NCBI RefSeq assembly: GCF_002407185.1
Contig: NZ_CP023563.1
Span: 3,658,001-3,722,000, forward strand
Direction: 5' to 3'
DNA: 64,000 nucleotides
Source: Brachybacterium vulturis
GTDB lineage: Bacteria > Actinomycetota > Actinomycetes > Actinomycetales > Dermabacteraceae
Part shown: positions 1 to 64,000 of the stretch, one piece after another
Layout: every line of letters begins with the position of its first letter
Position numbering within the stretch: position 1 is the first letter of the stretch
Translations under genes and position numbers: made by a program
The notes under the pieces: model-generated
What the model saw: only the letters and a program-made list of their open reading frames with translations
Told to the model about the DNA's origin: nothing
Databases searched by the model: none

Positions 1-2
1 CC

Positions 3-1811
3 GCCCCGGTGCGCAGGGCCCTGCTGCGCGCCCTGGCGAGCGAGCCCGGGGTGGGCGGACCGGCCTGGCGCCAGGCCCTCACCCGGCTCGAGGAGCGTGA
101 GGACGCGGCGAGGGTGATGGTCTCCGCCCGCGAGATCGATCGCCTGGTGACCGACCCGCTCCCGGCCGATGCCCTGGTCCCGGAGGCGCTGTCCACCCGC
201 CTGGGCTGGCTCGCGGACCGGCTGCGCGCCGTCGGCCACCGCGACGGCGACCTGCGGGCGAGCCTCACCCAGGTGCAGACGCTGCGCCAGGTGCTCGGGA
301 TGCTCGACCCCACGACCCCGCTCAGCCGCCGCACGCTGCAGCAGGTCATCGACGCCTGCGGCGGCGAAGGCGGCTCGGCCCTCGCGCGCGCGGAGGTCGC
401 GGGATGGACCGTGACCACGCGCCCCGCCCAGCTGTCCGCGACCGGCGGCACCGTGCTGTGGTGGGGTCCGGAGGCCGATGAGGTCTCACCTCCCATGGAC
501 TGGGACCGGGGCGAGGCGGCGGCGCTGACCGCGGGCGGAGCCCACCTGCTGGAGCCCGAGATCCTCGCCTCCCTGCGGGTCGAGGCCGGGATCGCAGGGC
601 TGGCCGGGGCGGAGACCGTGATCGCGGTGCTGCCGGGGCGGCGGCTCGAGGATGCCGCACGGCCCAGCAGCCTGCTCGCCCGCCTCGAGACCGATGCCGG
701 GCGCTCGGAGCAGGACCGGCTCACCCCGGAGTCGCTGCTGGACGGCGACCGCTGGTCCCTCGCCGGCCGCAGCCTGGAGGTGCGCAGGCCCGCCGAGGAG
801 CATCCCTCCCCCGACACCTCCGCGTCGCGCACGACGGGGAACCTCACGCACCTGCTGCCCAGCCGCGTCTCGTACAGCCAGCTCGACACGCTCATCGCCT
901 GCCCGCACCACTGGGTGCTGCAGTACGCGCTGGGGATCCGCCCGGCCTCCGTCGCCGCCCTGCCCACCGGGCCGCGGATGATCGGCACCCTGGTGCACGC
1001 GGTCGTGGAGACTCTGGTGCAGGAGCGCGGCCGATCGCTGACGCCGCCGTCGGCCGAGCGCATCGGCGAGGTCTTCGACCAGCTCGTCCCGCAGCTCGCC
1101 TCCGAGCTGGACCTCCCCGGTCGCGCCGCCGAGCGCGCCGAGATCCGCAGCCGGGCCCGCCGCTCCCTCACCGAGCTGTTCGGGCGCACCGCCGCGGCGG
1201 GCCTGCAGATCACCGGCACCGAGACCCGCTTCGAGCTGCCGCTGGAGCTGCCGCTGGCCACCGGGCCGCATCCGGTCCTCCTCGCCGGCTCGCGGGACGT
1301 CGATGCTCTCGACGCCGCCGGGAGACCGCTGATCCTGGACCTGAAATGGACCAGCAGCCTGCGCCGCTACGCGGATCTCTTCGACAGCGGGGACGCGATC
1401 CAGCTCGCCACCTACGCGTGGTCCCTCGCCCAGGAGGAGGCGGGACCGGCTGAACCTGCTGAGCCTGCTGGGGTGGGCTACTTCCTGCTGCGCAGCGGGG
1501 AGTTCGTCGCCGCGGATCCGGCCCTGGATCCGCACCGCCGCCCGCCGATGGACGTCGACGACGCCTGGCAGCGGATGCTCGCCAGCGCCTCCGAGGCGCT
1601 CGACGAGATCGCCGCGGGGCAGGTGCGGCTCGGCTGCCGGAGCCTGCTCGACCAGGCCGGCCTGGAGGCCGATGCGACCTATGCCAAGCGCCGCACCGCG
1701 ATCGGGAAGGCGCGCGAGGCCGCCCGCGGGCGGGGACGAGTGCTGGTCGAGGACCACTGCGGCATCGGAGACTACGCCCAGCTGTGCGGGCTGATCGGAG
1801 ACGGACGATGA
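3..1811 (+). CDS. AddB-like PD-(D/E)XK exonuclease (5' partial)
   Basis: C-terminal part of a RecB-family nuclease, probably the AddB-type partner of the helicase that follows; such pairs resect double-strand breaks. The frame is open to the window edge, so the start lies outside. The nuclease domain begins near 880 with a typical Ser-x-x-x-Leu-x-x-Leu-x-x-Cys-Pro entry. It continues through a conserved His (GTLVHAVVE), the Asp of AGSRDVD and the Asp-x-Lys of LDLKW, and ends with QLATYAW. An AddB iron-sulfur cluster needs four Cys with a C-terminal C-x2-C-x5-C; here only CGIGDYAQLC is seen near the end, so a cluster is doubtful. The stop overlaps the next start by 4 bp (ATGA), so the two are translationally coupled. 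Confidence 0.8.
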   Translation, partial: APVRRALLRALASEPGVGGPAWRQALTRLEEREDAARVMVSAREIDRLVTDPLPADALVPEALSTRLGWLADRLRAVGHRDGDLRASLTQVQTLRQVLGMLDPTTPLSRRTLQQVIDACGGEGGSALARAEVAGWTVTTRPAQLSATGGTVLWWGPEADEVSPPMDWDRGEAAALTAGGAHLLEPEILASLRVEAGIAGLAGAETVIAVLPGRRLEDAARPSSLLARLETDAGRSEQDRLTPESLLDGDRWSLAGRSLEVRRPAEEHPSPDTSASRTTGNLTHLLPSRVSYSQLDTLIACPHHWVLQYALGIRPASVAALPTGPRMIGTLVHAVVETLVQERGRSLTPPSAERIGEVFDQLVPQLASELDLPGRAAERAEIRSRARRSLTELFGRTAAAGLQITGTETRFELPLELPLATGPHPVLLAGSRDVDALDAAGRPLILDLKWTSSLRRYADLFDSGDAIQLATYAWSLAQEEAGPAEPAEPAGVGYFLLRSGEFVAADPALDPHRRPPMDVDDAWQRMLASASEALDEIAAGQVRLGCRSLLDQAGLEADATYAKRRTAIGKAREAARGRGRVLVEDHCGIGDYAQLCGLIGDGR

Positions 1812-4800
1812 GCTTCACCCTGATCAACGCCTCGGCGGGGTCCGGCAAGACCCACCGGCTCACCCACGAGATCGCCGACCGCATCGGGGAGGGCCTGCAC
1901 CCCTCGCAGCTGATCGCGACCACCTTCACCCGCAAGGCGGCCTCCGAGCTGGTGGACCGCGTGCACCGCACGCTGCTGGAGCAGCACCGCTTCGACGATG
2001 CCCAGGGCGTCGGCAGCGCCCTGATCGGCACCGTCAACTCGGTGGCGGGGCGCCTGGTGCGCGAGTTCGCCCTGGATCTCGGGATCTCCCCCGACGTGCA
2101 GGAGCTCGACGAGGCCCGGCAGAAGGCCGCGTTCTCCTCCGCGATCGACGAGGCCGCCGCCGAGGCGGGATCCCGCGCCAGCGATCTGCTGGCCCGCACC
2201 GAGCACGACGGCGAGGAGGATCCCACCTTCACCTATGGCAGTTCTCCGTCCTGGCGGGCCCATGTGCGCGCTCTCGCCGAGAAGGCCCGCACCAACGGCA
2301 TCGGCGCCCAGCAGCTGCGGGACGCGGCCGATGCCGCCTGGCAGGAGTACCGCGAGGCGGCGGAGCTGGTGGAGGGACCGGACCGGCGGGCCGCCTGGCT
2401 CAGCGGCCTGGACACGGCGATCCGTGGCCTGCAGGAGGACCTCGCCGCCTCGGAGGATCCCGCCCCCGGAGCGGGGAAGCCGCCGATCGCCAAGGGCTCG
2501 CTGAACGCGGTGAGGAAGGGGATCGACGCCCTGGAGTCCCTGCGCCGCACCCTGGAGCGTCGCGACCGGGCCCCCTGGTCCCAGTGGGCGAAGCTCGCCG
2601 CCGTCACCGCGTCCAAGGCCGCCGGCGGCGAGAAGGGGTACGTCTACGGCAAGGACACCGACACCGCACTGGTGGGGCTCGCGCAGCAGATCGAGGCCGA
2701 GCTGCCGGCGAACCCGCAGCTCCAGGCCGATGTGCGGGCACTGATCACCCTCGTCATGACCACCGCGGCCACCTCCCTGGACGCCTACGCGCGGTACAAG
2801 GACGAGCTGGGGCTGATGGACTTCATCGATCAGGAGGTCCTCGCCCTGGAGGTGCTGCACCACAGCGAGCGGGCCCGCACCGCCGTCCGTTCCCGGTTCC
2901 GGCTGCTCGCGGTCGACGAGTTCCAGGACACCTCCCCCATCCAGCTCGCCCTGTTCCTGGCTCTCGGCGAACTGGTCGAGGACCTGATCTGGGTGGGCGA
3001 TCCCAAGCAGGCGATCTACAGCTTCCGCGACGCGGATCCGGACCTCATGCTCGGGGTGCTGGAGGAGATCCGCTCCGGCTCCTCCGCGCTCGGCGCGGGC
3101 ACCGTGGACGATCTCGAACACTCCTGGCGCTCCCAGGACCAGGTGCTCGAACTGGTCAACCAGGTGTTCCCCCGGATCTTTCCGACGCTTCCCCGCGAAC
3201 AGGTGGTGCTGACCGCGGCGCCCGCAGCGGCGCGCGGTCGGGCCGAGCGCGGCCACCCGCAGGGCCGGCTCGAGGCCTGGACCCCGCAGTACAGCGGCCG
3301 CCGGTCCCAGGCCGCGCACGCCCGCGGCATCGCCGACGGGGTGCTCGCGCTGCTCGGCGAGGACGGGGTGGGTCCCGAGGACGTCGCGGTGCTGGTCCGC
3401 TCCAACGCCCAGGGCGCAGGGGTGGTCGAGGCGCTCACCGCCCGGGGGATCCCCGCCTCCGGCGAGGGCGTGCCCCTGCTCGCCTCCCGGGAGGGTCGGA
3501 TCCTGCGCGCCGCCCTCGCCGTCACCCTCGACGGCAGCGACACCCTCGCCCTCACCGAGCTGGTGGACCTGCTGACCGTCCATCCCGCGCACGGCCGCTG
3601 GTTCGCCCAGCTCACCGCCGCACCGGATGCCGAGGCCCGCCAGCAGGTCTTCCGCTCCTGGTGGCAGGCCGATGTGCTCGCCGGGCTGCGGAGTCTGCGC
3701 GAGGAGTGCATCTCCCTCACCCCCGTCGAGATGATCACTGCGCTGGCCGACGCCCTCGACCTGCCCGAGCTGATCCGCTCCTGGTCCACCCCGGACCAGC
3801 GATTGCGCACCCTGGATGCCCTGCGCAAGGTCGCTGCGGAGTACGCCGACCAGGCCCGCTCCGCCTCCGCCCCGATCACGCTGACCGGGCTGCGGGCGGT
3901 GCTCGAGGACACCGATCGCGGACCGGACCTGACCGGCACCCCGGGCACCGTCTGGGTGGGCACGATCCACGGTGCGAAAGGCCTGGAGTGGCCCCAGGTG
4001 GTGGTCATGCAGCAGGACGTCAAGGAGCATTCCGCCACCAGCGGGGTGTTCGTGGTCCCGGCCGCGGAGCTGGACGTGATGCAGCCGCTGGCCGGCCGCT
4101 CCCTGCGCTACTGGCCGACGGTGCTTCCCCGCTTCGCCCCGCTGCAGGAGCGGCTCGCGGAGTCCGCGCATGCGCTGCGCAGTGCCGGGACGGAGCGGGA
4201 CGAGGCCGGACGCCTGCAGTACGTCGCGCTCACCCGGGCGAAGGATGTGACGGTGCTCAGCGGCCACGGCTCCGCACCGGTGCTGGACGCGCTGCTGCCG
4301 GAGCCGGGAGCGGATCCCCTGGTGGGCTGGGAGGTCGGCACCGAGGCGCTGCAGGTCGGAGCCGTGTCGCTGCCCGCAGTGGTCCGGGCGACGGCGACCG
4401 AGGTGGACGAGGACTCCCCCGGATACCGCTCCGGTCGCAGCCCGCTGGCCGCGACCGATCTGTCGCCGCAGCGTCCCGCCACCGTGCGGGGCGCGTCCGC
4501 TCGGTTCCAGGCCTCGGGGGCCGGTTCCCGGGAGGAGCTCGGCACCGTTCAGGAGCCGGTGCGGATCGGGCCACGGCTGGTTCCGGCGGGCGGTCAGGGC
4601 TGGGAGCGGGTGGGCGAGGCCGTGCACGGCTACCTCGCCCTGCCCCTGCGCGCCCTCGACGCGGAGCAGCGGGAGCGGGCCGCACGGCGACTGGTGCAGC
4701 GGTGGAGCGTGGAGCGGGCGCTCGGCGCCGAGGCGCTGATCGGAGCGGGACAGGCCTGGCTGGACCATGTCGATGCCGCCTTCCCCGGCGCCGAGGAGCT

Positions 4801-5080
4801 CACCGAGCAGCCGATCACCTGGTGGAACGAGGACGACCAGGTGATGGAGGGCTGGGTCGACACCCTGCTGCGGCTGCCCGAGGGGCAGATCGTGCTGGTG
4901 GACCACAAGTCGTATCCGGGCGACGATCCGGTCGGGCAGGTGCGGAAGGAGTACTTGGGGCAGATGGCGACCTACTCCCGCGCGCTGGCGGCGGCGGGGC
5001 GGGCCCCCGAGCGGATCCTGCTGCACCTGCCGCTGCGCGGTGAGGTGGTCGAGGTGGAGCTGCCTGAGCATGCACGCTGA
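1808..5080 (+). CDS. AddA-like UvrD/RecB helicase-nuclease
   Basis: A 1090-residue SF1A helicase with a C-terminal nuclease, expected to unwind and degrade DNA ends for recombination with the preceding AddB-like protein. Walker A (ASAGSGKT) is at residues 8-15, motif Ia (TTFTRKAAS) near 40, DEFQDTSP at 370, and GDPKQAIYSFRD follows. TIHGAKGLEWP lies near 720 and YVALTRAKD near 805. The C-terminal PD-(D/E)XK nuclease shows EGWVDTLL, VLVDHKSY and GQMATYSRAL. I chose the ATG at 1808 over a GTG at 1784 because it has a GGAG at 1796 and sits directly before the Walker A segment. Length fits AddA-type proteins (1,050-1,250). Confidence 0.88.
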   Translation: MSFTLINASAGSGKTHRLTHEIADRIGEGLHPSQLIATTFTRKAASELVDRVHRTLLEQHRFDDAQGVGSALIGTVNSVAGRLVREFALDLGISPDVQELDEARQKAAFSSAIDEAAAEAGSRASDLLARTEHDGEEDPTFTYGSSPSWRAHVRALAEKARTNGIGAQQLRDAADAAWQEYREAAELVEGPDRRAAWLSGLDTAIRGLQEDLAASEDPAPGAGKPPIAKGSLNAVRKGIDALESLRRTLERRDRAPWSQWAKLAAVTASKAAGGEKGYVYGKDTDTALVGLAQQIEAELPANPQLQADVRALITLVMTTAATSLDAYARYKDELGLMDFIDQEVLALEVLHHSERARTAVRSRFRLLAVDEFQDTSPIQLALFLALGELVEDLIWVGDPKQAIYSFRDADPDLMLGVLEEIRSGSSALGAGTVDDLEHSWRSQDQVLELVNQVFPRIFPTLPREQVVLTAAPAAARGRAERGHPQGRLEAWTPQYSGRRSQAAHARGIADGVLALLGEDGVGPEDVAVLVRSNAQGAGVVEALTARGIPASGEGVPLLASREGRILRAALAVTLDGSDTLALTELVDLLTVHPAHGRWFAQLTAAPDAEARQQVFRSWWQADVLAGLRSLREECISLTPVEMITALADALDLPELIRSWSTPDQRLRTLDALRKVAAEYADQARSASAPITLTGLRAVLEDTDRGPDLTGTPGTVWVGTIHGAKGLEWPQVVVMQQDVKEHSATSGVFVVPAAELDVMQPLAGRSLRYWPTVLPRFAPLQERLAESAHALRSAGTERDEAGRLQYVALTRAKDVTVLSGHGSAPVLDALLPEPGADPLVGWEVGTEALQVGAVSLPAVVRATATEVDEDSPGYRSGRSPLAATDLSPQRPATVRGASARFQASGAGSREELGTVQEPVRIGPRLVPAGGQGWERVGEAVHGYLALPLRALDAEQRERAARRLVQRWSVERALGAEALIGAGQAWLDHVDAAFPGAEELTEQPITWWNEDDQVMEGWVDTLLRLPEGQIVLVDHKSYPGDDPVGQVRKEYLGQMATYSRALAAAGRAPERILLHLPLRGEVVEVELPEHAR

Positions 5081-5729
5081 GCAGGCGGTCACCGCCGCGC
5101 TGACCCTGCTGGACCAGGCGCGGCGCAGCGGCGGGCGGCGGCTGCTGGGGATCACGGGCGCGCCCGGGGCCGGGAAGTCGACGCTCACCGCGCTGCTGGC
5201 CGCGCGCCTGCCCGAGGGCTCCTGCGCGGTGGTGCCGATGGACGGCTTCCACCTCGCGGACGCGGCGCTGCAGCGGCTGGGCCGTGCGCAGCGCAAGGGC
5301 GCGCCGGACACCTTCGACGCCGCGGGCTATGTGGCGCTGCTGCAGCGTCTGCGCTCGGCGGGGCCGCAGGATCCGCCGGTGTGGGCCCCGCAGTTCGAGC
5401 GGGACCTCGAACAGCCCCTCGCCGGGGCGATCGAGGTGCCCGCCGAGGTGCCGCTGGTCATCACCGAGGGGAACTATCTGCTGTGCGAGCAGGGGCCCTG
5501 GGCGCACCTCGGCGCGCTGCTGGATGCGAGCTGGTTCGTCGAGGTGCCCGAGGAGCTGCGCCACCGGCGGCTGATCGAGCGGCACGAACGCTTCGGGAAG
5601 TCACCGCAGGCGGCCCGGGACTGGGCGCTGGGCACCGATGAGGACAACGCCCGCCTGGTCGCACAGACCCGCGACCGGGCGGACGTCGTCGTGCATCTCG
5701 CGCCGGACGAACCGCTCAGCCTGCTCTGA
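5070..5729 (+). CDS. Nucleoside/nucleotide kinase family protein
   Basis: A 219-residue P-loop kinase of the pantothenate/uridine kinase fold. Walker A GAPGAGKST is near residue 30, followed by VPMDGFHLAD, a substrate-loop Asp typical of this family, and TEGNYLL near residue 135. Such proteins phosphorylate a small hydroxylated metabolite; which one cannot be read from sequence. The ATG at 5070 lies inside the end of the helicase gene (11-bp overlap), giving a three-gene transcript. A start further upstream at 5040 would only add residues from the helicase overlap. The 3' end overlaps the convergent FBP gene by 14 bp. Confidence 0.75.
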   Translation: MHAEQAVTAALTLLDQARRSGGRRLLGITGAPGAGKSTLTALLAARLPEGSCAVVPMDGFHLADAALQRLGRAQRKGAPDTFDAAGYVALLQRLRSAGPQDPPVWAPQFERDLEQPLAGAIEVPAEVPLVITEGNYLLCEQGPWAHLGALLDASWFVEVPEELRHRRLIERHERFGKSPQAARDWALGTDEDNARLVAQTRDRADVVVHLAPDEPLSLL

Positions 5730-6213
5730 CGGCACGGACGAAGCGCGCCGACCGCTCGCGCAGACCGGCGATCTTCTGCTCGCGATGGTGGGCCAGCAGC
5801 GCCGGGTCCTCGGAGCGCAGCTCGAAGGACGACGGCGCCCGGCGCACATTGCGCGAGCAGCGCAGGTCGGCGCAGATCGCGGTGCCGATGGTGTTGCCCC
5901 GTCGGCCGGAGTCACCACCGAGCGGCGCCACGAAGCTCGCCGCCCGGATGCCGTCGACGATGTCCTGGCACCAGGAGCACAGCAGCTTCTTCACCGGTGG
6001 CCGCTCGGTGCCGCGCAGCATGATGGTGGCGATCTCGTCGTCGAGCTCGAGGCTCACGTAGTGGAGCTTCGGGCGTCTGGCGTCCTGCCAGCCCAGCAGG
6101 TCCAGGCGCTCCCAGGCGATGGCGTCGAGGTCCGGCAGCTGGGCGCGTCCCGCATCGCCCTTGCTGGCGTTGACGAAGGAGTGGCGGATCTGGGACTGGG
6201 TCAAGGGGATCAT
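5716..6213 (-). CDS. FBP-domain (FusB-like) EF-G-binding zinc protein
   Basis: A 165-residue protein with a C-terminal treble-clef zinc finger as in the FBP_C family, whose best-known member FusB binds elongation factor G and releases it from fusidic-acid-stalled ribosomes. Probable zinc ligands are the C-x2-C of LLCSWC near residue 80 and a second pair in ICADLRC near 115. The N-terminal half (QSQIRHSFVNAS) matches the helical part of the family. The start at 6213 is preferred because family members begin at this point; the open frame runs 33 codons further upstream without family features. A role in antibiotic tolerance is inference. Confidence 0.75.
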   Translation of the reverse strand: MIPLTQSQIRHSFVNASKGDAGRAQLPDLDAIAWERLDLLGWQDARRPKLHYVSLELDDEIATIMLRGTERPPVKKLLCSWCQDIVDGIRAASFVAPLGGDSGRRGNTIGTAICADLRCSRNVRRAPSSFELRSEDPALLAHHREQKIAGLRERSARFVRAVRAG

Positions 6214-6472
6214 GGGGTCCTCACGAGGGGCGCACAGCAGCGACCCACCGGGGACCGGCACGCTGCGCGCGGGAGAGAGTTCTGGCATCGGTCGTGACGG
6301 CGTGCCGGGCACGCCGGGCTCACACCGAGCAGGCCACGTGGGCCGCCCCGCTTCCTGCAGGCGTGATGCGCATGCTGTCTCCCTCTCCCGTCATGGAGCA
6401 GGCCACGGTACGCCTGCCACCTGGAGTGCGCCAGCGGATTCTGCCGATGCACGGATGACGATCTGGTGCAGT

Positions 6473-6880
6473 TCAGACCCGCAGGATCCCGGCGCTGCTG
6501 CGGCGGAACAGTCCCTCGGTCATGGCGAAGGGTCCCAGATCGGCCTCGAAGTCGACGTGGAGCCAGTCGACCGAGGAGGTGCGGCATTCCTCGATCGTGC
6601 GGTGGACGAGCTCCTTGCCGACGCCGGTGCCCTGGTGGTCGGGGTGGACGATGACGTCGAGCAGGAAGGCATGGTGCCCGCCGTCGGTGATGACGTTGCA
6701 GAAGCCGACCAGCAGCTCGCCGCGCCGCACCGTGACCCACCCGAGGGAGTAGCGCTCGAGCCGCTCCCTCCAGGGCTCGAGCTCCTCGGCGTGGTCGAAG
6801 GCTGCGGCGTGCAGGCCCGAGACCTCCTGGTCGGTGACCGCTCCGCGCCACACGGTGCTGTGCTCAGGCTTCGACGTCAT
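6473..6880 (-). CDS. GNAT family N-acetyltransferase
   Basis: A 135-residue acetyl-CoA-dependent N-acetyltransferase. The acetyl-CoA loop is visible as VHPDHQGTGVGKEL (motif A, Q-x-x-G-x-G), preceded by the beta-strand FLLDVIV. The C-terminus GLFRRSSAGILRV resembles small GNATs with a short last strand. The gene stands alone: 260 bp from the FBP start on one side and 69 bp from the TUDOR-like gene stop on the other. The acceptor is unknown. Confidence 0.8.
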   Translation of the reverse strand: MTSKPEHSTVWRGAVTDQEVSGLHAAAFDHAEELEPWRERLERYSLGWVTVRRGELLVGFCNVITDGGHHAFLLDVIVHPDHQGTGVGKELVHRTIEECRTSSVDWLHVDFEADLGPFAMTEGLFRRSSAGILRV

Positions 6881-6949
6881 GGGCCCAAGTGTGCAGGCAA
6901 CGGCCCTGTCCCGTCCGCGATTCCGGGGAATCGGTGCACCTCCGTGCCC

Positions 6950-7165
6950 CTAGCTGCGGAGCAGGTGGAGCGCTGAGCCCTTGTGGGCGGCGATGTGGTC
7001 GGTCTTGTCGCTGGCGATCTCGTACTGGGGCTCGTCCTCGCTCGCACGGCGGGTATGGCCCTTGTACTCGAAGTCCGTCGTGTGGACCTCGGTGATGGTG
7101 CCGGAGACCTGCCCGGCCTCGGAGTTCCAGCCGACATGGTCGCCGACGGAGAACCTCTCACTCAT
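6950..7165 (-). CDS. DUF2945 / HVA1 TUDOR-like small protein
   Basis: A 71-residue protein of the DUF2945 family, a single small beta-barrel (FSVGDHVGWNSEAGQVSG, then TITEVHT and a YEIASDKT strand) that ends with the typical HKGSALHLL. The function of the family is not established; members are often found beside stress genes. The start at 7165 has an excellent AGGAGG at the right distance. The ATG overlaps the stop of the XRE regulator by 8 bp, so the regulator and this gene form one transcript. Confidence 0.8.
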   Translation of the reverse strand: MSERFSVGDHVGWNSEAGQVSGTITEVHTTDFEYKGHTRRASEDEPQYEIASDKTDHIAAHKGSALHLLRS

Positions 7166-7778
7166 GACGTGCCTCCTCGATCGTCGTGCTCCCCACCGTA
7201 GCGCCGGCTCCATCCCGAGCCGGCCGGGCGAGCATGGCCACGCTGAAGTACACCGCCGCCTGTCCCTGATGTGCACGGCAGCGATAGGACCCGCCGGTGG
7301 TCACCCGTCCGGAGCCGCCGGCCTCGATGACCTCCACGGCCTCGGCGGTCTCGATCTCGAGCGCCCCTTCGACCACGTGATGCATGAGGCCCGGGAGCGG
7401 GATGCCCCCGCCGCCCTCGTAGACGTCCTCCCCCAGCAGCTTCCACTTCCAGGTCTCCACGGAGAGCGTCTCGGTGTCCACGGCGTCCAGCAGCACTGCC
7501 CAGCTCCCGGTGCTGGTGGACCAGATCTCGACGCCCTCGGGGGCATCCCCCGCCCCCACCCCCATCAGGGCGGCGAAGGTGGTGCCCAGACCCGCGGCGA
7601 TGCGGTCCAGGATCGCGACCGACGGGTTCGCCTGACCGAGCTCGATCTGGGTGAGCATGCGGCGGGAGACCTCGCTGAGCTCGGCGAGCGCGCCGACGCT
7701 GAGGTCCAGCTCCTGACGGGCGGAGCGGATCCGCTCGCCGAGCTGCTCGACCACCGCGGGCCGCATCCCACCGCTCAT
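7158..7778 (-). CDS. XRE-type regulator with C-terminal cupin
   Basis: A 206-residue transcription factor. The N-terminal helix-turn-helix (IRSARQELDLSVGALAEL to GLGTTFAALMG) covers residues 10-75 and a cupin-like sensor follows, with the HHVVEGALEIE strand and GRVTTGGSYRC. Such HTH-cupin proteins usually repress an adjacent transport or catabolic gene and sense a small ligand. The start at 7778 has AGGAGG at the right distance; an ATG at 7766 is possible. It is divergent from the MFS gene, and the shared upstream region holds repeated 13-bp sites, so control of the transporter is a reasonable inference. Confidence 0.8.
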   Translation of the reverse strand: MSGGMRPAVVEQLGERIRSARQELDLSVGALAELSEVSRRMLTQIELGQANPSVAILDRIAAGLGTTFAALMGVGAGDAPEGVEIWSTSTGSWAVLLDAVDTETLSVETWKWKLLGEDVYEGGGGIPLPGLMHHVVEGALEIETAEAVEVIEAGGSGRVTTGGSYRCRAHQGQAAVYFSVAMLARPARDGAGATVGSTTIEEARHE

Positions 7779-7851
7779 CCCGGACCTCCTGCCCGCCTCG
7801 CCGCTCACCTCGCTGCCGACCGTCCCCCGAAGCCTAGCGCGAGTGACGGGA

Positions 7852-7892
7852 ACTATATTGCGCACGGCATCGCCTGCGCACTATGTTGCGCA
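7852..7892. promoter_or_regulatory. Twin 13-bp sites in the XRE/MFS divergent region
   Basis: ACTATATTGCGCA at 7852-7864 is repeated as ACTATGTTGCGCA at 7880-7892, one mismatch, 28 bp start to start. The 6-bp palindrome TGCGCA occurs three times here (7859, 7875, 7887). The TATATT and TATGTT segments could be -10 elements for the MFS gene, and TATAGT on the other strand for the regulator. These are likely operators of the XRE-cupin regulator; inference from position and repetition. Confidence 0.5.
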
Positions 7893-7937
7893 GTGGTGGC
7901 ATCGTCCCTGCTCCCCACCCATAGAAGGAGGTCCCCC

Positions 7938-9197
7938 ATGGCCGGACACACCGCTCTCGCCCCCGCCGCGCACACCTCGGTGCGTCGGCCCGGCGGACCT
8001 CTGCTGCGCTGGTTCGCCTCCTACGGCTCCTTCGCGTTCCCGCAGGCCGCCGCGCCGATCGCGTTCTCGCTGATCGCGCTGCCGCTGACCGGTGATGCCG
8101 CGAGCGGTGCGGCGATGATGCTCGCGATGACGATCGCGCAGGTGCTCGGTGCGGTGCCGATCACGCGCTTCGGGCGCCGCTTCTCGCCGGTCCCCTTCCT
8201 GCGGGTGCTGATCGGCCTGCGCACGCTCGCACTGGTGGGGATCGCCGTGCTCGCCGGCCTCGGCGCCCCCTTCCCGCTGGTGGTGGCCGGCGCCGCGCTC
8301 GCGGGGCTGGTCAACGGCGCCGCCTACGGGACCCTGCGCGCGGTGCTGAACCACTTGGTGGCCGCGGCGCGACTGCCGCGGGCCCTCGGGGTCGCCGCCA
8401 CGGTCAACGAGGTCATCTTCGTCAGCGCCCCCGTGCTCGCCGCGGCGCTGGGCAGCCTCTCGCCGCAGGCCGCGGCCTGGGCGATGGCGGTGCTGGGGAT
8501 GGGCCCGATGCTGCTGCTGCCACGGATCGCGACCGCCACCGCACCGGGCCCGGCGCAGCGCCGCAGCCACCTGCGGCTGACCCCGATGATCCTGCTGTGG
8601 CTGGTGTGCGGCGGGGCGAGCGCCGGCTCGATCGCCGCCATCGAGATCGGTGCCGTCTCCCTCGCTGTGGGCTTCGGCCTGCCGGCCACCTGGGGTGTGC
8701 TGTTCCCCGTCGCGCTCTGCGTGACCTCGATCCTCGGCGGGGTCTGGGTGAGCGTCCACAACCGGATGCCGCGCCGCCGCACCGTGCTGGCCTGGCTCGC
8801 GGTGACCGCGCTCGGCGTGGCGGCGGTGGGTTTCGGCCACTCCGTGACCGCCACCGTGATCGGCGCCCTGCTGGTCGGTGCCGTGCTGGCGCCGCTGTCC
8901 ACCTTCTACTCGCTGGTGCTGGACACGCTGGTCGCGCCCGAGCATCGCGCGGAGGTCTTCGCCCAGCTGCGCACCGCGAACGCCCTGGGCATCATCACCT
9001 CCAGCGCACTGCTGTCGCTGGCCAGCCTGCAGGTGACGTATCTGGTGGTGCTGACGCTGATGACGGCGGTGCTGCTGGTGGCCGGGGTGGTCTTCACCGC
9101 GGCCTGGGTGAAGGCCCGGCGGCAGCGCCTCGCCCGGGAGGCGGCCGAGCGGCGGGCGCGCGAGGCCTCCATCTCCGTGCCCGCGCCGCACGCCTGA
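7938..9197 (+). CDS. MFS transporter (sugar-efflux type)
   Basis: A 419-residue membrane protein with about 12 hydrophobic segments and a basic cytoplasmic tail (KARRQRLAREAAERRAREA). The second-third helix loop ITRFGRRFSPVPFLR is a weak version of the MFS motif A. Substrate is unknown; the shape resembles SetA-like and drug/sugar exporters. The start is fixed by a strong AGGAGG seven bases before the ATG at 7938. It is divergent from the XRE-cupin gene and downstream of the repeated sites at 7852-7892, suggesting ligand-controlled export. Confidence 0.78.
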   Translation: MAGHTALAPAAHTSVRRPGGPLLRWFASYGSFAFPQAAAPIAFSLIALPLTGDAASGAAMMLAMTIAQVLGAVPITRFGRRFSPVPFLRVLIGLRTLALVGIAVLAGLGAPFPLVVAGAALAGLVNGAAYGTLRAVLNHLVAAARLPRALGVAATVNEVIFVSAPVLAAALGSLSPQAAAWAMAVLGMGPMLLLPRIATATAPGPAQRRSHLRLTPMILLWLVCGGASAGSIAAIEIGAVSLAVGFGLPATWGVLFPVALCVTSILGGVWVSVHNRMPRRRTVLAWLAVTALGVAAVGFGHSVTATVIGALLVGAVLAPLSTFYSLVLDTLVAPEHRAEVFAQLRTANALGIITSSALLSLASLQVTYLVVLTLMTAVLLVAGVVFTAAWVKARRQRLAREAAERRAREASISVPAPHA

Positions 9198-9218
9198 GGA
9201 GTCCTCGGCGCCTCCGCT

Positions 9219-10991
9219 TCAGCGCAGACCGTGCCCCATCGGGTACGCCTCCCCCGTCCCGTCGGCCGTGGGGATCGGGACCGGCAGCGTGCCCTGCAGG
9301 GTCACGTCCCCGGCGAGCACCCCGGCGAGCGCCTCGAGACTGCAGTCCGTGGTGCTGTAGGTGGCGAGCGACGCTGCGACCGGGCCCACGTGCACGATGT
9401 CGTAGGGATTGCGCAGCGCGGTGTGGACCACAGGGGTGTCGGTCGCGGCGAGCGCCCGGACCATCGCGACCTCGGCGGCGGAGGTCTCGAACCGGGAGGA
9501 CCGGGTGAGCACCAGCGAGACGTCCGCAGCGGCCGCCGCGGCGACGGCCTGCTCCGGGCTCGCGTCCGCGAGGACGATCGCCTCCAGCCCGTGCGCCGCG
9601 AGCGCCCCGGCGACCACGTCCATCATGCCCGCGGAGCCGTCGCCGGTGACCAGCACCGAGGTGCCTGCCGGCAGGGGCACGACGTCCGCGTCGTCGGCGA
9701 TCAGGGTGATCGAGTCGTCGGCGATCTTCTGGGCGGTGCGCAGCGAGCGATCGGTGCCGAGCGCGTCGGCCGCCGTCGCGGGATCCACGTGCACCGCATC
9801 GAACAGACCCCGGCGCATCTTCTGGGCGAGGAGGCGCCGCACCGACTGATCCAGCCGCTCCTCGGTGATCTCGCCGCTGGCGACCGCGTCGCGCACACCG
9901 CCGATCGCGACCACGAGGTCCGGCGGCATGAGCATCTGGTCGGCGCCGGCGAGGATCGCCTCGACCGGGACACGGTCGTCGCCGAACAGGGTGCGCACGC
10001 CCTCCATCTGCAGGGAATCGGTGACGATCACACCCTCGAAACCGAGCTCCTCGCGCAGCAGACCGGTGAGGATCGGGTGCGAGAGGGTGGCGGGCACCCC
10101 GGAGTCGTCCAGTGCCGGGACCATGATGTGCGCGGTCATGATGGTGTCCACGCCCTCCTCGATCGCGCCGATGAAGGGCGGCAGATCGAGGGCGTCGAGC
10201 TCCTCGCGGGTGTGGTCGATGACGGGCAGCCCCACGTGGGAGTCGGTCGCGGTGTCGCCGTGCCCGGGGAAGTGCTTTGCCGCGGCCGAGCAGTTCGCCC
10301 CCTGGATGCCGCGGATCTGTGCGGCGGCCAGGAGTGCGACCGCCTGCGGGTCCGCCCCCAGCGAGCGCACCCCGATCACCGGGTTGCGCGCCTCGACGTT
10401 GACGTCCACCACCGGGGAGAAGGTCTGGTGGAGGCCGACGGCCCGCACCTCGGAGCCGACGAGGTCCCCCGTCTTGCGGGCGTGGGCCCAGGAGCCGGTG
10501 GCGCCGAGGGCCATCTGGCCCGGCAGCGGGGTCGCCGGGGCCGGCAGGCGGTGGACCAGGCCCCGCTCCTCGTCTGCGCTGATCACGAGCGGGATCCCGC
10601 CGCTCGCGAGGGCGGCGTCCTGGATGTCGTTCGAGAGGGTCGCGATCTGCTCGATGTCCTGCAGGTTGTCGCTCCACACGAAGTAGATCAACCCGCCCAC
10701 GTGGTGGGTGCGGACGATGTCGGCGATGGTGTCCACCCCGGTGGTGGCGGTGTTCGAGGGGTGCGGTGCGTCGGCCGTGGAGCCGTAGCCGACGGCGACG
10801 AACAGCTGGCCGATCTTCTGCTCGATGCTCATGTCGGCGAGGATCTCGTCGATGCGCGCGGGGTGGACGGGGGTGCCGGGGTCGGCGTGGGCGGCGGAGG
10901 GCAGCGCCACGGCGGCGCCGGCTCCGGTGAGGGCGGCCGCACCGAGAGCACGGCGGGAGAGGGGGCGGCGAGAGGGATGCCGAGGGGCCAT
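9219..10991 (-). CDS. nagZ: Tat-exported GH3 beta-N-acetylhexosaminidase
   Basis: A 590-residue glycoside hydrolase family 3 enzyme, expected to remove GlcNAc from muropeptides outside the membrane. A twin-arginine signal (SRRPLSRRALG, then an Ala-rich stretch ending AHA) opens the protein. The NagZ signature KHFPGHGDT...DSH is present, with the general acid/base His near residue 252. The nucleophile Asp is in VIVTDSLQM near residue 325. The C-terminal domain makes it a two-domain enzyme like Bacillus NagZ/YbbD rather than the short proteobacterial form. It follows namZ by 13 bp on the same strand, with AGGAG before the ATG. Confidence 0.87.
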   Translation of the reverse strand: MAPRHPSRRPLSRRALGAAALTGAGAAVALPSAAHADPGTPVHPARIDEILADMSIEQKIGQLFVAVGYGSTADAPHPSNTATTGVDTIADIVRTHHVGGLIYFVWSDNLQDIEQIATLSNDIQDAALASGGIPLVISADEERGLVHRLPAPATPLPGQMALGATGSWAHARKTGDLVGSEVRAVGLHQTFSPVVDVNVEARNPVIGVRSLGADPQAVALLAAAQIRGIQGANCSAAAKHFPGHGDTATDSHVGLPVIDHTREELDALDLPPFIGAIEEGVDTIMTAHIMVPALDDSGVPATLSHPILTGLLREELGFEGVIVTDSLQMEGVRTLFGDDRVPVEAILAGADQMLMPPDLVVAIGGVRDAVASGEITEERLDQSVRRLLAQKMRRGLFDAVHVDPATAADALGTDRSLRTAQKIADDSITLIADDADVVPLPAGTSVLVTGDGSAGMMDVVAGALAAHGLEAIVLADASPEQAVAAAAAADVSLVLTRSSRFETSAAEVAMVRALAATDTPVVHTALRNPYDIVHVGPVAASLATYSTTDCSLEALAGVLAGDVTLQGTLPVPIPTADGTGEAYPMGHGLR

Positions 10992-11004
10992 GATCTGCTC
11001 CTGC

Positions 11005-12384
11005 TCAGTAGAGGCGGTAGCTCTGGGTGGTGGCGAAGAAGCGCTGAGCTTCGCGTTCCCAGGCGGCGACGATCGCTTCCGGGCTGTCCCCGGCTTCGAG
11101 CATCGCGCGGGTGCGCTTGGTGCCGGAGAGCTTGTCGATCCAGCAGACGTCCTCCTCGGTGCGGCAGTCCTCGCCCTCGCGCCAGTCGACCTCCTCGACG
11201 GTCCGCAGCAGCGCGGAGAGCACGTGGATGCCGGTGCGCACGGGCTCGTAGTCCATCGGATCGGTGACGTGCAGCTGCAGGCCGCCGCAGAACTCGCCGG
11301 CGTGCTTGGAGGAGACGGGGGTGGCGGACATGGGCCGGTACAGCACGCCCGGCAGCTCCGCGGCCTGCAGCTCCGCGATGATCGCGGCGACGTGCGACTC
11401 GGTGAGGAACGGCGCCCCGAACCAGAGGAAGGGCGTGGTGGTGCCGCGGCCCTCGGAGATGTTCAGCGATTCGATCAGGCCCGTGCCCGCGTAGACCACG
11501 GCGGTGTCGGCGGTGGGGATGTTCGGGGAGGGCAGCACCCACGGCAGGTCGGCCGCTGCGGGGTCGTCGGCGTCGTAGCCGCTCATCGCGATCACCTCGA
11601 GGGTGACGGCGCCGTCGAGGAATTCGCCGTTGAACAGCTGGGCGAGCTCGCCGACGGTGAGGCCGTGGGTCTGGGGGATCTCGCGCAGCCCCACGAAGCT
11701 CGACAGCTCCGGCTCGAGCACGAATCCCTCGATGTCGGCGCCCAGCGGGTTCGGGCGGTCCAGCACGAGGAACCGCTTCCCGTTCTCGCCGGCGGCCTCC
11801 ATCGCGTAGTACATGGTCCAGATGTAGGTAAAGAAGCGGGTGCCGATGTCCTGGATGTCGAAGACCAGCACGTCCACGTCCGCGATCATCTCCGGGGTGG
11901 GCTTCTGGGTGTCGCCGTAGAGGGAGCGGACCGGCAGGCCGGTCCTCTCGTCGATGTAGTCGCCGACGGAGCCGCCGGCCGGCTCCGCACCGCGCACCCC
12001 GTGCTCGGGGCCGAACAGGGCGACCATCGTGAAGCCGCCGGTGTCCTGCGCCTGGACGAGCAGGTCGATCGTGGAGCGCAGCTCGCGGTCGGTGCCGGTG
12101 GGGTTGGTGATCAGACCGACGCGCGCATCACGCAGGGTCTCGAGCGTCTCCGGCTCCAGCAGGTTCTCGACACCGAGGCGGAAGTCGCCGTGGGTGGTGC
12201 TGCCCTTGCCCCTGCCCTTGCCCTTGCCGTTGCCGTTGCCGCCAGGAGCGGCGGTGGCGGCGCCGGCGGAGGCGAGGACGGCGCCGGCCGGGAGGGCGCC
12301 GAGGGAGGCGAGGAGCCGTCGGCGTCCGGGGCGGGCGGCCCCGTCGTCCTGGCGGGCGGTCGGTCGGGATGCGGGCTGGTTCAT
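11005..12384 (-). CDS. namZ: Tat-exported exo-N-acetylmuramidase (DUF1343, GH171)
   Basis: A 459-residue protein of the DUF1343 family; the Bacillus member NamZ (YbbC) removes terminal MurNAc from peptidoglycan chains and works with NagZ. Family motifs seen: GLITNPTG, ALFGPEHGVRG, SLYGDTQKPT, VFDIQDIGTRFFTYIWTM, LDRPNPLG and PSPNIPT. The N-terminus has an RRRLL Tat-type signal and then a low-complexity Gly/Asn/Lys linker (GGNGNGKGKGRGKG). The ATG at 12384 with GGAG is preferred over a GTG at 12417. It is first in a two-gene unit with nagZ, and divergent from the FGE gene. Confidence 0.87.
   Translation of the reverse strand: MNQPASRPTARQDDGAARPGRRRLLASLGALPAGAVLASAGAATAAPGGNGNGKGKGRGKGSTTHGDFRLGVENLLEPETLETLRDARVGLITNPTGTDRELRSTIDLLVQAQDTGGFTMVALFGPEHGVRGAEPAGGSVGDYIDERTGLPVRSLYGDTQKPTPEMIADVDVLVFDIQDIGTRFFTYIWTMYYAMEAAGENGKRFLVLDRPNPLGADIEGFVLEPELSSFVGLREIPQTHGLTVGELAQLFNGEFLDGAVTLEVIAMSGYDADDPAAADLPWVLPSPNIPTADTAVVYAGTGLIESLNISEGRGTTTPFLWFGAPFLTESHVAAIIAELQAAELPGVLYRPMSATPVSSKHAGEFCGGLQLHVTDPMDYEPVRTGIHVLSALLRTVEEVDWREGEDCRTEEDVCWIDKLSGTKRTRAMLEAGDSPEAIVAAWEREAQRFFATTQSYRLY
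12200..12243 (-). repeat. Hexanucleotide-type repeat coding the NamZ linker
   Basis: Imperfect repeats of a TTGCC(C/G) unit encode the Gly-Asn/Gly-Lys linker after the NamZ signal peptide. Unit changes in multiples of six keep the frame, so linker length could vary between strains without inactivating the enzyme. Confidence 0.6.
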
Positions 12385-12580
12385 GGGGATCTCCGTCGTT
12401 GTCGTCGGTTCGTGCACTGAGCAGGGGCGCTCCGGGACAGCACACGATCACCGACCGTACCGGGATGTGCTCTGCGTCACGGGCGGTTCCGAGACTCTCC
12501 TTCGGCAACCGGGGCGAACCGGGCTACCGTGTGGTCTGCGCGGCGCCGCCGCCCGCGCTCATCGCGAGGAAGGACTGCTG

Positions 12581-13552
12581 ATGGCAGAGACGGGCAGCTG
12601 CTGCGCGGCCGGGCGGGCCGGCATGGAGCCGGCGGACGTCGACGGGGAGGCCCGCAGCGCTCGGAACGCCCCGGCGGACCCCTCGCTCCCCACCATCGCC
12701 GCTCCGGTCGCCGAGGTCCGATCCCGTGCCCAGCGGACCGTGCTCATCGAGGCCGGACCCTTCCGGATGGGCACCGAGGACGCGGACCGCAACCCCGGGG
12801 ACGGCGAGTCCCCCGTGCGCACGGTCGAGGTGCCTGCCTTCCGGATCGACGCCGCCTGCGTGACGGGCGCCGAGTTCGCGGCGTTCGTGACCGAGACCGG
12901 CTACGTCACCGAGGCCGAGGAGTTCGGCTGGTCTTTCGTGTTCGGTGCCCTGCTGGAGAAGGAGCTGCGCCGGGCGAGCCGCAAACCGCCGGGCACGCCC
13001 TGGTGGCGGGCCGTCGAGGGAGCACGCTGGGATGCGCCCGAGGGTCCGGGAACGGACCTCGCCGGGCGCGGCGGGCATCCGGTGGTGCACGTGTCGCTGC
13101 GGGATGCGGAGGCGTTCGCGCACTGGTGCGGGATGCGGCTGCCGCGGGAGGCGGAGTGGGAGAAGGCCGCCCGTGGCGGCCTGGACCAGGCCCGCTACGC
13201 GTGGGGCCAGGAGCTCACCCCGGGCGGCGAGCACCGCTGCAACATCTGGCAGGGCGCCTTCCCGGTGCGCAACACCCTCGAGGACGGCCACCTCGGCACC
13301 GCGCCGGTGCGCTCGTTCCCGCCCAACGCGTTGGGGCTGTACGAGGTGGCGGGCAACGTGTGGGAGTGGTGCAGCGACGTCTGGACCACGGGGCCTTCGG
13401 AGTCGCTCACCGGAGATGTGCGGGTGATGCGCGGCGGCTCGTACCTGTGCCATGACTCGTACTGCAACCGCTACCGGGTCGCGGCGCGCTCCTCCACCGC
13501 CGCCGAGGACGCCAGCGGGAACAAGGGGTTCCGCCTCGCGGTCGAGGCCTGA
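12581..13552 (+). CDS. Formylglycine-generating enzyme (SUMF1 family)
   Basis: A 323-residue FGE that oxidises the Cys of C-x-P-x-R motifs in sulfatases to formylglycine, the catalytic residue. The paired cysteines of true aerobic FGEs are present five residues apart (GGSYLCHDSYC, C290 and C295), followed by NRYRVAARSS. Further family motifs are FRMGTED, HPVVHVSLRDAEAF, RLPREAEWEKAARGG and GNVWEWCSD. No signal peptide is seen, which fits the cytoplasmic sulfatases in this window. A purine-rich GAGGAAGG precedes the ATG at 12581. The N-terminus (about 45 residues, with a Cys-Cys pair) is longer than needed for the fold. It is convergent with the next hydrolase, 4 bp apart. Confidence 0.92.
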   Translation: MAETGSCCAAGRAGMEPADVDGEARSARNAPADPSLPTIAAPVAEVRSRAQRTVLIEAGPFRMGTEDADRNPGDGESPVRTVEVPAFRIDAACVTGAEFAAFVTETGYVTEAEEFGWSFVFGALLEKELRRASRKPPGTPWWRAVEGARWDAPEGPGTDLAGRGGHPVVHVSLRDAEAFAHWCGMRLPREAEWEKAARGGLDQARYAWGQELTPGGEHRCNIWQGAFPVRNTLEDGHLGTAPVRSFPPNALGLYEVAGNVWEWCSDVWTTGPSESLTGDVRVMRGGSYLCHDSYCNRYRVAARSSTAAEDASGNKGFRLAVEA

Positions 13553-13556
13553 ACGC

Positions 13557-14855
13557 TCAGGCGGCGCGGCGGCCGGCGGCGAGGTCGAGGAGGTGGTCCA
13601 GGACGCCCTGTCCCCCGGCGCGCAGGCCGTTGTGCTCGTACTCGCTGGTGACCCAGGGACGCATCCGTGGCAGCAGCGCGGCGGTGGCCATCGAATGCTC
13701 GCGCGGCACGTAGGCGTCGTCGTAGTAGACCGCGGCGGCGCCGGGGACGGTGCAGCGACGCAGCGCCTCGGCGTCGTACAGCGCCGGCCATTCGTGCGCG
13801 GCGAGCAGATCCGCGGCCTCGGCCCAGACCTCCAGCTCCGGGTCCTCGGCGAAGAGGCTGCGGTGGATGTGCTCCCCGGCCAGCAGCGTCGGGTCCTCCG
13901 TCACCGCGGCCGGCTGGGCGCGGTCGCCCGCCCAGCGGGTGGCGATGCCGTCGGCCCAGCAGCTCTCGTGGATCACCGCGTACAGCGGATTGCGCCCGCC
14001 GAAGGGCAGCGCCGCGGCGAGGTCATGGGCGAAGGCGGGCGCGGCGGGGTCGAGGTCCAGCAGGAAGTGGAGACGCTCGGCGCCCTGGGAGGCGCCCAGC
14101 AGGTGGCCCAGGCGGCGCAGCCGCTCCACCCCGACCCGCTGACCCTCCGGGAGTCGCAGCCGACCGGCGTCCGCGGCGTCGGCGAGGCGGCGGAAGCGGT
14201 CGCGGTCCCCCGGGAAGCGGGCCCAGTAGCGCTCGCTGCGGCCGATCATGCCCTGCCAGGTGGCCTGGTAGACCTCGTCCATGCCGGGCCCGACCGTGGG
14301 CAGGCCGCCGGTGAACAGCGCCTTCTCCACGCTCCCGGCGGCGGCGCTGAGGTAGCGCAGGGCCGTGAAGCCGCCGAAGGACTGCCCCAGCAGCGACCAG
14401 GTCTCGACCTCGAGGTGCTCGCGCAGCAGTTCAGCGTCGTGCACGATCGCGTCGGCCCGGAAGTGTGTGAGGTACTGCGCCTGCTGCGAGGCGGTCGCCT
14501 CGCGCAGGGTCGCGGCGCCCGGGATCGCGCCCCCGGGCAGCGCGGTGTCGGGGCCGACGGGGGTGGAGCGGCCGGTGCCGCGCTGGTCGAGCATCACCAC
14601 CCGGTGCTCGCGCAGCGCACGGGCGAGCCACCCGGGCGACGACGCCTCGAGCGGGCGCGGGGCCTCGGAGCCGGGACCGCCCTGCATGAAGACGAGATAC
14701 GGGCGGTCCTCGCCGCCGTCGGCCGTGACGACCCGGGCGAACAGCTCGAGCTGCGCACCCGTGGGAGCCGCATGGTCGAGCGGCACCGGCAGGGTGACAT
14801 CGCTCAGCTGCAGTCCGGGCAGGGTCCAGCGCTGGATCATCGGGGTGGCCGTCAT
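13557..14855 (-). CDS. Alpha/beta hydrolase, prolyl-aminopeptidase type (S33)
   Basis: A 432-residue serine hydrolase resembling proline iminopeptidases that release N-terminal proline from peptides. Seen: oxyanion segment FMQGGPGSEAPR, LDQRGTGRST, and the nucleophile elbow GQSFGGF with Ser near residue 146. No signal peptide, so cytoplasmic. The ATG overlaps the LacI stop by 4 bp, so both are co-transcribed. That makes the LacI-type protein a likely autoregulator of this pair. Whether the substrate is a Pro-peptide or another amide is open. Confidence 0.75.
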   Translation of the reverse strand: MTATPMIQRWTLPGLQLSDVTLPVPLDHAAPTGAQLELFARVVTADGGEDRPYLVFMQGGPGSEAPRPLEASSPGWLARALREHRVVMLDQRGTGRSTPVGPDTALPGGAIPGAATLREATASQQAQYLTHFRADAIVHDAELLREHLEVETWSLLGQSFGGFTALRYLSAAAGSVEKALFTGGLPTVGPGMDEVYQATWQGMIGRSERYWARFPGDRDRFRRLADAADAGRLRLPEGQRVGVERLRRLGHLLGASQGAERLHFLLDLDPAAPAFAHDLAAALPFGGRNPLYAVIHESCWADGIATRWAGDRAQPAAVTEDPTLLAGEHIHRSLFAEDPELEVWAEAADLLAAHEWPALYDAEALRRCTVPGAAAVYYDDAYVPREHSMATAALLPRMRPWVTSEYEHNGLRAGGQGVLDHLLDLAAGRRAA

Positions 14856-15928
14856 CGTTCTCCGTCGGTCTCGCGAGTGGTGGTGCCGGGGAAGAACTCC
14901 CAGTCGAAGGTGTGCAGGGCGCCGGGCCGGCTCTCCCGGTCCACGGCCCGGTCCACGATGATCGCCGAGAGCCGGGCGAACACGTCGTCGACGCCGTAGT
15001 AGCTGATGGGGCCGAAGAACTCGGTGGACGCGGGGATGTCACCGATCGAGAGGAACTCCAGATCGTCCGGGACCCGCAGCCCGACCCGCTCGGCCGCGAC
15101 CTGCAGCGCGACGGCCTGATAGCCGGTAAAGCAGAGGACGGCCTCGGGCCGGTCCGGCCCGGAGAGCCATGCGAGCCCGGCGACGAAGGTCTCATGACTG
15201 CCATCGGGGACGATGTGCACCAGCTGCTCGGCGGGGCCATCACCGTGCCCGCGCGCCGCGTCGAGGAAGGCGCGGGTGCGCGGATGCGCCAAGGTGCCGC
15301 CGACCCGCCGCGAGAGGTCCGGTGCGAGCAAGTGCACCCGGTCGTGGCGCGCGCGGAGCTGGGCATAGGCACGACCGATCGCCGAGATCGGGGTGGAGGC
15401 GACCACGTCGAAGTCCTCGGGCTCCATCTCGGCGCTGAAGGCGACGATCCCGGTCTGGGTCGAGGCGGCGAGGCGCCGCACCCGCTGCGGGCCCTGCTCG
15501 ACGAAGTCGATGCTGGTGATGAAGGCTGCGTCCGCCGAGGCTCCCACCAGGTATTCGAACCAGCGCTCATCGGCGAGGACCAGCGTGGAGAGGTCGTGGC
15601 GCAGCGCGACGTCGCGCACCTTCGCGGTGAGCTGCACGCCCCAGGGGTCGTCCAGCGTGCCCAGGGCCATCACGATGCCGCCGCCCCGCCCCGTGCGCAT
15701 CGCCTGCGCGTGACGGTTGGGGACGTAGCCCAGCTCGGCCGCGGCCGCGCGCACCTTCTCCTTGGTGGCGGCCGATCCCGCCGAGCGGGAGGCGCCGCGG
15801 CCGGAGAGCACGAAGGAGGCGGTGGCGAGGGAGACCCCGGCGGCGCGGGCGACGTCGGCGAGGGTCGCCGTCCCACGAGACGAGGGCGCCGGAGCGGCGG
15901 GCCCGGGATCGTGGTCCGTGCGCGGCAT
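14852..15928 (-). CDS. LacI-family transcriptional regulator
   Basis: A 358-residue repressor-type protein. The LacI helix-turn-helix is at residues 22-45 (TLADVARAAGVSLATASFVLSG), with the hinge helix at NRHAQAMRTGR, and a periplasmic-binding-protein-like sensor follows. The HTH has a longer recognition-helix loop (SGRGASRSAGSAATKEKV) than usual. The start at 15928 is supported by an AGGGGG Shine-Dalgarno eight bases upstream. It is in one unit with the downstream S33 hydrolase (4-bp overlap). The 103-bp upstream gap has repeated CGCACGGCG words that could be operator parts. Confidence 0.82.
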   Translation of the reverse strand: MPRTDHDPGPAAPAPSSRGTATLADVARAAGVSLATASFVLSGRGASRSAGSAATKEKVRAAAAELGYVPNRHAQAMRTGRGGGIVMALGTLDDPWGVQLTAKVRDVALRHDLSTLVLADERWFEYLVGASADAAFITSIDFVEQGPQRVRRLAASTQTGIVAFSAEMEPEDFDVVASTPISAIGRAYAQLRARHDRVHLLAPDLSRRVGGTLAHPRTRAFLDAARGHGDGPAEQLVHIVPDGSHETFVAGLAWLSGPDRPEAVLCFTGYQAVALQVAAERVGLRVPDDLEFLSIGDIPASTEFFGPISYYGVDDVFARLSAIIVDRAVDRESRPGALHTFDWEFFPGTTTRETDGER

Positions 15929-16031
15929 CGTGGAAACCCCCTCGAGAACTGCCGCACGGCGTCGCACGGCGAATGGTCGACGGGACCGAGTCTACCGGCC
16001 GGTCTCCGCGCTCGATCCAGCGCCCCGACGG

Positions 16032-16790
16032 TCAGGACGAGGCGCCGCCGGTGAGCCAGGCCAGCGCCGGCCCCACGGTGTTCAGCGCGATGAGCACCCC
16101 GATGATGCCCACCACCCAGGAGAGGGAGCCGGCGGCGTTCTTCACCGCCCACTCGTGGACACGGTCGAGGAGGGCATCGGCCCGGCCGCCGAGCAGGGCC
16201 CGCACCCCGCACAGCAGCGCGGCGGGCAGCACCATCACGACGCAGTAGCCCAGCAGGAGCAGGGAGCCGGAGGCGAGGCCCACCTCCATGTCGGCGAGGA
16301 TGCCCATCGCCGCGAGGTACGGGATCATCGAGGCCGCCTCGATGACGCCCGCCGTGAGGGCCAGGCCGATCAGGAGGGAGGGCCTGCCGGAGGCGCGGCG
16401 GGCACGGGAGGTCCAGCGGCGCGCCGCGGCCTCGGGGTCGCCGCCTCGCCGGGCGATGGCCTTGGGATCCAGGCGGAAGGACCAGATGACCAGCAGCACG
16501 CCGGCCACGGCGAGCACCAGCATCACCTGCGGGGCGGCCAGCAGATGCGCGACGGAGCCCAGCAGCGGCAGCAGCCCGGCCAGCAGCACGATGCCCAGCA
16601 GCAGGTAGAACACCCCGATCACCGCCAGGTACAGCAGGGTGCGGCCGGCCACCCGCAGCGCCCCGCCCCGGCCCACCACGAGCAGGATCACGGGGATCAC
16701 CAGGGTGCCGATCGAGGTGGAGTCCACCAGGGCGAGCAGGACCAGGCCGAGCGGGCCGGCGGCGTCCATCAACGATTCCATGTCCTCCAT
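16032..16790 (-). CDS. GAP (Sap-like) membrane protein
   Basis: A 252-residue integral membrane protein with about six hydrophobic helices, matching the GAP/Sap family (LysE-like fold). In mycobacteria members help move sulfolipid or glycopeptidolipid precursors. Signature-like DSTSIGTLVIP in the first helix and a central basic loop (RRWTSRARRASGRPS) are seen. The exact start is uncertain: ATGs at 16790 and 16781 are both possible and neither has an ideally spaced ribosome site. It is divergent from the histidine kinase. The substrate is unknown. Confidence 0.65.
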   Translation of the reverse strand: MEDMESLMDAAGPLGLVLLALVDSTSIGTLVIPVILLVVGRGGALRVAGRTLLYLAVIGVFYLLLGIVLLAGLLPLLGSVAHLLAAPQVMLVLAVAGVLLVIWSFRLDPKAIARRGGDPEAAARRWTSRARRASGRPSLLIGLALTAGVIEAASMIPYLAAMGILADMEVGLASGSLLLLGYCVVMVLPAALLCGVRALLGGRADALLDRVHEWAVKNAAGSLSWVVGIIGVLIALNTVGPALAWLTGGASS

Positions 16791-16883
16791 GCTCCCGTCG
16801 GCCGGGCCACCGGGGCCTCCTCCCTTGGGAGGAGGTGTGCGCCGCCCCGGGCCGGCAGGGCGTTCCCGCCGTACGCTCGGAGC

Positions 16884-18137
16884 ATGTCCCGCGCACCGGC
16901 TCCCCCTGGCCCCGGCCCGGCGACCCCGCCCGCGGCGGGACGGGACCTGCTCGTGGTGGGCATGTACATGCTGCTGGTGCTGGTGCTCGCGGTCTCCGGC
17001 GTCGCGAACTCCGGCGTCCTGCTCCAGGGCGGCGCCTGGCCGCGCGAGGTCTCGGTGGCACTGATGCTCGCCGCCTGCCTGAGCCTGCTCTGGCGGCGCC
17101 GGCGCCCGGTGGTCACCCTCGCGGTGGCCGGTCCGCTCAGCCTCGTCGAGATCCTCGCGGGTGGGCAGCTCTCGGCGTACTTCCTGCTGTTCGAGGCGCT
17201 GTTCGTCCCGGTCATGCACGGCAGCCGGCACCTGGCCCGGGTGACCACCTGGCTCGCGTCCGCGGTCGGTGTGCTCGCGGTGCTGGCCGGGCTGCTCGTC
17301 CGGGCGCCCGGCGAGGTCGTGTTCCTGATCCTGCTGGTGGCCGCGCTGCTGATCTCGACCCCGCTGCTGTGGGGCTGGGAGGTGCGCCACCACCGCGAGG
17401 CCCGACGGGTCGCCGAGCATCTCGCCGGGCTCGAGCACGAGCTCGCCGCCACCCGGGCGGCCGGCGCGGTGGAGGCCGAGCGGCGCAGCATCGCCCATGA
17501 CCTGCACGACGTGATCGCCGGGCATCTCAGCGCCGTGTCCCTGCACACCAGCCTGGCCTCGTCCCTCGAGGACCCGGCCGCGCGAGACGGCTCCCTGAGA
17601 ACCGCGCGGGAGTCGGCGCATGCGGCGCTGCGCGACCTGCGCTCGATGATCGGGGTGCTCTCCACCGAGGAGGAGGGCTCCCTGCCGTCGGCGACCCTCG
17701 ACTGGTCCTCGCTCGCCTCACGGCTGCGGGGCCGGGACCCGGAGGCGCAGGTCAGCATCGACCCGGCCCTCAGCGATGCCGCGGAGGTGGAGCCCGCGGT
17801 GGCGGCCGCGCTGCTGAGGATCGGGGCCGAGGCCGTCACCAACGCGGTGCGCCACGGCCGGGCACCGCTCTCGATGGAGGCGCGGGTGGAGCCGGCGGGG
17901 GTGCGATTCTCGCTGCGCAATCGACGAGCGTCACCGAGCACGACCGGCACCGGGATGGGGCGCGGAGCGATCGCGCACCGGGCCGCGGCGGTGGGTGGCA
18001 GCGCGAGCTCGACCCCGACGCCGACCGACGGCGCAGGGGCCGACACCTGGCAGGTGCTCGCCCGGCTGCCGCTGCGGGTCGATGGCGACGTCATCCGCCC
18101 TGATCCCGACCGTGTCGCCGAGGAGCCCCGCCCATGA
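16884..18137 (+). CDS. DesK-type sensor histidine kinase
   Basis: A 417-residue membrane kinase. About five N-terminal helices (residues 25-165) are followed by the dimerisation/phosphoacceptor helix with His205 in IAHDLHDVIAGHL. The ATP-binding domain shows the N box EAVTNAVRHG and a G2-like GTGMGRGAIAHRAAAVGG, but where the D-x-G-x-G box is expected the sequence reads SLRNRRAS. This makes the ATP lid unusual. It is coupled to its response regulator by an ATGA overlap. A GGAG lies only one base from the ATG, so initiation may be weak or leaderless. Confidence 0.82.
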   Translation: MSRAPAPPGPGPATPPAAGRDLLVVGMYMLLVLVLAVSGVANSGVLLQGGAWPREVSVALMLAACLSLLWRRRRPVVTLAVAGPLSLVEILAGGQLSAYFLLFEALFVPVMHGSRHLARVTTWLASAVGVLAVLAGLLVRAPGEVVFLILLVAALLISTPLLWGWEVRHHREARRVAEHLAGLEHELAATRAAGAVEAERRSIAHDLHDVIAGHLSAVSLHTSLASSLEDPAARDGSLRTARESAHAALRDLRSMIGVLSTEEEGSLPSATLDWSSLASRLRGRDPEAQVSIDPALSDAAEVEPAVAAALLRIGAEAVTNAVRHGRAPLSMEARVEPAGVRFSLRNRRASPSTTGTGMGRGAIAHRAAAVGGSASSTPTPTDGAGADTWQVLARLPLRVDGDVIRPDPDRVAEEPRP

Positions 18138-18835
18138 CCTGCCCGCCCCGCGACGACAGCGCCGCTGCGGCACCGGCCCCGCCGATCCGGGTGGTGGTGG
18201 CCGAGGACCATCCGGCCGTGCGCTCCGGCCTGGTGGCGCTGCTGGGCTCCGTCGCGGACATCACCGTGGTCGCCGAGGCGGCCGACGGCGACGCCGCGGT
18301 GGCCGCCACCCGTGAGCACCGGCCGGACGTGGTCCTCACCGACGTGCGCATGCCGGGAGCCACCGGCATCGAGATCACCCCGCAGCTGCGCGAGACCGGC
18401 GCGAACGTGCTGGTGATCTCCGGATTCGACCTGGACGACTACGTGCTCGGCGCGCTCCGGGCCGGAGCCGACGGGTATCTGGTGAAGACCGAGGACCCGC
18501 AGCGGATCCTCGCCGCGGTGCGGGACGTGCACCGCGGTGATGCGGTGCTCTCCGCGAGAGCGACCCGAGCCGTGCTCGAGGCGCTGCAGGGACGGGAGAC
18601 GGACGCGCCCTCGGCCGCGGAGCCGCCCGCCCCGCCCGGACCCGCTCCCCGCTTCACCCGCCGGGAGGAGGATGTGCTCGCCCTGGTCGCGCAGGGCAGG
18701 ACGAACCAGCAGATCGCCAGCGAGCTGTTCGTCGAGGTCACCACGGTGAAGTCGCACCTCTCCCATGCGCTGGTGAAGCTGCAGCTGGAGTCCCGGGTGC
18801 AGGCGGCGCTGTGGTGGCAGCAGCACCGGAGGTGA
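18134..18835 (+). CDS. NarL/FixJ-family response regulator
   Basis: A 233-residue regulator with a receiver domain (residues 18-135, phosphoacceptor Asp70 in VVLTDVRMPG, Lys in YLVKTED) and a C-terminal LuxR-type HTH (FTRREEDVLALVAQGRTNQQIA, TTVKSHLSHAL). A Pro/Ala-rich linker joins them. It pairs with the kinase upstream (4-bp overlap). The DHA2 efflux gene starts 187 bp downstream with its own inverted repeat, so it may be a target of this system; inference from position only. Confidence 0.87.
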   Translation: MTCPPRDDSAAAAPAPPIRVVVAEDHPAVRSGLVALLGSVADITVVAEAADGDAAVAATREHRPDVVLTDVRMPGATGIEITPQLRETGANVLVISGFDLDDYVLGALRAGADGYLVKTEDPQRILAAVRDVHRGDAVLSARATRAVLEALQGRETDAPSAAEPPAPPGPAPRFTRREEDVLALVAQGRTNQQIASELFVEVTTVKSHLSHALVKLQLESRVQAALWWQQHRR

Positions 18836-18853
18836 GCCCGGCGGCGCGTCTCA

Positions 18854-18886
18854 TATCACGGTGACGAGAAGTGGGTCGCCGTGACA
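18854..18886 (+). promoter_or_regulatory. Imperfect inverted repeat upstream of the DHA2 efflux gene
   Basis: TATCACGGTGAC (18854-18865) and GTCGCCGTGACA (18875-18886) pair at 10 of 12 positions around a 9-bp centre. ATCACGGTG also recurs as a direct repeat at 18855 and 18889. There is no T-run, so an operator is more likely than an intrinsic terminator, but it lies only 18 bp after the response-regulator stop and either is possible. Confidence 0.35.
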
Positions 18887-19021
18887 GGATCACGGTGGCC
18901 GCGGACGGTGTCCGTCGGCCCACCGGATGGTGACCCGACTGCTCCGCCCCCTCTCGGACGCGCGCGGACAGGGCGGGTTCCGGCCCTCTGGTACCTCGAT
19001 GAAGAAAGCACGTCTGCCCTC

Positions 19022-20530
19022 ATGACGACGCACACGCCCACCCCCACTGGAGAGTTCCCCGCCCTCGAATCCTCCGGCGCCCGCGCCTCGGGAGCCGACG
19101 CCCACGAGCCCGCGAGCGTCACCGTCACCCCGATCATCGCGGTGCTGGTGGTCTCCGCCTTCGTGATGATCCTCAACGAGACGATGCTGTCGGTCGCACT
19201 GCCGGTGCTGATGGCGGACCTCACGATCACCGCGGTCACCGCGCAGTGGCTCTCCACCGGATTCATGCTGACGATGGCGGTGGTCATCCCGACCACCGGC
19301 TTCCTCATGAAGCGGCTGTCCACCCGCACCGTGTTCACCACCGCGATGCTGCTGTTCCTGGTCGGCACCCTCGTCGCCGCGGCGGCCCCCACCTTCACGG
19401 TGCTGCTGGGCGCACGCGTGGTGCAGGCCGCGGGCACCGCGATGGTGCTGCCGCTGCTGATGACCACGATCCTCGCGCTGGTGCCGCTGCGCGCCCGCGG
19501 CCTGGTGATGGGGCTGGTGGGCGTGGTCATCTCCGCCGCGCCGGCGCTCGGCCCGTCGATCTCCGGGTTCATCCTCGAGCACTGGTCCTGGCACCGCCTG
19601 TTCGTGATGATGCTGCCGATCATCGTGGTCGCCCTGGTCATCGGCCTGCTGTTCATGCGCAACTACACCGATCCCGAGAAGGTGGGACTGGACGTCGTCT
19701 CGGTGGTCCTGTCCGCGATCGGCTTCGGCGGCATGATCTACGCGCTGGCCTCGATCAGCGCCGTCGTCGACGGCAGCAACCGCGTGATGCCCCTGATCGT
19801 GCTCACGGTGGGCGCGCTGTCGCTGGCGCTGTTCACCTCCCGCCAGGTGCGCCGGCGGGCCCGCGGCCAGGAGCCGCTGCTGGACCTGCGACCGCTGAAG
19901 GTCCGCACCTTCTCGGTGTCGGTGCTGGTGATCCTGCTGAGCTTCGCCACCATGCTCGGCACCGTCGTGGCGCTGCCGCTGTACATGACCGGTGCGCTGG
20001 GCATGTCCACGTTCACGGTGGGCCTGACCATGCTCCCCGGCGCGGCCGCCTCCGGCGTGCTGGGCCCGCTGGTCGGCGCCGCCTTCGACCGGGTGGGTCC
20101 GCGCCCGCTCGTGGTCCCCGGCGCCGCGCTGATGGCCCTGGCGTGCTGGCTCGAGGTGCTGCTGCTGGACGGCGACTCCACCCAGGGCCTGATCATCGCG
20201 CTGAACATCCCGCTCGGCATCGGCATGGCCATGGTCATGACCCCGCTGATGGCGCTGTCCCTCGGGGCGCTGCCGCGGTCGCTGTACGGTCACGGCTCCG
20301 CCATCCTCAACACCCTGCAGCAGCTCGCCGCGGCGCTGGGCACGGCCGTGTTCATCGCGCTGCTCACCCTCGGCTCCGCCGTCGCGGCAGAGGCCGGGGC
20401 CTCCGCGAGCGCCGCCCAGGCCGGCGGCGCCGGCTGGGCCTTCGCCTTCGGCGGGGTGCTGACCACTGCCGCGACGGTGCTCGCCCTGACGCTCAGGAAC
20501 ACAGCGGCAGAGGACGAGCCGGCCGCCTGA
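19022..20530 (+). CDS. DHA2-family (EmrB/QacA) MFS efflux transporter
   Basis: A 502-residue drug:H+ antiporter-type protein with about 14 hydrophobic helices. Family features: LNETMLSVALPVLMADL in helix 1 (motif D1), QWLSTGFML in helix 2, the motif-A loop GFLMKRLSTRTVF and the helix-5 antiporter motif GLVGVVISAAPALGPSISG. Substrate unknown. Start at the ATG at 19022; no strong Shine-Dalgarno, the best being a GAAGAAAG stretch upstream. It follows the two-component genes on the same strand and is convergent with a sulfatase 15 bp beyond its stop. Confidence 0.85.
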   Translation: MTTHTPTPTGEFPALESSGARASGADAHEPASVTVTPIIAVLVVSAFVMILNETMLSVALPVLMADLTITAVTAQWLSTGFMLTMAVVIPTTGFLMKRLSTRTVFTTAMLLFLVGTLVAAAAPTFTVLLGARVVQAAGTAMVLPLLMTTILALVPLRARGLVMGLVGVVISAAPALGPSISGFILEHWSWHRLFVMMLPIIVVALVIGLLFMRNYTDPEKVGLDVVSVVLSAIGFGGMIYALASISAVVDGSNRVMPLIVLTVGALSLALFTSRQVRRRARGQEPLLDLRPLKVRTFSVSVLVILLSFATMLGTVVALPLYMTGALGMSTFTVGLTMLPGAAASGVLGPLVGAAFDRVGPRPLVVPGAALMALACWLEVLLLDGDSTQGLIIALNIPLGIGMAMVMTPLMALSLGALPRSLYGHGSAILNTLQQLAAALGTAVFIALLTLGSAVAAEAGASASAAQAGGAGWAFAFGGVLTTAATVLALTLRNTAAEDEPAA

Positions 20531-20545
20531 GCGGGCGGCGCAGCG

Positions 20546-21982
20546 CTACTGCTCGAAGGACCCCTGTCGATCCTCGCTGCCCAGCGGTCTGTTCTGCCCC
20601 CTGCCGGTGACCGGCAGCTCCCAGCCGTCCAGCTCGGGTTCGCCGCACCGGGCGAACCGCTCGCGCAGGCGCGCGGCCAGATCGTCCCGCACCGCGGCGA
20701 CCGCCGGGTCCGAGGAGAGGTCGTGCTCCTCCTCGGGATCGGTCTCGAGGTCGTACAGCTCCTCGGGCCCCTCGTGGCGCGAGACGTACTTCCACCGCTC
20801 GGTGCGGAGCATGCGGTTGCCGCCGTACTCGTCCAGGACCAGGATCTCCGACGGCAGGGGCTCGACGGGCTGCTCGCCGGGGGTGAGCAGAGCGGCGATG
20901 CTGCGCCCGAGGCGCAGCGGATCCGGCGGCGCGGTGACGCCGGCGAGCTCCAGCACCGTCTCGAACACGCTGGTGGCGCTGACCAGGTGATCGCTCACCC
21001 GCCCGGCCGCGATCCGACCCGGCCCCCAGGCGATGAACGGGACCCGGATCGAGTTCTCCCAGAAGTTCAGGGGGAAGGTGCCGTTCCCCTTGCCCCAGAT
21101 GCCATGGTGCCCGCAGGAGAAGCCGTTGTCGGAGGTGAACAGCACGATCGTGTTCTCCAGCAGCCCCTGCTCCTCCGCCTCGGCGAGGACCCGGGCCAGC
21201 ATCCGATCGATGCCGGTGACCGCGGCGGCGTAGCCGGCCAGATTCCGGTGGCGGTGCTCGACCGGATCCGCGACGACGCGGCCGTTGGACCACGGATGCG
21301 GCGCAGGCGCCGGGACCGAGGGGAAATCGGTGTCGGCGTACAGGTCCACGAGCTCGTCGGGGTGGTTGCCGTTCGTCCACGGTGCGTGCGGGGCCGTGGT
21401 GGCCAGCTGCAGGAAGAACGGTCTCCCCTCTCCCTCGGCGGCATGGCGGCGCAGGAAGTCCACCCCGTGGTCCCCGACCGCGTCCGTGAAGTAGCGCGGC
21501 TCCTCGGCCTCGCGCGGCTCGGCGGTGGTGCGGCCGGTCTCCTCGTCGAACTCCCAGATCGGGGCGTCGTAGTAGGAGCTGCCGCCGAGCCGGTGCGGGT
21601 ACCAGTACTCGTAGCCGGCGGCGGGTTCGTGGGAGCTGCCCACATGCCATTTCCCGGCCAGGCCGCAGTGGTAGCCACCCGCCGCCAGCGCCTGGGGAAG
21701 AGTGGGGAGGCCGTCGATGTAGGCACTCTGCGGTCCCGGGGTCTCGACCCCTTCCGGGCGCAGCCAGTCATGCACGCCGTGGGCCGACGGCATCCGGCCG
21801 GTCAGCAGGGAGGCGCGGGCCGGGGAGCACACCGGGGACGCGCAGAAGAACCGCTCCAGGTAGGTGCCCTCGGCGGCGAGCCGGTCCAGGGTCGGGGTGA
21901 GGAGCTCGGGGGTCTCCCGTCCCAGTGCCCAGGGTCCCTGGTCGTCGGTCAGGATGAACAGGATGTTCGGGGCATCGTTCAT
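20546..21982 (-). CDS. Cys-type S1 sulfatase (first of four)
   Basis: A 478-residue type I sulfatase that hydrolyses a sulfate ester after FGE activates it. The metal-binding DDQ follows strand ILFILT. The formylglycine motif is CSPAR with Cys52, then LTGRMPSAHG. AGKWHVG supplies the conserved Lys and TSDNGFSCGHHG the metal-binding Asp-Asn and His. No signal peptide, so cytoplasmic. The residue after the active-site Cys is Ser. The start at 21982 gives the usual short N-terminus; an upstream start would add non-family residues. Substrate not predictable; neighbours on either side are unrelated. Confidence 0.87.
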   Translation of the reverse strand: MNDAPNILFILTDDQGPWALGRETPELLTPTLDRLAAEGTYLERFFCASPVCSPARASLLTGRMPSAHGVHDWLRPEGVETPGPQSAYIDGLPTLPQALAAGGYHCGLAGKWHVGSSHEPAAGYEYWYPHRLGGSSYYDAPIWEFDEETGRTTAEPREAEEPRYFTDAVGDHGVDFLRRHAAEGEGRPFFLQLATTAPHAPWTNGNHPDELVDLYADTDFPSVPAPAPHPWSNGRVVADPVEHRHRNLAGYAAAVTGIDRMLARVLAEAEEQGLLENTIVLFTSDNGFSCGHHGIWGKGNGTFPLNFWENSIRVPFIAWGPGRIAAGRVSDHLVSATSVFETVLELAGVTAPPDPLRLGRSIAALLTPGEQPVEPLPSEILVLDEYGGNRMLRTERWKYVSRHEGPEELYDLETDPEEEHDLSSDPAVAAVRDDLAARLRERFARCGEPELDGWELPVTGRGQNRPLGSEDRQGSFEQ

Positions 21983-22095
21983 GGGGCTGCTTCTTCCGGT
22001 CGGTGAGGTCCGACCCACTCTAGATGAAACACCCGATGATTATTCGGTCCTGTCCAGATCGACGGCCGGAATCGTCGGCGGATCGCACATCGCGC

Positions 22096-22941
22096 CTACA
22101 GAGATCCCCTCTCTCGGCGTGCAGGGGGCGCGGAATCGTCCGGGTCGATCGCCGGGCAGAGCGGGCGAGGCGTCCAGCCCTCGGCCCAGGGCTGCGCCGT
22201 GACCGTCACGTCGAGGTGGGCGTCCTCGTCACCGCTGCCGCCGCCCGCGCAGAAGGAGGTGCGGTGGCTGGACCAGCCGGGGGCCAGCACGGCCTCGAAG
22301 GAGCCGTCGACGATCGAGAGGATCAAGCAGTCCAGCTCCTCGAGCAGGTCGCGGGAGCCCGAGTCGCAGGCATCGCAGCCGCAGTCCGGGGTGGTGCTCA
22401 CCGGGACCGGCGGCTCGCCGACGCCGACGACCAGGCCCATGATCAGGGCATCCGGGCCGGTGAGGTCGCCGCTGCCGGTCGCTTCGTCCGGTGAGGTGCG
22501 GGCGAGGACCAGGGGCTGCGCGCCGGGCCGACGGGGGCGCAGCACGGTGGTGCGGTACCGGTCGACGTACGGCTTGACGGCCCAGACGATCCCGGCGCCG
22601 TCGTCGACGTCGACGTCGGCCCAGCCGCGGGCGGTGAGCACGCGTGTCCAGGCCTCGGCCCGGGTCCAGAAGATCCGGTACTTGCCGGGGTCCAGGCAGC
22701 GGCTGTACTCCTCCTCGCGGCTGTCGCGCAGCTCGCCGCCGGCGCTCAGGTGCGGGTCCTCCCAGGCGGGGGTGTCGGTGCCGGTCTGCGCGAAGGCGTC
22801 CTCCACCTCGGTGAGCAGCTGCAGGAGGGCGTCGGAGAACGGCGGGCCGGCATCGGCCCATGCCTCGGATCCGTCCTGGGCGAGCTCGCACAGCAGGGCA
22901 TGCTGCTGCTCCCACCAGGTCGGAGCGGGCGTCGTGACCAT
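22096..22941 (-). CDS. DUF6226-like protein
   Basis: A 281-residue soluble actinobacterial protein of unknown function, which I assign to the DUF6226 group. A compact Cys cluster TPDCGCDACDSGS near residue 200 could bind metal. The C-terminal part EELDCLILSIVDGSFEAV and the ending with RTSFCAG look structured; the last 20 residues are low complexity. The ATG at 22941 is the first in a plausible position. It is divergent from the phosphotransferase gene, 71 bp apart. Confidence 0.6.
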   Translation of the reverse strand: MVTTPAPTWWEQQHALLCELAQDGSEAWADAGPPFSDALLQLLTEVEDAFAQTGTDTPAWEDPHLSAGGELRDSREEEYSRCLDPGKYRIFWTRAEAWTRVLTARGWADVDVDDGAGIVWAVKPYVDRYRTTVLRPRRPGAQPLVLARTSPDEATGSGDLTGPDALIMGLVVGVGEPPVPVSTTPDCGCDACDSGSRDLLEELDCLILSIVDGSFEAVLAPGWSSHRTSFCAGGGSGDEDAHLDVTVTAQPWAEGWTPRPLCPAIDPDDSAPPARRERGSL

Positions 22942-23012
22942 GGACCGACTGTATCCGGGTCCGGTGCGGGCGGTGATTGAAGACGTCCGGCGCCTCTGAC
23001 AGGCTCTCCCCC

Positions 23013-23909
23013 ATGACTGCGACGCCCGAGGCGGCGGCCCTCGACCCCGCGCTGCGCGCCTGGCTCTCCCCCGTGGTCGGCGAGGTCTCACTGGTGCAGA
23101 CCCTGACCGGCGGCATCACGGGACAGATGCTGCAGCTGCGGCGCGCCGACGCTCAGGGCGACCTCGTCGTGCGGCGCTGGCCGGGGGAACGCGGCAGCGA
23201 CCAGGCGATGGTGCGCCGCGAGGTCGCCGGGCTGGAGGCCCTGGCCGACGTCGGCCTGCCGGTCCCCACGCTGCTGGCCGCCGACCCCGAGGGCACTGCC
23301 ACCGGCCGGCCGACGACGCTCACGCGCTTCCTGCCCGGCAGGGTGGAGCTCGCCCCTGTGGACCGGCGCGCCTGGGTGCACCGACTCGCCGCGATGCTGG
23401 CACAGATCCATGCGGTGCCGCCGCCGGCGCTCGCCGCGTGCGAGCCCGCGAACCCCGCCGAGCTGTCCTGGCTGGCGCAGGACGGCGACCCGGGACTGGC
23501 CCGAGCCGCCCGCGAGCTCGCCGCCGGCCCCGCCGATCCCGACCGTGCAGTGCTCAGCCACGGCGACTATCAGCACTTCAACGTGCTCTGGCGCGACGAG
23601 GAGATCTCGGCGGTGGTGGACTGGCCCACCGTCGGTCTCGCGGACCGCGGCGTGGACGTGGGCCATTGCCGGCTCAACCTCGCCGTGCTGTTCTCCGCCG
23701 AGGCCGCGATGGGGTTCCTCGCCGACTACGAGGAGCTCGCCGGGGTGCGGATCGATCCGGCCTCCGACATGGAGCGGCTGCTGAACTTCGGCCCGCACTG
23801 GCGCGAGTTCATCCCGTTCCAGGTCCTCGGCCGCGCTCCCGTCGACGGCCCCGGGATGGCCGACCGGGTCCGCGAGACGATCGTAGCCACCCTGCGGCGC
23901 GCCGGCTGA
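23013..23909 (+). CDS. APH-family phosphotransferase
   Basis: A 298-residue kinase-like protein of the aminoglycoside phosphotransferase/choline kinase superfamily. It shows an N-lobe Lys-equivalent region (LVVRRWPGE), a catalytic loop LSHGDYQHFNVLW (H-G-D with Asn six residues on) and the metal-binding Asp of AVVDWPTVG. Proteins like this phosphorylate hydroxyls of small molecules; actual resistance is not implied. Start at ATG 23013 within a short promoter gap. It is convergent with the DAHP synthase, 5 bp apart. Confidence 0.78.
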   Translation: MTATPEAAALDPALRAWLSPVVGEVSLVQTLTGGITGQMLQLRRADAQGDLVVRRWPGERGSDQAMVRREVAGLEALADVGLPVPTLLAADPEGTATGRPTTLTRFLPGRVELAPVDRRAWVHRLAAMLAQIHAVPPPALAACEPANPAELSWLAQDGDPGLARAARELAAGPADPDRAVLSHGDYQHFNVLWRDEEISAVVDWPTVGLADRGVDVGHCRLNLAVLFSAEAAMGFLADYEELAGVRIDPASDMERLLNFGPHWREFIPFQVLGRAPVDGPGMADRVRETIVATLRRAG

Positions 23910-23914
23910 GGCCG

Positions 23915-24991
23915 TCAGGCGCGGCGGCGATGCGCTCCTGCGGCGAGCGCGCGCAGCACGTCCTCGGTGCGCTCCCAGTCCATGCACTTGTCGGTCACGG
24001 ACTGCCCGCGCACCAGGCCGGCGGGGCCCGCGTCGACGTCGAGGCGCTGCGCACCGGCGACCAGGTTGCTCTCGAGCATCACCCCGGCCACGGCCGCGCC
24101 GTCGACCGCGATCTGAGCGGCGAGCAGGGTGGCGACCTCGGCCTGGCGCACGTGGTCCTTGCCGGAGTTGCCATGGCTGGCGTCGATGAGCAGGCGCTGC
24201 GGGAGGTCGCTGGCCGCAAGGCGCTCGGTCGCGGTGCGCACCGGGCCCGGGCCCCAGTTCGGCCCGTCGGCCCCGCCGCGCAGGATGAGGTGGGCATCGG
24301 GGTTCCCGGTGGTGGAGACGAGATTCGCCAGCCCGTCGGCCCCGATGCCGAGGAAGGACTGCGGGGCGGAGGCCGCGGCGATCGCGTCCAGTGCGCTCTG
24401 GATCCCGCCGTCGGTGCCGTTCTTGAACCCGATCGGCATGGACAGCCCGGAGGCGAGCTGGCGGTGGATCTGGGACTCGGTGGTGCGGGCGCCGATCGCA
24501 CCCCAGCTGATGAGGTCCGCGATGTACTGCGGGCTGATCGGCTCGAGGAACTCGGTCGCGGTGGGCAGGCCGAGCGCGGTGACGTCGTGCAGGAAGGTGC
24601 GAGCGCGGCGCAGTCCGGTGGCGATGTCGTGGCTGCCGTTCAGGTGCGGGTCGTTGATCAGGCCCTTCCAGCCCACGGTGGTGCGGGGCTTCTCGAAGTA
24701 GGTGCGCATCACCAGCAGCAGCTCCTCCCCCAGCTCGGCCTGGAGCGCGGCGAGGCGGCGGGCGTAGTCCAGACCGGCCTCGGGGTCGTGGATCGAGCAG
24801 GGGCCGACGACGACGAGCAGGCGGTCGTCGGTGCCCTCGAGCACCTCGCGCACCCGTGCACGATGCTGGGCGATCTGCGCGGCGGCGGCGGGGGCCAGCG
24901 GCAGCTCGGCGAGCAGCTCGGCCGGGGTGGGCAGCGGGGTGAAGCTCGCGATGTGACGGTCAGCGGCGGGGGCGGTGGCGAGAGCGGTCAT
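23915..24991 (-). CDS. aroF: Class I DAHP synthase (3-deoxy-7-phosphoheptulonate synthase)
   Basis: A 358-residue enzyme that joins phosphoenolpyruvate and erythrose 4-phosphate, the first step of the shikimate pathway. Class I signatures: VVGPCSIHDPEA, MRTYFEKPRTTVGWKG, EFLEPISPQY, ARTTESQIHRQLASG, GFKNGT, LIDASHGNSGKDH and MLESNL. Length matches the AroFGH type. The ATG at 24991 is chosen by family alignment. It is preceded by a leader with an FIY-containing peptide and attenuator stems, implying control by aromatic amino acid supply. Confidence 0.93.
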   Translation of the reverse strand: MTALATAPAADRHIASFTPLPTPAELLAELPLAPAAAAQIAQHRARVREVLEGTDDRLLVVVGPCSIHDPEAGLDYARRLAALQAELGEELLLVMRTYFEKPRTTVGWKGLINDPHLNGSHDIATGLRRARTFLHDVTALGLPTATEFLEPISPQYIADLISWGAIGARTTESQIHRQLASGLSMPIGFKNGTDGGIQSALDAIAAASAPQSFLGIGADGLANLVSTTGNPDAHLILRGGADGPNWGPGPVRTATERLAASDLPQRLLIDASHGNSGKDHVRQAEVATLLAAQIAVDGAAVAGVMLESNLVAGAQRLDVDAGPAGLVRGQSVTDKCMDWERTEDVLRALAAGAHRRRA

Positions 24992-25061
24992 GGGTCCTGT
25001 CCTGTGGTGAGGGGCGGACCCGATGCTCGGAACCTGCGCAGAGCCCGCCGGGGAATGGCGA

Positions 25062-25085
25062 AGGGCAGAGCATCTGCTCTGCCCT
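25062..25085 (-). terminator. Attenuator terminator hairpin before aroF
   Basis: A perfect 11-bp inverted repeat (25062-25072 with 25075-25085), giving a very stable GC-rich stem. On the transcript it lies between the leader peptide and aroF. The following bases (TTCGCCATTCC) have only a weak U content, common in high-GC actinobacteria. Its 5' arm starts directly after the upstream 16-bp stem. Confidence 0.7.
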
Positions 25086-25142
25086 GGTCGGCTCTGGAGG
25101 GTCGGTGACGCTATACGGTCGCCGGCCCCTCCGGAGCCGACC
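25086..25142 (-). promoter_or_regulatory. Long leader stem overlapping the aroF leader peptide
   Basis: Bases 25127-25142 pair with 25086-25101 at 15 of 16 positions. The 5' arm lies within the leader peptide gene just after its Phe-Ile-Tyr codons, so a ribosome stalled there would hide it. The 3' arm contains CAGAGC, also present in the terminator 5' arm, so alternative pairing with the terminator 3' arm is possible. This is the expected layout of a ribosome-mediated attenuator; the exact competing folds are inference. Confidence 0.6.
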
Positions 25143-25170
25143 TCGCATAGATGAACCGACGATTCTGCAT
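25111..25170 (-). CDS. Leader peptide of the aroF attenuator
   Basis: A 19-residue reading frame, MQNRRFIYARSAPEGPATV, between a probable promoter and the attenuator stems. Adjacent Phe and Tyr codons, separated by one Ile, are the control codons expected for a DAHP synthase sensing Phe/Tyr supply. No Shine-Dalgarno is seen; the -10 element ends seven bases before the ATG, so translation is probably leaderless. A similar leader (aroR) upstream of aroF has, as I recall, been described in Corynebacterium glutamicum. Confidence 0.65.
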   Translation of the reverse strand: MQNRRFIYARSAPEGPATV

Positions 25171-25177
25171 GGCGGAG

Positions 25178-25205
25178 ACAGTACACGCTGACCCGCGGGA
25201 CGCAA
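25178..25205 (-). promoter_or_regulatory. Probable aroF leader promoter
   Basis: On the minus strand TTGCGT (25205-25200), 16 bp, then TACTGT (25183-25178). The start of transcription would fall at or very near the leader peptide ATG at 25170. The match to the housekeeping consensus is moderate. Confidence 0.4.
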
Positions 25206-25353
25206 GCGCGGTCCGGGTGGCGGGCAGCGGGCGCCCGCCGTGCCTGCTCAGGCGGAGCGTCGGCCCATGGCTTTCGCGGGTGGACGGGCCTACGGTGGGA
25301 GGAGGTCCGCCGACGAGCCCCGCCGGCGGTCGCTCGTCGAGGAGGATCGCGTC

Positions 25354-27297
25354 ATGCCCAGCACCGTCGCCCAGAAGCTCATCACCGCTCATCTCGTGGA
25401 GGGGACGCCCGAGCCCGGCGCCGAGATCGGGCTGCGGGTGGACCAGACCCTCACCCAGGACGCCACCGGCACCATGGTGATGCTCGAGCTGGAGGCGATG
25501 GGCCTGGATCGGATCCGCACCGAGCTGTCGGTGCAGTACGTCGACCACAACCTGCTGCAGACGGATGAGAAGAACCCCGACGACCACCTGTTCCTGCAGT
25601 CCGCGGCGGAGCGCTTCGGGCTGTGGTTCTCGAAGGCCGGCAACGGCGTCTCCCATCCCGTCCACCAGGCGCACTTCGGCCGGCCCGGCGCGCTGCTGAT
25701 CGGTTCGGACTCCCACACCTGCGCCGCCGGGGCCCTGGGCATGCTGGCGATCGGCGTGGGCGGGCTCGAGATCGCGATGGCGATGGCCGGGCAGCCGCTG
25801 TACGTGAGCATGCCCGAGGTCTGGGGCGTGGAGCTGACGGGCACCCTGCCGGACTGGGTCAGCGCGAAGGACGTGGTGCTGGAGATGCTGCGCCGCCACG
25901 GGGTCAGCGGCGGCGTGGGCCGCATCATCGAGTACCACGGCGAGGGCCTCGCACAGCTCACCGCGATGGACCGCCACGTCATCGCCAACATGGGTGCCGA
26001 GCTGGGGGCGACCGCGACCGTCTTCCCGGCCGACGACGCCGCCCGCTCCTATCTCGAGGCCGTGGGCCGCGGCGACCAGTTCGAGCGCTGGGAGGCCGAC
26101 GAGGGCGCGGAGTACGACCACACCGAGCACATCGACCTCTCCGGGCTGGAACCGCTGATCGCGATGCCCTCCTCCCCCGGCAACGTGGTCACCGTCGCCT
26201 CCGTGGCCGGGGAGGACGTCTCCCAGGTGGTGGTCGGCTCCTCGGCGAACCCGGGGCTGCGGGACTTCGCGGTGGTCGCCGAGATCCTCGGGGGACGACA
26301 GATCGCCCACGGCCTCTCCCTGGACATCAACCCCACCACCCGGGAGGTGCTCGCGGACCTGATCTCCGGCGGCTGGCTGGGGTCGCTGGTCGGCGCGGGC
26401 GCCCGCATCCACCAGTCCGGCTGCATGGGCTGCATCGGGATGGGGCAGGCTCCCGCCAGCGGCCGCAACTCCCTGCGCACCATGCCGCGGAACTTCCCCG
26501 GCCGCTCCGGCACCGAGGAGGACGCCGTCTGGCTGTGCTCCCCCGAGACCGCCGCCGCCGCGGCCCTGACCGGGAAGATCACCGATCCGCGCACCCTCGA
26601 GGACAGCCACGACCTCGCCTGTCCGCGCCCCGCGATGCCCGCGTCCTACTCGACGGTGGACGGCATGCTGATGGCGCCGCTGCCGCCGGAGGAGGCCGCG
26701 GAGGTGGAGCTGGTCAAGGGGCCGAACATCTCCACCCTGCCGGACTTCTCCCCCGTCGAGGACGATCTGCGGATGCCGGCCCTGCTGGTGATGGGTGATG
26801 ACGTCTCCACCGACGAGATCATGCCGGCCGGTTCCCGGGTGCTGCCCTTCCGCTCCAACATCCCCAAGATCGCCGAGTTCTCCTTCACCCGGATCGACGA
26901 GACCTACCCCGAGCGGGCCCGCGAGGCAGGCACCGGGCACGTGGTGCTCGCCGGGAAGAACTACGGGCAGGGCTCCTCCCGCGAGCATGCGGTGATCGCC
27001 CCGCGCTACCTGGGGCTGCGCGCCGTGATCGCGGTGAGCTTCGCACGGATCCACTGGCAGAACCTCGCCAACTTCGGGATCATCCCGCTGGAGTTCGAGG
27101 ACCCCGCCGACCTCGAGGCGGCCTCCGCCGGCGACGAGGTGGTGCTCGAGGGCATCCATGAGGCGCTGCGCGAGGGCGGTGCGCTGCACGGGACGATCGG
27201 CGGGCGCGAGGTGGCGCTGACCCACCGGCTCTCCCCGCGCCAGGTGGACATGGTGCTCGCCGGAGGGCGGATCCCGCTGGCGGCGCAGGCGATGTGA
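25354..27297 (+). CDS. Aconitase-family hydratase, short (about 650-residue) type
   Basis: A 647-residue 4Fe-4S hydro-lyase. The three cluster ligands are visible: C123 in GSDSHTCAAG, and C357 and C360 in SGCMGCIGMGQAP. The swivel domain with KNYGQGSSREHA is at the C-terminus of the same chain. The usual actinobacterial housekeeping aconitase AcnA is about 900 residues or more, so this shorter type may be a second enzyme or one for another 2-hydroxy-tricarboxylate. It has AGGAGG before the ATG and lies 124 bp upstream of the ATP-grasp gene on the same strand. Substrate assignment to citrate is likely but not proven. Confidence 0.8.
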   Translation: MPSTVAQKLITAHLVEGTPEPGAEIGLRVDQTLTQDATGTMVMLELEAMGLDRIRTELSVQYVDHNLLQTDEKNPDDHLFLQSAAERFGLWFSKAGNGVSHPVHQAHFGRPGALLIGSDSHTCAAGALGMLAIGVGGLEIAMAMAGQPLYVSMPEVWGVELTGTLPDWVSAKDVVLEMLRRHGVSGGVGRIIEYHGEGLAQLTAMDRHVIANMGAELGATATVFPADDAARSYLEAVGRGDQFERWEADEGAEYDHTEHIDLSGLEPLIAMPSSPGNVVTVASVAGEDVSQVVVGSSANPGLRDFAVVAEILGGRQIAHGLSLDINPTTREVLADLISGGWLGSLVGAGARIHQSGCMGCIGMGQAPASGRNSLRTMPRNFPGRSGTEEDAVWLCSPETAAAAALTGKITDPRTLEDSHDLACPRPAMPASYSTVDGMLMAPLPPEEAAEVELVKGPNISTLPDFSPVEDDLRMPALLVMGDDVSTDEIMPAGSRVLPFRSNIPKIAEFSFTRIDETYPERAREAGTGHVVLAGKNYGQGSSREHAVIAPRYLGLRAVIAVSFARIHWQNLANFGIIPLEFEDPADLEAASAGDEVVLEGIHEALREGGALHGTIGGREVALTHRLSPRQVDMVLAGGRIPLAAQAM

Positions 27298-27310
27298 GGG
27301 GCGGGGGTCG

Positions 27311-27331
27311 GACCGAGCCGGCCGGTCGGTC
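27311..27331 (+). terminator. Near-palindrome after the aconitase gene
   Basis: A 21-bp near-palindrome (GACCGA ... TCGGTC with two internal mismatches) starts 13 bp after the aconitase stop. There is no clear T-run afterwards. It could be a terminator, or an operator for the ATP-grasp operon that starts at 27422. Confidence 0.3.
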
Positions 27332-27421
27332 ACGACTCTTTACGGGGCACGTGAAGGAGCGGAGGATGGGTCCTGCCCGTCCGGTCCCGTGGGCACGCCG
27401 ACGGTCGAAGGAGATCGTTCC

Positions 27422-28705
27422 ATGCCTCGCAACGTCTTCGTCCTCGGACTCGATCAGCACAACCTCGAGATCCTGCGCCGTCTTCCCGGCGCCGTCGACC
27501 TCACCTTCCACGGTCTGCTGCCCCGCCGGCAGCTGCAGGGCGCTGTGATCGATGTGCCGGAGCTGCTGTACCGGGCGGAGACGGAGCTCGACGCCTTCGA
27601 CGGCTCCGTGGACGCCATCGTGAGCTTCTGGGACTTCCCCATGGTGACCATGGTGCCGATCCTCTGCGCGCGCCGGGGTCTGCCCGCCCCCACCCTGGAG
27701 TCCGTGCTGCGCTGCGAGCACAAGTACTGGTCCCGCCTCATCCAGCGCGGTGCGATCGACGAGGTCCCCGCCTTCGGGCTGCTGGATCCCGACGTCCCCG
27801 GGCCGGTGCTGCCGGAGGGGATGCGGTACCCGGTGTGGATCAAACCCATCAACTCCGCCTCCTCCGAGGGGGCGTACCTGCTCACGGATGACGGCGACCT
27901 GCACCGGCGCCTGCCCGAGGTGCGTGCCGTGATCGACCGCCTGGGCCGGCCGTTCCAGGAGGTGATGGAGATGGCGGAGCTCCCCGCGGAGATCGCGGGC
28001 CTCGGTGAACGGGTGTGCCTGGTCGAGGAGGCCGTGACGGGTCACCAGATGACCGTCGAGGGTTTCAGCCACGACGGGGTGGTGGTGATCTACGGCGCCG
28101 TCGACTCCTTCGACTACCCCGGCAGCTCGAGCTTCCTGCGCTACCAGTACCCCTCGCGCGTGCCGTGGCCCGTGCAGGAGCGCCTGGCCGACCTCTCCCG
28201 CCGCGTCATCGCGGCCGCGGGCCTGACCCGATCCACCTTCAACATCGAGTTCTTCTGGGACCCGGCCACCGGAGCGGTGCACCTGCTCGAGGTCAACGCC
28301 CGCCACTCGCAGTCCCATGCGCTGATGTTCGAGATGGTCGACGGCGTCTCCAACCACCAGGTGATGATCGACATCGCCTTCGGCCGCACCCCGCAGCTGT
28401 CCCATCGGGCCGGTGACCACGCGGTGGCCGCCAAGTGGTACCTGCGCCGCTTCGGCGACGGGATCGTCCGCTCGGTGCCCACCGCCGAACAGGTCGCCGA
28501 GCTCGAGCGGACGCTGCCGGGCACCCGCGTCGAGATCACGGCCGTCCCCGGCGAGCGGCTGTCGGAGCGGCTGTACGAGGACGGCTACAGCAGCGTCCTG
28601 GCCACCATCCACACCGGCGGGGCCGCCGAGGAGCAGATCACGCAGGCCTTCCAGCACTGCGTCGGGACCCTGGCGTTCGAGATCGACGAGGTGAGGACCC
28701 CATGA
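27422..28705 (+). CDS. ATP-grasp domain ligase-like protein
   Basis: A 427-residue ATP-grasp enzyme, a fold that forms amide or thioester bonds via acyl phosphates. Visible parts: an N-terminal pre-ATP domain (NVFVLGLDQHNLEILRRL), RCEHKYWSRLIQ, the ATP-binding strand YPVWIKPINSASSEGAYL, VEEAVTGHQMTVEGF, and the metal-binding tail FNIEFFW...LLEVNARHSQ. The start at 27422 has AAGGAG. It overlaps the following hydrolase by 4 bp. Similarity is general to carboxylate-amine ligases; substrate unknown. Confidence 0.78.
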   Translation: MPRNVFVLGLDQHNLEILRRLPGAVDLTFHGLLPRRQLQGAVIDVPELLYRAETELDAFDGSVDAIVSFWDFPMVTMVPILCARRGLPAPTLESVLRCEHKYWSRLIQRGAIDEVPAFGLLDPDVPGPVLPEGMRYPVWIKPINSASSEGAYLLTDDGDLHRRLPEVRAVIDRLGRPFQEVMEMAELPAEIAGLGERVCLVEEAVTGHQMTVEGFSHDGVVVIYGAVDSFDYPGSSSFLRYQYPSRVPWPVQERLADLSRRVIAAAGLTRSTFNIEFFWDPATGAVHLLEVNARHSQSHALMFEMVDGVSNHQVMIDIAFGRTPQLSHRAGDHAVAAKWYLRRFGDGIVRSVPTAEQVAELERTLPGTRVEITAVPGERLSERLYEDGYSSVLATIHTGGAAEEQITQAFQHCVGTLAFEIDEVRTP

Positions 28706-30726
28706 GGACGCTCGAGACCTTCCCGCACGCGGTCCAGGAGACCCAGCACCTGTGGATCCCGATGACCGACGGGACCCGGCTCGCCGCGCGGCTGTGGCGG
28801 CCGTTCTCCTCCGATGCCGATCCGGTCCCGGGGGTGCTGGAGCTGATCCCCTACCGGCAGCGGGATCTCACGGCCCAGCGCGATTCGATCCATCACCCGT
28901 ACCTGGCGGGACACGGCTATGCCTGTCTGCGTGTGGACCTGCGCGGCAGCGGCAACTCCGAGGGCGTGCTGACCGACGAGTATCTCGACCAGGAGCTGAC
29001 CGACGCCGAGGAGATCCTCGCCTGGCTGGCCGCCCAGCCCTGGTGCTCCGGCCGCACCGGGATGATGGGCATCTCCTGGGGCGGGTTCAACGCACTGCAG
29101 GTCGCGGCCCGTCGGCCCCCGAGCCTGGGAGCGGTCATCAGCTGCAGCTCCACCGACGACCGGTACACCGATGACGTGCACTACATGGGCGGCTGCCTGC
29201 TCACCGACAACCTCTCCTGGGCCTCGACGATGTTCGCCTACAACGCCTGCCCCCCGGATCCCGCGATCGTGGGCGAGGCGTGGCGCGGGATGTGGCGCGA
29301 CCGGCTCGAGGGCAGCGGACTGTGGCTGGAGACCTGGCTGCGCCATCAGCGTCGCGACGACTACTGGAAGCACGGCTCGGTCAACGAGGACTACTCCGCG
29401 ATCGAGGTGCCGGTGATGGCCGTCAGCGGCTGGGCCGACGGGTACTCCAACTCCGTGTTCCGCCTGCTGGAGAACCTCTCCGCGCCCGTGCGCGGGCTGA
29501 TCGGCCCGTGGAGCCACAAATACCCCCACCTGGGTGAGCCCGGTCCCGCCATCGGGTTCCTGCAGGAGGCGGTCCGCTGGTGGGACCACTGGCTCAAGGG
29601 CGATCGGCGCAACGGGGCGATGGACGGCCCGGCCCTGACGATCTGGATGCAGGACTCCGCTCCCCCCGCGACCACCTACGAGCAGCGCCCCGGCCGCTGG
29701 GTGGGGGAACCGACCTGGCCCAGCGAGAACGTCGTGCCCACGCGGTTCCCGCTGGGCTTCTACTCCCTCCACGCTCCTGGCGAGGAGGTGCGCCACAGCG
29801 ATCCGCGCTCGGTCCGCTCCCCGCTGTCGGTGGGCCAGTTCGCCGGCAAATGGTGCTCCTACAACGCTCCCCCGGACATGCCCTACGACCAGCGCGAGGA
29901 GGACGGCGGCTCGCTCGTGTTCACCAGCCGCCCGCTCACCGAGACCCTCGAGCTGCTGGGCGCCGCGGAGGTCGAACTGGACCTGTCGGTCGACCAGCCC
30001 TGCGCGCAGCTCATCGTCCGTCTGTCGGATATCGGCCCGGACGGAGAAGCCACCCGCATCAGTTACGGCGTCCTGAACCTCACGCACCATCGCGGCTCGG
30101 ACGCCCCCGAGGACCTGGTCCCCGGACAGCGCCACGTCGCCCGCCTGCCCCTGAACGGCATGGCGCAGTCGTTCCCGCCCGGTCACCAGCTGCGGCTGTC
30201 CGTCTCGACCTCCTACTGGCCGGTGGTGTGGCCCCCGCCGCAGCCCGTGCGGATGACCATCCATCCGCTGAGCAGCGCCCTGGTGCTCCCGGTGCGTCAG
30301 CGCCCGGACGAGGAGATCATCCCGGAGTTCGAGGAGGCCGAGGGCGCGGCACCGCTGCGCGCCACGCAGCTGGCCATGGGCGCGCAGGACTGGCAGGTCA
30401 GCCGCAATATGGTGGATCTCTCGGGCCGGCTCGAGGTGGTCAAGGATCTCGGGACCGTCCGCTTCGAGGACATCGACCTGGAGGTGCGGCGCCGCGCCCG
30501 CGAGACCTACAGCTTCATCGCCCGGGACGTCCATTCCATGCGCGGGGAGACGCTGTGGGAGGTGGGCTTCGCGCGGGGGGACTGGTCCGCGCACGCCACC
30601 ACCCGCACCGTGCTGACCTCCACGGCGACCGATTTCCACGTCTACGCCGAGCTGGACGCCTGGGAGGGCACCGAGCGCGTGCACTCGCAGACCTGGAGCA
30701 CCTCGATCCCTCGTGACCACGTGTGA
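28702..30726 (+). CDS. CocE/NonD-type S15 hydrolase
   Basis: A 674-residue serine hydrolase of the cocaine esterase/X-Pro dipeptidyl peptidase family. Catalytic features: nucleophile Ser in GISWGGFNAL near residue 125, Asp in SGWADGYSNS, His in GPWSHKYPH. The C-terminal jelly-roll domain has GGSLVFTSRPL and FPPGHQLRLSVS. Note the substrate-domain motif LIPYRQRDLTAQRDSIHHPYLAG. No signal peptide, so cytoplasmic. Translationally coupled to the ATP-grasp gene, which suggests that one makes and one breaks an amide or ester on related molecules; this is inference. Confidence 0.82.
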   Translation: MRTLETFPHAVQETQHLWIPMTDGTRLAARLWRPFSSDADPVPGVLELIPYRQRDLTAQRDSIHHPYLAGHGYACLRVDLRGSGNSEGVLTDEYLDQELTDAEEILAWLAAQPWCSGRTGMMGISWGGFNALQVAARRPPSLGAVISCSSTDDRYTDDVHYMGGCLLTDNLSWASTMFAYNACPPDPAIVGEAWRGMWRDRLEGSGLWLETWLRHQRRDDYWKHGSVNEDYSAIEVPVMAVSGWADGYSNSVFRLLENLSAPVRGLIGPWSHKYPHLGEPGPAIGFLQEAVRWWDHWLKGDRRNGAMDGPALTIWMQDSAPPATTYEQRPGRWVGEPTWPSENVVPTRFPLGFYSLHAPGEEVRHSDPRSVRSPLSVGQFAGKWCSYNAPPDMPYDQREEDGGSLVFTSRPLTETLELLGAAEVELDLSVDQPCAQLIVRLSDIGPDGEATRISYGVLNLTHHRGSDAPEDLVPGQRHVARLPLNGMAQSFPPGHQLRLSVSTSYWPVVWPPPQPVRMTIHPLSSALVLPVRQRPDEEIIPEFEEAEGAAPLRATQLAMGAQDWQVSRNMVDLSGRLEVVKDLGTVRFEDIDLEVRRRARETYSFIARDVHSMRGETLWEVGFARGDWSAHATTRTVLTSTATDFHVYAELDAWEGTERVHSQTWSTSIPRDHV

Positions 30727-30766
30727 GTCACTGAACCGGATGACAACCGCGAGCTCGATGCCCCCA

Positions 30767-30796
30767 TTGACCGACCCCTGGCCTCGGTCCTAAACT
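30767..30796 (+). promoter_or_regulatory. Promoter of the PTS operon
   Basis: TTGACC (30767-30772), an 18-bp spacer and TAAACT (30791-30796) form a good housekeeping promoter. Transcription would begin near 30803, just before the RAT element. Confidence 0.6.
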
Positions 30797-30807
30797 CCCG
30801 GTACCGC

Positions 30808-30838
30808 AGGATTGTGACTCTACAGAGGCAAGACCTGA
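30808..30838 (+). promoter_or_regulatory. RAT, target RNA of a BglG/LicT antiterminator
   Basis: The 31-base segment matches the ribonucleic antitermination site consensus: an AGGATTGT left half and a GGCAAGACCT right half around a CTC/GAG stem with a TACA loop. LicT-type proteins bind this hairpin to stop formation of an overlapping terminator. Downstream, ACCCC (30841-30845) can pair with GGGGT (30856-30860), a short hairpin that would also cover the putative ribosome site before the ATG at 30866. The regulator itself is encoded two genes downstream. Confidence 0.8.
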
Positions 30839-30865
30839 CCACCCCTCATTTCCCTGGGGTTTCTC

Positions 30866-32479
30866 ATGTCCACCACTGCTCCTCCTGCCCCCGCCGACGC
30901 TCCGCGCACGCTGCGCGACCGGCTCGGCTCCCCCTTCAAGCAGGCCCAGAAGGTCGGCAAGGCCTTCATGCTGCCGATCGCCATCCTTCCCGCCGCCGGT
31001 CTCCTGCTCGGCGTGGGCGGTGCCCTGTCGAACCCGACCACGGTCGCCACCTACCCGATCCTCGACCACACGATCCTGCAGGCCGTCTTCACCGTCATGG
31101 CCGACGCCGGCACCGTCGTCTTCGGCAACCTCGCCCTGCTGCTCTCGATCGGCCTGTGCATCGGCCTGGCGAAGCGGGACAAGGGCACCGCCGCCCTGGC
31201 CGGTATCGTCGGCTATCTCGTGATGACCGGCTCCACCGCCTCGCTGTTGAAGATCTTCGACCCCGAGGGGCCGGCGATCGACACCGGCATCGTCGGCGCC
31301 CTGGTGATCGGCGCCCTCGCCGTGTGGCTGCACAACCGCTACCACAACATCCAGCTCCCCCAGGTGCTGGGCTTCTTCGGCGGCTCCCGCTTCGTCCCGA
31401 TCATCGTGTCGCTGGTCGCGATCCCCGTGGGCGCGCTGTTCTTCCTGATCTGGCCGCCGGTGCAGGAGGCCCTGGTCAGCGCTGGTCAGGGCATCGCCGG
31501 ACTGGGTCCCTTCGGCACCTTCCTCTACGGCTTCCTGCTGCGCCTCTCCGGGGCCGTGGGCCTGCACCACATGATCTACCCGATGTTCTGGTACACCCCT
31601 CTGGGAGGCACCGAGACCGTCGCCGGCACCACCATCTCCGGGGCGCAGAACATCTTCTTCGCCCAGCTCGCCGATCCGAGCCACACGGGTCTGTACACCG
31701 AGGGCACGAAGTACTTCGCCGGCCGCTTCGCGACGATGATGTTCGGCCTGCCCGGCGCCTGCCTGGCGATGTATCACTGCGTGCCCAAGGGACGCCGTGC
31801 GAAGCTCATGGGTCTGTTCCTCGGCGTGGCCCTGACCTCGTTCATCACCGGCATCACCGAGCCGATCGAGTACATGTTCCTGTTCGTGGCGCCGCTGCTG
31901 TACGTGTTCCACGCGGTCCTGGACGGCTTCTCGTTCCTCATCGCGGACCTGCTGCAGATCCGCATCGGCAACACCTTCTCCGGCGGCGCGATCGACTTCC
32001 TGCTGTTCGGTGTGTTCCAGGGCGAGGCCCGCACGCACTGGCTGTACGTGATCCCGGTGGGTCTGATCTGGTTCGGGCTGTACTACGTCTCGTTCCGCTT
32101 CTTCATCACCAAGTTCAACCTCAAGACCCCGGGCCGTACGGATGAGGAGGTCGCGGAGGCCGCGGCCGACGGGGCCGCTTCCGGCACCGCCGCCCCGGCA
32201 GCCGCCGCTCCGGCGGGCGACAAGCAGGCCACCGCCCGGGCCACCTCGCTGCAGATCATCGAGGCGCTCGGGGGGCAGGAGAACCTCGAGGACGTCGATG
32301 CCTGCATCACCCGTCTGCGCGTCTCCGTGCACGACCCGGACAAGGTCGACAAGCAGGCGCTCAAGCACCTCGGCGCGGTCGACGTGCTCGAGGTCGCCGG
32401 CGGCGTCCAGGCCATCTACGGCGGCAGGGCCGTCATCTACAAGAGCCACATCAACGAGATCATCGGTCACGACGACTGA
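30866..32479 (+). CDS. PTS EIICB, glucose/N-acetylglucosamine family
   Basis: A 537-residue sugar permease of the phosphotransferase system. The EIIC membrane domain covers residues 20-420 (FMLPIAILPAAGLLLGVG, GLHHMIYPMFWYTPLGG, ITGITEPIEYMFLFVAPLLY). An Ala-rich linker leads to EIIB, with the phosphorylated Cys480 in DACITRLRV. It imports and phosphorylates a hexose or amino sugar at C6. The family contains both PtsG and NagE types; the linked nanE suggests an N-acetylated amino sugar, but glucose cannot be excluded. First gene of the operon, under the RAT. Confidence 0.85.
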   Translation: MSTTAPPAPADAPRTLRDRLGSPFKQAQKVGKAFMLPIAILPAAGLLLGVGGALSNPTTVATYPILDHTILQAVFTVMADAGTVVFGNLALLLSIGLCIGLAKRDKGTAALAGIVGYLVMTGSTASLLKIFDPEGPAIDTGIVGALVIGALAVWLHNRYHNIQLPQVLGFFGGSRFVPIIVSLVAIPVGALFFLIWPPVQEALVSAGQGIAGLGPFGTFLYGFLLRLSGAVGLHHMIYPMFWYTPLGGTETVAGTTISGAQNIFFAQLADPSHTGLYTEGTKYFAGRFATMMFGLPGACLAMYHCVPKGRRAKLMGLFLGVALTSFITGITEPIEYMFLFVAPLLYVFHAVLDGFSFLIADLLQIRIGNTFSGGAIDFLLFGVFQGEARTHWLYVIPVGLIWFGLYYVSFRFFITKFNLKTPGRTDEEVAEAAADGAASGTAAPAAAAPAGDKQATARATSLQIIEALGGQENLEDVDACITRLRVSVHDPDKVDKQALKHLGAVDVLEVAGGVQAIYGGRAVIYKSHINEIIGHDD

Positions 32480-32561
32480 TGCTGGGCGACGTGCTGGCCA
32501 GGAACGAGCCGGCAGGAGACCAGCCAGAAATGCAGAGTCTGATCGAGAGAGGAACCGCCCC

Positions 32562-33047
32562 ATGTTCGGACTGAACCGCAAGAAGAAGGCCCCGTCGGCG
32601 GAGCAGATCACCGCGCCGGTGCGCGGCACCCTGCTGCCGATGGAGAAGGTCCCCGATCCGGCGTTCTCCGGCGGGCTGCTGGGCCCCGGCTTCGCCGTGG
32701 ACCCGGCCGACGGGACGATCGTGGCCCCGGTGGCGGGCACGATCGTCACCGTCCCCGACACCCGGCACGCCGTCGGGCTGCGCACCCCGGGCGGTGCCGA
32801 GCTGCTGATCCATGTCGGGGTGGACACCGTGACCCTGAAGGGCGAGGGCTTCACCGCCCGGTGCGCCGAGGGCGACTCCGTCGAGGCCGGCGCCGTGCTC
32901 CTCGAGGTCGATCTCGAGGCGATCCGGGATCGGGTCCCCTCGCTGGTCACTCCGGTGATCGTCACCAACGCCGGCGATCTGGTGGTCTCCGAGGCGGATC
33001 TGTCCGCCGTGTTCGGGCAGACGGTCCTGAGGATCTCCGCGCCATGA
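32562..33047 (+). CDS. PTS EIIA, glucose type (Crr-like)
   Basis: A 161-residue phosphocarrier that passes phosphate from HPr to EIIB. The active His84 is in LLIHVGVDTVTLKGEGF; the second conserved His is in DTRHAVGL. It is free-standing rather than fused to EIICB. A GAGAGG site precedes the ATG. It follows EIICB by 82 bp and overlaps the antiterminator gene by 4 bp. Confidence 0.88.
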   Translation: MFGLNRKKKAPSAEQITAPVRGTLLPMEKVPDPAFSGGLLGPGFAVDPADGTIVAPVAGTIVTVPDTRHAVGLRTPGGAELLIHVGVDTVTLKGEGFTARCAEGDSVEAGAVLLEVDLEAIRDRVPSLVTPVIVTNAGDLVVSEADLSAVFGQTVLRISAP

Positions 33048-33934
33048 GCGAGGGCACCGGCCGCTTCGTCGTCCAGCGCGTGCACAACAACAACGTGGTG
33101 CTCGCGCTGGACGGCCGGGAGCGCTCGGTCGTGATCACCGGACCGGGCGTCGGCTTCGGGATGGCCCGCGGCAGGGTGCTGGATCCCGCGAAGGTCGAGA
33201 ACGTGTACGTGCCGGAGAACGCGGCACGGGCGCAGGTCGCCGCGGACACCCTGGCCGCGATCCCTGCCGAGGTGCTGGAGACGGCGCGCGCCATCGTCCT
33301 CGCCTTCGACCGGGCGATGGAGCGGCCTCGCTCGGATGCGCTGCTGGTGCCGGTGGCCGATCACCTCCACCAGGCGCTGCGCCGCGCCGCACAGGGCGTG
33401 GAGATCGAGATGCCGCTGGTGTGGGAGGTGCGCAACCTCTACCCGCGCGAGACCCGGCTCGGCCAGGAGACGCTCGCTCTGGTCACCGACCGGCTCGGGG
33501 TGCAGCTGCCGCCGGAGGAGGCCACCGCCTTCGCGCTGCACTTCGTGAGCGTGAGCTTCTCCCACCAGACCATCGACCGCACGGTGCTGATGACGCAGTC
33601 GCTGACGGACATCTTCGGCCTGGTGGACGCCTCCCGCGGCGAGCCGCTGGATCAGCAGGGCGCGGCAGCCGCCCGCTTCGTCGCCCATCTGCGCTACCTC
33701 TTCACCCGGCTGGCCGAGGGCCGTGAGGTCGCCGATGCCCCGCAGCTGCTGCGCGACGCCCTGGAGGACGGTCTGCCGGAGGCGATGACCCTCGCCCGAG
33801 CGATCTCCGCCCAGCTCGAGGAGTCCTGGGGACACCCGCTCAGCTCGAGCGAGACCGCCTATATCGCCCTGCACGTCCATCGTCTGCTCGCGGAGACCGG
33901 CGATGCGCAGTCCCCGGAAGGATCATCTGCATGA
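33044..33934 (+). CDS. BglG/LicT-family transcription antiterminator
   Basis: A 296-residue RNA-binding regulator. The N-terminal CAT domain (VVQRVHNNNVVLALD, GPGVGFGMARG) binds RAT hairpins. Two PTS-regulated domains follow, with conserved His in VADHLHQALRRA, LHFVSVSFSH, FVAHLRYLF and YIALHVHRLL. In this family EIIB-dependent phosphorylation of PRD1 inactivates and HPr-dependent phosphorylation of PRD2 activates. It sits within the operon it should control, giving positive autoregulation. Confidence 0.88.
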   Translation: MSEGTGRFVVQRVHNNNVVLALDGRERSVVITGPGVGFGMARGRVLDPAKVENVYVPENAARAQVAADTLAAIPAEVLETARAIVLAFDRAMERPRSDALLVPVADHLHQALRRAAQGVEIEMPLVWEVRNLYPRETRLGQETLALVTDRLGVQLPPEEATAFALHFVSVSFSHQTIDRTVLMTQSLTDIFGLVDASRGEPLDQQGAAAARFVAHLRYLFTRLAEGREVADAPQLLRDALEDGLPEAMTLARAISAQLEESWGHPLSSSETAYIALHVHRLLAETGDAQSPEGSSA

Positions 33935-34614
33935 ACCCGCTGGTCACCGCCCTTGAAGGCTCCCTGATCGTCTCCTGCCAGGCCTATCCCGGTGAGGCGA
34001 TGCGCGATCCGCGCACCATGGCCCAGGTCGCCTCCGCCGTGCAGACCGGAGGGGCCTCCGCGGTGCGCGCCCAGGGCCTCGAGGACATCCGCGCCGTGAA
34101 GGCGGCAGTGGACGTGCCGGTCATCGGGATCTGGAAGGACGGCGCCGAGGGCGTGTTCATCACCCCCACCCTCGAGCACTGCCTCGCCGTGATCGAGGCG
34201 GGGGCGGACATCCTCGCCGTGGACGGCACCCTGCGGCCCCGTCCCGACGGGCGCAGCCTCGCCGAGACCGTCGCAGGTGTGCGCGAGGTCTTCGACGGTC
34301 CGCTGATGGCCGACTGCGACAGCGCGGAATCGGCGCTCGCCGCTGCGGAGCTGGGCGTCGAGATCATCGGGACCACCCTCGCGGGGTACACCGGGGCGCG
34401 GGAGAAGACCGACGGTCCGGACCTGGAGCTGCTGGCGGAGCTCGCCGGGACGCTGCCGGCCACCAGCGTGCTGGTCGCCGAGGGGCGCGTGCACAGCCCC
34501 GCCCAGGCTGCGGCGGCGAAGTCGACCGGCGCGTTCGCCGTGGTCGTCGGCACCGCGATCACGCACCCCAGCACGATCACCACCTGGTTCCGGGACGCTG
34601 TCGCCGGAGCATAG
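33931..34614 (+). CDS. nanE: N-acetylmannosamine-6-phosphate 2-epimerase
   Basis: A 227-residue TIM-barrel epimerase converting ManNAc-6-P to GlcNAc-6-P. Family features: LIVSCQAYPGEAMRDP at the start, GGASAVRAQGLEDIRAVK, PVIGIWKDG, ADCDSAESALAA, GTTLAGYTG and the C-terminal VVGTAITHPSTIT. Last gene of the PTS operon (4-bp overlap with the antiterminator). No nagA, nagB or nanA is nearby, so the product must feed GlcNAc-6-P use encoded elsewhere. Confidence 0.88.
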   Translation: MNPLVTALEGSLIVSCQAYPGEAMRDPRTMAQVASAVQTGGASAVRAQGLEDIRAVKAAVDVPVIGIWKDGAEGVFITPTLEHCLAVIEAGADILAVDGTLRPRPDGRSLAETVAGVREVFDGPLMADCDSAESALAAAELGVEIIGTTLAGYTGAREKTDGPDLELLAELAGTLPATSVLVAEGRVHSPAQAAAAKSTGAFAVVVGTAITHPSTITTWFRDAVAGA

Positions 34615-34724
34615 GGACGCTGGGCCCCGCTCCGACCGGCAGGTCAGGCGCATCGGACGCTGCCGACCTACACTCGGGACCACCGCGCGCCACCGGCGCG
34701 CACCCTCGATACAGGAGGTTGGCG

Positions 34725-34943
34725 ATGAGCGCTGACGAGAAGTTCGAGAACGCGAAGGACAAGCTGGGCGGCCAGGCCAAGGAAGGCTTCGGCAAGGTCT
34801 CCGGCGACAAGGAGACCGAGACCGAGGGCCAGGCCCAGCAGGGCAAGGCCGAGGCCAAGGACAAGCTCCAGGACGCCCGTGACACCGTCAAGGGCGCGGC
34901 CGAGGGGATGTTCGGCGACAAGGACAAGGACAAGCGGGGCTGA
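34725..34943 (+). CDS. CsbD-family stress protein
   Basis: A 72-residue, highly charged protein rich in Lys, Asp, Glu and Gly with the CsbD pattern (EKFENAKDKLGGQAKEG, then KGAAEGMFGDKDKDK). Members are abundant under general stress in many bacteria; function unclear. AGGAGG lies six bases before the ATG at 34725. It is a single gene, followed directly by the first 82-bp repeat. Confidence 0.85.
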   Translation: MSADEKFENAKDKLGGQAKEGFGKVSGDKETETEGQAQQGKAEAKDKLQDARDTVKGAAEGMFGDKDKDKRG

Positions 34944-34946
34944 CCC

Positions 34947-35027
34947 GGCCACCAGATTCCTGCCGCATGTGAGGGTGGAGCGCCGTATGGGCGTCCCACC
35001 CTCATGTGCGTCGGAGTACCGATGGGG
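34947..35027 (+). repeat. 82-bp imperfect palindromic repeat, copy A
   Basis: 81 bp, diverged copy of the repeat described at 35906 and 44412. It keeps the left end CCACCAGA-TCCTGCC and the right end CTCATGTGCGTCGGA-TACCG-TGG. Its centre has a strong own stem (TGAGGGTGG / CCACCCTCA). It starts 4 bp after the csbD stop, so it may also serve as that gene's terminator. Confidence 0.6.
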
Positions 35028-35118
35028 CCGAGCGCGGCACGAGGACGTGACAGCGACAGGGTGACAGCCCCGCCCGCGAGGAGCACGATGGGGGCCGGAC
35101 CAGCGAGAGGATCCCGTC

Positions 35119-35763
35119 ATGACGCAGCGCGTGCGCGTCCAGAGCTTCGGCGTCTCCCGCGACGGCATCGGCGCCGGCCAGGAGCAGACCCGGCAGCGGC
35201 CCTTCGGTCATGTCGACCCCGGAGAGCTGATGGCCTGGGCCTTCGAGACCGCGCACTTCCCCGGTCGCACGGCTCCGGGCGGCAGCCGAGGGGTGGAGGA
35301 CCGGCTGACCCGTGACTTCGCCCAGGGCATCGGTGCCGAGATCATGGGTCGGCACAAGTTCGGCCCGCAGCGCGGCCCCTGGCCGGATGACGGCTGGACG
35401 GGCTGGTGGGGCGAGGAGCCGCCGTTCCACACCCCGGTGTTCGTGCTCACCCACCACCCGCGGCCCCCGCTGACCGTCGGGGAGACCACCTTCCATTTCG
35501 TGGACGCCGCTCTGGCCGAGGCACTGGCGCTGGCGAAGGCAGCCGCCGACGGGAAGGACGTGCGCATCGGCGGCGGCGTCACCACGCTGCGCGAGTTCCT
35601 CGAGGCGGATCTCATCGACGAGATGCACGTGGCGATCGCGCCGCTCGAGTACGGGACCGGGCTGCGGCTGTGGGAGCGTCCCGAGGAGCTCGAGGACCGC
35701 TTCCACCTCGAGCGGATCACCGCGCCGAGCGGCGTCGAGCACTGCTTCTTCTGGCGACGGTGA
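35119..35763 (+). CDS. Dihydrofolate reductase-family (RibD C-terminal) protein
   Basis: A 214-residue NADPH-binding reductase-like protein. Seen: VQSFGVSRDG at the start, GAEIMGRHKFG, PVFVLTHHPRPPL, and VRIGGGVTTLREFL with the nucleotide-binding Gly-rich turn, then HVAIAPLEYGTGLRLW. This family (RibD_C/YwjB-like) is widespread with unknown substrates. A GAGAGGA site precedes the ATG. It is isolated between repeats A and B. Confidence 0.8.
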   Translation: MTQRVRVQSFGVSRDGIGAGQEQTRQRPFGHVDPGELMAWAFETAHFPGRTAPGGSRGVEDRLTRDFAQGIGAEIMGRHKFGPQRGPWPDDGWTGWWGEEPPFHTPVFVLTHHPRPPLTVGETTFHFVDAALAEALALAKAAADGKDVRIGGGVTTLREFLEADLIDEMHVAIAPLEYGTGLRLWERPEELEDRFHLERITAPSGVEHCFFWRR

Positions 35764-35821
35764 GGACGGCGGCGGCCCCGGCCTGACCGCGGCGCCCCAC
35801 TCCCCCGGTGCCCCTCCGCGC

Positions 35822-35925
35822 GCGTCACCGAGCGCCCCGCCCTGCGCCGCCGGATACCCCGCCCTGCGTCACCGGACACCCCTGCGCCGCCGGATACCCG
35901 GCCCGCGCCACCAGAATCCCGCCCC
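35822..35925 (+). repeat. Tandem array of 18-22 bp units
   Basis: Five diverged units start at 35822, 35844, 35866, 35884 and 35905, each of the form GCG(C/T)C(A/G)CC(G/A)-G-A-ACCCC. The last unit is the left end of the 82-bp repeat copy B, so the array looks like an amplification of the repeat's own terminus. Confidence 0.6.
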
Positions 35926-35987
35926 GGGTGAGGGTCGAACGCTCCACAGCCGTTTGGACGCTCGTATTCGTCAGATTCCCGGTGGCG
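35906..35987 (+). repeat. 82-bp imperfect palindromic repeat, copy B
   Basis: 82 bp with inverted ends (CGCCACC ... GGTGGCG, extended by AGAATC / GATTCC). It is aligned end to end without gaps with copy C at 44412; the right third (ACGCTCGTAT-CGTCAGATT-CCGGTGGCG) is nearly identical. It lies between two convergent stops (35763 and 36013). Confidence 0.75.
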
Positions 35988-36012
35988 CCCCTGTGGCCGG
36001 AGCGGCACGGGG

Positions 36013-37095
36013 TCAGCCGCCCGTCACCTCCACCCGCAGCACCCGGTCCCCGTTCGGCGCGGGGTCGCCCCGGCCGTCGGTGGTGTTGGTGAGCACGCAC
36101 AGCGATCCGTCGGGCGCGATCACCGCGTCGCGCAGGCGTCCCACCTCCTCCACCAGCAGCTCGGTCTGCGCCTGCGGATCCGCGAGCGGCACTGCGCGCA
36201 GCCGCTGCCCGCGCAGGCAGGCGATGAAGACGGTGCCGTCCTGGATCGCGATGCCGCTGGGGCTCGCCTCCGCCGGCGACCACTGCAGGAGCGGATCGGT
36301 CAGCCCCTCCTGGCCGCCGATGCCCTCGACGTCGGGCCAGCCGTAGTTCGCACCAGGTTCGATGAGGTTCAGCTCGTCCCAGGTGTTCTGCCCGAATTCG
36401 CTGGCCACCAGCTGCCCGTCCGCGGTCCAGGCGAGGCCCTGCGGGTTGCGGTGGCCGTAGCTGAACACCGGCGAGCCGGGGAAGGGGTTGTCCTCGGGCA
36501 CGGCGCCGTCGGGCGTGAGTCGCAGGATCTTGCCGGCGAGGGAGTCGGGGTCCTGGGCGGCGCGCCGGTCCCCCGCATCGCCCGTGGTCGCGAAGAGCAT
36601 CCCGCCCGGACCGATCTTCAGACGCCCGCCGTTGTGATTCGCGGCCGACGGGATGCCGTCGAGCAGCACCTCGGGCGCACCGAGCGCCAGCTGCCCGGGC
36701 GCCCCGGCGAGGGCGCGGCGCTCGATGCGGTTGCCGCTGTCGGTGGTGGCGTAGGAGAACAGCATCCCCTCGTGCGCGGCCAGACCCAGCAGGCCACCCT
36801 CCCCGCCGGGGGTGACACCGTCGATCACGCCGACCTCACGAGTGGCGCCGTCGGTAGTGAGCTCGAGGACCCGGGCGGTGTCACGCTCGCTGAGCAGCGA
36901 CGTCTGCCCGTGGAAGGCGATCGACCAGGGGGCCTGCAGGCCGGAGGTGAGGGTCTCGGTGTCGGCGGGTGCCGCCTCGGCACCCGGCTCGGGGCGGTCC
37001 GACGGCGCGGACCGCGAGGAGCCGGTGCAGGCGCTCAGCAGCCCCACGGCCACGAGCGGGACACTGCTCAGGAGAAGACGGCGAGACGTGGCCAT
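36013..37095 (-). CDS. Glucose/sorbosone dehydrogenase-family lipoprotein
   Basis: A 360-residue predicted extracytoplasmic lipoprotein: signal segment RRLLLSSVPLVAVGLLSAC with the lipobox Cys. The beta-propeller of soluble-quinoprotein-type sugar dehydrogenases is seen in APWSIAF, GGEGGLLGLAAH, NHNGGRLKIGPGGMLFATTGDAG, GHRNPQGLAW and ANYGWPDVEG. Whether PQQ is bound is uncertain, since many family members lack activity. AGGGAGG precedes the ATG. It lies 89 bp downstream of the sulfatase operon on the same strand and could be its last gene. Confidence 0.8.
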   Translation of the reverse strand: MATSRRLLLSSVPLVAVGLLSACTGSSRSAPSDRPEPGAEAAPADTETLTSGLQAPWSIAFHGQTSLLSERDTARVLELTTDGATREVGVIDGVTPGGEGGLLGLAAHEGMLFSYATTDSGNRIERRALAGAPGQLALGAPEVLLDGIPSAANHNGGRLKIGPGGMLFATTGDAGDRRAAQDPDSLAGKILRLTPDGAVPEDNPFPGSPVFSYGHRNPQGLAWTADGQLVASEFGQNTWDELNLIEPGANYGWPDVEGIGGQEGLTDPLLQWSPAEASPSGIAIQDGTVFIACLRGQRLRAVPLADPQAQTELLVEEVGRLRDAVIAPDGSLCVLTNTTDGRGDPAPNGDRVLRVEVTGG

Positions 37096-37184
37096 GGCCC
37101 TCCCTCCGTCGGCGGCGCGGTGCTGCCATCCTTCCAGGTGAGAACGGACCCCGGAAGGGCGGCGCCCCGAGCGGGGCAGCTGGT

Positions 37185-38696
37185 TCAGCCGCCGGCGGGC
37201 TCCGCCTGCCGGCCGGAGTGCTGCTGGAAGGCGTCGAGGTTCCAGGCGGGGCGCGGGCTGTCGGGGCCGGTGTACGGCGCATCCCCCACCTGGGCCTGGA
37301 GCTCGGCGAGCTGGGCGCGCAGTTCCTCGAGCACCGTCGCATGGGCGGGATCGCCGGCGAGGTTGTGCAGCTCGGCGGGGTCGGCCTGCAGATCGTAGAG
37401 CTCGTACTCGCGCTCGAAGATCCGCGCGGAGGCGCCCGGGGCGCCGAGCCCGTCGCCGTAGTAGTCGATGTACTTCCACCGCGGGGTGCGGATCCCGTAG
37501 TGGGCGGGGGCGTGGTGCTCGGGGTCGTCGTGCTCCCAGTAGCGGTAGTAGACGGCCTGGGGCCAGTCCTCGACCTGCTCGCCGCGCAGCAGCGGCAGGA
37601 AGCTGCGGCCCTGCTGGTCCGGCAGCGCCTGGTCGGGGTCGAGGCCGGCGGCCTCCAGCAGCGTCGCGGCGATGTCGACGTTGGTGAGCATCTCGCTGAC
37701 CTGCGAACCGGCCGGGATCTGCTGCGGCCAGCGCACCATCATCGGCATCTGCAGGGACTGGTCATACATCAGGCGCTTGTCGAACCAGCCGTGATCGCCG
37801 AGGAAGAACCCCTGATCGGAGGTGTAGACCACGATCGTGTCCTCAGCGATGCCGAGGGTCTCGAGGTGCTCGAGCACCCGCCCCATGCTGTCGTCGATCG
37901 CCTGGACCGTCTGCAGGTAGTCACGCATGTAGCGCTGGTAGTTCCAGCGCGCGCGCTCGTCCCGTCGCTCCGGGCCGCGCAGCTGTGGGGGCAGCTCCTC
38001 CTTGAGGTCGTCGGTCGTCAGATCGTCCGCGATGGACATGCGCACCCCCTGGATCGCGCGGGAGCGGGTGGAGTGGTCCTCCAGCAGGGTGTCCGGTTCC
38101 GGGATCGAGCCCAGCGGGTACAGGTCCGCGTGCCGGGGATGCGGCACCCAGGGCCGGTGCGGGGCCTTGTGGTGCAGCAGCAGGCACAGCGGCTGCTCGG
38201 GATGCTCGGAGCGCTGGTCCTCGAGCCAGTCGAGCGCCAGGTCGGTGACCGTGTCGGTCGCGTAGCCGGGGACCACGGCGCTGCCGTCCGGCCCGGTCAT
38301 CTCCGCATCCCAGTAGGTGCCCTGGCCGGGGTAGATCCGCCAGTCGTCCAGGCCGCGGGGCAGCGCCGCCTCGCTCTCGCCCAGGTGCCATTTGCCGAAC
38401 AGGCCGGTGCGGTACCCGGCCTGCTGCAGCGCCTCGGGGACGGTGGGCACCCGGTGGTCGAACTCGGTGTAGATCGTCGCGGCGCCGTTGACGTGGCTAA
38501 AGGTGCCGGTGAGGATGCTGGCCCGGGACGGGGTGCAGATCGAGTTCGTGCAGTACAGGGAGTCCAGCCGCGCCCCTTCGGCCGCGACGCGGTCCAGGTG
38601 CGGGGTGGAGTTCACGCAGCTGCCGTAGGCGGAGATCGCCTGGGCGGCGTGGTCGTCGGCGAGGACGAAGACGATATGGGGGCGCATGGCGGTCAT
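37185..38696 (-). CDS. Cys-type S1 sulfatase, sixth gene of the importer operon
   Basis: A 503-residue cytoplasmic sulfatase with ADDH metal ligands, the formylglycine motif CTPSR (Cys54), FGKWHLGE, LLHHKAPHRPWVPHP and YTSDQGFFLGDHGWFDKR. The KAPHR-W segment and GDHGW-DK loop resemble N-acetylglucosamine-6-sulfatases and mucin-type sulfatases, so a sulfated sugar is a reasonable guess. It overlaps the preceding sulfatase by 4 bp (ATGA), placing it in the six-gene unit that starts with the ROK gene. Confidence 0.87.
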   Translation of the reverse strand: MTAMRPHIVFVLADDHAAQAISAYGSCVNSTPHLDRVAAEGARLDSLYCTNSICTPSRASILTGTFSHVNGAATIYTEFDHRVPTVPEALQQAGYRTGLFGKWHLGESEAALPRGLDDWRIYPGQGTYWDAEMTGPDGSAVVPGYATDTVTDLALDWLEDQRSEHPEQPLCLLLHHKAPHRPWVPHPRHADLYPLGSIPEPDTLLEDHSTRSRAIQGVRMSIADDLTTDDLKEELPPQLRGPERRDERARWNYQRYMRDYLQTVQAIDDSMGRVLEHLETLGIAEDTIVVYTSDQGFFLGDHGWFDKRLMYDQSLQMPMMVRWPQQIPAGSQVSEMLTNVDIAATLLEAAGLDPDQALPDQQGRSFLPLLRGEQVEDWPQAVYYRYWEHDDPEHHAPAHYGIRTPRWKYIDYYGDGLGAPGASARIFEREYELYDLQADPAELHNLAGDPAHATVLEELRAQLAELQAQVGDAPYTGPDSPRPAWNLDAFQQHSGRQAEPAGG

Positions 38697-40300
38697 CCCT
38701 TCCCGGGGTCGGCTGCGCGGCCCCGGCTCGGCGGCTGTGCTGCTGGATCCGCGTCGGTGCCGCTCGCCCGATGCGTGCCCTCGTCCAGGCCGCTCATCGA
38801 GGGGTCGTAGTCGACCCGCCCGATGTCGTACATCGAGGTCATCCAGTGGAAGAAGTTGTCGCCCCGGTCCCGCAGGCGGTGGTAGAGGTCGCGGAGCATC
38901 CGCTCGCGAACGGCACGCATCTCGGGGTGCTCATAGCGGTTGTGCAGCTCGTGGGGATCGAGCTCGAGGTCGTAGAGCTCGTTGACCGATTCGGGGTTGA
39001 CCACCAGCTTGTACCGCTCGGTGCGCAGCATCCGCTGCGGGTGGGGGAAGTGGTGGCCGTGGAACTCGCACACGATCGCCTCGTCCCAGGCCACCTCCTC
39101 GCCGCGCACCAGCGGCAGCAGGGAGCGGGAATCCACCGCGGGCGCGGGGTCCAGCCCGCACCAGTCGAGCACGGTCGCGGTGGTGTCCAGCAGGCTCACG
39201 AACTCGCTGCGCACCTGCCCGGCAGGGGCGCCGGGCACCCGGATGATCCCGGCGGTGCGGTAGATGTCCTCGTACATCGCCGGGCCCTTGTCGTGCAGGC
39301 GGTGGGAGCCGGTGAACTCGCCGTGGTCGGAGCTGAACATGACGGCCGTGGAGTCGGTGAGGCCCAGCGCCTCCATCTCCGCGAGGACCCGGCCGATCTG
39401 CTCGTCGATCAGGGTCACGTACCCCTGGTAGACGGCGATGAGCTTGCGGGAGGCGGCCTCGCTCATGGTGTCGAAGGTCCAGTGCGCGGAGTAGTTCGCC
39501 TGCACCGGCGGTTTGCCGGCGAAGGTCTCCTGGATCGAGGCGGGCAGCTCGATCTGCTCCGGGTCGACCAGGTCGAAGTACTCGTCGGGGACGACGTACG
39601 GCAGGTGCGGGCCGAAGAAGTGCAGGGCGAGGTAGAACGGTGTCCCGTCGGCCGATTGCGTCGAGGCATAGGTGCGCAGCTGCTCGATCGCGCGGTCGGC
39701 GAGGTAGTGCTCGAAGGTCGCCTCGAGGGGTTGATGCAGCCGCGCCGCGAGCAGGTTGCCGGGCCCGCCGTTGGGCAGGGTGCCGCGCATCTGGTCGGAG
39801 ATCTCGTAGGGCGGCAGGCCGCGCTCTTCGAGGTAGGCGAGGTAGTCGGGGTGGTCGACGGGGTTGTGCCAACCCGGCAGCTCGGCGCCGTCGAAACCGT
39901 AGTCGGCCCGCAGCTTCTCGGTGCCGGCATGCCATTTGCCCAGCAGCGCGCACCGGTAGCCGGCCTCGCGCAGGGCGCGGGAGAAGGTGAAGCTGCCCTC
40001 GGGCAGGTCCTCCTGGTAGCCGACGTTGCGCTCGAAGTTGGCCAGCACGCGGTGCCGGAACGGCGCGGCGCCGGTGAGCACGCTGGCGCGGGCGGGGGTG
40101 CAGATCGCCGTCGGCGTGTACCAGCGCTCGAAGCGGGTGCCGGAGGCGGCCAGGGCATCCAGGTGCGGGGTGCGAGCCAGCGGGTTGCCGTAGCAGCCCA
40201 GGGTGTCGGCCCGGTGCTGGTCGGTCAGCAGGAACAGGACGTTGCGCGGCCCGGTGGTGCCGGGCCGCGCAGCCTCCTGCACGGGATCGGGTCGGGTCAC
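38693..40300 (-). CDS. Cys-type S1 sulfatase, fifth gene of the importer operon
   Basis: A 535-residue cytoplasmic sulfatase. TDQH supplies metal ligands, CTPAR with Cys67 is the formylglycine motif, then LLGKWHAG, FFGPHLPY and SSDHGEFTGSHRLHDKG. The start is a GTG whose overlap (GTGA) with the stop of the binding-protein gene forces translational coupling. The active-site strand and C-terminal VNELYDLELDPHELHNRY are typical of S1 enzymes. Different from its neighbour in subfamily, so the two may act on two positions or two substrates. Confidence 0.87.
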   Translation of the reverse strand: MTRPDPVQEAARPGTTGPRNVLFLLTDQHRADTLGCYGNPLARTPHLDALAASGTRFERWYTPTAICTPARASVLTGAAPFRHRVLANFERNVGYQEDLPEGSFTFSRALREAGYRCALLGKWHAGTEKLRADYGFDGAELPGWHNPVDHPDYLAYLEERGLPPYEISDQMRGTLPNGGPGNLLAARLHQPLEATFEHYLADRAIEQLRTYASTQSADGTPFYLALHFFGPHLPYVVPDEYFDLVDPEQIELPASIQETFAGKPPVQANYSAHWTFDTMSEAASRKLIAVYQGYVTLIDEQIGRVLAEMEALGLTDSTAVMFSSDHGEFTGSHRLHDKGPAMYEDIYRTAGIIRVPGAPAGQVRSEFVSLLDTTATVLDWCGLDPAPAVDSRSLLPLVRGEEVAWDEAIVCEFHGHHFPHPQRMLRTERYKLVVNPESVNELYDLELDPHELHNRYEHPEMRAVRERMLRDLYHRLRDRGDNFFHWMTSMYDIGRVDYDPSMSGLDEGTHRASGTDADPAAQPPSRGRAADPGKG

Positions 40301-41289
40301 TCCCCCGCCTTGGTGAACAGATCGAAGAGGTAGTAGTCCGCCGGTGCGACGGGCTCGCCCTCGATCTTGTCGTTCTCCTTGTAGTAGTCGTTCATGGCGG
40401 TCAGCCAGGTCTCGATGGTGCCCTTCTCGATCAGGGCGTCCAGATCCGCGGCGGTGTAGTACTCCGCGTTCGAGGCGTCGACCGCGGCCGCCTCGGGATC
40501 TGCCTCGGTCATCGCCGCGGTCAGCTCGATGGTCTTGTCAAGGTTCTCGACGCGGAAGTCCATCGCCGCACGCAGCACCTTGATCACCGCGAGGGTCGCC
40601 TCCTCGTTCTCCACCGGGAAGTCGTTGGAGGTGACCATGACGTTGGGGAACTGCATGATCTCGGCGAAGTCGGAGTTCTGGGCGAGCTCCACCAGATCCG
40701 GCACCTGCTCCTTGATGTTGTCGATCATCGGGTACCAGATGCCGGCGGCGTCGACCTGACCGGAGGAGAAGGCGGCGACCACGGTGGGCGGGTCCATGGC
40801 GACCTTCTCGATGTCGTCCATGCTCATGCCGGCGGCGTCCAGGGCCAGTCGCACGATCATGTCGCCGCTGGTGCCCTCCGGGATCGCGACCTTCTTGCCG
40901 GCCAGGTCCTCCATCGAGTCGATGCCGGGCTGGGCGATGACGCGGTCGGCCTGCCCGGAGCCGTTGACGGTGACGACCTTGGCCTTGCCGGAGGCGGGGA
41001 GCCACATGGCGCCGGGGCCGATGTAGCCGAAGTCGATGTCACCGGTGCCCAGGGCCTGGATCTGCAGCGGGCCGTTGGTGAAGGTCTGCAGGGTGACGTT
41101 GACCCCGTTCTCCTCCCACAGGCCCTGGTCCTCGGCGATGGCCAGCAGGCTGGCGCCGTTGAAGTCGGGGATGTAGCCGTAGTTCACGTCCATGGTGCCG
41201 GACCCGCCGGACCCGCCGCAGGCGGCGAGCGTGGTCAGGGCGGGGACGGCGGCCATGCCGCCGAGGAGGGTGCGTCGCGAGAAGGTCAT
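40297..41289 (-). CDS. ABC substrate-binding lipoprotein (SsuA/TauA/AtsR type)
   Basis: A 330-residue binding protein for a NitT/TauT-type importer. The N-terminus has twin Arg (FSRRTLLGG) and the lipobox LAAC. The mature part begins MDVNYGYIPDFNGASLLAIAEDQGLW and holds IAQPGIDSMEDLAGKKVAIPEGTSGD, typical of sulfonate/nitrate binding proteins. It follows the ATPase by 70 bp and is coupled to a sulfatase, so a sulfate ester or other organosulfur ligand is likely. This mirrors the atsRBC sulfate-ester system known in Pseudomonas. Confidence 0.85.
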   Translation of the reverse strand: MTFSRRTLLGGMAAVPALTTLAACGGSGGSGTMDVNYGYIPDFNGASLLAIAEDQGLWEENGVNVTLQTFTNGPLQIQALGTGDIDFGYIGPGAMWLPASGKAKVVTVNGSGQADRVIAQPGIDSMEDLAGKKVAIPEGTSGDMIVRLALDAAGMSMDDIEKVAMDPPTVVAAFSSGQVDAAGIWYPMIDNIKEQVPDLVELAQNSDFAEIMQFPNVMVTSNDFPVENEEATLAVIKVLRAAMDFRVENLDKTIELTAAMTEADPEAAAVDASNAEYYTAADLDALIEKGTIETWLTAMNDYYKENDKIEGEPVAPADYYLFDLFTKAGE

Positions 41290-41359
41290 CGTGGGGTTCC
41301 AATCGGGTGGGACGGGCCCGGCGGCGGCTCTGCCGCCGGGGTGCTGCAGGGAGGGACGG

Positions 41360-42163
41360 TCACTGGTGGTAGACGGAGGTCCAGATCTCGTTGCGGATCC
41401 GGGCGAACTCCTCCGACAGCCGCACCTCCTCGGTGCGGGGGTAGGGCAGATCCACGTCGATGATCCGGTGGATGCGGCCGGGCTTCGCCGCCATCACCAC
41501 GACGCGGTTGGCGAGGAATGCGGCCTCGTCGACGTCGTGGGTGATGAACATGATGGTGCGCTTGTCCTGCTCCCAGGTCTGAAGCAGGTGCTCCTGCATG
41601 CGCACCCGGGTCAGGGCATCGAGCGCCCCGAAGGGTTCGTCCATCAGCAGGATGGAGGGGTTCATGGCGTAGGCGCGGGCGATGGCGCAGCGCTGCTTCA
41701 TCCCGCCGGAGAGGGTCTTGGGCAGCGAGTCGGCGAAGTCGCCGAGGCCCACCATGTCGATGAAGTGCTGGGCGCGCTCGCGACGCTCCGCGGCGGGCAC
41801 CCGCGCGGTCTTCAGACCGAATTCGACGTTGTCGCGCACGGTCAGCCACGGGAACAGCGCGTACTGCTGGAAGATCACGCCGCGCTCGGGGCTGGGCCCG
41901 CGCACCTCGGCGCCGTCCACTTTCGCGCTGCCGGAGGTGGGCTCGTCGAGGCCGGCGAGGATGTTCATCAGCGTGGACTTGCCGCAGCCGGAGGGGCCCA
42001 CCACGGTGATGAACTCGTTCTCGGCCACGTCCAGGCTCACCCCGCCCAGCGCCTCGAAGCGCTGCCCGGCCACGACGAAGTGCTTGGTGATGTCCTGGAC
42101 CTGGATCTTGCGCTGGTCGGCGGGGAGGGTGGTGGTGTCCATGGGGGTCCTGTTCGCGGTCAT
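41360..42163 (-). CDS. ABC transporter ATPase (SsuB/TauB type)
   Basis: A 267-residue ATPase: Walker [10 protein letters not shown] near residue 56, Q-loop [12 protein letters not shown], signature [14 protein letters not shown], Walker [13 protein letters not shown] and H-loop [17 protein letters not shown] is characteristic of the nitrate/sulfonate/taurine group. It overlaps the permease gene by 4 bp upstream. Confidence 0.9.
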
Positions 42164-42990
42164 CGGCGCTCCTGCCACTGGGTCGCGCGGGCCTCGATCG
42201 CCAGCAGGGTGCGGTCCATGACGAAACCGAAGATGCCGATGACGAGGATGCCCACGAAGATGGTGGGCAGGTCGTAATAGATCTGTGCCTGCTGCATGCG
42301 GTAGCCCAGCCCCTGCTGGGCGGCGATCAGCTCGGCGGCCACCACGGTGGCCCAGGCGGAGCCGAGGCCCACCCGCATGCCGACGAGGATGAACGGGGTC
42401 GAGGCGGGCACCACCACGCGAGCGAAGATGGTGCCGTCCTTCGCCCCGAGCACGCGGGCGGCGTTCAGCAGGGTCTTGTCCACCTGGACCACGCCCTGGA
42501 AGGTCGAGATCACGCAGGCCAGGAACGAGGCCAGGAAGATCACGAAGATCTTGGGCTGCTCGCCGATGCCCATCAGCACGATGGCCAGCGGGATGATCGC
42601 CAGCGGCGGGATGGTGCGGAAGAACTGCACCCAGGGCTCGAACAGGCCGCGCGCCCAGGTGTACCAGCCCATCAGGAAGCCGACGGGGATGGCCAGCGCG
42701 GTGCCCAGCAGGAAGCCGCTGAACACGCGCATCAGTGAGGCCGCGATGTCCTTGAACAGGGTGCCGGCGGCGGCCAGCTCGATCAGCGCCAGGATCACGG
42801 CGGGCGGGCCGGGGATCTGCAGCCCCATCAGGGACAGCAGCCACCACAGGCCCAGACCCAGGAAGACGGTGACGATGTTCAGCACCAGCAGGGTGGGCAC
42901 CTTCTTGCGGCCGGTGTCGACGTCCGGCGGGGCAGCGGCGGTGGCCTCCTCGTCGGCGGTGGTGATCGCAGCGGTGGGGTCAGCGGACAC
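42160..42990 (-). CDS. ABC transporter permease (SsuC/TauC type)
   Basis: A 276-residue permease with about six helices and the EAA loop ([34 protein letters not shown]). [29 protein letters not shown] is typical of the sulfonate family. I set the start at the GTG at 42990, which has AAGGAGG at good spacing, because no ATG lies near this site. That start is 11 bp inside the ROK gene, so the ROK gene is part of the same transcript. Confidence 0.85.
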
Positions 42991-44233
42991 GGAGTCCTCC
43001 TTCGGCCGGGTGGGGCAGGATCGCCGCCCGGGCGGGACGGTGGCGGGAAGAGGGGTGGTCGGCGGTGCGCAGGGCGGCGATGGCACCGCGGGCACCCTGC
43101 TGGGGGCTGGAGTCGCCGATGCGCACCTGGACCTCGGTGCCGGTGAGGCACTGACGGGCCAGGGCGGTGCGCAGGGCGGGCAGGACGGGGCCCAGCAGCG
43201 CCCCCACCTCGCCGGCGATGACGATCTCCGCCGGATCCACCATCAGCGCGGCGATGCCGAGGGCGCGGCCGACGGCGCCGGCCAGCTCGGTGGCGAGCTC
43301 GAGGGCGCGGGGGTCGTGCCGGTCGAGGGCGGCGGCGAAGTGCGCGAGCTCGACCCCGTCCTGGTCCCCCTCCCCGTCCCGGTCTCCGTCCCCGTCGATC
43401 TGCTGCCAGGCGGCGATGACGGCTCCCTCGGAGGCGACGGTCTCCAGGCAGCCCCGTCGGCCGCAGCGGCAGTCGCGTGCGGTGGCGGTCTCATCGGCGA
43501 TCAGGTGCCCGATCTCGCCGGCCAGCTGGTGGGCGCCGCGCAGGGCGGTGCCGGCGCCGAGCACCGCGCCGCCGATACCGGTGGACAGGCGCAGATAGAC
43601 GATGCTGAGATCGTCCTCCCCGGCGAGGGTCGCCTCGTACAGGGCGGCGAAACGGATGTGGTGGTCCACCAGCACGGGGCAGCCGAATGCGTCCGCGAAC
43701 AGCTCGCGGATCCGGGCCCGCACCAGATGGAAGGGCTCCATGGAGGTCTCCGCGACGGAGAAGCCGTGCCAGCTGGCCGAGTTGGGGCCCGGCAGGCCGA
43801 TCCCGATGCCGGCGAGGAACTCCAGATGCACCTCTCCCACCGCGAGGTCGCGGATGGCGGCCAGCGTCTGCTGGACCCGTGCCTCCCAGCCAGCGCCGGT
43901 CGAGTACGTCGCGACGGTCGAGGCGATGACGTCCCCGGCGGAGTTCGCCAGGCACACCGTGGCGGTGGTGTGACTGAAGTCGATGCCCACGAAACGGACC
44001 GCACCGGGATGGATGCCCAGCACCTCGGCCGGGCGGCCGCGCCCGCCCGGGGAGCGCTGCTCGGTGACGGTGATGATGCCCTGGTCGAGCAGGCCGCCGA
44101 GGATGTCGGAGACGGTGGTGCGGGTGAGCCGCAGTGCCTCGGCGATCTCCCCGCGGGTGAGCTTCCGCCCGCGATGCAGCAGCGCCAGCATGTCCGCTCG
44201 ATGCTGGTCCCTGACGCTCCATTGCCGGTCCAT
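42980..44233 (-). CDS. ROK-family transcriptional regulator
   Basis: A 417-residue regulator: an N-terminal winged helix (residues 10-65, [22 protein letters not shown]) and a sugar-kinase-like ROK domain with [22 protein letters not shown] and the zinc site GHLIADE...[10 protein letters not shown]. In the kinase-like domain an Asp/Gly-rich insertion ([14 protein letters not shown]) is present. The 3' end overlaps the permease gene by 11 bp, making it the first gene of the importer-sulfatase operon and probably its sensor. ROK regulators often sense sugars, consistent with a sulfated sugar. Confidence 0.85.
43355..43398 (-). repeat. Hexamer repeat coding an Asp-Gly run in the ROK protein
   Basis: Imperfect repeats of the CCGTC(C/T) type encode alternating Asp-Gly/Arg/Glu residues in the ROK kinase-like domain. 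The insertion looks like a surface loop. Repeat copy number could vary in frame. Confidence 0.5.
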
Positions 44234-44259
44234 GAGCGCTGACGCTAGTGCGACGCATT

Positions 44260-44286
44260 TATTCCGTCCAGTATTCGACAGAAATA
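44260..44286. promoter_or_regulatory. AT-rich imperfect dyad upstream of the ROK operon
   Basis: TATTCCGTCC (44260-44269) and GACAGAAATA (44277-44286) face each other about 27 bp upstream of the ROK start, in a stretch much richer in A+T than its surroundings. Only six of ten positions pair directly, more if one base is skipped. ROK operators are often AT-rich dyads of this kind; likely promoter/operator of the operon. Confidence 0.4.
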
Positions 44287-44411
44287 GGGATGGTTGCGGA
44301 ATGGTCACGGACCCGGGGCCGAGGGCCCGCGCGGTCGATGCTCTCCCGGACCCGTGAGGGACGCGCACGAGGCCGCGCGACAGCCTGCGTCCGTGGGCCA
44401 CCCTGCGGCGC

Positions 44412-44493
44412 CGCCACCAGACTTCTGCCCCCAGGTGATGACTGAGCGCCTCACAGCCGTGCAACGCTCGTATGCGTCAGATTTCCGGTGGCG
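44412..44493 (+). repeat. 82-bp imperfect palindromic repeat, copy C
   Basis: 82 bp with the same inverted ends (CGCCACC ... GGTGGCG) as copy B and the same length. The central block CACAGCCGT is also shared with copy B. It lies in the 412-bp gap between the ROK and SDR gene starts. The rest of that gap (44294-44411 and 44494-44645) holds nothing else I can identify. Confidence 0.75.
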
Positions 44494-44645
44494 GTCCTGC
44501 GGCCCGGCCGGGCCTGACGCAGCGGGGCCCGGCCGGGTCTGTCGCAGCGGCGCCGCGGCCGGACCGGAGCAGGGCACCGGAGGTGGGGGATGATGGCGCT
44601 GTGGCCCGTCGAGCCGGTCGGGTGGGAGCGTGGAGAGGAGCAGGG

Positions 44646-45407
44646 ATGCGAGGCGCACTGGTCACGGGGGCATCGAGCGGGATCGGTCGCGCCACGGCGA
44701 TCGCGCTCAGCGCGCGGGGCGAGAGGGTGGCCGTGCACTACGGCAGCCGCCGCGAGGAGGCTGAGCGGACTCTTGCCGCGCTGCACGGCGAGGGGCATGT
44801 GGTCGTGGGCGGGGACCTCTCCGATCCGGGAACGGCCCGGCGCGTCGTCGAGGAGGCCGAGGCCGGGATCGGCCAGATCGACGTGCTGGTGAACAACGCC
44901 GGGATCGCCCCGGGCCCCGCGACCGATCACCGGGTGGACGAGGTCGACTTCGCGACCTGGCAGCAGCGGCTGACCCGCATGATCGACGTGGACCTCACCG
45001 CGCCCGCGAACCTCACCTACCTGGTGGCCCGCTCCCTGATCGCGCGGGGCGCGCCGGGCGTGATCGTCAACGTCGGCTCGCGCGGCGCGTTCCGCGGCGA
45101 GCCGGGCGCTCCCGCCTATGCGGCGGCGAAGGCCGGCCTGCACGCCTTCGGCCAGTCGATGGCGGTGGCGCTGGCGCCGCACGGGATCGCGGTCGCCTCG
45201 GTCGCGCCGGGCTTCGTGGCCACCGAGCGGCAGCAGGAGAAGCTCGCCGGGCCCCATGGAGAGGCGCTGCGGGCGCAGAGCCCCTTCGGCCGGGTGGGCA
45301 CCGCGGAGGAGGTCGCCGCCGCGATCCTCTACCTCACCGCGACCGAGACGCAGTGGGCCTCCGGCACCATCCTGGATCTGAACGGGGCCTCGCACCTGCG
45401 GACCTGA
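44646..45407 (+). CDS. Short-chain dehydrogenase/reductase (SDR)
   Basis: A 253-residue NAD(P)-dependent oxidoreductase. Cofactor motif TGASSGIG at residues 7-14, NNAG near 85, catalytic Ser in VNVGSRGAF and the Tyr-x3-Lys in PAYAAAKAG. C-terminal VAPGFVATE and QWASGTILDLNGA are typical of FabG-like classical SDRs. GGAGAGGAGCAGG precedes the ATG. No neighbour suggests a substrate. Confidence 0.88.
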   Translation: MRGALVTGASSGIGRATAIALSARGERVAVHYGSRREEAERTLAALHGEGHVVVGGDLSDPGTARRVVEEAEAGIGQIDVLVNNAGIAPGPATDHRVDEVDFATWQQRLTRMIDVDLTAPANLTYLVARSLIARGAPGVIVNVGSRGAFRGEPGAPAYAAAKAGLHAFGQSMAVALAPHGIAVASVAPGFVATERQQEKLAGPHGEALRAQSPFGRVGTAEEVAAAILYLTATETQWASGTILDLNGASHLRT

Positions 45408-45428
45408 CGGCGCACCGAGCGCGCCTGC

Positions 45429-46334
45429 TCATTCCGGTGCGTCGAGCTCACCGACCATCTCCAGGGCGCCGAAGACCTCCTTGATCGCCTCGAGGGTGCC
45501 GTGGAATCGGGTGTCCTGGCCGTCCGGTGCGATCTCGCCGTGCAGCACCCCGTAGGTGGCCAGTGCCGCCAGGTCCCGGCCCGTGCGCCAGTACCGCTGG
45601 ATCTCGTCCATATCGGGGTCCCCGCCGGGATCCTCCGGGACCAGACCGCGATCCAGCGCGACCCGGATCGTGGCCGGGAGCGAGAGCCCCTCGGGCGCGA
45701 CGGTGTGCATCAGGGCGGCGAAGGTGTCGGGGTCCCCGAACAGGCCCCCGTCCTCGGGGCTCTGCTTCAGGGCGTCGAGCATCAGCAGCAGGATCAGCGC
45801 TCGGGCGAAGCGGACGAAGGCCGCGGGGTCCTCTGTCTGCGGGACCACCGGCGCTATGCCCTCACCCGGCCCGACCCGGGTGCTGGTCAGGTCCAGCCAG
45901 CCACCGCTGACCAGGGCATTCCAGGGGCCGACGATCTCGCCGACCTGCCACATCGAGGTGGGCTCCTGTTCGTCGCGGTCGAGATTCCAGGATTCGACCA
46001 GGGCGTGGACGTCAGCCAGGGGAAGCGCACCGGTGGAGGTGAGCTCGCGGCCCTCCCCCACGTGCTCGAGCAGACGCACGGCCCCGTGCACCAGGGGGAT
46101 CCGTGCGTAGACCGCGGCCGCCCCGGCCGGGTCCTCGTCGACGTCGGCGGCGCTCTCCAGAAGATCGCGCCGCAGCCCGGACTGCGGGAGGAACCAGGGC
46201 CAGCCGGTCTGTCCCTGACCGGTGGGGTCGGCAGGATCCGTGGTGTCGGGCTCCGGCTCCGGGGCGGCGGAGAAGAAGACGGAGCCGCCGCCGGGACCGT
46301 CGGGCGAGTTCGGGCCGCTCGGGGTCGACATCAT
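45429..46334 (-). CDS. Hypothetical protein coupled to the PLP enzyme
   Basis: A 301-residue soluble acidic protein I do not recognise. An N-terminal disordered segment rich in Pro, Asp and Gly (about 45 residues) precedes a helical body containing LLESAADVDEDPAGAAAVYARIPLVHGAVRLLEHVGEG, TGALPLADVHALVESWNLD and LILLLMLDALKQSPEDGG. No enzyme motif is seen. It overlaps the upstream aminotransferase by 4 bp (an ATG at 46331 is also possible), so the two genes are co-translated. Confidence 0.65.
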   Translation of the reverse strand: MMSTPSGPNSPDGPGGGSVFFSAAPEPEPDTTDPADPTGQGQTGWPWFLPQSGLRRDLLESAADVDEDPAGAAAVYARIPLVHGAVRLLEHVGEGRELTSTGALPLADVHALVESWNLDRDEQEPTSMWQVGEIVGPWNALVSGGWLDLTSTRVGPGEGIAPVVPQTEDPAAFVRFARALILLLMLDALKQSPEDGGLFGDPDTFAALMHTVAPEGLSLPATIRVALDRGLVPEDPGGDPDMDEIQRYWRTGRDLAALATYGVLHGEIAPDGQDTRFHGTLEAIKEVFGALEMVGELDAPE

Positions 46335-47506
46335 GCGGCTCGTCCCGGCTCCAGCACCCGCGCTATGCGGGTGATCGCCTCGACCAGCAGTGGGCGGGGC
46401 ATCGCGAAGATCAGCCGCACGTGCCCCTCGCCGATCGCGCCGCAGGCGGTGCCCTCGGTGCATTCCACTCGGGCGTGCTCGAGCAGGTGGTCGTGGAGGG
46501 AGCCGGTGATGCCGTACTCGCGCAGGTCGAGCCAGGCCACGTAGGTGCCCTCCATCGTGGTCAGCCGGGCCCGGGGCAGCAGCTCGGTGACCAGCTCGGT
46601 GAGGGTGTCGCGGTTGCGACGCAGGTAGGCGAGGATGTCGTCGAGCCACTGCCCTGCCTCGTCGTAGGCGGCGCAGGTGGCGGCGAGGCCGAGGTTCGCG
46701 GCGCCGTGGCGGTCGTAGTGGCCCACCTCGACGAAGCGCTCCCGGTCGGCCTCGTTGCTGGTGATCAGCTGCGCGCACTTCAGCCCCGGCAGGTTGAAGG
46801 CCTTGGACGCGGCGACTGCGGTGATCGTGTGCCCGGCGGCGGTGTCGTTCAGGGCGGCGTAGGGGACGTGCTCGCCCTCGAGCACCAGCGGCAGCCAGAT
46901 CTCGTCGGAGAAGACGCGCCCGCCCTTGCGGTCCACCAGCGCCGCGAGCGGCTCGAGCTCCTCGCGGGTCATCACCCGCCCGGTGGGGTTGTGCGGGTTG
47001 GTGTGGACGAACAGACCGCCGCCGGCCTCGAAGGCGGCCTCGATCGCGCCGAGGTCGTAGTGGTGGCGACCGGTCTCGTCCCGCGGCATCGGGACCTCGA
47101 TGATCTCGCGCCCGTGCAGCGCGGGCACCTGGAGGAACGGCATGTAAGCGGGGGTGGGGACGATGATCTTCGCGTCCGGGGCGAGGAAGTGTTCGAGCAC
47201 CGCCGCGAAGATCGCGATGACGTCCGGCATCTCGTGGATGTCCTCGGGGGCGACCTCCCATCCCGTCCGACGATGCAGGAAGTCGGCGGTGGCCTGCTGC
47301 AGCTCGTTCACCAGCGGTGCAGGCAGATAGCCGAAGGCGCCGCGGTCCACCTCCCGGTGGAGGCGGCGGGTGATGGGCTCGGCGATGCCGAAGTCCATCT
47401 CGGCGACGAACGCGCCGATCACGTCGTCGCCGCGGGACCAGCGGGTCGCGCCGGCGGCGATCAGGTCGGCCTGGGTGATCGCGTCGAGCTCGGCGAGGGT
47501 GGGCAT
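46331..47506 (-). CDS. MalY/PatB-type PLP aminotransferase (C-S lyase-like)
   Basis: A 391-residue fold-type I PLP enzyme. GAFGYLPAP, the PLP-binding TPAYMPF, HTNPHNPTGRV, FSDEIWLPL and the Schiff-base Lys in AASKAFNLPGLKCA match the MalY/PatB branch, whose members act as cystathionine beta-lyases, other C-S lyases or aminotransferases. AAGGAG precedes the ATG. A sulfur-metabolism role would fit the sulfatase-rich region but is only inference. Confidence 0.85.
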   Translation of the reverse strand: MPTLAELDAITQADLIAAGATRWSRGDDVIGAFVAEMDFGIAEPITRRLHREVDRGAFGYLPAPLVNELQQATADFLHRRTGWEVAPEDIHEMPDVIAIFAAVLEHFLAPDAKIIVPTPAYMPFLQVPALHGREIIEVPMPRDETGRHHYDLGAIEAAFEAGGGLFVHTNPHNPTGRVMTREELEPLAALVDRKGGRVFSDEIWLPLVLEGEHVPYAALNDTAAGHTITAVAASKAFNLPGLKCAQLITSNEADRERFVEVGHYDRHGAANLGLAATCAAYDEAGQWLDDILAYLRRNRDTLTELVTELLPRARLTTMEGTYVAWLDLREYGITGSLHDHLLEHARVECTEGTACGAIGEGHVRLIFAMPRPLLVEAITRIARVLEPGRAA

Positions 47507-47776
47507 AGGTCTCCTTCGGGGACGACAGGTGCGGGTCGGACGGAAGAGCGGCTCGAGGGGTGCTCCTACTGTCGCAGAGTCGGCGTGAGCCCGGTGGTCC
47601 GTTGCTCCGCACGATCGCCCGGAGTACGGTCAACACTACGATCCATGCAGTTCACGGCAGGTCCTGGGGGCGCGCGACGTCGGCCGTTCGATGGCCGGGA
47701 CATCGCCGCCCGCGGGTGACAGGCACGGGGCCTTGGGCGAGATGCTCATGCACCGGTGCAGAGAGCGCAGGCATGT

Positions 47777-49189
47777 ATGTCGTCCACGACGGGCGGATTC
47801 TCGGTCCCGGAGGCGATGCCCGCCCTGCGCCGGATGCGGAGCCAGGTGCAGGGCCAGGTGCTCGAGCCCGGCGAGGCGGGATACGACGAGGTCCGGGAGG
47901 TGTGGAACCAGCTGATCGACCGGTATCCGCTGCTGATCGTCCGCGCGGCCTCCGTGGCGGATATCCCGCCCGTGCTGGAGGCGGCTCGGGCGACCGGTCT
48001 GCCGCTGGCGGTGCGCGGCGGCGGGCACAGCAATGCGGGTCACGGCACGGTCGACGACGGGATCGTGCTGGATCTCGGCGAGCTGCGGGGGGTGAGCGTC
48101 GACCCAGCGACGCGGCAGGTGACGGCTGCGCCCGGGGCTCGCACGGGCGATGTCGACGCGGCGACCGCTCCGTATCGTCTGGCCGTGCCGCTGGGGACGG
48201 TCTCCACCCCCGGGATCGCGGGGATGACGCTCGGGGGCGGTGTGGGCTGGCTGGTGCGTTCGGCGGGACTGGCCCTGGATCGGCTGGTGCAGGCCGAGGT
48301 CATCACGGCCGACGGGCAGCAGCTCACGGCGAGCGCGACCGAGCATCCGGACCTGTTCTGGGGGTTGCGCGGGGGCGGCGGCAACTTCGGGGTGGTCACC
48401 TCCTTCATCTACGAGGCGGTGGCACTGCCCGATCCGGTGCTCGGTGCGACGCTGTTCTACCGACCGGCCCAGTGGCGACGGGCGCTCGCCGCCTTCGAAC
48501 GCTGGAGCCGCGATCTCCCTGACGAGCTCACCTCGATCCTCACGGTGATGGTGCTGCCCCAGCACCGCGGGATGGGCGATGAGCCGTGGCTGCTGCTGCG
48601 CTGCACCTGGGTCGGCGAGGACGAGGCGCGCGGACGCGCTCTGCTGGAGCGGCTGTGTCGGGCGGCGCCGCCCGACGAGACCGACATCGGCCCGATCTCC
48701 TGGCCGCAGTGGCAGAGCGCGGCCGATGCACTGTTCACCGATGCGGCGCGCGGGTTCTGGCGCAACACGGCGTTCTCCCGAATGGACGAGGATGCGCTGG
48801 ACACGATCACCGCAGTCGCCGCGGCCCTGCCCGGGCGGGGCACCTCCGTGGACATCCACCATCTGGGAGGAGCCTTCGCCCGCGTGCCCGCGCAGTCCAC
48901 GGCCTTCCCCAACCGCTCCGCCCGATTCTGGATGACGGTCAACGGGTACTGGCACGAGCCGGACGAGGACGCCCGCTTCACCGCCTTCGCCGAGCAGGCT
49001 GAGGGGGCGATGAAGCGGCTCGGCGAGCAGGGCGAGTACGTGAACTTCCGGGCCCGCGAGTACACGCGGCCCATCTCGGACCTCACGCAGAGCGCCTACG
49101 GCGAGCAGACGTATCGCCGGCTCCAGCAGGTCAAGCGGTTGTACGACCCCGGGAACCTGTTCCGGGTGAACTACAACGTGGTGCCGTAG
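47777..49189 (+). CDS. BBE-type FAD-linked oxidoreductase
   Basis: A 470-residue flavoprotein of the berberine-bridge-enzyme/PCMH family that oxidises alcohols or sugars. The covalent FAD His is in AVRGGGHSNAGHG. TPGIAGMTLGGGVGWL and the second FAD segment LVQAEVITADG follow, and the BBE tail is QVKRLYDPGNLFRVNYN. The Cys of bicovalent members is not evident. The start is uncertain: ATG 47777 is preferred, with a GTG at 47756 and another ATG near 47773 out of frame. No export signal. Confidence 0.83.
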   Translation: MSSTTGGFSVPEAMPALRRMRSQVQGQVLEPGEAGYDEVREVWNQLIDRYPLLIVRAASVADIPPVLEAARATGLPLAVRGGGHSNAGHGTVDDGIVLDLGELRGVSVDPATRQVTAAPGARTGDVDAATAPYRLAVPLGTVSTPGIAGMTLGGGVGWLVRSAGLALDRLVQAEVITADGQQLTASATEHPDLFWGLRGGGGNFGVVTSFIYEAVALPDPVLGATLFYRPAQWRRALAAFERWSRDLPDELTSILTVMVLPQHRGMGDEPWLLLRCTWVGEDEARGRALLERLCRAAPPDETDIGPISWPQWQSAADALFTDAARGFWRNTAFSRMDEDALDTITAVAAALPGRGTSVDIHHLGGAFARVPAQSTAFPNRSARFWMTVNGYWHEPDEDARFTAFAEQAEGAMKRLGEQGEYVNFRAREYTRPISDLTQSAYGEQTYRRLQQVKRLYDPGNLFRVNYNVVP

Positions 49190-49245
49190 CGGAGCGCGAA
49201 GCGCCGGCAGCTCGACGAGTCGCTGTGAGGCGTTCCGCCAGTGGA

Positions 49246-49590
49246 TCAGGCGTGGTGCTCGTGGCCGTCCAGCACGTCCAGGGCGAGCGTGGAGTGGGCG
49301 TAGGCGCCGCCGGCGCGCATCTCGGCGGCGACCCAGATCGCCTCCATGATCTGCTCGTCCGTGGCGCCGGCGCGGGAGGCGAGACGGGTGTGCCCCTTGA
49401 TGCAGTACGGGCACTGGGTCACGTGGGCGACGGCCACGGCGATCAGCTGCTTCGTGCTGCCGGGCAGGGCGCCGTCGGCGAAGACGGCTTTGCTGAAGGC
49501 GTTGAACGCGGCGTCGACCGTCGGGGCGAGCTCCTTCCGGCGGGCGCCGACCGCGGGGGTGGCCTCGGGGTAGAGCGAATCAGAAGACAT
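49246..49590 (-). CDS. Carboxymuconolactone decarboxylase/AhpD-like protein
   Basis: A 114-residue helical protein with the redox-type motif CPYCIKGH near residue 60, characteristic of AhpD-like peroxidase partners rather than true decarboxylases. ASRAGATDEQIMEAIWVAAEMR follows, then an His-rich end. GAAGGAG precedes the ATG. It stands alone between convergent and divergent neighbours. Confidence 0.83.
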   Translation of the reverse strand: MSSDSLYPEATPAVGARRKELAPTVDAAFNAFSKAVFADGALPGSTKQLIAVAVAHVTQCPYCIKGHTRLASRAGATDEQIMEAIWVAAEMRAGGAYAHSTLALDVLDGHEHHA

Positions 49591-50018
49591 GGTGGGGCTC
49601 CTTCACGGGGTGCGTCGGCGGCGCGGAGGTCCCGGCCGCTGTGTCCTGCGATGCCGCTCGGTGCCGGCCGGGCCGGTGTTGCCGGCTCGGGCACCGGGGG
49701 CACGTCGTCGTGCGTTCGGCGGCCGGGACGCGGGGCGCTGCGACCCGCTGACGGTGATCACCTCCGATCCCGTGCGTCCTACAGGTCGGCGCCGCCTGCT
49801 GGCCGTGCTGTCGGTCCCGGGCCCGCCTCTTTCACCATAGACCCGCCGCGAGGGCCCCGTCCCTGTCTCGCCCCTCACCTCCGGGTGGCCTGCGGAGCCG
49901 GGCTACAGTGCGGGCAGGAACGCACCCGTCCGCCGTGACGGCGCCCCGGCGCCGCCGGGAGGCGCGGCAGCACCAGCGACGGGCGTGAGCGTGCAACGAT
50001 TCAAGGAGAGGAGCCGTC
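49591..50018. other. Intergenic gap without recognised feature
   Basis: 428 bp of high-GC sequence. Short open frames here lack ribosome sites and family features. The last 35 bp hold the AAGGAGAGGAG ribosome site of the next gene. Confidence 0.5.
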
Positions 50019-50333
50019 GTGGAGGATCCCCGCGAGGCCGTCCGGGCCGTCGCCGTCACGCTCCGCCCCGGCCAGGTGATGACCTACGGCGACATCGCCG
50101 TCCTGACCGGGCTGCATCCGCGCCAGGTGGGTCGCCACGTCGCCGACCTCGAGGACATCCCCTGGTGGCGCATCGTCCGCGCCGACGGCACCCCGGCCAC
50201 CTGCCACGGCGGGACCGCCCCCGCCCTGCTCGCGCAGGAGCAGGTCCCCTTCCGCGGCCGACGGGTGGACCTGCGCGCGCTGTCGGCGCGCCCCGCCCCG
50301 GGTCCCGACAGCCCTCCAGGAGGCACCGCATGA
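50019..50333 (+). CDS. Alkyltransferase-like protein (ATL, MGMT family)
   Basis: A 104-residue DNA-binding protein related to O6-alkylguanine transferases. The helix-turn-helix PGQVMTYGDIAVLTGLHPRQVGRHV is present, but the active-site Pro-Cys-His-Arg is replaced by Pro-Trp-Trp-Arg (Trp49 at the Cys position). ATL proteins bind alkylated guanines without transferring the group and hand the site to nucleotide excision repair. GTG start at 50019 with a good AGGAG. It overlaps the reductase gene by 4 bp. Confidence 0.85.
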   Translation: MEDPREAVRAVAVTLRPGQVMTYGDIAVLTGLHPRQVGRHVADLEDIPWWRIVRADGTPATCHGGTAPALLAQEQVPFRGRRVDLRALSARPAPGPDSPPGGTA

Positions 50334-51082
50334 CCTCGATCCACCCGCTCCGGCCCACCCCGGGCACGGCGCTGACCGATGACCAGCTGCTGCAGGACTA
50401 TGCCCCGCCGACCGGGGCCTGGCTGCGGATGAACTTCGTCTCCAGCCTCGACGGGGCCGTCACCCGCGACGGACTCTCCGGCGGGCTCGGCGATGATGCC
50501 GACCACCGCGTCTTCGAGCTGCTTCGCCGCTGGGCCGACGTGGTCCTGCTCGGCGCGGGCACCGCGCGCGCCGAGGGCTACGGCGCGATGCGGCTGCCCG
50601 AAGAGTCCGAGCGCTGGCGGGTGGAGCACGGTCTCGCCCCGCAGCCGGTGTTCGCGCTGGTCACCCGGCGCCTGGCGCTTGACCCCGACTCACCGCTCTT
50701 CACCGAGGCCCCGGTGCGGCCGCTCGTGTTCACCGTCGCCGAGGCCCCGGCCGAGCGTCGGGCGGCGCTCGCGGAGGTGGCGGACCTCGTCGAGGCGGGT
50801 GAGAGCGAGGTGGATCCGGTGCGGGTGCGCGAGGAGCTCGGCCGACGGGAACTGACGCGGATCCACTGCGAGGGCGGTCCCACCCTGTTCGGCTCGTTCC
50901 TCACGGCCGGCGTGGTCGACGAGCTGTGCCTCACCCTCGCCCCGACCCTCGAGGCAGGGCCGGCGGGCCGCATCGCCCATTCGCCGCTCTCCGCGCTCAC
51001 CTCGATGGAGCTCGCCGCTGTGCTGCAGGCCGGCGACGAGCTGCTGCTGCGGTACCGGCGGGCCGGGGACGGCAAGGGCTGA
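50330..51082 (+). CDS. Pyrimidine reductase-family (RibD C-terminal) protein
   Basis: A 250-residue NADPH-dependent reductase-like protein: MNFVSSLDGAVTRDGLSGGLG, VVLLGAGTARAEGYG, and RIHCEGGPTLFGSFLTAGVVDELCLTLAP are typical of the RibD C-terminal reductase fold. A lone reductase lacking the deaminase half is common in actinobacteria; its substrate is unknown and true riboflavin function is not shown. Coupled to the ATL gene by an ATGA overlap, an unexpected pairing. Confidence 0.82.
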   Translation: MTSIHPLRPTPGTALTDDQLLQDYAPPTGAWLRMNFVSSLDGAVTRDGLSGGLGDDADHRVFELLRRWADVVLLGAGTARAEGYGAMRLPEESERWRVEHGLAPQPVFALVTRRLALDPDSPLFTEAPVRPLVFTVAEAPAERRAALAEVADLVEAGESEVDPVRVREELGRRELTRIHCEGGPTLFGSFLTAGVVDELCLTLAPTLEAGPAGRIAHSPLSALTSMELAAVLQAGDELLLRYRRAGDGKG

Positions 51083-51092
51083 CGCGCCCTGC

Positions 51093-51743
51093 TCAGATCT
51101 GGATCTCGCGCCCGTCCTCGGTGCGCAGCTGCAGCACGAACCGGGAGCCCTGCGCCTCGCGGATCGCCGCGACCCCGTCGCCCAGGCCGAGCGCGTCGGT
51201 GGCCTTCTGCTGCGGGCCGGGGTTCACCTCGATGCGCTCGAAGGAGACCAGTTCGATCGAGGGCAGGTCCCCCAGCCCCGGCTGGGTGGTCTCGCCCCAG
51301 TCGATGAGGAAGGGCACGCCGTAGTTGCGCGGGGCCTGCGCCTGGGTGAGCCGCCACGAGAGCTCCGTGCCGTCCGGGGTGCGACGGGAGAGGTCCTGCA
51401 CATCACCGGGGTCGAAGCCCTCGGCGCGGGCACGCTCGACGACCTGATCGATCCCCTGGGGGTGCACGGCGTAGGTGATCAGGGTGGGCTTCTTCAACCG
51501 GTTGATGCTGAAGGTCTTCGGCAGCTCCTCGCCCTCGCGCGCGGGGTCGGGGCCGATCAGCTCGAGGTAGTGCGGGCGCGGCTCGCCGTTGACGGTCAGA
51601 GCGACCAGAGCATTGGCGGTGCCGGTGGGATGGGCGCCGCCGGGAGCGGCGGTGACGCCGGTGAGCTCGCGGAACCAGTCCACGGTCTCGGCCAGATCGG
51701 GGCCGGCGATGACGATGTGGTCGAGCAGATGGGGGACGCTCAT
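51093..51743 (-). CDS. VOC-superfamily glyoxalase-like protein
   Basis: A 216-residue protein with a glyoxalase-like N-terminal half (HLLDHIVIAGPDLAETVDWFRELTGV, HYLELIGPD) and a second related half, as in the PF13468 group. Metal ligands are plausible in HIVIAG and HYLE but function is unknown. The ATG at 51743 is close to an AAGGAGCGCC site. It is convergent with the reductase gene, 10 bp apart. The following 273 bp before dps hold nothing recognised. Confidence 0.75.
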   Translation of the reverse strand: MSVPHLLDHIVIAGPDLAETVDWFRELTGVTAAPGGAHPTGTANALVALTVNGEPRPHYLELIGPDPAREGEELPKTFSINRLKKPTLITYAVHPQGIDQVVERARAEGFDPGDVQDLSRRTPDGTELSWRLTQAQAPRNYGVPFLIDWGETTQPGLGDLPSIELVSFERIEVNPGPQQKATDALGLGDGVAAIREAQGSRFVLQLRTEDGREIQI

Positions 51744-52016
51744 GGCGCTCCTTCGTCCGAGATCGGGGCCTCGGGATGCACAGGGAGGGCGGTGCTCGCG
51801 CCGAGCCGGCGGCATGCAGGCTCGGATTTCGGGGCACCGCCATGGATGGGGTCGACGGTACCCGCTCGGAGCCACCGCCCTCGCGCCCCTGACCGGGCGA
51901 CCGCGGCGGCGGCATCGCTCCGGGCCTCCTCGGCGGCCGCAGGGAGCACGGGCCGCCCCGACGACGGGCGGGGCGGCGAGCATCCGCCGCCCGGCCACCG
52001 CCGTCGGGAGCGCGGG

Positions 52017-52547
52017 TCAGCGCTGCTGCGGGGTGCGGGTCTCCGCGCTGATGAACCAGGCCTGCTGCTCGAGCTTCTCGAGGATGCCGTGGAGGATGTC
52101 CGCCGAGGTGGGATCGGCGTCGTCGACCTCGTCATGGACGGTGCGCATGGTGCCCACCGTCTTCTCGATCGCCGAGGTCATCAGGTCGATCGCGTCGTGG
52201 GTGTGCACCTCGCCCTGCGGGAACTCCGGCAGGGCGGTCTGCTCGGCGACGACGGCCGGCCGGGCATCGGGCGTCGCGTGGAGGGCGCGCATCCGCTCGG
52301 CGACGTCGTCCGCGCTCGCCCGGGCGATGTCGACGACCTCATCGAGGTTCAGGTGCAGATCCCGGAAGTTCGGGCCCACGATGTTCCAGTGCGCCTGCTT
52401 GCCCACCAGATGCAGCGCGGTGAGATCCACGAGGACGGCCTGGAGATTCTTGGCCAGCGCCGCCGGGGCGAGGAAGCCGCTCTCGGCGTTCTCCTTCTTC
52501 GTGCGCTTCGCGCCGGCGGATGCGGGGACTGCAACGGTCTCGTTCAT
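52017..52547 (-). CDS. dps: Dps-family DNA-binding ferritin-like protein
   Basis: A 176-residue iron-storing, DNA-protecting protein. The ferroxidase site spans two subunits: His in KQAHWNIVGP and His/Asp/Glu in FRDLHLNLDEVVD. A Lys-rich N-terminal extension (GAKRTKKEN) is a likely DNA-binding tail. FISAETR near the end is typical. Family length is 150-190. The ATG at 52547 is preceded by AGGAGGAGCT. Confidence 0.9.
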   Translation of the reverse strand: MNETVAVPASAGAKRTKKENAESGFLAPAALAKNLQAVLVDLTALHLVGKQAHWNIVGPNFRDLHLNLDEVVDIARASADDVAERMRALHATPDARPAVVAEQTALPEFPQGEVHTHDAIDLMTSAIEKTVGTMRTVHDEVDDADPTSADILHGILEKLEQQAWFISAETRTPQQR

Positions 52548-52724
52548 GAGAGCTCCTCCTGGTCGATGAACTGCTCGGTCGCTCCCCACGCTAACGAGCA
52601 CCGTCGGGCGCGGCAACGTTCCGGGACGAATGGTCGAGGCGGGGGAAGATCGTGGAGTCGGGGCCGACCGCGACGGTCTGGGCCGGTGGCGCGCGAGCCG
52701 GCACCCCGAGCTCACGATCGCCAG

Positions 52725-52741
52725 CTGCCCGCTGCGGGCAG
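52725..52741. terminator. Short perfect hairpin in the dps/ABC gap
   Basis: CTGCCCG-CTG-CGGGCAG forms a 7-bp GC-rich stem. A GCTTTTCC stretch lies 11 bp downstream on the plus strand. Neither neighbour ends nearby on the plus strand, so its role is uncertain. Confidence 0.3.
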
Positions 52742-52760
52742 GGACGCACAGCTTTTCCGT

Positions 52761-53000
52761 TCAGCTCTCCCGGTCCAGCAGCTGCAGGACGTCGTTCGCC
52801 TGGAAGAACTCCGAGCGGCGATACCTCCCGGATCCCGGGGTGAGGATCTCGCGGCGAGAGCCGGCAGGTAGTAGGCGAAGGTGCCTCCTCGACGCGCCGA
52901 CGAGGGGGCACCGCGGAAGTCCGGCGCCTGATGACCAGTGCGCCAGGTGCCATGGATGCCCATCGGACCTCCTCAGTGAACTGTAGATAGCTGACGTCAA
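52761..53000 (-). pseudogene. Probable gene remnant (Fic-like C-terminal tail?)
   Basis: An open frame of 79 codons whose last part (RREILTPGSGRYRRSEFFQANDVLQLLDRES) looks like the closing helix of a winged-helix or Fic-family protein, while the first part has no protein-like character. A second frame on the same strand (52712-52963) reads into AYYLPALAARS, suggesting a frameshifted, decayed gene. The surrounding 500 bp (52548-53051) hold no complete gene. Identification is tentative. Confidence 0.3.
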
Positions 53001-53051
53001 CTCAAGGTCACCGAGGGTTGCAGTTCGACGCCGTGGAGACCGAGCATCCGG

Positions 53052-54710
53052 TCATGAGGCGGGGACCGTGTCGGGGCGGAGCTGGGCAGCCTGTCGGCCT
53101 GCGCCGGGGATCGCGGCCAGCAGCGCCCGGGTGTACTCGTGGTGGGGGTCCTCGAGCACCTGCTGCACAGGACCGGCCTCGACCTGCCGGCCGCGACGCA
53201 GCACCGAGACGGTGTCGGCGACCTGCCGCACCACGGCGAGATCATGCGAGATCAGCAGGTAGGTCAGCCCCAGCTCGTCCTGCAGGCGGGCCAGCAGGCG
53301 CAGGATCTGTGCCTGCACCGTCACGTCCAGGGCGGAGACCGCCTCGTCGAGGACCACCAGCTCGGGCTGCAGGATCAGTGCGCGGGCGATCGCGACGCGC
53401 TGGCGCTGCCCGCCGGAGAGCTCCCGGGGGCGCCGGCTCGCGACCGTCGGGGGCAGGGAGACCAGCTCGAGGTGGTGCAGCGCGGCCGAGCGGCGCTGGG
53501 ACCGGGTGCCGCGGCGGGTGTTGCGCAGCGGCTCCTCGAGGATCGCGGCGATGCTCTGTCGCGGGTCGAGGGAGCCGAAGGGGTTCTGGTGGACCAGCTG
53601 CACGGTGGAGCGGAAGTCGCGCAGCGCCCTCCCGCCGAGCGCGGTCACCTCGGTGCCGGCCACCTCGATGCTGCCGGCCGTGGGGCGGCGGAATCCGGCG
53701 ATCGCCCGGCCGGTGGTGGTCTTGCCGGAGCCGGACTCCCCCACCAGGGCGTGGGTGGTGCCGGGGGTGATGTCGAAGCAGATCCCCTCGACCGCGACGA
53801 AGGGGTCGCTGCCGGGCCGGGGGAACTCCTGGCGCAGCTCGCGCACCCGCACCAGGGGTGCCTGCCCGGGCGCGGGGCGGTGGGGGCTGCGGTCCACCAC
53901 CTGGCGCAGCGAGGGGGCGTCGTGCAGCAGGGTGCGGGTAAAGTCGGCCGTCGGCGCAGCGAGCACCGCGGCACCGGGCCCGGATTCCTCGATCCGTCCG
54001 CCGCGCATCACCACCAGCTGGTCGGCGCGGTCGGCGGCGACGGCGAGGTCGTGGGTGATCAGCAGGACTCCCGCACCCGTGGCATCGCGCAGCTCGTCGA
54101 TGAGGTCCAGCACGGTGGCCTGGACGGTGACGTCCAGCGCGCTGGTGGGCTCGTCGGCGATCAGCAGATCGGGGTCCAGGGCCAGGGCGGCCGCGATCAG
54201 AACCCGTTGACGCATCCCGCCGGAGAGCTCATGAGGATATTGGCGGGCCCTCAGGGCGGGGTGGTCCAGACCGACCCGGTCCAGCAGCTCGTGCACGCGA
54301 GCGGTGATCCGCGCCCGGTCGCGCCAGCCGTGGATCCGCAGCGGTTCGGCCACGCTCGCCCCGATGGTCCGCACCGGGTCCAGGGAGCTGGTGGGGTCCT
54401 GCGGGATCAGGCCGATGCGGGTGCCCCGCAGTCCGCGCCAGGCGTGCTCGGGAAGACCCACCAGGTCCTGGCGCGAGCCGTCGGGCCCCCTGAGCTCGAT
54501 GGAACCGCCGGTGACGCGGCCGTTCTCGGGCAGCAGCCCGATCGCGGCCTGGGCGACGGAGGACTTCCCGGACCCGGACTCCCCGACCAGTGCGGTGACC
54601 TGGCCGCGCGCGACACTCAGGTCGATGCCGCGCACCGCGTCGACGGCGGTCCGGCGGGTGCGGTAGGTGAGGGACAGGTCCGTGATCTCCAGCAGGGGCG
54701 GGACGCTCAT
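53052..54710 (-). CDS. Dipeptide/oligopeptide-type ABC ATPase, fused dimer
   Basis: A 552-residue protein with two complete ABC domains, as DppD-DppF fusions. First half: Walker A GESGSGKSS, LSGGMRQRVLIA, Walker B LLIADEPTSALD. Second half: GESGSGKTT, VHQNPFGSLDPRQS, LSGGQRQRVAIARA, LVVLDEAVSALD. The second-half Walker B reads DEA rather than DEP. It energises the importer formed by the next genes, overlapping the permease by 4 bp. Last gene of its operon. Confidence 0.9.
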   Translation of the reverse strand: MSVPPLLEITDLSLTYRTRRTAVDAVRGIDLSVARGQVTALVGESGSGKSSVAQAAIGLLPENGRVTGGSIELRGPDGSRQDLVGLPEHAWRGLRGTRIGLIPQDPTSSLDPVRTIGASVAEPLRIHGWRDRARITARVHELLDRVGLDHPALRARQYPHELSGGMRQRVLIAAALALDPDLLIADEPTSALDVTVQATVLDLIDELRDATGAGVLLITHDLAVAADRADQLVVMRGGRIEESGPGAAVLAAPTADFTRTLLHDAPSLRQVVDRSPHRPAPGQAPLVRVRELRQEFPRPGSDPFVAVEGICFDITPGTTHALVGESGSGKTTTGRAIAGFRRPTAGSIEVAGTEVTALGGRALRDFRSTVQLVHQNPFGSLDPRQSIAAILEEPLRNTRRGTRSQRRSAALHHLELVSLPPTVASRRPRELSGGQRQRVAIARALILQPELVVLDEAVSALDVTVQAQILRLLARLQDELGLTYLLISHDLAVVRQVADTVSVLRRGRQVEAGPVQQVLEDPHHEYTRALLAAIPGAGRQAAQLRPDTVPAS

Positions 54711-55570
54711 GCCTGCTCCCCCTTTCCGATGGCCGTGCTGAGGCGGTTGGTGGACAGGACCACTGCGGCCACCACCAGGCCGGGCAGCAGGGTCAGCCAC
54801 CAGGCGGTGGCGACGTAGTCGCGGCCCTCGGCGATCAGCAGCCCCCATTCGGGGGTGGGCGGCGGTGCGCCGTAGCCGAGGAACCCGAGGGTGGAGATCT
54901 GCAGGATCGCCGAGCCCAGCTGCAGCGCGGCGAGCGCGGTGACGGGGGCTGCGGAGTTGGGCAGGATGTGGCGCCACAGGATGCTCGGCAGGGTCCCGCC
55001 GGAGCCGAGGGCGGCCTCGACGTACTCGCTGCGCCGCACCGCGATCACCCGGGAGCGGGACAATCGCGCGAAGGTCGCGATCGAGGTGATGCCCACGGCG
55101 ATCGCCGCGTTGGTGGTGCCGAAGCCCAGCAGGATCACCACCGACAGCGACAGCAGCAGGCCGGGGATGGCCAGCAGCACGTCCACCCCCCGCATCAGCG
55201 TCTCCTCGACGGCGCCGCCGACGGTCCCGGCGATCGCCCCGATCGTGGTGCCGGCCACCAGGCCGACGGCGACGGCGATCAGTGCGGCGGTGATCGAGTG
55301 GGAGGCGCCGTGGACCACCCGGGCGAAGACGTCGCGGCCGGTCGCGTCGGTGCCGAACCAGTGCACGACGCTCGGGGATCGGAGCGCCTCGGTGCTCGAG
55401 GCGGTGGGGCTGTACCCGGTGAACAGACCCGGCGCCAGCGCCCAGACGAGGGCGAGCAGCAGCACCAGGGCGGAGAGCACCACCGTGGGGCGCAGGGCCG
55501 GGCGGCGAGCCCGCCGGGCCCGCTGACCGGTGCGCGCGCGGGCGCCGTCGGTGAGGGTCACGGTGCTCAT
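54707..55570 (-). CDS. ABC permease, DppC/OppC type
   Basis: A 287-residue permease with about six helices. The periplasmic segment HWFGTDATGRDVFARVVHGA is a hallmark of the DppC branch, and the EAA loop is YVEAALGSGGTLPSILWRHILPNS. ATGA overlap with both the upstream permease and the downstream ATPase. Confidence 0.9.
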   Translation of the reverse strand: MSTVTLTDGARARTGQRARRARRPALRPTVVLSALVLLLALVWALAPGLFTGYSPTASSTEALRSPSVVHWFGTDATGRDVFARVVHGASHSITAALIAVAVGLVAGTTIGAIAGTVGGAVEETLMRGVDVLLAIPGLLLSLSVVILLGFGTTNAAIAVGITSIATFARLSRSRVIAVRRSEYVEAALGSGGTLPSILWRHILPNSAAPVTALAALQLGSAILQISTLGFLGYGAPPPTPEWGLLIAEGRDYVATAWWLTLLPGLVVAAVVLSTNRLSTAIGKGEQA

Positions 55571-56550
55571 CGGGCCGCCACCGCCTCGCGGCGGGTCGGG
55601 GCGGCGGTCGAGGAGCGGAGCCGGGGATCCAGCACCGGGTAGAGGAGGTCCACGACGAGGTTGATCACCACGAACACCACGGCGGAGAGCACCACCACCG
55701 CCATCAGCACCGGGGTGTCGCGGGCGGCGACCGCCTGAGCCGTCACCAGGCCGACGCCCATCCTGCCGAAGACGGTCTCGGTCACGACCGCGCCGCTCAC
55801 CAGCTCCCCGAACAGCAGTCCGGCCATGGTCAGAGCCGGCAGCGTGGCGTTGCGGGCGACGCTGCGCGTCAGCAGCCACCGGGTCGAGGCGCCACGAGCA
55901 CGGGCCACGGCGACGAAGGGCTCGGCGGAGACCTCGTCGATCGAGCGGATCAGCACCTGGGCCAGCGGGGCCGCGATCGGGATCGCGAGCGTGAGCACCG
56001 GCAGGATCAACGACTGCAGCGGGCTCGCGTTCAGCACCGGCACCAGTCCCAGCCGGAAGGAGAACACCTGCAGCAGCACGATCCCGATCCAGAACACCGG
56101 CAGCGAGACCATCAGCGGCGGCAGGCCCCGCAGAGCGCTGCGCAGGGCGCGGGTGGCACCCAGGTGGCGCAGACCGCCGTGGGTGGCGACGACGGCGATC
56201 ACCACGGCGACAGTCACCGCGACCAGCAGCCCCAGGGAGGCCAGGGCCAGCGTGGAGGGGAGCGCCGCGGCCAACAGCGCGGAGACCGCCGCGCCGGTCT
56301 GCACGGAGTAGCCGAGATCCCCGCGCAGGAAGGAGGTGACCGTCTCGAGGAACTGCACGAGCGCGGGACGGTCCGCCCCGTAGGCGGCGCGGATCTCCGC
56401 GAGCTCTGCGGCGCTCAGCCCCAGGTCGGGGCTGCCGTAGCGAGCCAGCACCGCATCCCCCGGCAGGGCTGTGAGCATCACGTACGCAGCGATGAAGGCC
56501 AGGGAGAGGACCACTGCGGCACCGCCGATGCGGCGCAGGAGGTAGCGCAT
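55567..56550 (-). CDS. ABC permease, DppB/OppB type
   Basis: A 327-residue permease starting MRYLLRRIGGAAVVL, with a long periplasmic loop (DRPALVQFLETVTSFLRGDLGYSV), family-typical PVFWIGIVLLQVF, and the EAA loop FVAVARARGASTRWLLTRSVARN. It follows the binding-protein gene by 7 bp and overlaps DppC. Confidence 0.9.
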   Translation of the reverse strand: MRYLLRRIGGAAVVLSLAFIAAYVMLTALPGDAVLARYGSPDLGLSAAELAEIRAAYGADRPALVQFLETVTSFLRGDLGYSVQTGAAVSALLAAALPSTLALASLGLLVAVTVAVVIAVVATHGGLRHLGATRALRSALRGLPPLMVSLPVFWIGIVLLQVFSFRLGLVPVLNASPLQSLILPVLTLAIPIAAPLAQVLIRSIDEVSAEPFVAVARARGASTRWLLTRSVARNATLPALTMAGLLFGELVSGAVVTETVFGRMGVGLVTAQAVAARDTPVLMAVVVLSAVVFVVINLVVDLLYPVLDPRLRSSTAAPTRREAVAAR

Positions 56551-56557
56551 CGGGGCC

Positions 56558-58207
56558 TCACCCCTTCAGCCAGGCGTCAAAGAAGCTGGGCCGGCCCACG
56601 GACTCGGTGGCGAAGCCCTGCAGTGCCTCGGTATATCCGAAGACCTGCGGCTCCTCGAACAGGGGCAGGATGTACGCCTGCTCGGCGAGATGTGCCTGGG
56701 CGGCGGCCGAGGCCTCGGTGCGGCCCTCCGTCCCCGGGGTGGAGGCGATCGCGGCCAGCAGCTCGTCGAGCTCGGGATCGCCCACGCTGCCGTCGGGTTC
56801 GGTGTTCAGCAGCACGTTGCGGTTCTCCGAGGCGTACTGGGACTTCAGCACGTCGAAGTCGGCGCGTCCCACCATCGAGTGGTACATCTGCACCGTCCCG
56901 GGCTCGGCGCGCGCGGCGTTCTGGGCGGCCTGGTCGCCGGGCAGCAGCTGCACGTCGACCCCGAGCGCGGCCAGCTGCTCCTGGAGCATGGTGACGACCT
57001 CCTTCGAGCGGGGCTGCGGGAGCGCCTCGTTGACGGTGAGGGTGAGCGTCCGGCCGTCCTTCGCGCGGATGCCGTCGGCCCCGACGACCCAGCCGGCCTG
57101 ATCGAGCAGCGAGGCGGCGAGCTCGGGGTCGTGGACGTAGTGCTCGGAGGTGTCCGCGTGCCCGAGCGCGGTGGCGGCCAGGGCTCCGGTGGCCAGCGGA
57201 TAGTTCTCGGTGAACAGGGTGTCGACGATCGCCTGCCGATCGATCGCGGCGATCAGGGCCTGCCGGGTGCGGAGGTCCTCGAGAGCGGGGTCGCGGAAGC
57301 GGAAGTTCAGGCCGTTGTTCACGCCGTTGGTGGCGGCGGCGTGCAGCGAGAGGCCCTCGGCCGCGAACCGGGGCTCGTCAGGGGCTTCGATCTGACGGGC
57401 CAGGTGGGCCTGTCCCGAGGTGACGGTGCCCACGCGCACGCTGTCCTCGGCGGCGACGAGGATGTCGATCCCGTCCAGATGGGCGCGGCCGGAGTGCTGC
57501 AGGGAGGCGGGCGCCCAGGCGTAGTCCTCGCGCACGGTGAGCGAGATCCGGGTGCCGATCTGCTCCTCGGCGATCACGAAGGGGCCGGAGCCGATGATCT
57601 CCGCGGCGTTGCCGGGACCGAACTGCTGCCCGTCGCGGTCCAGCGTCGCGGAGGAGAGCAGGCCCGAGTTGATGGTGGAGACGGCCTGGGCGAAACCGGG
57701 CGCGGGGGCGGTGAAGTGGAAGCGGACGGTGACGGGGTCGAGGACCTCGCCGTGGTCGTAGTTGTTGATCGCCTCGGAGACGGTCAGAGCGCGCGCGGCA
57801 TCGCCGGTGCCGAAGAGGTCGATGTTCTTGACCACGTTCTCTGCGTCCAGCGGGGTGCCGTCGGAGTAGGTGACGTCCTCGCGCAGGGTGAAGGTGTACT
57901 CGGTGGCGTCCTCGTTGACCTCGGGCAGCGCGGTGGCGATCCACGGCTCCAGCTCGAGGGTCTCGGGATCCTGGCGCAGCAGGCGGTCGGTGATGTTGTT
58001 GACGATCCCGCCGTTGGGGTAGAAGCCGGCCGATGGCGGGTACAGCGTGGTCCAGGTCTGCGGCTCCAGATAGGTGAGGGTGCCGCCGGTGACCGGGGTG
58101 CCGTCGGCCGGTGCACCGCTGCTGCTGGCACCGCATGCCGCGAGGGTGGCCAGAGCCGGCATCGAGATGCCGAGAGCGAGTGCGGACCGACGGGTGAAGG
58201 ACGCCAT
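56558..58207 (-). CDS. ABC substrate-binding lipoprotein, family 5
   Basis: A 549-residue extracellular solute-binding protein of the DppA/OppA family. The signal has FTRRSALALGIS and lipobox LAAC. Mature features include GGTLTYLEPQTWTTLYP, TLREDVTYSDGTPLDAENVV, RQALIAAIDRQAIVDTLF and SLTVREDYAW. The family carries peptides, nickel, sugars or oligosaccharides. The sulfatase 215 bp upstream on the same strand hints that the ligand could be sulfated; inference. GGGAG precedes the ATG at 58207. Confidence 0.87.
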   Translation of the reverse strand: MASFTRRSALALGISMPALATLAACGASSSGAPADGTPVTGGTLTYLEPQTWTTLYPPSAGFYPNGGIVNNITDRLLRQDPETLELEPWIATALPEVNEDATEYTFTLREDVTYSDGTPLDAENVVKNIDLFGTGDAARALTVSEAINNYDHGEVLDPVTVRFHFTAPAPGFAQAVSTINSGLLSSATLDRDGQQFGPGNAAEIIGSGPFVIAEEQIGTRISLTVREDYAWAPASLQHSGRAHLDGIDILVAAEDSVRVGTVTSGQAHLARQIEAPDEPRFAAEGLSLHAAATNGVNNGLNFRFRDPALEDLRTRQALIAAIDRQAIVDTLFTENYPLATGALAATALGHADTSEHYVHDPELAASLLDQAGWVVGADGIRAKDGRTLTLTVNEALPQPRSKEVVTMLQEQLAALGVDVQLLPGDQAAQNAARAEPGTVQMYHSMVGRADFDVLKSQYASENRNVLLNTEPDGSVGDPELDELLAAIASTPGTEGRTEASAAAQAHLAEQAYILPLFEEPQVFGYTEALQGFATESVGRPSFFDAWLKG

Positions 58208-58292
58208 GGAGGAACTCCCAAGGGGGTGGAGCGGACGGAGGATCACGGCGGCTGGCCGCGATCCCCAGTAGACCACCAAGCCCAAAGTTTTC

Positions 58293-58309
58293 CTATGCGG
58301 AGTTCATAG
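58293..58309. promoter_or_regulatory. Short dyad upstream of the family 5 ABC operon
   Basis: CTATG (58293-58297) and CATAG (58305-58309) flank a 7-bp centre about 85 bp upstream of the binding-protein ATG, in an AT-richer patch. A promoter or operator for the ABC operon is likely here. It means this operon could be transcribed independently of the sulfatase. Confidence 0.3.
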
Positions 58310-58422
58310 CGTGACATATGGCCCGTGTGGCGGGGCCTCCCCCGGGGCCGTTCACGTCGGCGCCGGACCCGGCGGGCCCGCCCGGGATCGGGCGAGCACT
58401 GCGAGCACCGTCCGCCCTCAGC

Positions 58423-59985
58423 TCACGACGTCGCCCGCCCGGGCCCCAGTCCTCTTTGGGCGTGATCGTCCAGGACGTCCTGCCAGTCGATGACGCCCTG
58501 CTCCTCGCACCACCGGGCATAGATCTGCTCGAGCTCGGCGACCAGCTCCGGGTGCTGCTGGGCGAGGTCGTGGGCCTCGATGCGGTCTGTGGTGAGGTCG
58601 TAGAGCTCCCACGGGCTGCCCCATTCACGCACCAGCTTCCAGCCGCCCCGACGGACGGCGGCGTTCCCGATGTGCTCCCAGCACAGCGTCCGCTCCGGGC
58701 CCGTCGCCTCGGGGTGCCGCCAGGAGTCCAGCAGGCTCCGCCCCGCCCCGATGGGGTCGGCGCCGACGATCTCGAGGACGGTGGGCAGGATGTCCGTGAC
58801 GTGACCCAGGTCGGGGCTCACGGCGCCGCCGGCGGGGATCCCCCCGGCGGGCCAGGAGGCCAGGAACGGGGTGGAGATCCCGCCTTCATGGACCCAGCTC
58901 TTCCACTTCCGGAACGGGGTGTTGGAGACGGTGGCCCAGTTGACGCCGTAGCTCTGGAAGGTGTCCGCCGGGCCGGGCATGATCGCCGGATCGTTCCCGA
59001 AGCGCACCGGGTCTCCGGCGCGGGTGGTGCGGGGCTCCGTCGTCCGCGGGAAGTGCGGGTTGTCCGTCGGGAGCTCCTCGGCGCACCCGCCGTTGTCCGA
59101 GAAGAACAGCACCAGGGTGTCCTCGGCGACCCCGGTCTCCTCGAGCGAGTCCAGCACCGCACCGATCCCGCGGTCCATCGCCTCGACCTGGGCGGCATAG
59201 ACCGCCATGCGCTCGCTCTCCCACCGGGCATGCTCGCCCCACTCCGGGAGGTCCTGACCGGCGGCGACGTCATGGATCTCGCTGTACAGGCCCTCCCGGT
59301 GGAGCCCGTCGAGCCGCCGCTGACGCATCCCGTCCCAGCCCTCTGCGTAGCGCTCGCGGTACTTCGCGATCTCCTGCTCGCGGGCGTGCAGCGGCCAATG
59401 CGGGGCGGTATAGGTGAGCATCGCGAGGAAGGGGACCTCGGCCTCGCCCTGGCGGCGGATGAAATCGACCGCCCGCTGGGTGACATGGTCGGTGAGGTGG
59501 AAGTCCTCCGGCAGCTCCTGCTCGTCCACGCGCTCCTCGCCGTCCATGAGCCGGGGCCGGAAGTATCCCGAGGAGCCCTGGAGGATGCCATGGAACTCGT
59601 CGAACCCGCGCCGGGTCGGCCAGGTCTCGCCGGGGTTCTCGATATCGCTGCTCAGATGCCATTTGCCGAAGAGTCCGCAGGCGTACCCGCGCCCCGAGAG
59701 GCACTCGGCGATCGTGGGCACCTCGGTGGAGAGGGAGCCGGGGTAGCCGTGCGGGCGGTTGTCGGTGGTGAGCACGCCGATCCCGACGCTGTGCGGGTTC
59801 TGGCCGGTCATCAGGGCGGCGCGGGAGGGGCTGCAGCGGGGTGTCACGTAGTAGGAGCTCATGCGGATGCCGCGGTCGGAGAGCCGGGTGAGGTGCGGGG
59901 TGTCGATCTCGCCGCCGAACGGTGCGATGTCGGAGAAGCCGAGATCGTCGGCCAGGATGATGACGATGTGGGGTCGAGCGGTCAT
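58423..59985 (-). CDS. Cys-type S1 arylsulfatase-like enzyme
   Basis: A 520-residue cytoplasmic sulfatase of the arylsulfatase (AtsA-like) branch. ADDLGFSD metal ligands, CSPSR with Cys51, LMTGQNPHSVG, FGKWHLSSD, FFSDNGGC and the AtsA-type RKWKSWVHEGGISTPFLASWP. AGGAAAG precedes the ATG. It lies just upstream of the family 5 ABC operon on the same strand. Substrate not predictable beyond an aryl- or sugar-sulfate guess. Confidence 0.88.
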   Translation of the reverse strand: MTARPHIVIILADDLGFSDIAPFGGEIDTPHLTRLSDRGIRMSSYYVTPRCSPSRAALMTGQNPHSVGIGVLTTDNRPHGYPGSLSTEVPTIAECLSGRGYACGLFGKWHLSSDIENPGETWPTRRGFDEFHGILQGSSGYFRPRLMDGEERVDEQELPEDFHLTDHVTQRAVDFIRRQGEAEVPFLAMLTYTAPHWPLHAREQEIAKYRERYAEGWDGMRQRRLDGLHREGLYSEIHDVAAGQDLPEWGEHARWESERMAVYAAQVEAMDRGIGAVLDSLEETGVAEDTLVLFFSDNGGCAEELPTDNPHFPRTTEPRTTRAGDPVRFGNDPAIMPGPADTFQSYGVNWATVSNTPFRKWKSWVHEGGISTPFLASWPAGGIPAGGAVSPDLGHVTDILPTVLEIVGADPIGAGRSLLDSWRHPEATGPERTLCWEHIGNAAVRRGGWKLVREWGSPWELYDLTTDRIEAHDLAQQHPELVAELEQIYARWCEEQGVIDWQDVLDDHAQRGLGPGRATS

Positions 59986-60119
59986 GATGCACTTTCCTCA
60001 GAGATTCTTGGGAGCCGTGCTGCACGGATCCCCTGCGGCCAGCGGCCCGGTCGGACGGCCTCAATGTACGGCCGGAGCATCGTCACGGGTGCGGGAAGGG
60101 AAGCGGTCGGGTCTTGTCG

Positions 60120-60395
60120 ATCCGCGGTAGGCGGCGACGCCGGCCCCCGATCAGCTCGGCGTCGCCGATCAGGTGGGCCGAGACGGTGGTGCTGCCACCG
60201 ATCTGGGTGTCGTCGCTGATGCTCGCCGATCGTGACCCTCAGGGTCACCTCGTCGCGATCCGGCCGTGGACGACGACCTGGCGACCGATGTGGCCGTCGG
60301 GCGCCTTGACGATGTCGCGCGGAGCGGGATCTCGGCGGCGAGGTTGCGGGCCACGGCGCCGCGCGAGGGATCCTGCTCCGCCTGCGCGGTGCGCG
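60120..60395 (-). pseudogene. Decayed coding sequence after the small acidic gene
   Basis: Three short frames on the minus strand give protein-like pieces that join only through frameshifts: AEQDPSRGAVARNLAAEIPL, then DIVKAPDGHIGRQVVVHGRIATR, then DDTQIGGSTTVSAHLIGDAELIGG. The last pieces resemble Gly-containing beta-helix or OB-like strands, but no family is certain. Stops separate the pieces. The remainder of the gap (59986-60119) shows nothing. Confidence 0.35.
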
Positions 60396-60566
60396 TCAGG
60401 CGTCGCCTTCGGGGCGGGCGTCCGCATCGGGCTCGGACCGCAGCTGATCCGCGATCTCCTCCTCCGGGCGAGGCGCGGCCGACTCGTCCTCCTCGAGCGC
60501 GGGGACGGGCGGCCCACCGGGGCCGGGGAACGGCTCGTGGTGAGGATTCTCGGATCGAGCGGTCAT
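60396..60566 (-). CDS. Small acidic proline-rich protein (56 residues)
   Basis: ATG at 60566 with GGGAGG seven bases upstream, stop at 60396. The product begins MTARSENPHHEPFPGPGGPP and is rich in Pro, Glu and Asp (VPALEEDESAAPRPEEEIADQL), strongly acidic and probably unfolded. The codon third positions are GC-rich like true genes in this window. I do not recognise a family. It is directly followed by the decayed sequence, so it could also be an intact 5' piece of an old longer gene. Confidence 0.55.
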   Translation of the reverse strand: MTARSENPHHEPFPGPGGPPVPALEEDESAAPRPEEEIADQLRSEPDADARPEGDA

Positions 60567-60611
60567 GACGATGCCTCCCTGCCGTGGTCCTGTGCGGTCA
60601 GGATATGCACA

Positions 60612-61982
60612 TCAGCCTGACCAGCGCGAGCTGCACTCCTCGCCCGCCTCCCGCTCCGCAGCCTCGACACCGTGCGCACCGCGGGCACGGATGTGCATCG
60701 GGCGGCTCGCGACGACCCCGAAGAACAGCTGGAGGATCAGGATCGCGCCGAGCACGGCCAACGGCACGGTCCAGCTCCCGGTGAGGCTGTGGAGCGCGCC
60801 GACACCGAGGGGACCGAGCCCGGCGATCAGGTAGCCGAAGCCCTGCGACATCGTCGAGAGGTGCCCGGTGAGGTGCGCGGTCGGCGATCGCCACACGATG
60901 TACGTGAGCGAGAGGCTGATCGATGCCCCGAGCCCCAGCCCGAGCAGCGTCATCCACACCAAGGCTCCGTTCGCGGCGGAGACGATCAGCCCGAGATAGG
61001 CGGCGCCGAGAAGCAGCACGGCCAGAACCGGCGGCAACCAGGCCGGGCGCGTCCGCGCCGCCAGCGCCGGCGAGACCAGGGCGGCGACGGCGGCGGGGAA
61101 CGCGGAGTAGGCGATCATCGCCCCGGCGGCGCTCACCTCCATCCCCGCGTCCTGCAGGATGGTGGGCACCCACGTCACCGTCGTGTAGTAGCTCAGGCTC
61201 TGCAGACCCATGAACCCGGTCACCGCGATCGCGACCGGGTCGGTGAGGATCGACCGGAACAGCGGCTCCCCGTGCTCGCTCGGCGCACCGGCGACCGATC
61301 GGCCGGCCTTCATCCGTCCCGGCGCGCGTCGCAACTGCGGCACCCATACGGCCAGGGCGAGCAGCGCGGGCACCGCCCAGATGGCGAGAGCCGCACGCCA
61401 GCTCCCTCCGAGCACGGGCAGCAGCGGCGCCGTCAGCCCCGAGGCGAAGGCCGCGCCGACGAACAGCGCCATCGTGTACAGGCCCATCATCACCCCGACC
61501 CGATGGGAGAAGTCCTGCTTGATCGCCGCCGGCATCACGACGTTGCCGACCGCGATGGCGGCGCCGACGAGCACCGTTCCGGCGAACAGGGCCGGCATGC
61601 TCGGCTGCAGCCGCAGCAGGATCCCCGCCGCCAGGACGAGCAGCACCACCCCGAGGAGGCGGTGCATCCCGAGCCGCCGCGTCAGGCCCGGGGTGAGGAA
61701 CGCGAACGCGCCGAACACCACGACCGGGATCGTGGTCAGCAGGCTCACCGTGGTCGCCGACAGGCCGAGCGAGGCACGGATGTCGCCGATCACCGGCCCG
61801 ATCGCAGCGACCCCGACGCGCAGGTTCAGCCCGATCAGGATCAGCCCGATCCCGAGCAGCAGCAGCGCCCACCTGCCCCGCGACGCCCCGGGGGGCTCGC
61901 CGGCCTCCGAGAGCGCCGGGGGTTCACCGCCGGGAGCAGGGAACGTCTCCCTCGTGGCGGTGTCGGTGGAGCGAGAGATCAT
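60612..61982 (-). CDS. CynX/NimT-type MFS transporter
   Basis: A 456-residue membrane protein with about 12 helices of the cyanate/nitroimidazole family: LIGLNLRVGVAAIGPVIGDIRASLGLS in helix 1, PVVVFGAFAFLTPGLTRRLG, SLSYYTTVTWVPTILQDAGM in helix 7, and LGLGLGASISLSLTYIVWRS. The start at 61982 gives a 35-residue cytoplasmic N-terminus; the site is only a weak AAGG. Divergent from the damaged MgtC gene. Substrate unknown. Confidence 0.83.
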   Translation of the reverse strand: MISRSTDTATRETFPAPGGEPPALSEAGEPPGASRGRWALLLLGIGLILIGLNLRVGVAAIGPVIGDIRASLGLSATTVSLLTTIPVVVFGAFAFLTPGLTRRLGMHRLLGVVLLVLAAGILLRLQPSMPALFAGTVLVGAAIAVGNVVMPAAIKQDFSHRVGVMMGLYTMALFVGAAFASGLTAPLLPVLGGSWRAALAIWAVPALLALAVWVPQLRRAPGRMKAGRSVAGAPSEHGEPLFRSILTDPVAIAVTGFMGLQSLSYYTTVTWVPTILQDAGMEVSAAGAMIAYSAFPAAVAALVSPALAARTRPAWLPPVLAVLLLGAAYLGLIVSAANGALVWMTLLGLGLGASISLSLTYIVWRSPTAHLTGHLSTMSQGFGYLIAGLGPLGVGALHSLTGSWTVPLAVLGAILILQLFFGVVASRPMHIRARGAHGVEAAEREAGEECSSRWSG

Positions 61983-62299
61983 GGGGCCTTGCCGATCGAG
62001 GGGTGGGTGACGTGGAGCACCGGGCACGCCGGCTGGTGCCGGACGGACCGCCTGGGTGCGGAACGGTGAGAAGCTCTCATCCTCTCTCGCACGACGGTCG
62101 GCGGGCCCCGATGTCCAGATCCGCGGTACCCAAGGGCGTGCACGGCCCGCCCTGAGCACGGCCGCGACACGCCGGTGCAGGTGCGGCGCCCTGAGGAGCC
62201 CGTCCGTCGAAGTGCCAGGGAGCTCACGAAGGCACCGATCACAGGGAACCGCTCGTCGGAATCCTCACGAACTCCAGCCTCGTCGGGATCGAGCTGCTG
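61983..62299. other. Divergent gap between CynX-like and MgtC genes
   Basis: 317 bp with no complete gene. From 62195 the frame of the MgtC fragment is open but without an ATG or GTG before 62300, so this stretch may hold a lost start. No riboswitch that I recognise. Confidence 0.4.
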
Positions 62300-62734
62300 G
62301 TGGCCACCTTCGTGCTCTGCTCCCTGCTGGGGATAGAGCGCCGGCTCCGGCGGAAGGCCGCCGGGTACCGCACGCACGTGCTCGTCGAGCTCGACTCGTG
62401 CACCTTCACCCCGGTCTCCGCCTACGGCTTCTCCATGGTGCTCCGCGACGAGGTGATCCTGGACCCCTCGCGCATCGCCGCGCAGATCGTCTCCGGCATC
62501 GGCTTCCTCGGTGCTGGCGTGATCTTCGAGGGCCGCACGGTGGTGCGGGGCCTGACCACCGCGGCGACGATCTGGGTCTCCGCCGCCGTGGGCATGGCCT
62601 GCGGCGCCGGGGTGCTGCGGGAGATCCTCGCCATCGCGACGTCGGCACGGTTCTCCAGCACGATCGAGAACAGCCGCCGCCGGATGCTCCTCAGCACCGG
62701 AGGCCTCGGCACCTCACCCCACACTCAACGCTGA
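62300..62734 (+). pseudogene. MgtC/SapB-family gene, probably damaged
   Basis: A 144-codon frame starting GTG. MgtC hallmarks are present: LCSLLGIERRLRRKAAGYRTH, PVSAYGF, and AAQIVSGIGFLGAGVIFEGRTVVRGLTTAATIWVSAAVGMACG. However, the first helix is cut short at the start codon. The normal LV-LGA segment after the first loop is replaced by VELDSCTFT. The sequence after GAGVL turns into polar, non-family residues. No ribosome site is seen. This looks like a recently decayed membrane protein gene; a functional short form cannot be excluded. Confidence 0.6.
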
Positions 62735-62940
62735 AGCGCCACATAGATACGTCCGTCTGACTGTCGACGACGCTCGACGGCCCTCCGCCGTACCCTGTTC
62801 CGGCTCGACACGCAGAATTCTCGGCGATGTCCCAAAAGTACAACAGCACGCGAATCACGAGAGAAAGTTTCCGTTTCGTAACCAAATGCGACCTAACGTA
62901 GTACCGGCATCTGAGTCATGTTTCCCGAAAGGACACTGCC

Positions 62941-63675
62941 GTGACCTACTCCCATCCCGACGGTCATGCCGGACCCGCTTGGGGATCAGCCCCGCAGATG
63001 CAATCTGTCCACCTGCAGCCGGGCCCACAACCCTCCGGGGCGTTGGCGATCATCGGCTTCATCGTAGGGATCGTGGCGTTCCTCTGCGGCTGGATCCCGT
63101 TCGTCGGCCTCGTTCTGGGCCTCGTCGGCTTGCTGCTCTCGATCCTTGCGGTCCGCAAGCCGACTCTCCGTGGGCTCGCGGTCACCGGCATCGTGCTCTC
63201 GACGATCGCGGCCCTGACATCGTTGGTCACCACGAGCATCTTCGTCATCGCCCTGCTCGGGAGCTCCAGCTCCGCCCCTGATGCTGGACCCGAGGTCGCC
63301 GCCGCCTCTCACGCTCCCGAGGACTTCGTCGAGATCGACGGGCGCGAGCTCGCGAACATCACCAAGGACCCCGATGCGCATGCGGGAGAGACTCTGGTCC
63401 TCTACGGCTACGTCACGCAGTTCGATGCCGACTCGGGACCCTGCCGGATGCGCGTGAGCGTCGCCGCCGAAGAAAAATCGGCGTGGTACGAGTATGAGCA
63501 CAACTCCCTCGCATTCAGCGGTGACGGGGAATCCGAATGCCCCGAGCTGGACGATGTCGTCGCTGACGACGAGGTGAAGCTGACGGTCGTGCTCCAGGGC
63601 GGGGAGAGCTACAACAGCCTCGGCGGCTACACGACCGTTCCGTACTTCGAGGTCATCGAGGCAGAGGTGCTCTGA
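62941..63675 (+). CDS. DUF4190-like membrane-anchored protein
   Basis: A 244-residue protein starting GTG with GAAAGGA upstream. Residues 33-55 and 75-105 form two membrane helices (ALAIIGFIVGIVAFLCGW, GIVLSTIAALTSLVTTSIFVIALLG) as in DUF4190 proteins. The outer domain (residues 120-244) is acidic with beta-strands, GETLVLYGYVTQFDADSG and two Cys (GPCRMR, SECPEL) that may form a disulfide. It looks like an OB-type exposed domain. Its 5' region (62735-62940) is AT-richer than the rest of the window. Confidence 0.75.
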   Translation: MTYSHPDGHAGPAWGSAPQMQSVHLQPGPQPSGALAIIGFIVGIVAFLCGWIPFVGLVLGLVGLLLSILAVRKPTLRGLAVTGIVLSTIAALTSLVTTSIFVIALLGSSSSAPDAGPEVAAASHAPEDFVEIDGRELANITKDPDAHAGETLVLYGYVTQFDADSGPCRMRVSVAAEEKSAWYEYEHNSLAFSGDGESECPELDDVVADDEVKLTVVLQGGESYNSLGGYTTVPYFEVIEAEVL

Positions 63676-63963
63676 GAGCTAGGCGCGGGGTGGCTGCGGG
63701 CTACCCGCGGCATCCACGCCGCACCGCGGCGCCGAGGGTCAGACCCTTGCACCGTACTCGTCGCCTGGCAGCTGGAAGGTCACACAGTCAAGGGCACGAA
63801 GGGCGCGTGCACCGACGACGACAACGCGTTGGACGCGCTGATCGCGGCAGGCGTCGCCCGCGACGTCGACCTCGGGCGTGCGGCGCCACCGCCTCCGGAG
63901 CTCGCAGACCTGGCCGCTGGGGAGGGCTGGATCTGGCTGCCTGAAAGATTCTGGGCACCCTAG
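63676..63963 (+). pseudogene. 3' remnant of an unknown gene
   Basis: Reading on in the frame of the previous gene after its stop, the sequence is open to a TAG at 63961 and becomes protein-like from about 63754 (VLVAWQLEGHTVKGTKGACT ... DDDNALDALIAAGVARDVDL ... GWIWLPERFWAP). There is no ATG or GTG in frame, so it seems to be the tail of a gene whose 5' part is lost. Not recognised. Confidence 0.35.
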
Positions 63964-64000
63964 CCGTGGCCGCCGGTCCCCGCGCCGGAAGGGATCGGGG

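Follow-up and report, generated by a model that had tools for sequence, protein, structure and literature searches.

Organization of the locus

Within the window, a 64,000-nucleotide stretch of Brachybacterium vulturis DNA, six genes occupy positions 37185 to 44233, all on the minus strand and all with open reading frames (ORF check). The order from the ROK end is ROK regulator, permease, ATPase, binding protein, and two sulfatases (S1 and S2), with overlaps of 11, 4, 4 and 4 bp and a single gap of 70 bp. A previous sequence-only reading had claimed a six-gene minus-strand operon here, and its coordinates, overlaps and gap were all reproduced. The features discussed below are as follows:

44262..44283, minus strand: predicted ROK operator, 28 bp upstream of the ROK ATG
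42980..44233, minus strand: ROK transcriptional regulator, 417 aa, N-terminal helix-turn-helix
42160..42990, minus strand: ABC importer permease, TauC/SsuC-like, 276 aa, GTG start
41360..42163, minus strand: ABC importer ATPase, SaoA/NtrCD/TauB-like, 267 aa
40297..41289, minus strand: SsuA/TauA-type substrate-binding protein, 330 aa, RR-type lipoprotein signal
38693..40300, minus strand: predicted cytoplasmic formylglycine-type sulfatase S1, 535 aa, GTG start
37185..38696, minus strand: predicted cytoplasmic formylglycine-type sulfatase S2, family S1_11-like, 503 aa
12623..13552, plus strand: formylglycine-generating enzyme (FGE) gene, candidate maturase, PF03781, not adjacent to the operon

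The ROK frame in the ORF list begins at a TTG at 44464. We placed the start of the gene at the ATG at 44233, because eight same-genus loci are conserved from that codon and diverge upstream of it, except for a palindrome. A glucose/sorbosone dehydrogenase gene just downstream of S2 (36013 to 37053) was considered as a seventh member and rejected, as it matched none of the 33 genus/order loci and none of the 80 named loci (tblastn, E 1e-15). A scan of the operon for sigma-70 promoters and terminators found none and is uninformative at this G+C content.

Conservation and distribution

Relatives of the binding protein were found at 273 loci in named genomes, of which we examined the best 80 (51%–96% identity); several of these belong to a single genus and are non-independent, and a few genomes recur among the genus/order loci. 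Permease and ATPase genes were upstream of the binding-protein gene in all of these best 80 of 273 loci, and S1 and/or S2 lay beside the importer in 77 of them (41 with both, 29 with S1 only, 7 with S2 only). Among the remaining three, the L153 sequence stops immediately past the binding protein, in L096 an S1 homologue lies upstream instead, and L107 has neither sulfatase. By tblastn, 76 of the best 80 loci had a co-directional ROK gene immediately preceding the importer (the exceptions being L091, L097, L121 and L153), and a profile search placed one within 4.5 kb in 77. The sequence-only reading had staked itself on conservation in related genomes, which is borne out by the 77 loci keeping a sulfatase beside the importer and by the recurrence of the same gene order in other genera and families.

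The distribution of the system was patchy, with 14 of 396 genomes of the order carrying it. In the phylum sample, the window's own genome alone matched (1 of 396 at E 1e-60), a figure that is a floor given that five candidates were scored per genome. A sulfatase adjoined the importer in all 10 loci retrieved from the order search, even in one at 29% identity.

An SsuA/TauA-type importer

The permease and the ATPase match PF00528 and PF00005, respectively, above the Pfam cut-offs; the best NCBIfam models for the permease (SaoP, TauC and SsuC) all scored below their equivalog cut-offs, as did the best models for the ATPase below theirs. The binding protein carries an RR-type lipoprotein signal (judged by eye), matches PF09084 above the Pfam cut-off, and passes the SsuA_fam model TIGR01728 (207.0 bits, cut-off 163.5), while falling below the TauA equivalog TIGR01729 (73.6 versus a cut-off of 304.25 bits). 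Its AlphaFold model (pLDDT 87.0) was nearest in predicted fold to TauA (6ssy, Z 28.9), then to SsuA (2x26, Z 28.0). Aligned with Escherichia coli TauA, G73, G91 and S141 correspond to the main-chain sulfonate contacts Gly61, Gly79 and Thr132, W185 to Trp176, and D115 to Glu106, whereas the amine-binding Asp205 is not conserved, nor is a Gln present where the sulfonate-binding Gln30 would be expected (TauA residues from PMC6906117). The importer fold is common to the operon and to E. coli TauABC and SsuABC, which are accompanied by the desulfonation enzymes TauD and SsuD where the operon has sulfatases.

Two predicted cytoplasmic sulfatases

S1 (PF00884, 158.2 bits; CTPAR at residue 67) and S2 (PF00884, 175.6 bits; CTPSR at residue 54) each combine a sulfatase domain scoring above the Pfam cut-off with a C-x-P-x-R motif and on this basis are formylglycine-dependent S1-family sulfatases of predicted activity. 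Neither reached the choline sulfatase model BetC TIGR03417 (174.3 and 174.6 bits, respectively, versus a cut-off of 433.45). Both begin close to the first core strand, and neither has a visible export signal; a hydrophobic export stretch was absent from all readable relatives (63 S1 and 39 S2 proteins). A crude export rule picked out 0 of 79 sulfatase frames, compared with 25 of 25 type-B GH43, 6 of 9 type-A GH43 and 3 of 4 GH20 frames.

Eight distinct PDB sequences matched S2 at E values up to 1e-80, led by the GlcNAc-6-sulfatase BT4656 (5g2v, 384.5 bits) and by BT3177 (7p24, 370.9 bits), and S2 resembles, in sequence, SulfAtlas subfamily S1_11, the 6-O-sulfatases of GlcNAc and L-galactose. 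In the S2 alignment, where 47 of 50 rows cover the sites, D306 and R308 were kept in 47 and H399 in 46; these may be the residues of the S1_11 recognition triad. That triad comprises a His (O3) and an Asp/Arg pair (O4), and the S1_11 sulfatases BT4656, BT3177 and Phep_2827 are exo-acting in 6-O-desulfation (PMC10154612). The nearest solved relatives of S2 belong to this subfamily, which is represented by these Bacteroides and Pedobacter enzymes. However, most of the Bacteroidota enzymes are called periplasmic (PMC10154612), whereas S2 looks cytoplasmic and would be fed by an ABC importer. A figure legend on heparin loci in the same source also names MFS and ROK genes (PMC10154612).

For S1, the nearest structure was the exo-2S-iota-carrageenan sulfatase PsS1_NC (Z 41.2, 27% identity in the structural alignment), which was nearest by sequence too. 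S1 shared 61%–94% identity with 21 homologues from several transporter contexts, and 231 of its 535 positions were at least 98.5% identical over 71 proteins.

A predicted, conserved operator at the regulator and glycosidase genes

The ROK protein (PF00480, 127.7 bits; MarR_2; HTH_20; all above the Pfam cut-offs) is a transcriptional regulator by its ROK domain and N-terminal helix-turn-helix. Proteins of this kind in the system mostly carry D-x-G-H, not the kinase D-x-G-x-T, and an Arg after an N-N pair. The Arg was considered as a sulfate contact and set aside, since at least five further ROK proteins encoded in that genome have an Arg at or near this position (the motif could be read in only about half of 18 loci).

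The predicted operator, TTCTGTC-GAATACTG-GACGGAA, has no mismatch to the consensus TTCYGTC-N8-GACRGAA and is kept in all eight same-genus loci while its flanks diverge. When up to two mismatches were allowed within 300 bp upstream of ROK, the palindrome was found in 71 of 76 loci among the best 80, and a reversed-pattern control in none of the 76. Across the whole B. vulturis genome, it is the only site at up to three mismatches of a longer 23-base local form.

GH43 and FGE were the two commonest neighbour families in the best 80 loci. Of 54 linked glycosidase genes, 33 also have the palindrome at their start (control 0), and the other 21, including two of the four GH20 genes, lack it. Among the best 80 loci, GH43 was found only beside S1 (48 of 70 versus 0 of 10 loci without S1, Fisher 3.9e-5), and GH20 was confined to loci with S2 alone (3 of the 10 lacking S1 versus 0 of 70 with it, p 0.0015). 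These Fisher values count related loci as independent, and only 10 loci lack S1, some of them short-flanked. Full-flank loci alone gave 39 of 56 versus 0 of 6 for GH43 (p 0.0016). In the window's own genome, no GH43 scores above the cut-off and the local operator does not recur, so no link to the extracellular step is seen there.

The operator also precedes ROK where S1 homologues occur with other transporters, namely CUT1 importers and GH51-like genes (L030, L039, L040 and L041, with a further sulfatase in some, not every, CUT1 setting) and an MFS transporter with an ALO oxidase (L029 and L209). It is absent from the sugar-porter MFS settings of S1 homologues (L031–L038). In a 45-row S1 tree (26 of 71 operon S1s, 16 from other contexts and 3 outgroups), L029 and L030 grouped among operon S1s with weak support, and the deep forks are open, leaving the direction of importer swaps unreadable from it.

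FGE genes were present in 40 of the best 80 loci, with all 42 matches on the operon strand. The FGE gene at 12623..13552 (PF03781, 248.5 bits) is one of two above-cut-off matches in its genome. We rejected it as the counterpart of the linked FGEs, since only 6 of 31 operon-linked FGEs elsewhere were closer to it than to the copy at 39112, and they were generally nearer this other copy (median 61.7% versus 53.4% identity).

Proposed function

We consider it likely that the operon serves ROK-controlled uptake and cytoplasmic desulfation of sulfated mono- or small saccharides. The import of an intact sulfate ester, as proposed in the sequence-only reading, is supported by the comparative evidence, and its guess that the ester is a sulfated sugar is strengthened by the operator common to ROK and glycosidase genes, by S1 homologues alongside CUT1 importers and GH51-like genes under that operator, and by the closeness of S2 to 6-O-sulfo-GlcNAc and L-galactose sulfatases.

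From the sequence, we infer the ligand, its transport, the enzyme activities, repression and the order of steps as follows. In many relatives, the operator would also drive a glycosidase of family GH43 or GH20, in most cases secreted, which may release the sugar, and an FGE gene is part of the operon. The SsuA/TauA-type lipoprotein would capture a small sulfated saccharide outside the membrane, and one permease and one ATPase would bring it in intact. Two cytoplasmic formylglycine sulfatases would then strip the sulfate: S2 probably from the O6 position of a hexose or hexosamine (e.g., GlcNAc-6-sulfate), and S1 from a different sulfated sugar, which may be a pentose. By binding the palindrome just upstream of its own gene, ROK would keep the operon repressed as long as neither the sugar nor the product of its desulfation is present.

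Relation to known systems

The combination of genes had been put forward as undescribed. This stands for the exact arrangement, which was not found in the open-access literature searched (subscription papers lay outside its scope), but not for its elements, as related systems are already known in Pseudomonas (atsRBC) and Bifidobacterium breve (a functionally analogous glycosulfatase cluster), and a sulfatase operon with a neighbouring ROK gene has been reported in Rhodococcus. The cluster of B. breve UCC2003 (Egan et al. 2016) reportedly comprises a ROK-type regulator, an MFS-type transporter, one intracellular GlcNAc-6-sulfate sulfatase and an anaerobic maturase. By this description, both systems are actinobacterial and join ROK, a transporter and a cytoplasmic sulfatase, whereas the operon differs in its SsuA/TauA-type ABC importer, two sulfatases, aerobic FGE, and an operator common to GH43 and GH20 genes in relatives. 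In Pseudomonas putida, atsRBC encodes an SsuA-type ABC importer of sulfate esters that works with the cytosolic formylglycine arylsulfatase AtsA, under sulfur-starvation control and together with the alkylsulfatase dioxygenase AtsK. The operon likewise places a sulfatase, cytosolic by prediction, next to genes for a binding protein, a permease and an ATPase, but is unlike atsRBC in its ROK regulator, its second sulfatase, and the glycosidases under the same operator in relatives. The AtsA1-TauD operon of Rhodococcus qingshengii IGTS8 is also an actinobacterial sulfatase operon next to ROK; it differs in pairing an annotated choline sulfatase with TauD and in responding to sulfur source, and the available text names no importer there (PMC8557817).

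Alternative explanations

Sulfur scavenging in the manner of Pseudomonas atsRBC-atsA, in which assorted aryl and alkyl sulfate esters are imported and sulfate is freed for cysteine synthesis under starvation, the sugar being incidental, appears unlikely. The SsuA/TauA importer type is used for such scavenging, two sulfatases per importer would suit a broad range of esters, and the IGTS8 ROK protein was 18- to 33-fold up, with the AtsA1 choline sulfatase and TauD, on dibenzothiophene versus sulfate, a response that fits scavenging (PMC8557817). However, the operator is common to glycosidase genes, GH43 and FGE are the commonest neighbours in the best 80 loci, S1 homologues under the same operator adjoin sugar importers, and the near-invariance of S1 (231 of 535 positions) suits one substrate better than many. 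Sulfur scavenging and sugar use could also both operate at once.

We find it improbable that S1 belongs to the phosphonate or phosphate ester hydrolases of its superfamily and that the importer brings in a phosphorus compound or a mixture of substrates. The nearest structures to S1 do include phosphonate monoester hydrolases (2vqr, Z 38.0), and its invariant Asp27-Gln28 and Asp325-His326 resemble the metal ligands of those enzymes, but also those of choline sulfatase; yet the carbohydrate sulfatase PsS1_NC is nearer by about 3 Z units and nearest by sequence, the importer family is of sulfonate type, and 41 of the best 80 loci pair S1 with S2, whose kinship to S1_11 is clear. That the importer serves some unrelated ligand, for instance a thiamine precursor, with the sulfatases as mere neighbours, is very hard to credit: NMT1/THI5-like proteins do include such binders, and 3ix1 matches the binding-protein model at Z 25.2, but these lie about 3 Z units below TauA and SsuA, the nearest folds, and a sulfatase is kept in 77 of the best 80 loci and in all 10 loci retrieved from the order search.

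Implications

Returning to the uptake and desulfation of sulfated saccharides, a broader reading seems to us evenly balanced between right and wrong: that a family of SsuA/TauA-type ABC importers present in many actinobacterial genera specializes in sulfated monosaccharides and not in sulfonates, within one modular regulon. ROK and the TTCYGTC-N8-GACRGAA operator would be its fixed part, the glycosidase would covary with the cytoplasmic sulfatase (GH43 with S1, GH20 with S2), and the importer would be exchangeable (SsuA-type ABC, CUT1 ABC or MFS). Were this true, S1 would found a new group of sulfatases acting on a sulfated pentose-like sugar freed by GH43 or GH51. Carbohydrate sulfatases of gut Bacteroidota, as reviewed, mostly work outside the cytoplasm (PMC10154612); actinobacteria would have a route to import whole sulfated sugars and desulfate them inside, retaining both carbon and sulfur. 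The operator would help to map regulons of this kind, and the covariation of glycosidase with sulfatase would lead to testable substrate predictions for S1.

Operon composition and genomic setting

The sequence-only reading had described six minus-strand genes at 37185-44233, encoding a ROK regulator, a permease, an ATPase, a binding protein and two sulfatases (S1 and S2); the spacing was borne out, and Pfam and NCBIfam confirmed all six labels. The genome, a single contig of 3.80 Mb, contains 16 sulfatase-domain matches, four inside the window and two more within 6 kb of it, together with two formylglycine-generating enzymes (FGE). One FGE gene (12623-13552) is divergent from, and grouped with, genes for a GH3 enzyme and a NamZ-type exo-muramidase (9219-13552). 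Another sulfatase, with an SGSH_C domain, lies at 20546-22018 (minus), and sulfatase, GH20 and ROK genes are adjacent just past the window (G000:C1:3727193-3731238). At 55567-59985 (minus), sulfatase 58423-59985 adjoins a peptide-type ABC importer, a possible second importer-sulfatase pairing:

55567-56550, minus, permease of the peptide-type ABC importer
56558-58285, minus, SBP_bac_5 protein of the peptide-type ABC importer

A glucose/sorbosone dehydrogenase-like lipoprotein gene (36013-37053, minus; PF07995, 210.5 bits) lies 131 bp 3' of S2 on the same strand. It had no match in 33 + 80 related loci, and was therefore ruled out as a member of the conserved unit.

Conservation among Actinobacteria

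We searched 58 genomes for S1, of which 18 matched at E 1e-60, 17 of these within the 36 of the genus (own genome included). In the surroundings of 22 matches, the ROK-permease-ATPase-binding protein-S1 block was present in six genomes besides that of the window, and was followed by S2 in four of the six; in one further genome (G021, locus L067) the block contained S2 but lacked S1. Among 396 genomes of the order, 14 matched the binding protein at E 1e-35, and a sulfatase lay beside the importer at all 10 loci fetched, including L076, where the binding protein is only 29% identical. This distant version (6350-11366, genome G295) has a different sulfatase, separated from the binding-protein gene by a further gene (7858-8661), and showed no ROK match.

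Scanning named genomes with A1, an alignment of 16 binding proteins, returned 273 relatives, the nearest from Brachybacterium sp. 51_S65 (96% identical), and the best 80 were kept. By name, all hosts of these 80 were actinobacterial (Brachybacterium, Agromyces, Microbacterium, Cryobacterium, Promicromonospora, Isoptericola, Cellulomonas, Streptomyces, Paractinoplanes, Nonomuraea, Microbispora, Saccharopolyspora, Amycolatopsis, Kribbella and others). Of the gene order that the sequence-only reading had proposed to look for in actinobacterial genomes, permease and ATPase upstream of the binding protein, in the same order, were found in 80 of the best 80 of 273 loci. A co-directional ROK gene was directly upstream in 76, and the importer was accompanied by both sulfatases in 41 loci, S1 only in 29, S2 only in 7 and neither in 3. 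The last comprise L096 (S1 homologue upstream), L107 and L153 (contig ends after the binding protein). L107, from Pseudonocardia sp. MH-G8, has the importer, a ROK gene (tblastn) and the predicted ROK operator; neither S1 nor S2 was found at the locus. When five candidates per genome were scored in a 396-genome sample of the phylum, the E 1e-60 threshold was reached in the window's own genome alone, and the system is thus patchy among genomes.

Protein families and cellular location

By curated cut-off (TIGR01728, 207.0 vs 163.5 bits), the binding protein is a member of the SsuA family, and it fails the TauA equivalog test; its N-terminus is presumably an RR-type lipoprotein signal. Its model (pLDDT 87.0) was nearest to TauA (Z 28.9) and SsuA (Z 28.0), compared with about 24-25 for thiamine-precursor and nitrate/bicarbonate binders. 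In a profile alignment with hand-counted positions, G73, G91 and S141 align with the main-chain sulfonate contacts of TauA, D115 with Glu106 and W185 with Trp176, whereas Asp205 is not kept and no glutamine occurs in the Gln30 stretch (0 of 16 rows; contacts from the accessible text of PMC6906117). This pattern would suit a site that cradles an anion but accommodates a different organic moiety.

The nearest solved structures to S2 were the GlcNAc-6-sulfatases BT4656 (384.5 bits) and BT3177 (370.9), with L-galactose-6-sulfatase at 300.6 bits. We tentatively take D306, R308 and H399 to be the triad of S2; D306 and R308 are each kept in 47, and H399 in 46, of the 47 covering rows (50 in total). 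A His plus Asp/Arg triad is described for this subfamily in the accessible text of PMC10154612. S1 is highly constrained, with 231 of 535 residues showing at least 98.5% identity across 71 proteins, and its model (pLDDT 79.1) was nearest to the exo-2S-iota-carrageenan sulfatase PsS1_NC (Z 41.2), followed by an S1_25 sulfatase module and then phosphonate monoester hydrolases (38.0).

The window sulfatases start near the first core strand, and no hydrophobic stretch precedes that strand in any of the 63 S1 and 39 S2 proteins readable there. One crude signal-peptide rule, the same for all frames, was positive for 0/79 sulfatase, 25/25 type-B GH43, 6/9 type-A GH43 and 3/4 GH20 frames. The sulfatases therefore look cytoplasmic and most of the tested glycosidases secreted.

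Neighbouring glycosidases and the predicted operator

Gene clustering of the best 80 of 273 loci identified two outstanding neighbour families, GH43 glycosidases and FGE, which profile searches of all frames found at 48 and 40 of the 80 loci, respectively. All 42 FGE hits were on the operon strand, 39 of them 0.9-4.4 kb past the point where the binding-protein gene begins. GH43 occurred at 48/70 loci with S1 versus 0/10 without (Fisher 3.9e-5; 39/56 versus 0/6 at full-flank loci alone, p 0.0016) and GH20 at 3/10 loci without S1, all three S2-only, versus 0/70 with S1 (p 0.0015), p values that are only indicative since related loci are not independent. GH43 was of two types: the shorter matched arabinanase-like PDB entries only weakly and no NCBIfam model at 1e-10; the longer was nearest to endo-arabinanases, yet under their NCBIfam cut-offs. 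No GH43 above cut-off is present in the window's own genome; of its four GH20 matches, the closest is some 26 kb away from the operon.

Alignment of ROK upstream regions from eight same-genus loci revealed one palindrome kept amid diverging sequence. Counted independently of this motif, the commonest gapped palindrome upstream of ROK in the 76 loci had half-site TTCYGTC and spacing 8. Allowing up to 1, 2 and 3 mismatches, TTCYGTC-N8-GACRGAA was present in the 300 bp before ROK at 63, 71 and 73 of 76 loci, respectively, against 0, 0 and 1 for the reversed pattern. The window copy is at:

44262-44283, predicted operator, 0 mismatches

A second window site (51368, 2 mismatches) is within chance expectation, and the longer local form does not recur in the genome at up to 3 mismatches. 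The operator was also near the start of 33 of 54 GH43/GH20 genes (control 0), 19 with their own copy and 14 sharing that of a divergent ROK gene; it was absent at the other 21, including two of the four GH20 genes. Across 22 whole genomes, 30 of 38 distinct sites, counted by eye, were at the known locus (reversed pattern, 2 hits). Two of the eight off-locus sites precede a second ROK-S1 pair in genome G422 (locus L209, S1 73% identical), and one in G424, inside a long reading frame, looks like chance.

Other settings of S1 homologues

Elsewhere in the genus and order, S1 homologues (52-73% identity) accompany other transporters.

Settings by locus, typed by Pfam/NCBIfam on one or two examples each, remaining members being assigned by similarity
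L031-L038: S1 homologue with sugar-porter MFS
L030, L039-L043: S1 homologue with CUT1-type sugar importer and GH51-like gene
L024: CUT1-type importer and GH51-like set, downstream of the core
L024, L030, L039, L040, L042: additional sulfatase in the CUT1 setting
L030, L039: GH43 gene as well in the CUT1 setting
L029, 4239-9965 (genus relative): MFS and ALO-type FAD oxidase divergent from ROK and S1 homologue, operator between
L209, 5376-11102 (Isoptericola cucumis genome, reached through L137): arrangement and operator as L029
L044: S1 homologue with another MFS; ROK not found
L026: GH51-like gene flanking the core itself

The operator lies upstream of ROK in L029, L030, L039, L040, L041 and L209, and was absent at up to 2 mismatches in L031-L038 and L042-L044. 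Because it is common to several transporter settings, a single sensor seems to be used with different transporters. From the S1 tree, no direction of change among settings could be read.

Proposed function

Pseudomonas atsRBC already joins an importer with a cytosolic sulfatase, and a Bifidobacterium breve cluster described by Egan and colleagues in 2016 reportedly combines a ROK protein, a transporter and an internal glycosulfatase. What seems new is the combination of an SsuA-type importer, apparently for sulfated sugars, an operator kept across actinobacterial families and a paired change of glycosidase and sulfatase; no description of it emerged from the open-access literature searched.

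Genome comparison establishes a conserved operon with cytoplasmic-looking sulfatases, a supply of FGE and a predicted operator common to the operon and many glycosidases. Import of a sulfate ester and its desulfation inside the cell are very probable, and the organic part is likely to be a sugar. Against a sulfated sugar, a ROK gene close to a sulfatase can be part of a sulfur-scavenging system: the ROK protein beside the AtsA1-TauD operon of Rhodococcus IGTS8 reaches far higher levels with dibenzothiophene than with sulfate (accessible text of PMC8557817). Under the sulfated-sugar reading, GH43 or GH20, where present, would release a sulfated sugar outside the cell, which would be captured, imported at the expense of ATP and desulfated inside, and this sugar, or the product made from it, would relieve the presumed repression by ROK. 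The S2 substrate has about an even chance of being a 6-sulfated hexosamine or hexose; a sulfated pentose for S1 is a tentative suggestion. A dual role in carbon and sulfur supply is possible. As its own genome is without GH43 above cut-off and the nearest GH20 is about 26 kb away, this strain may scavenge sugars freed by others.
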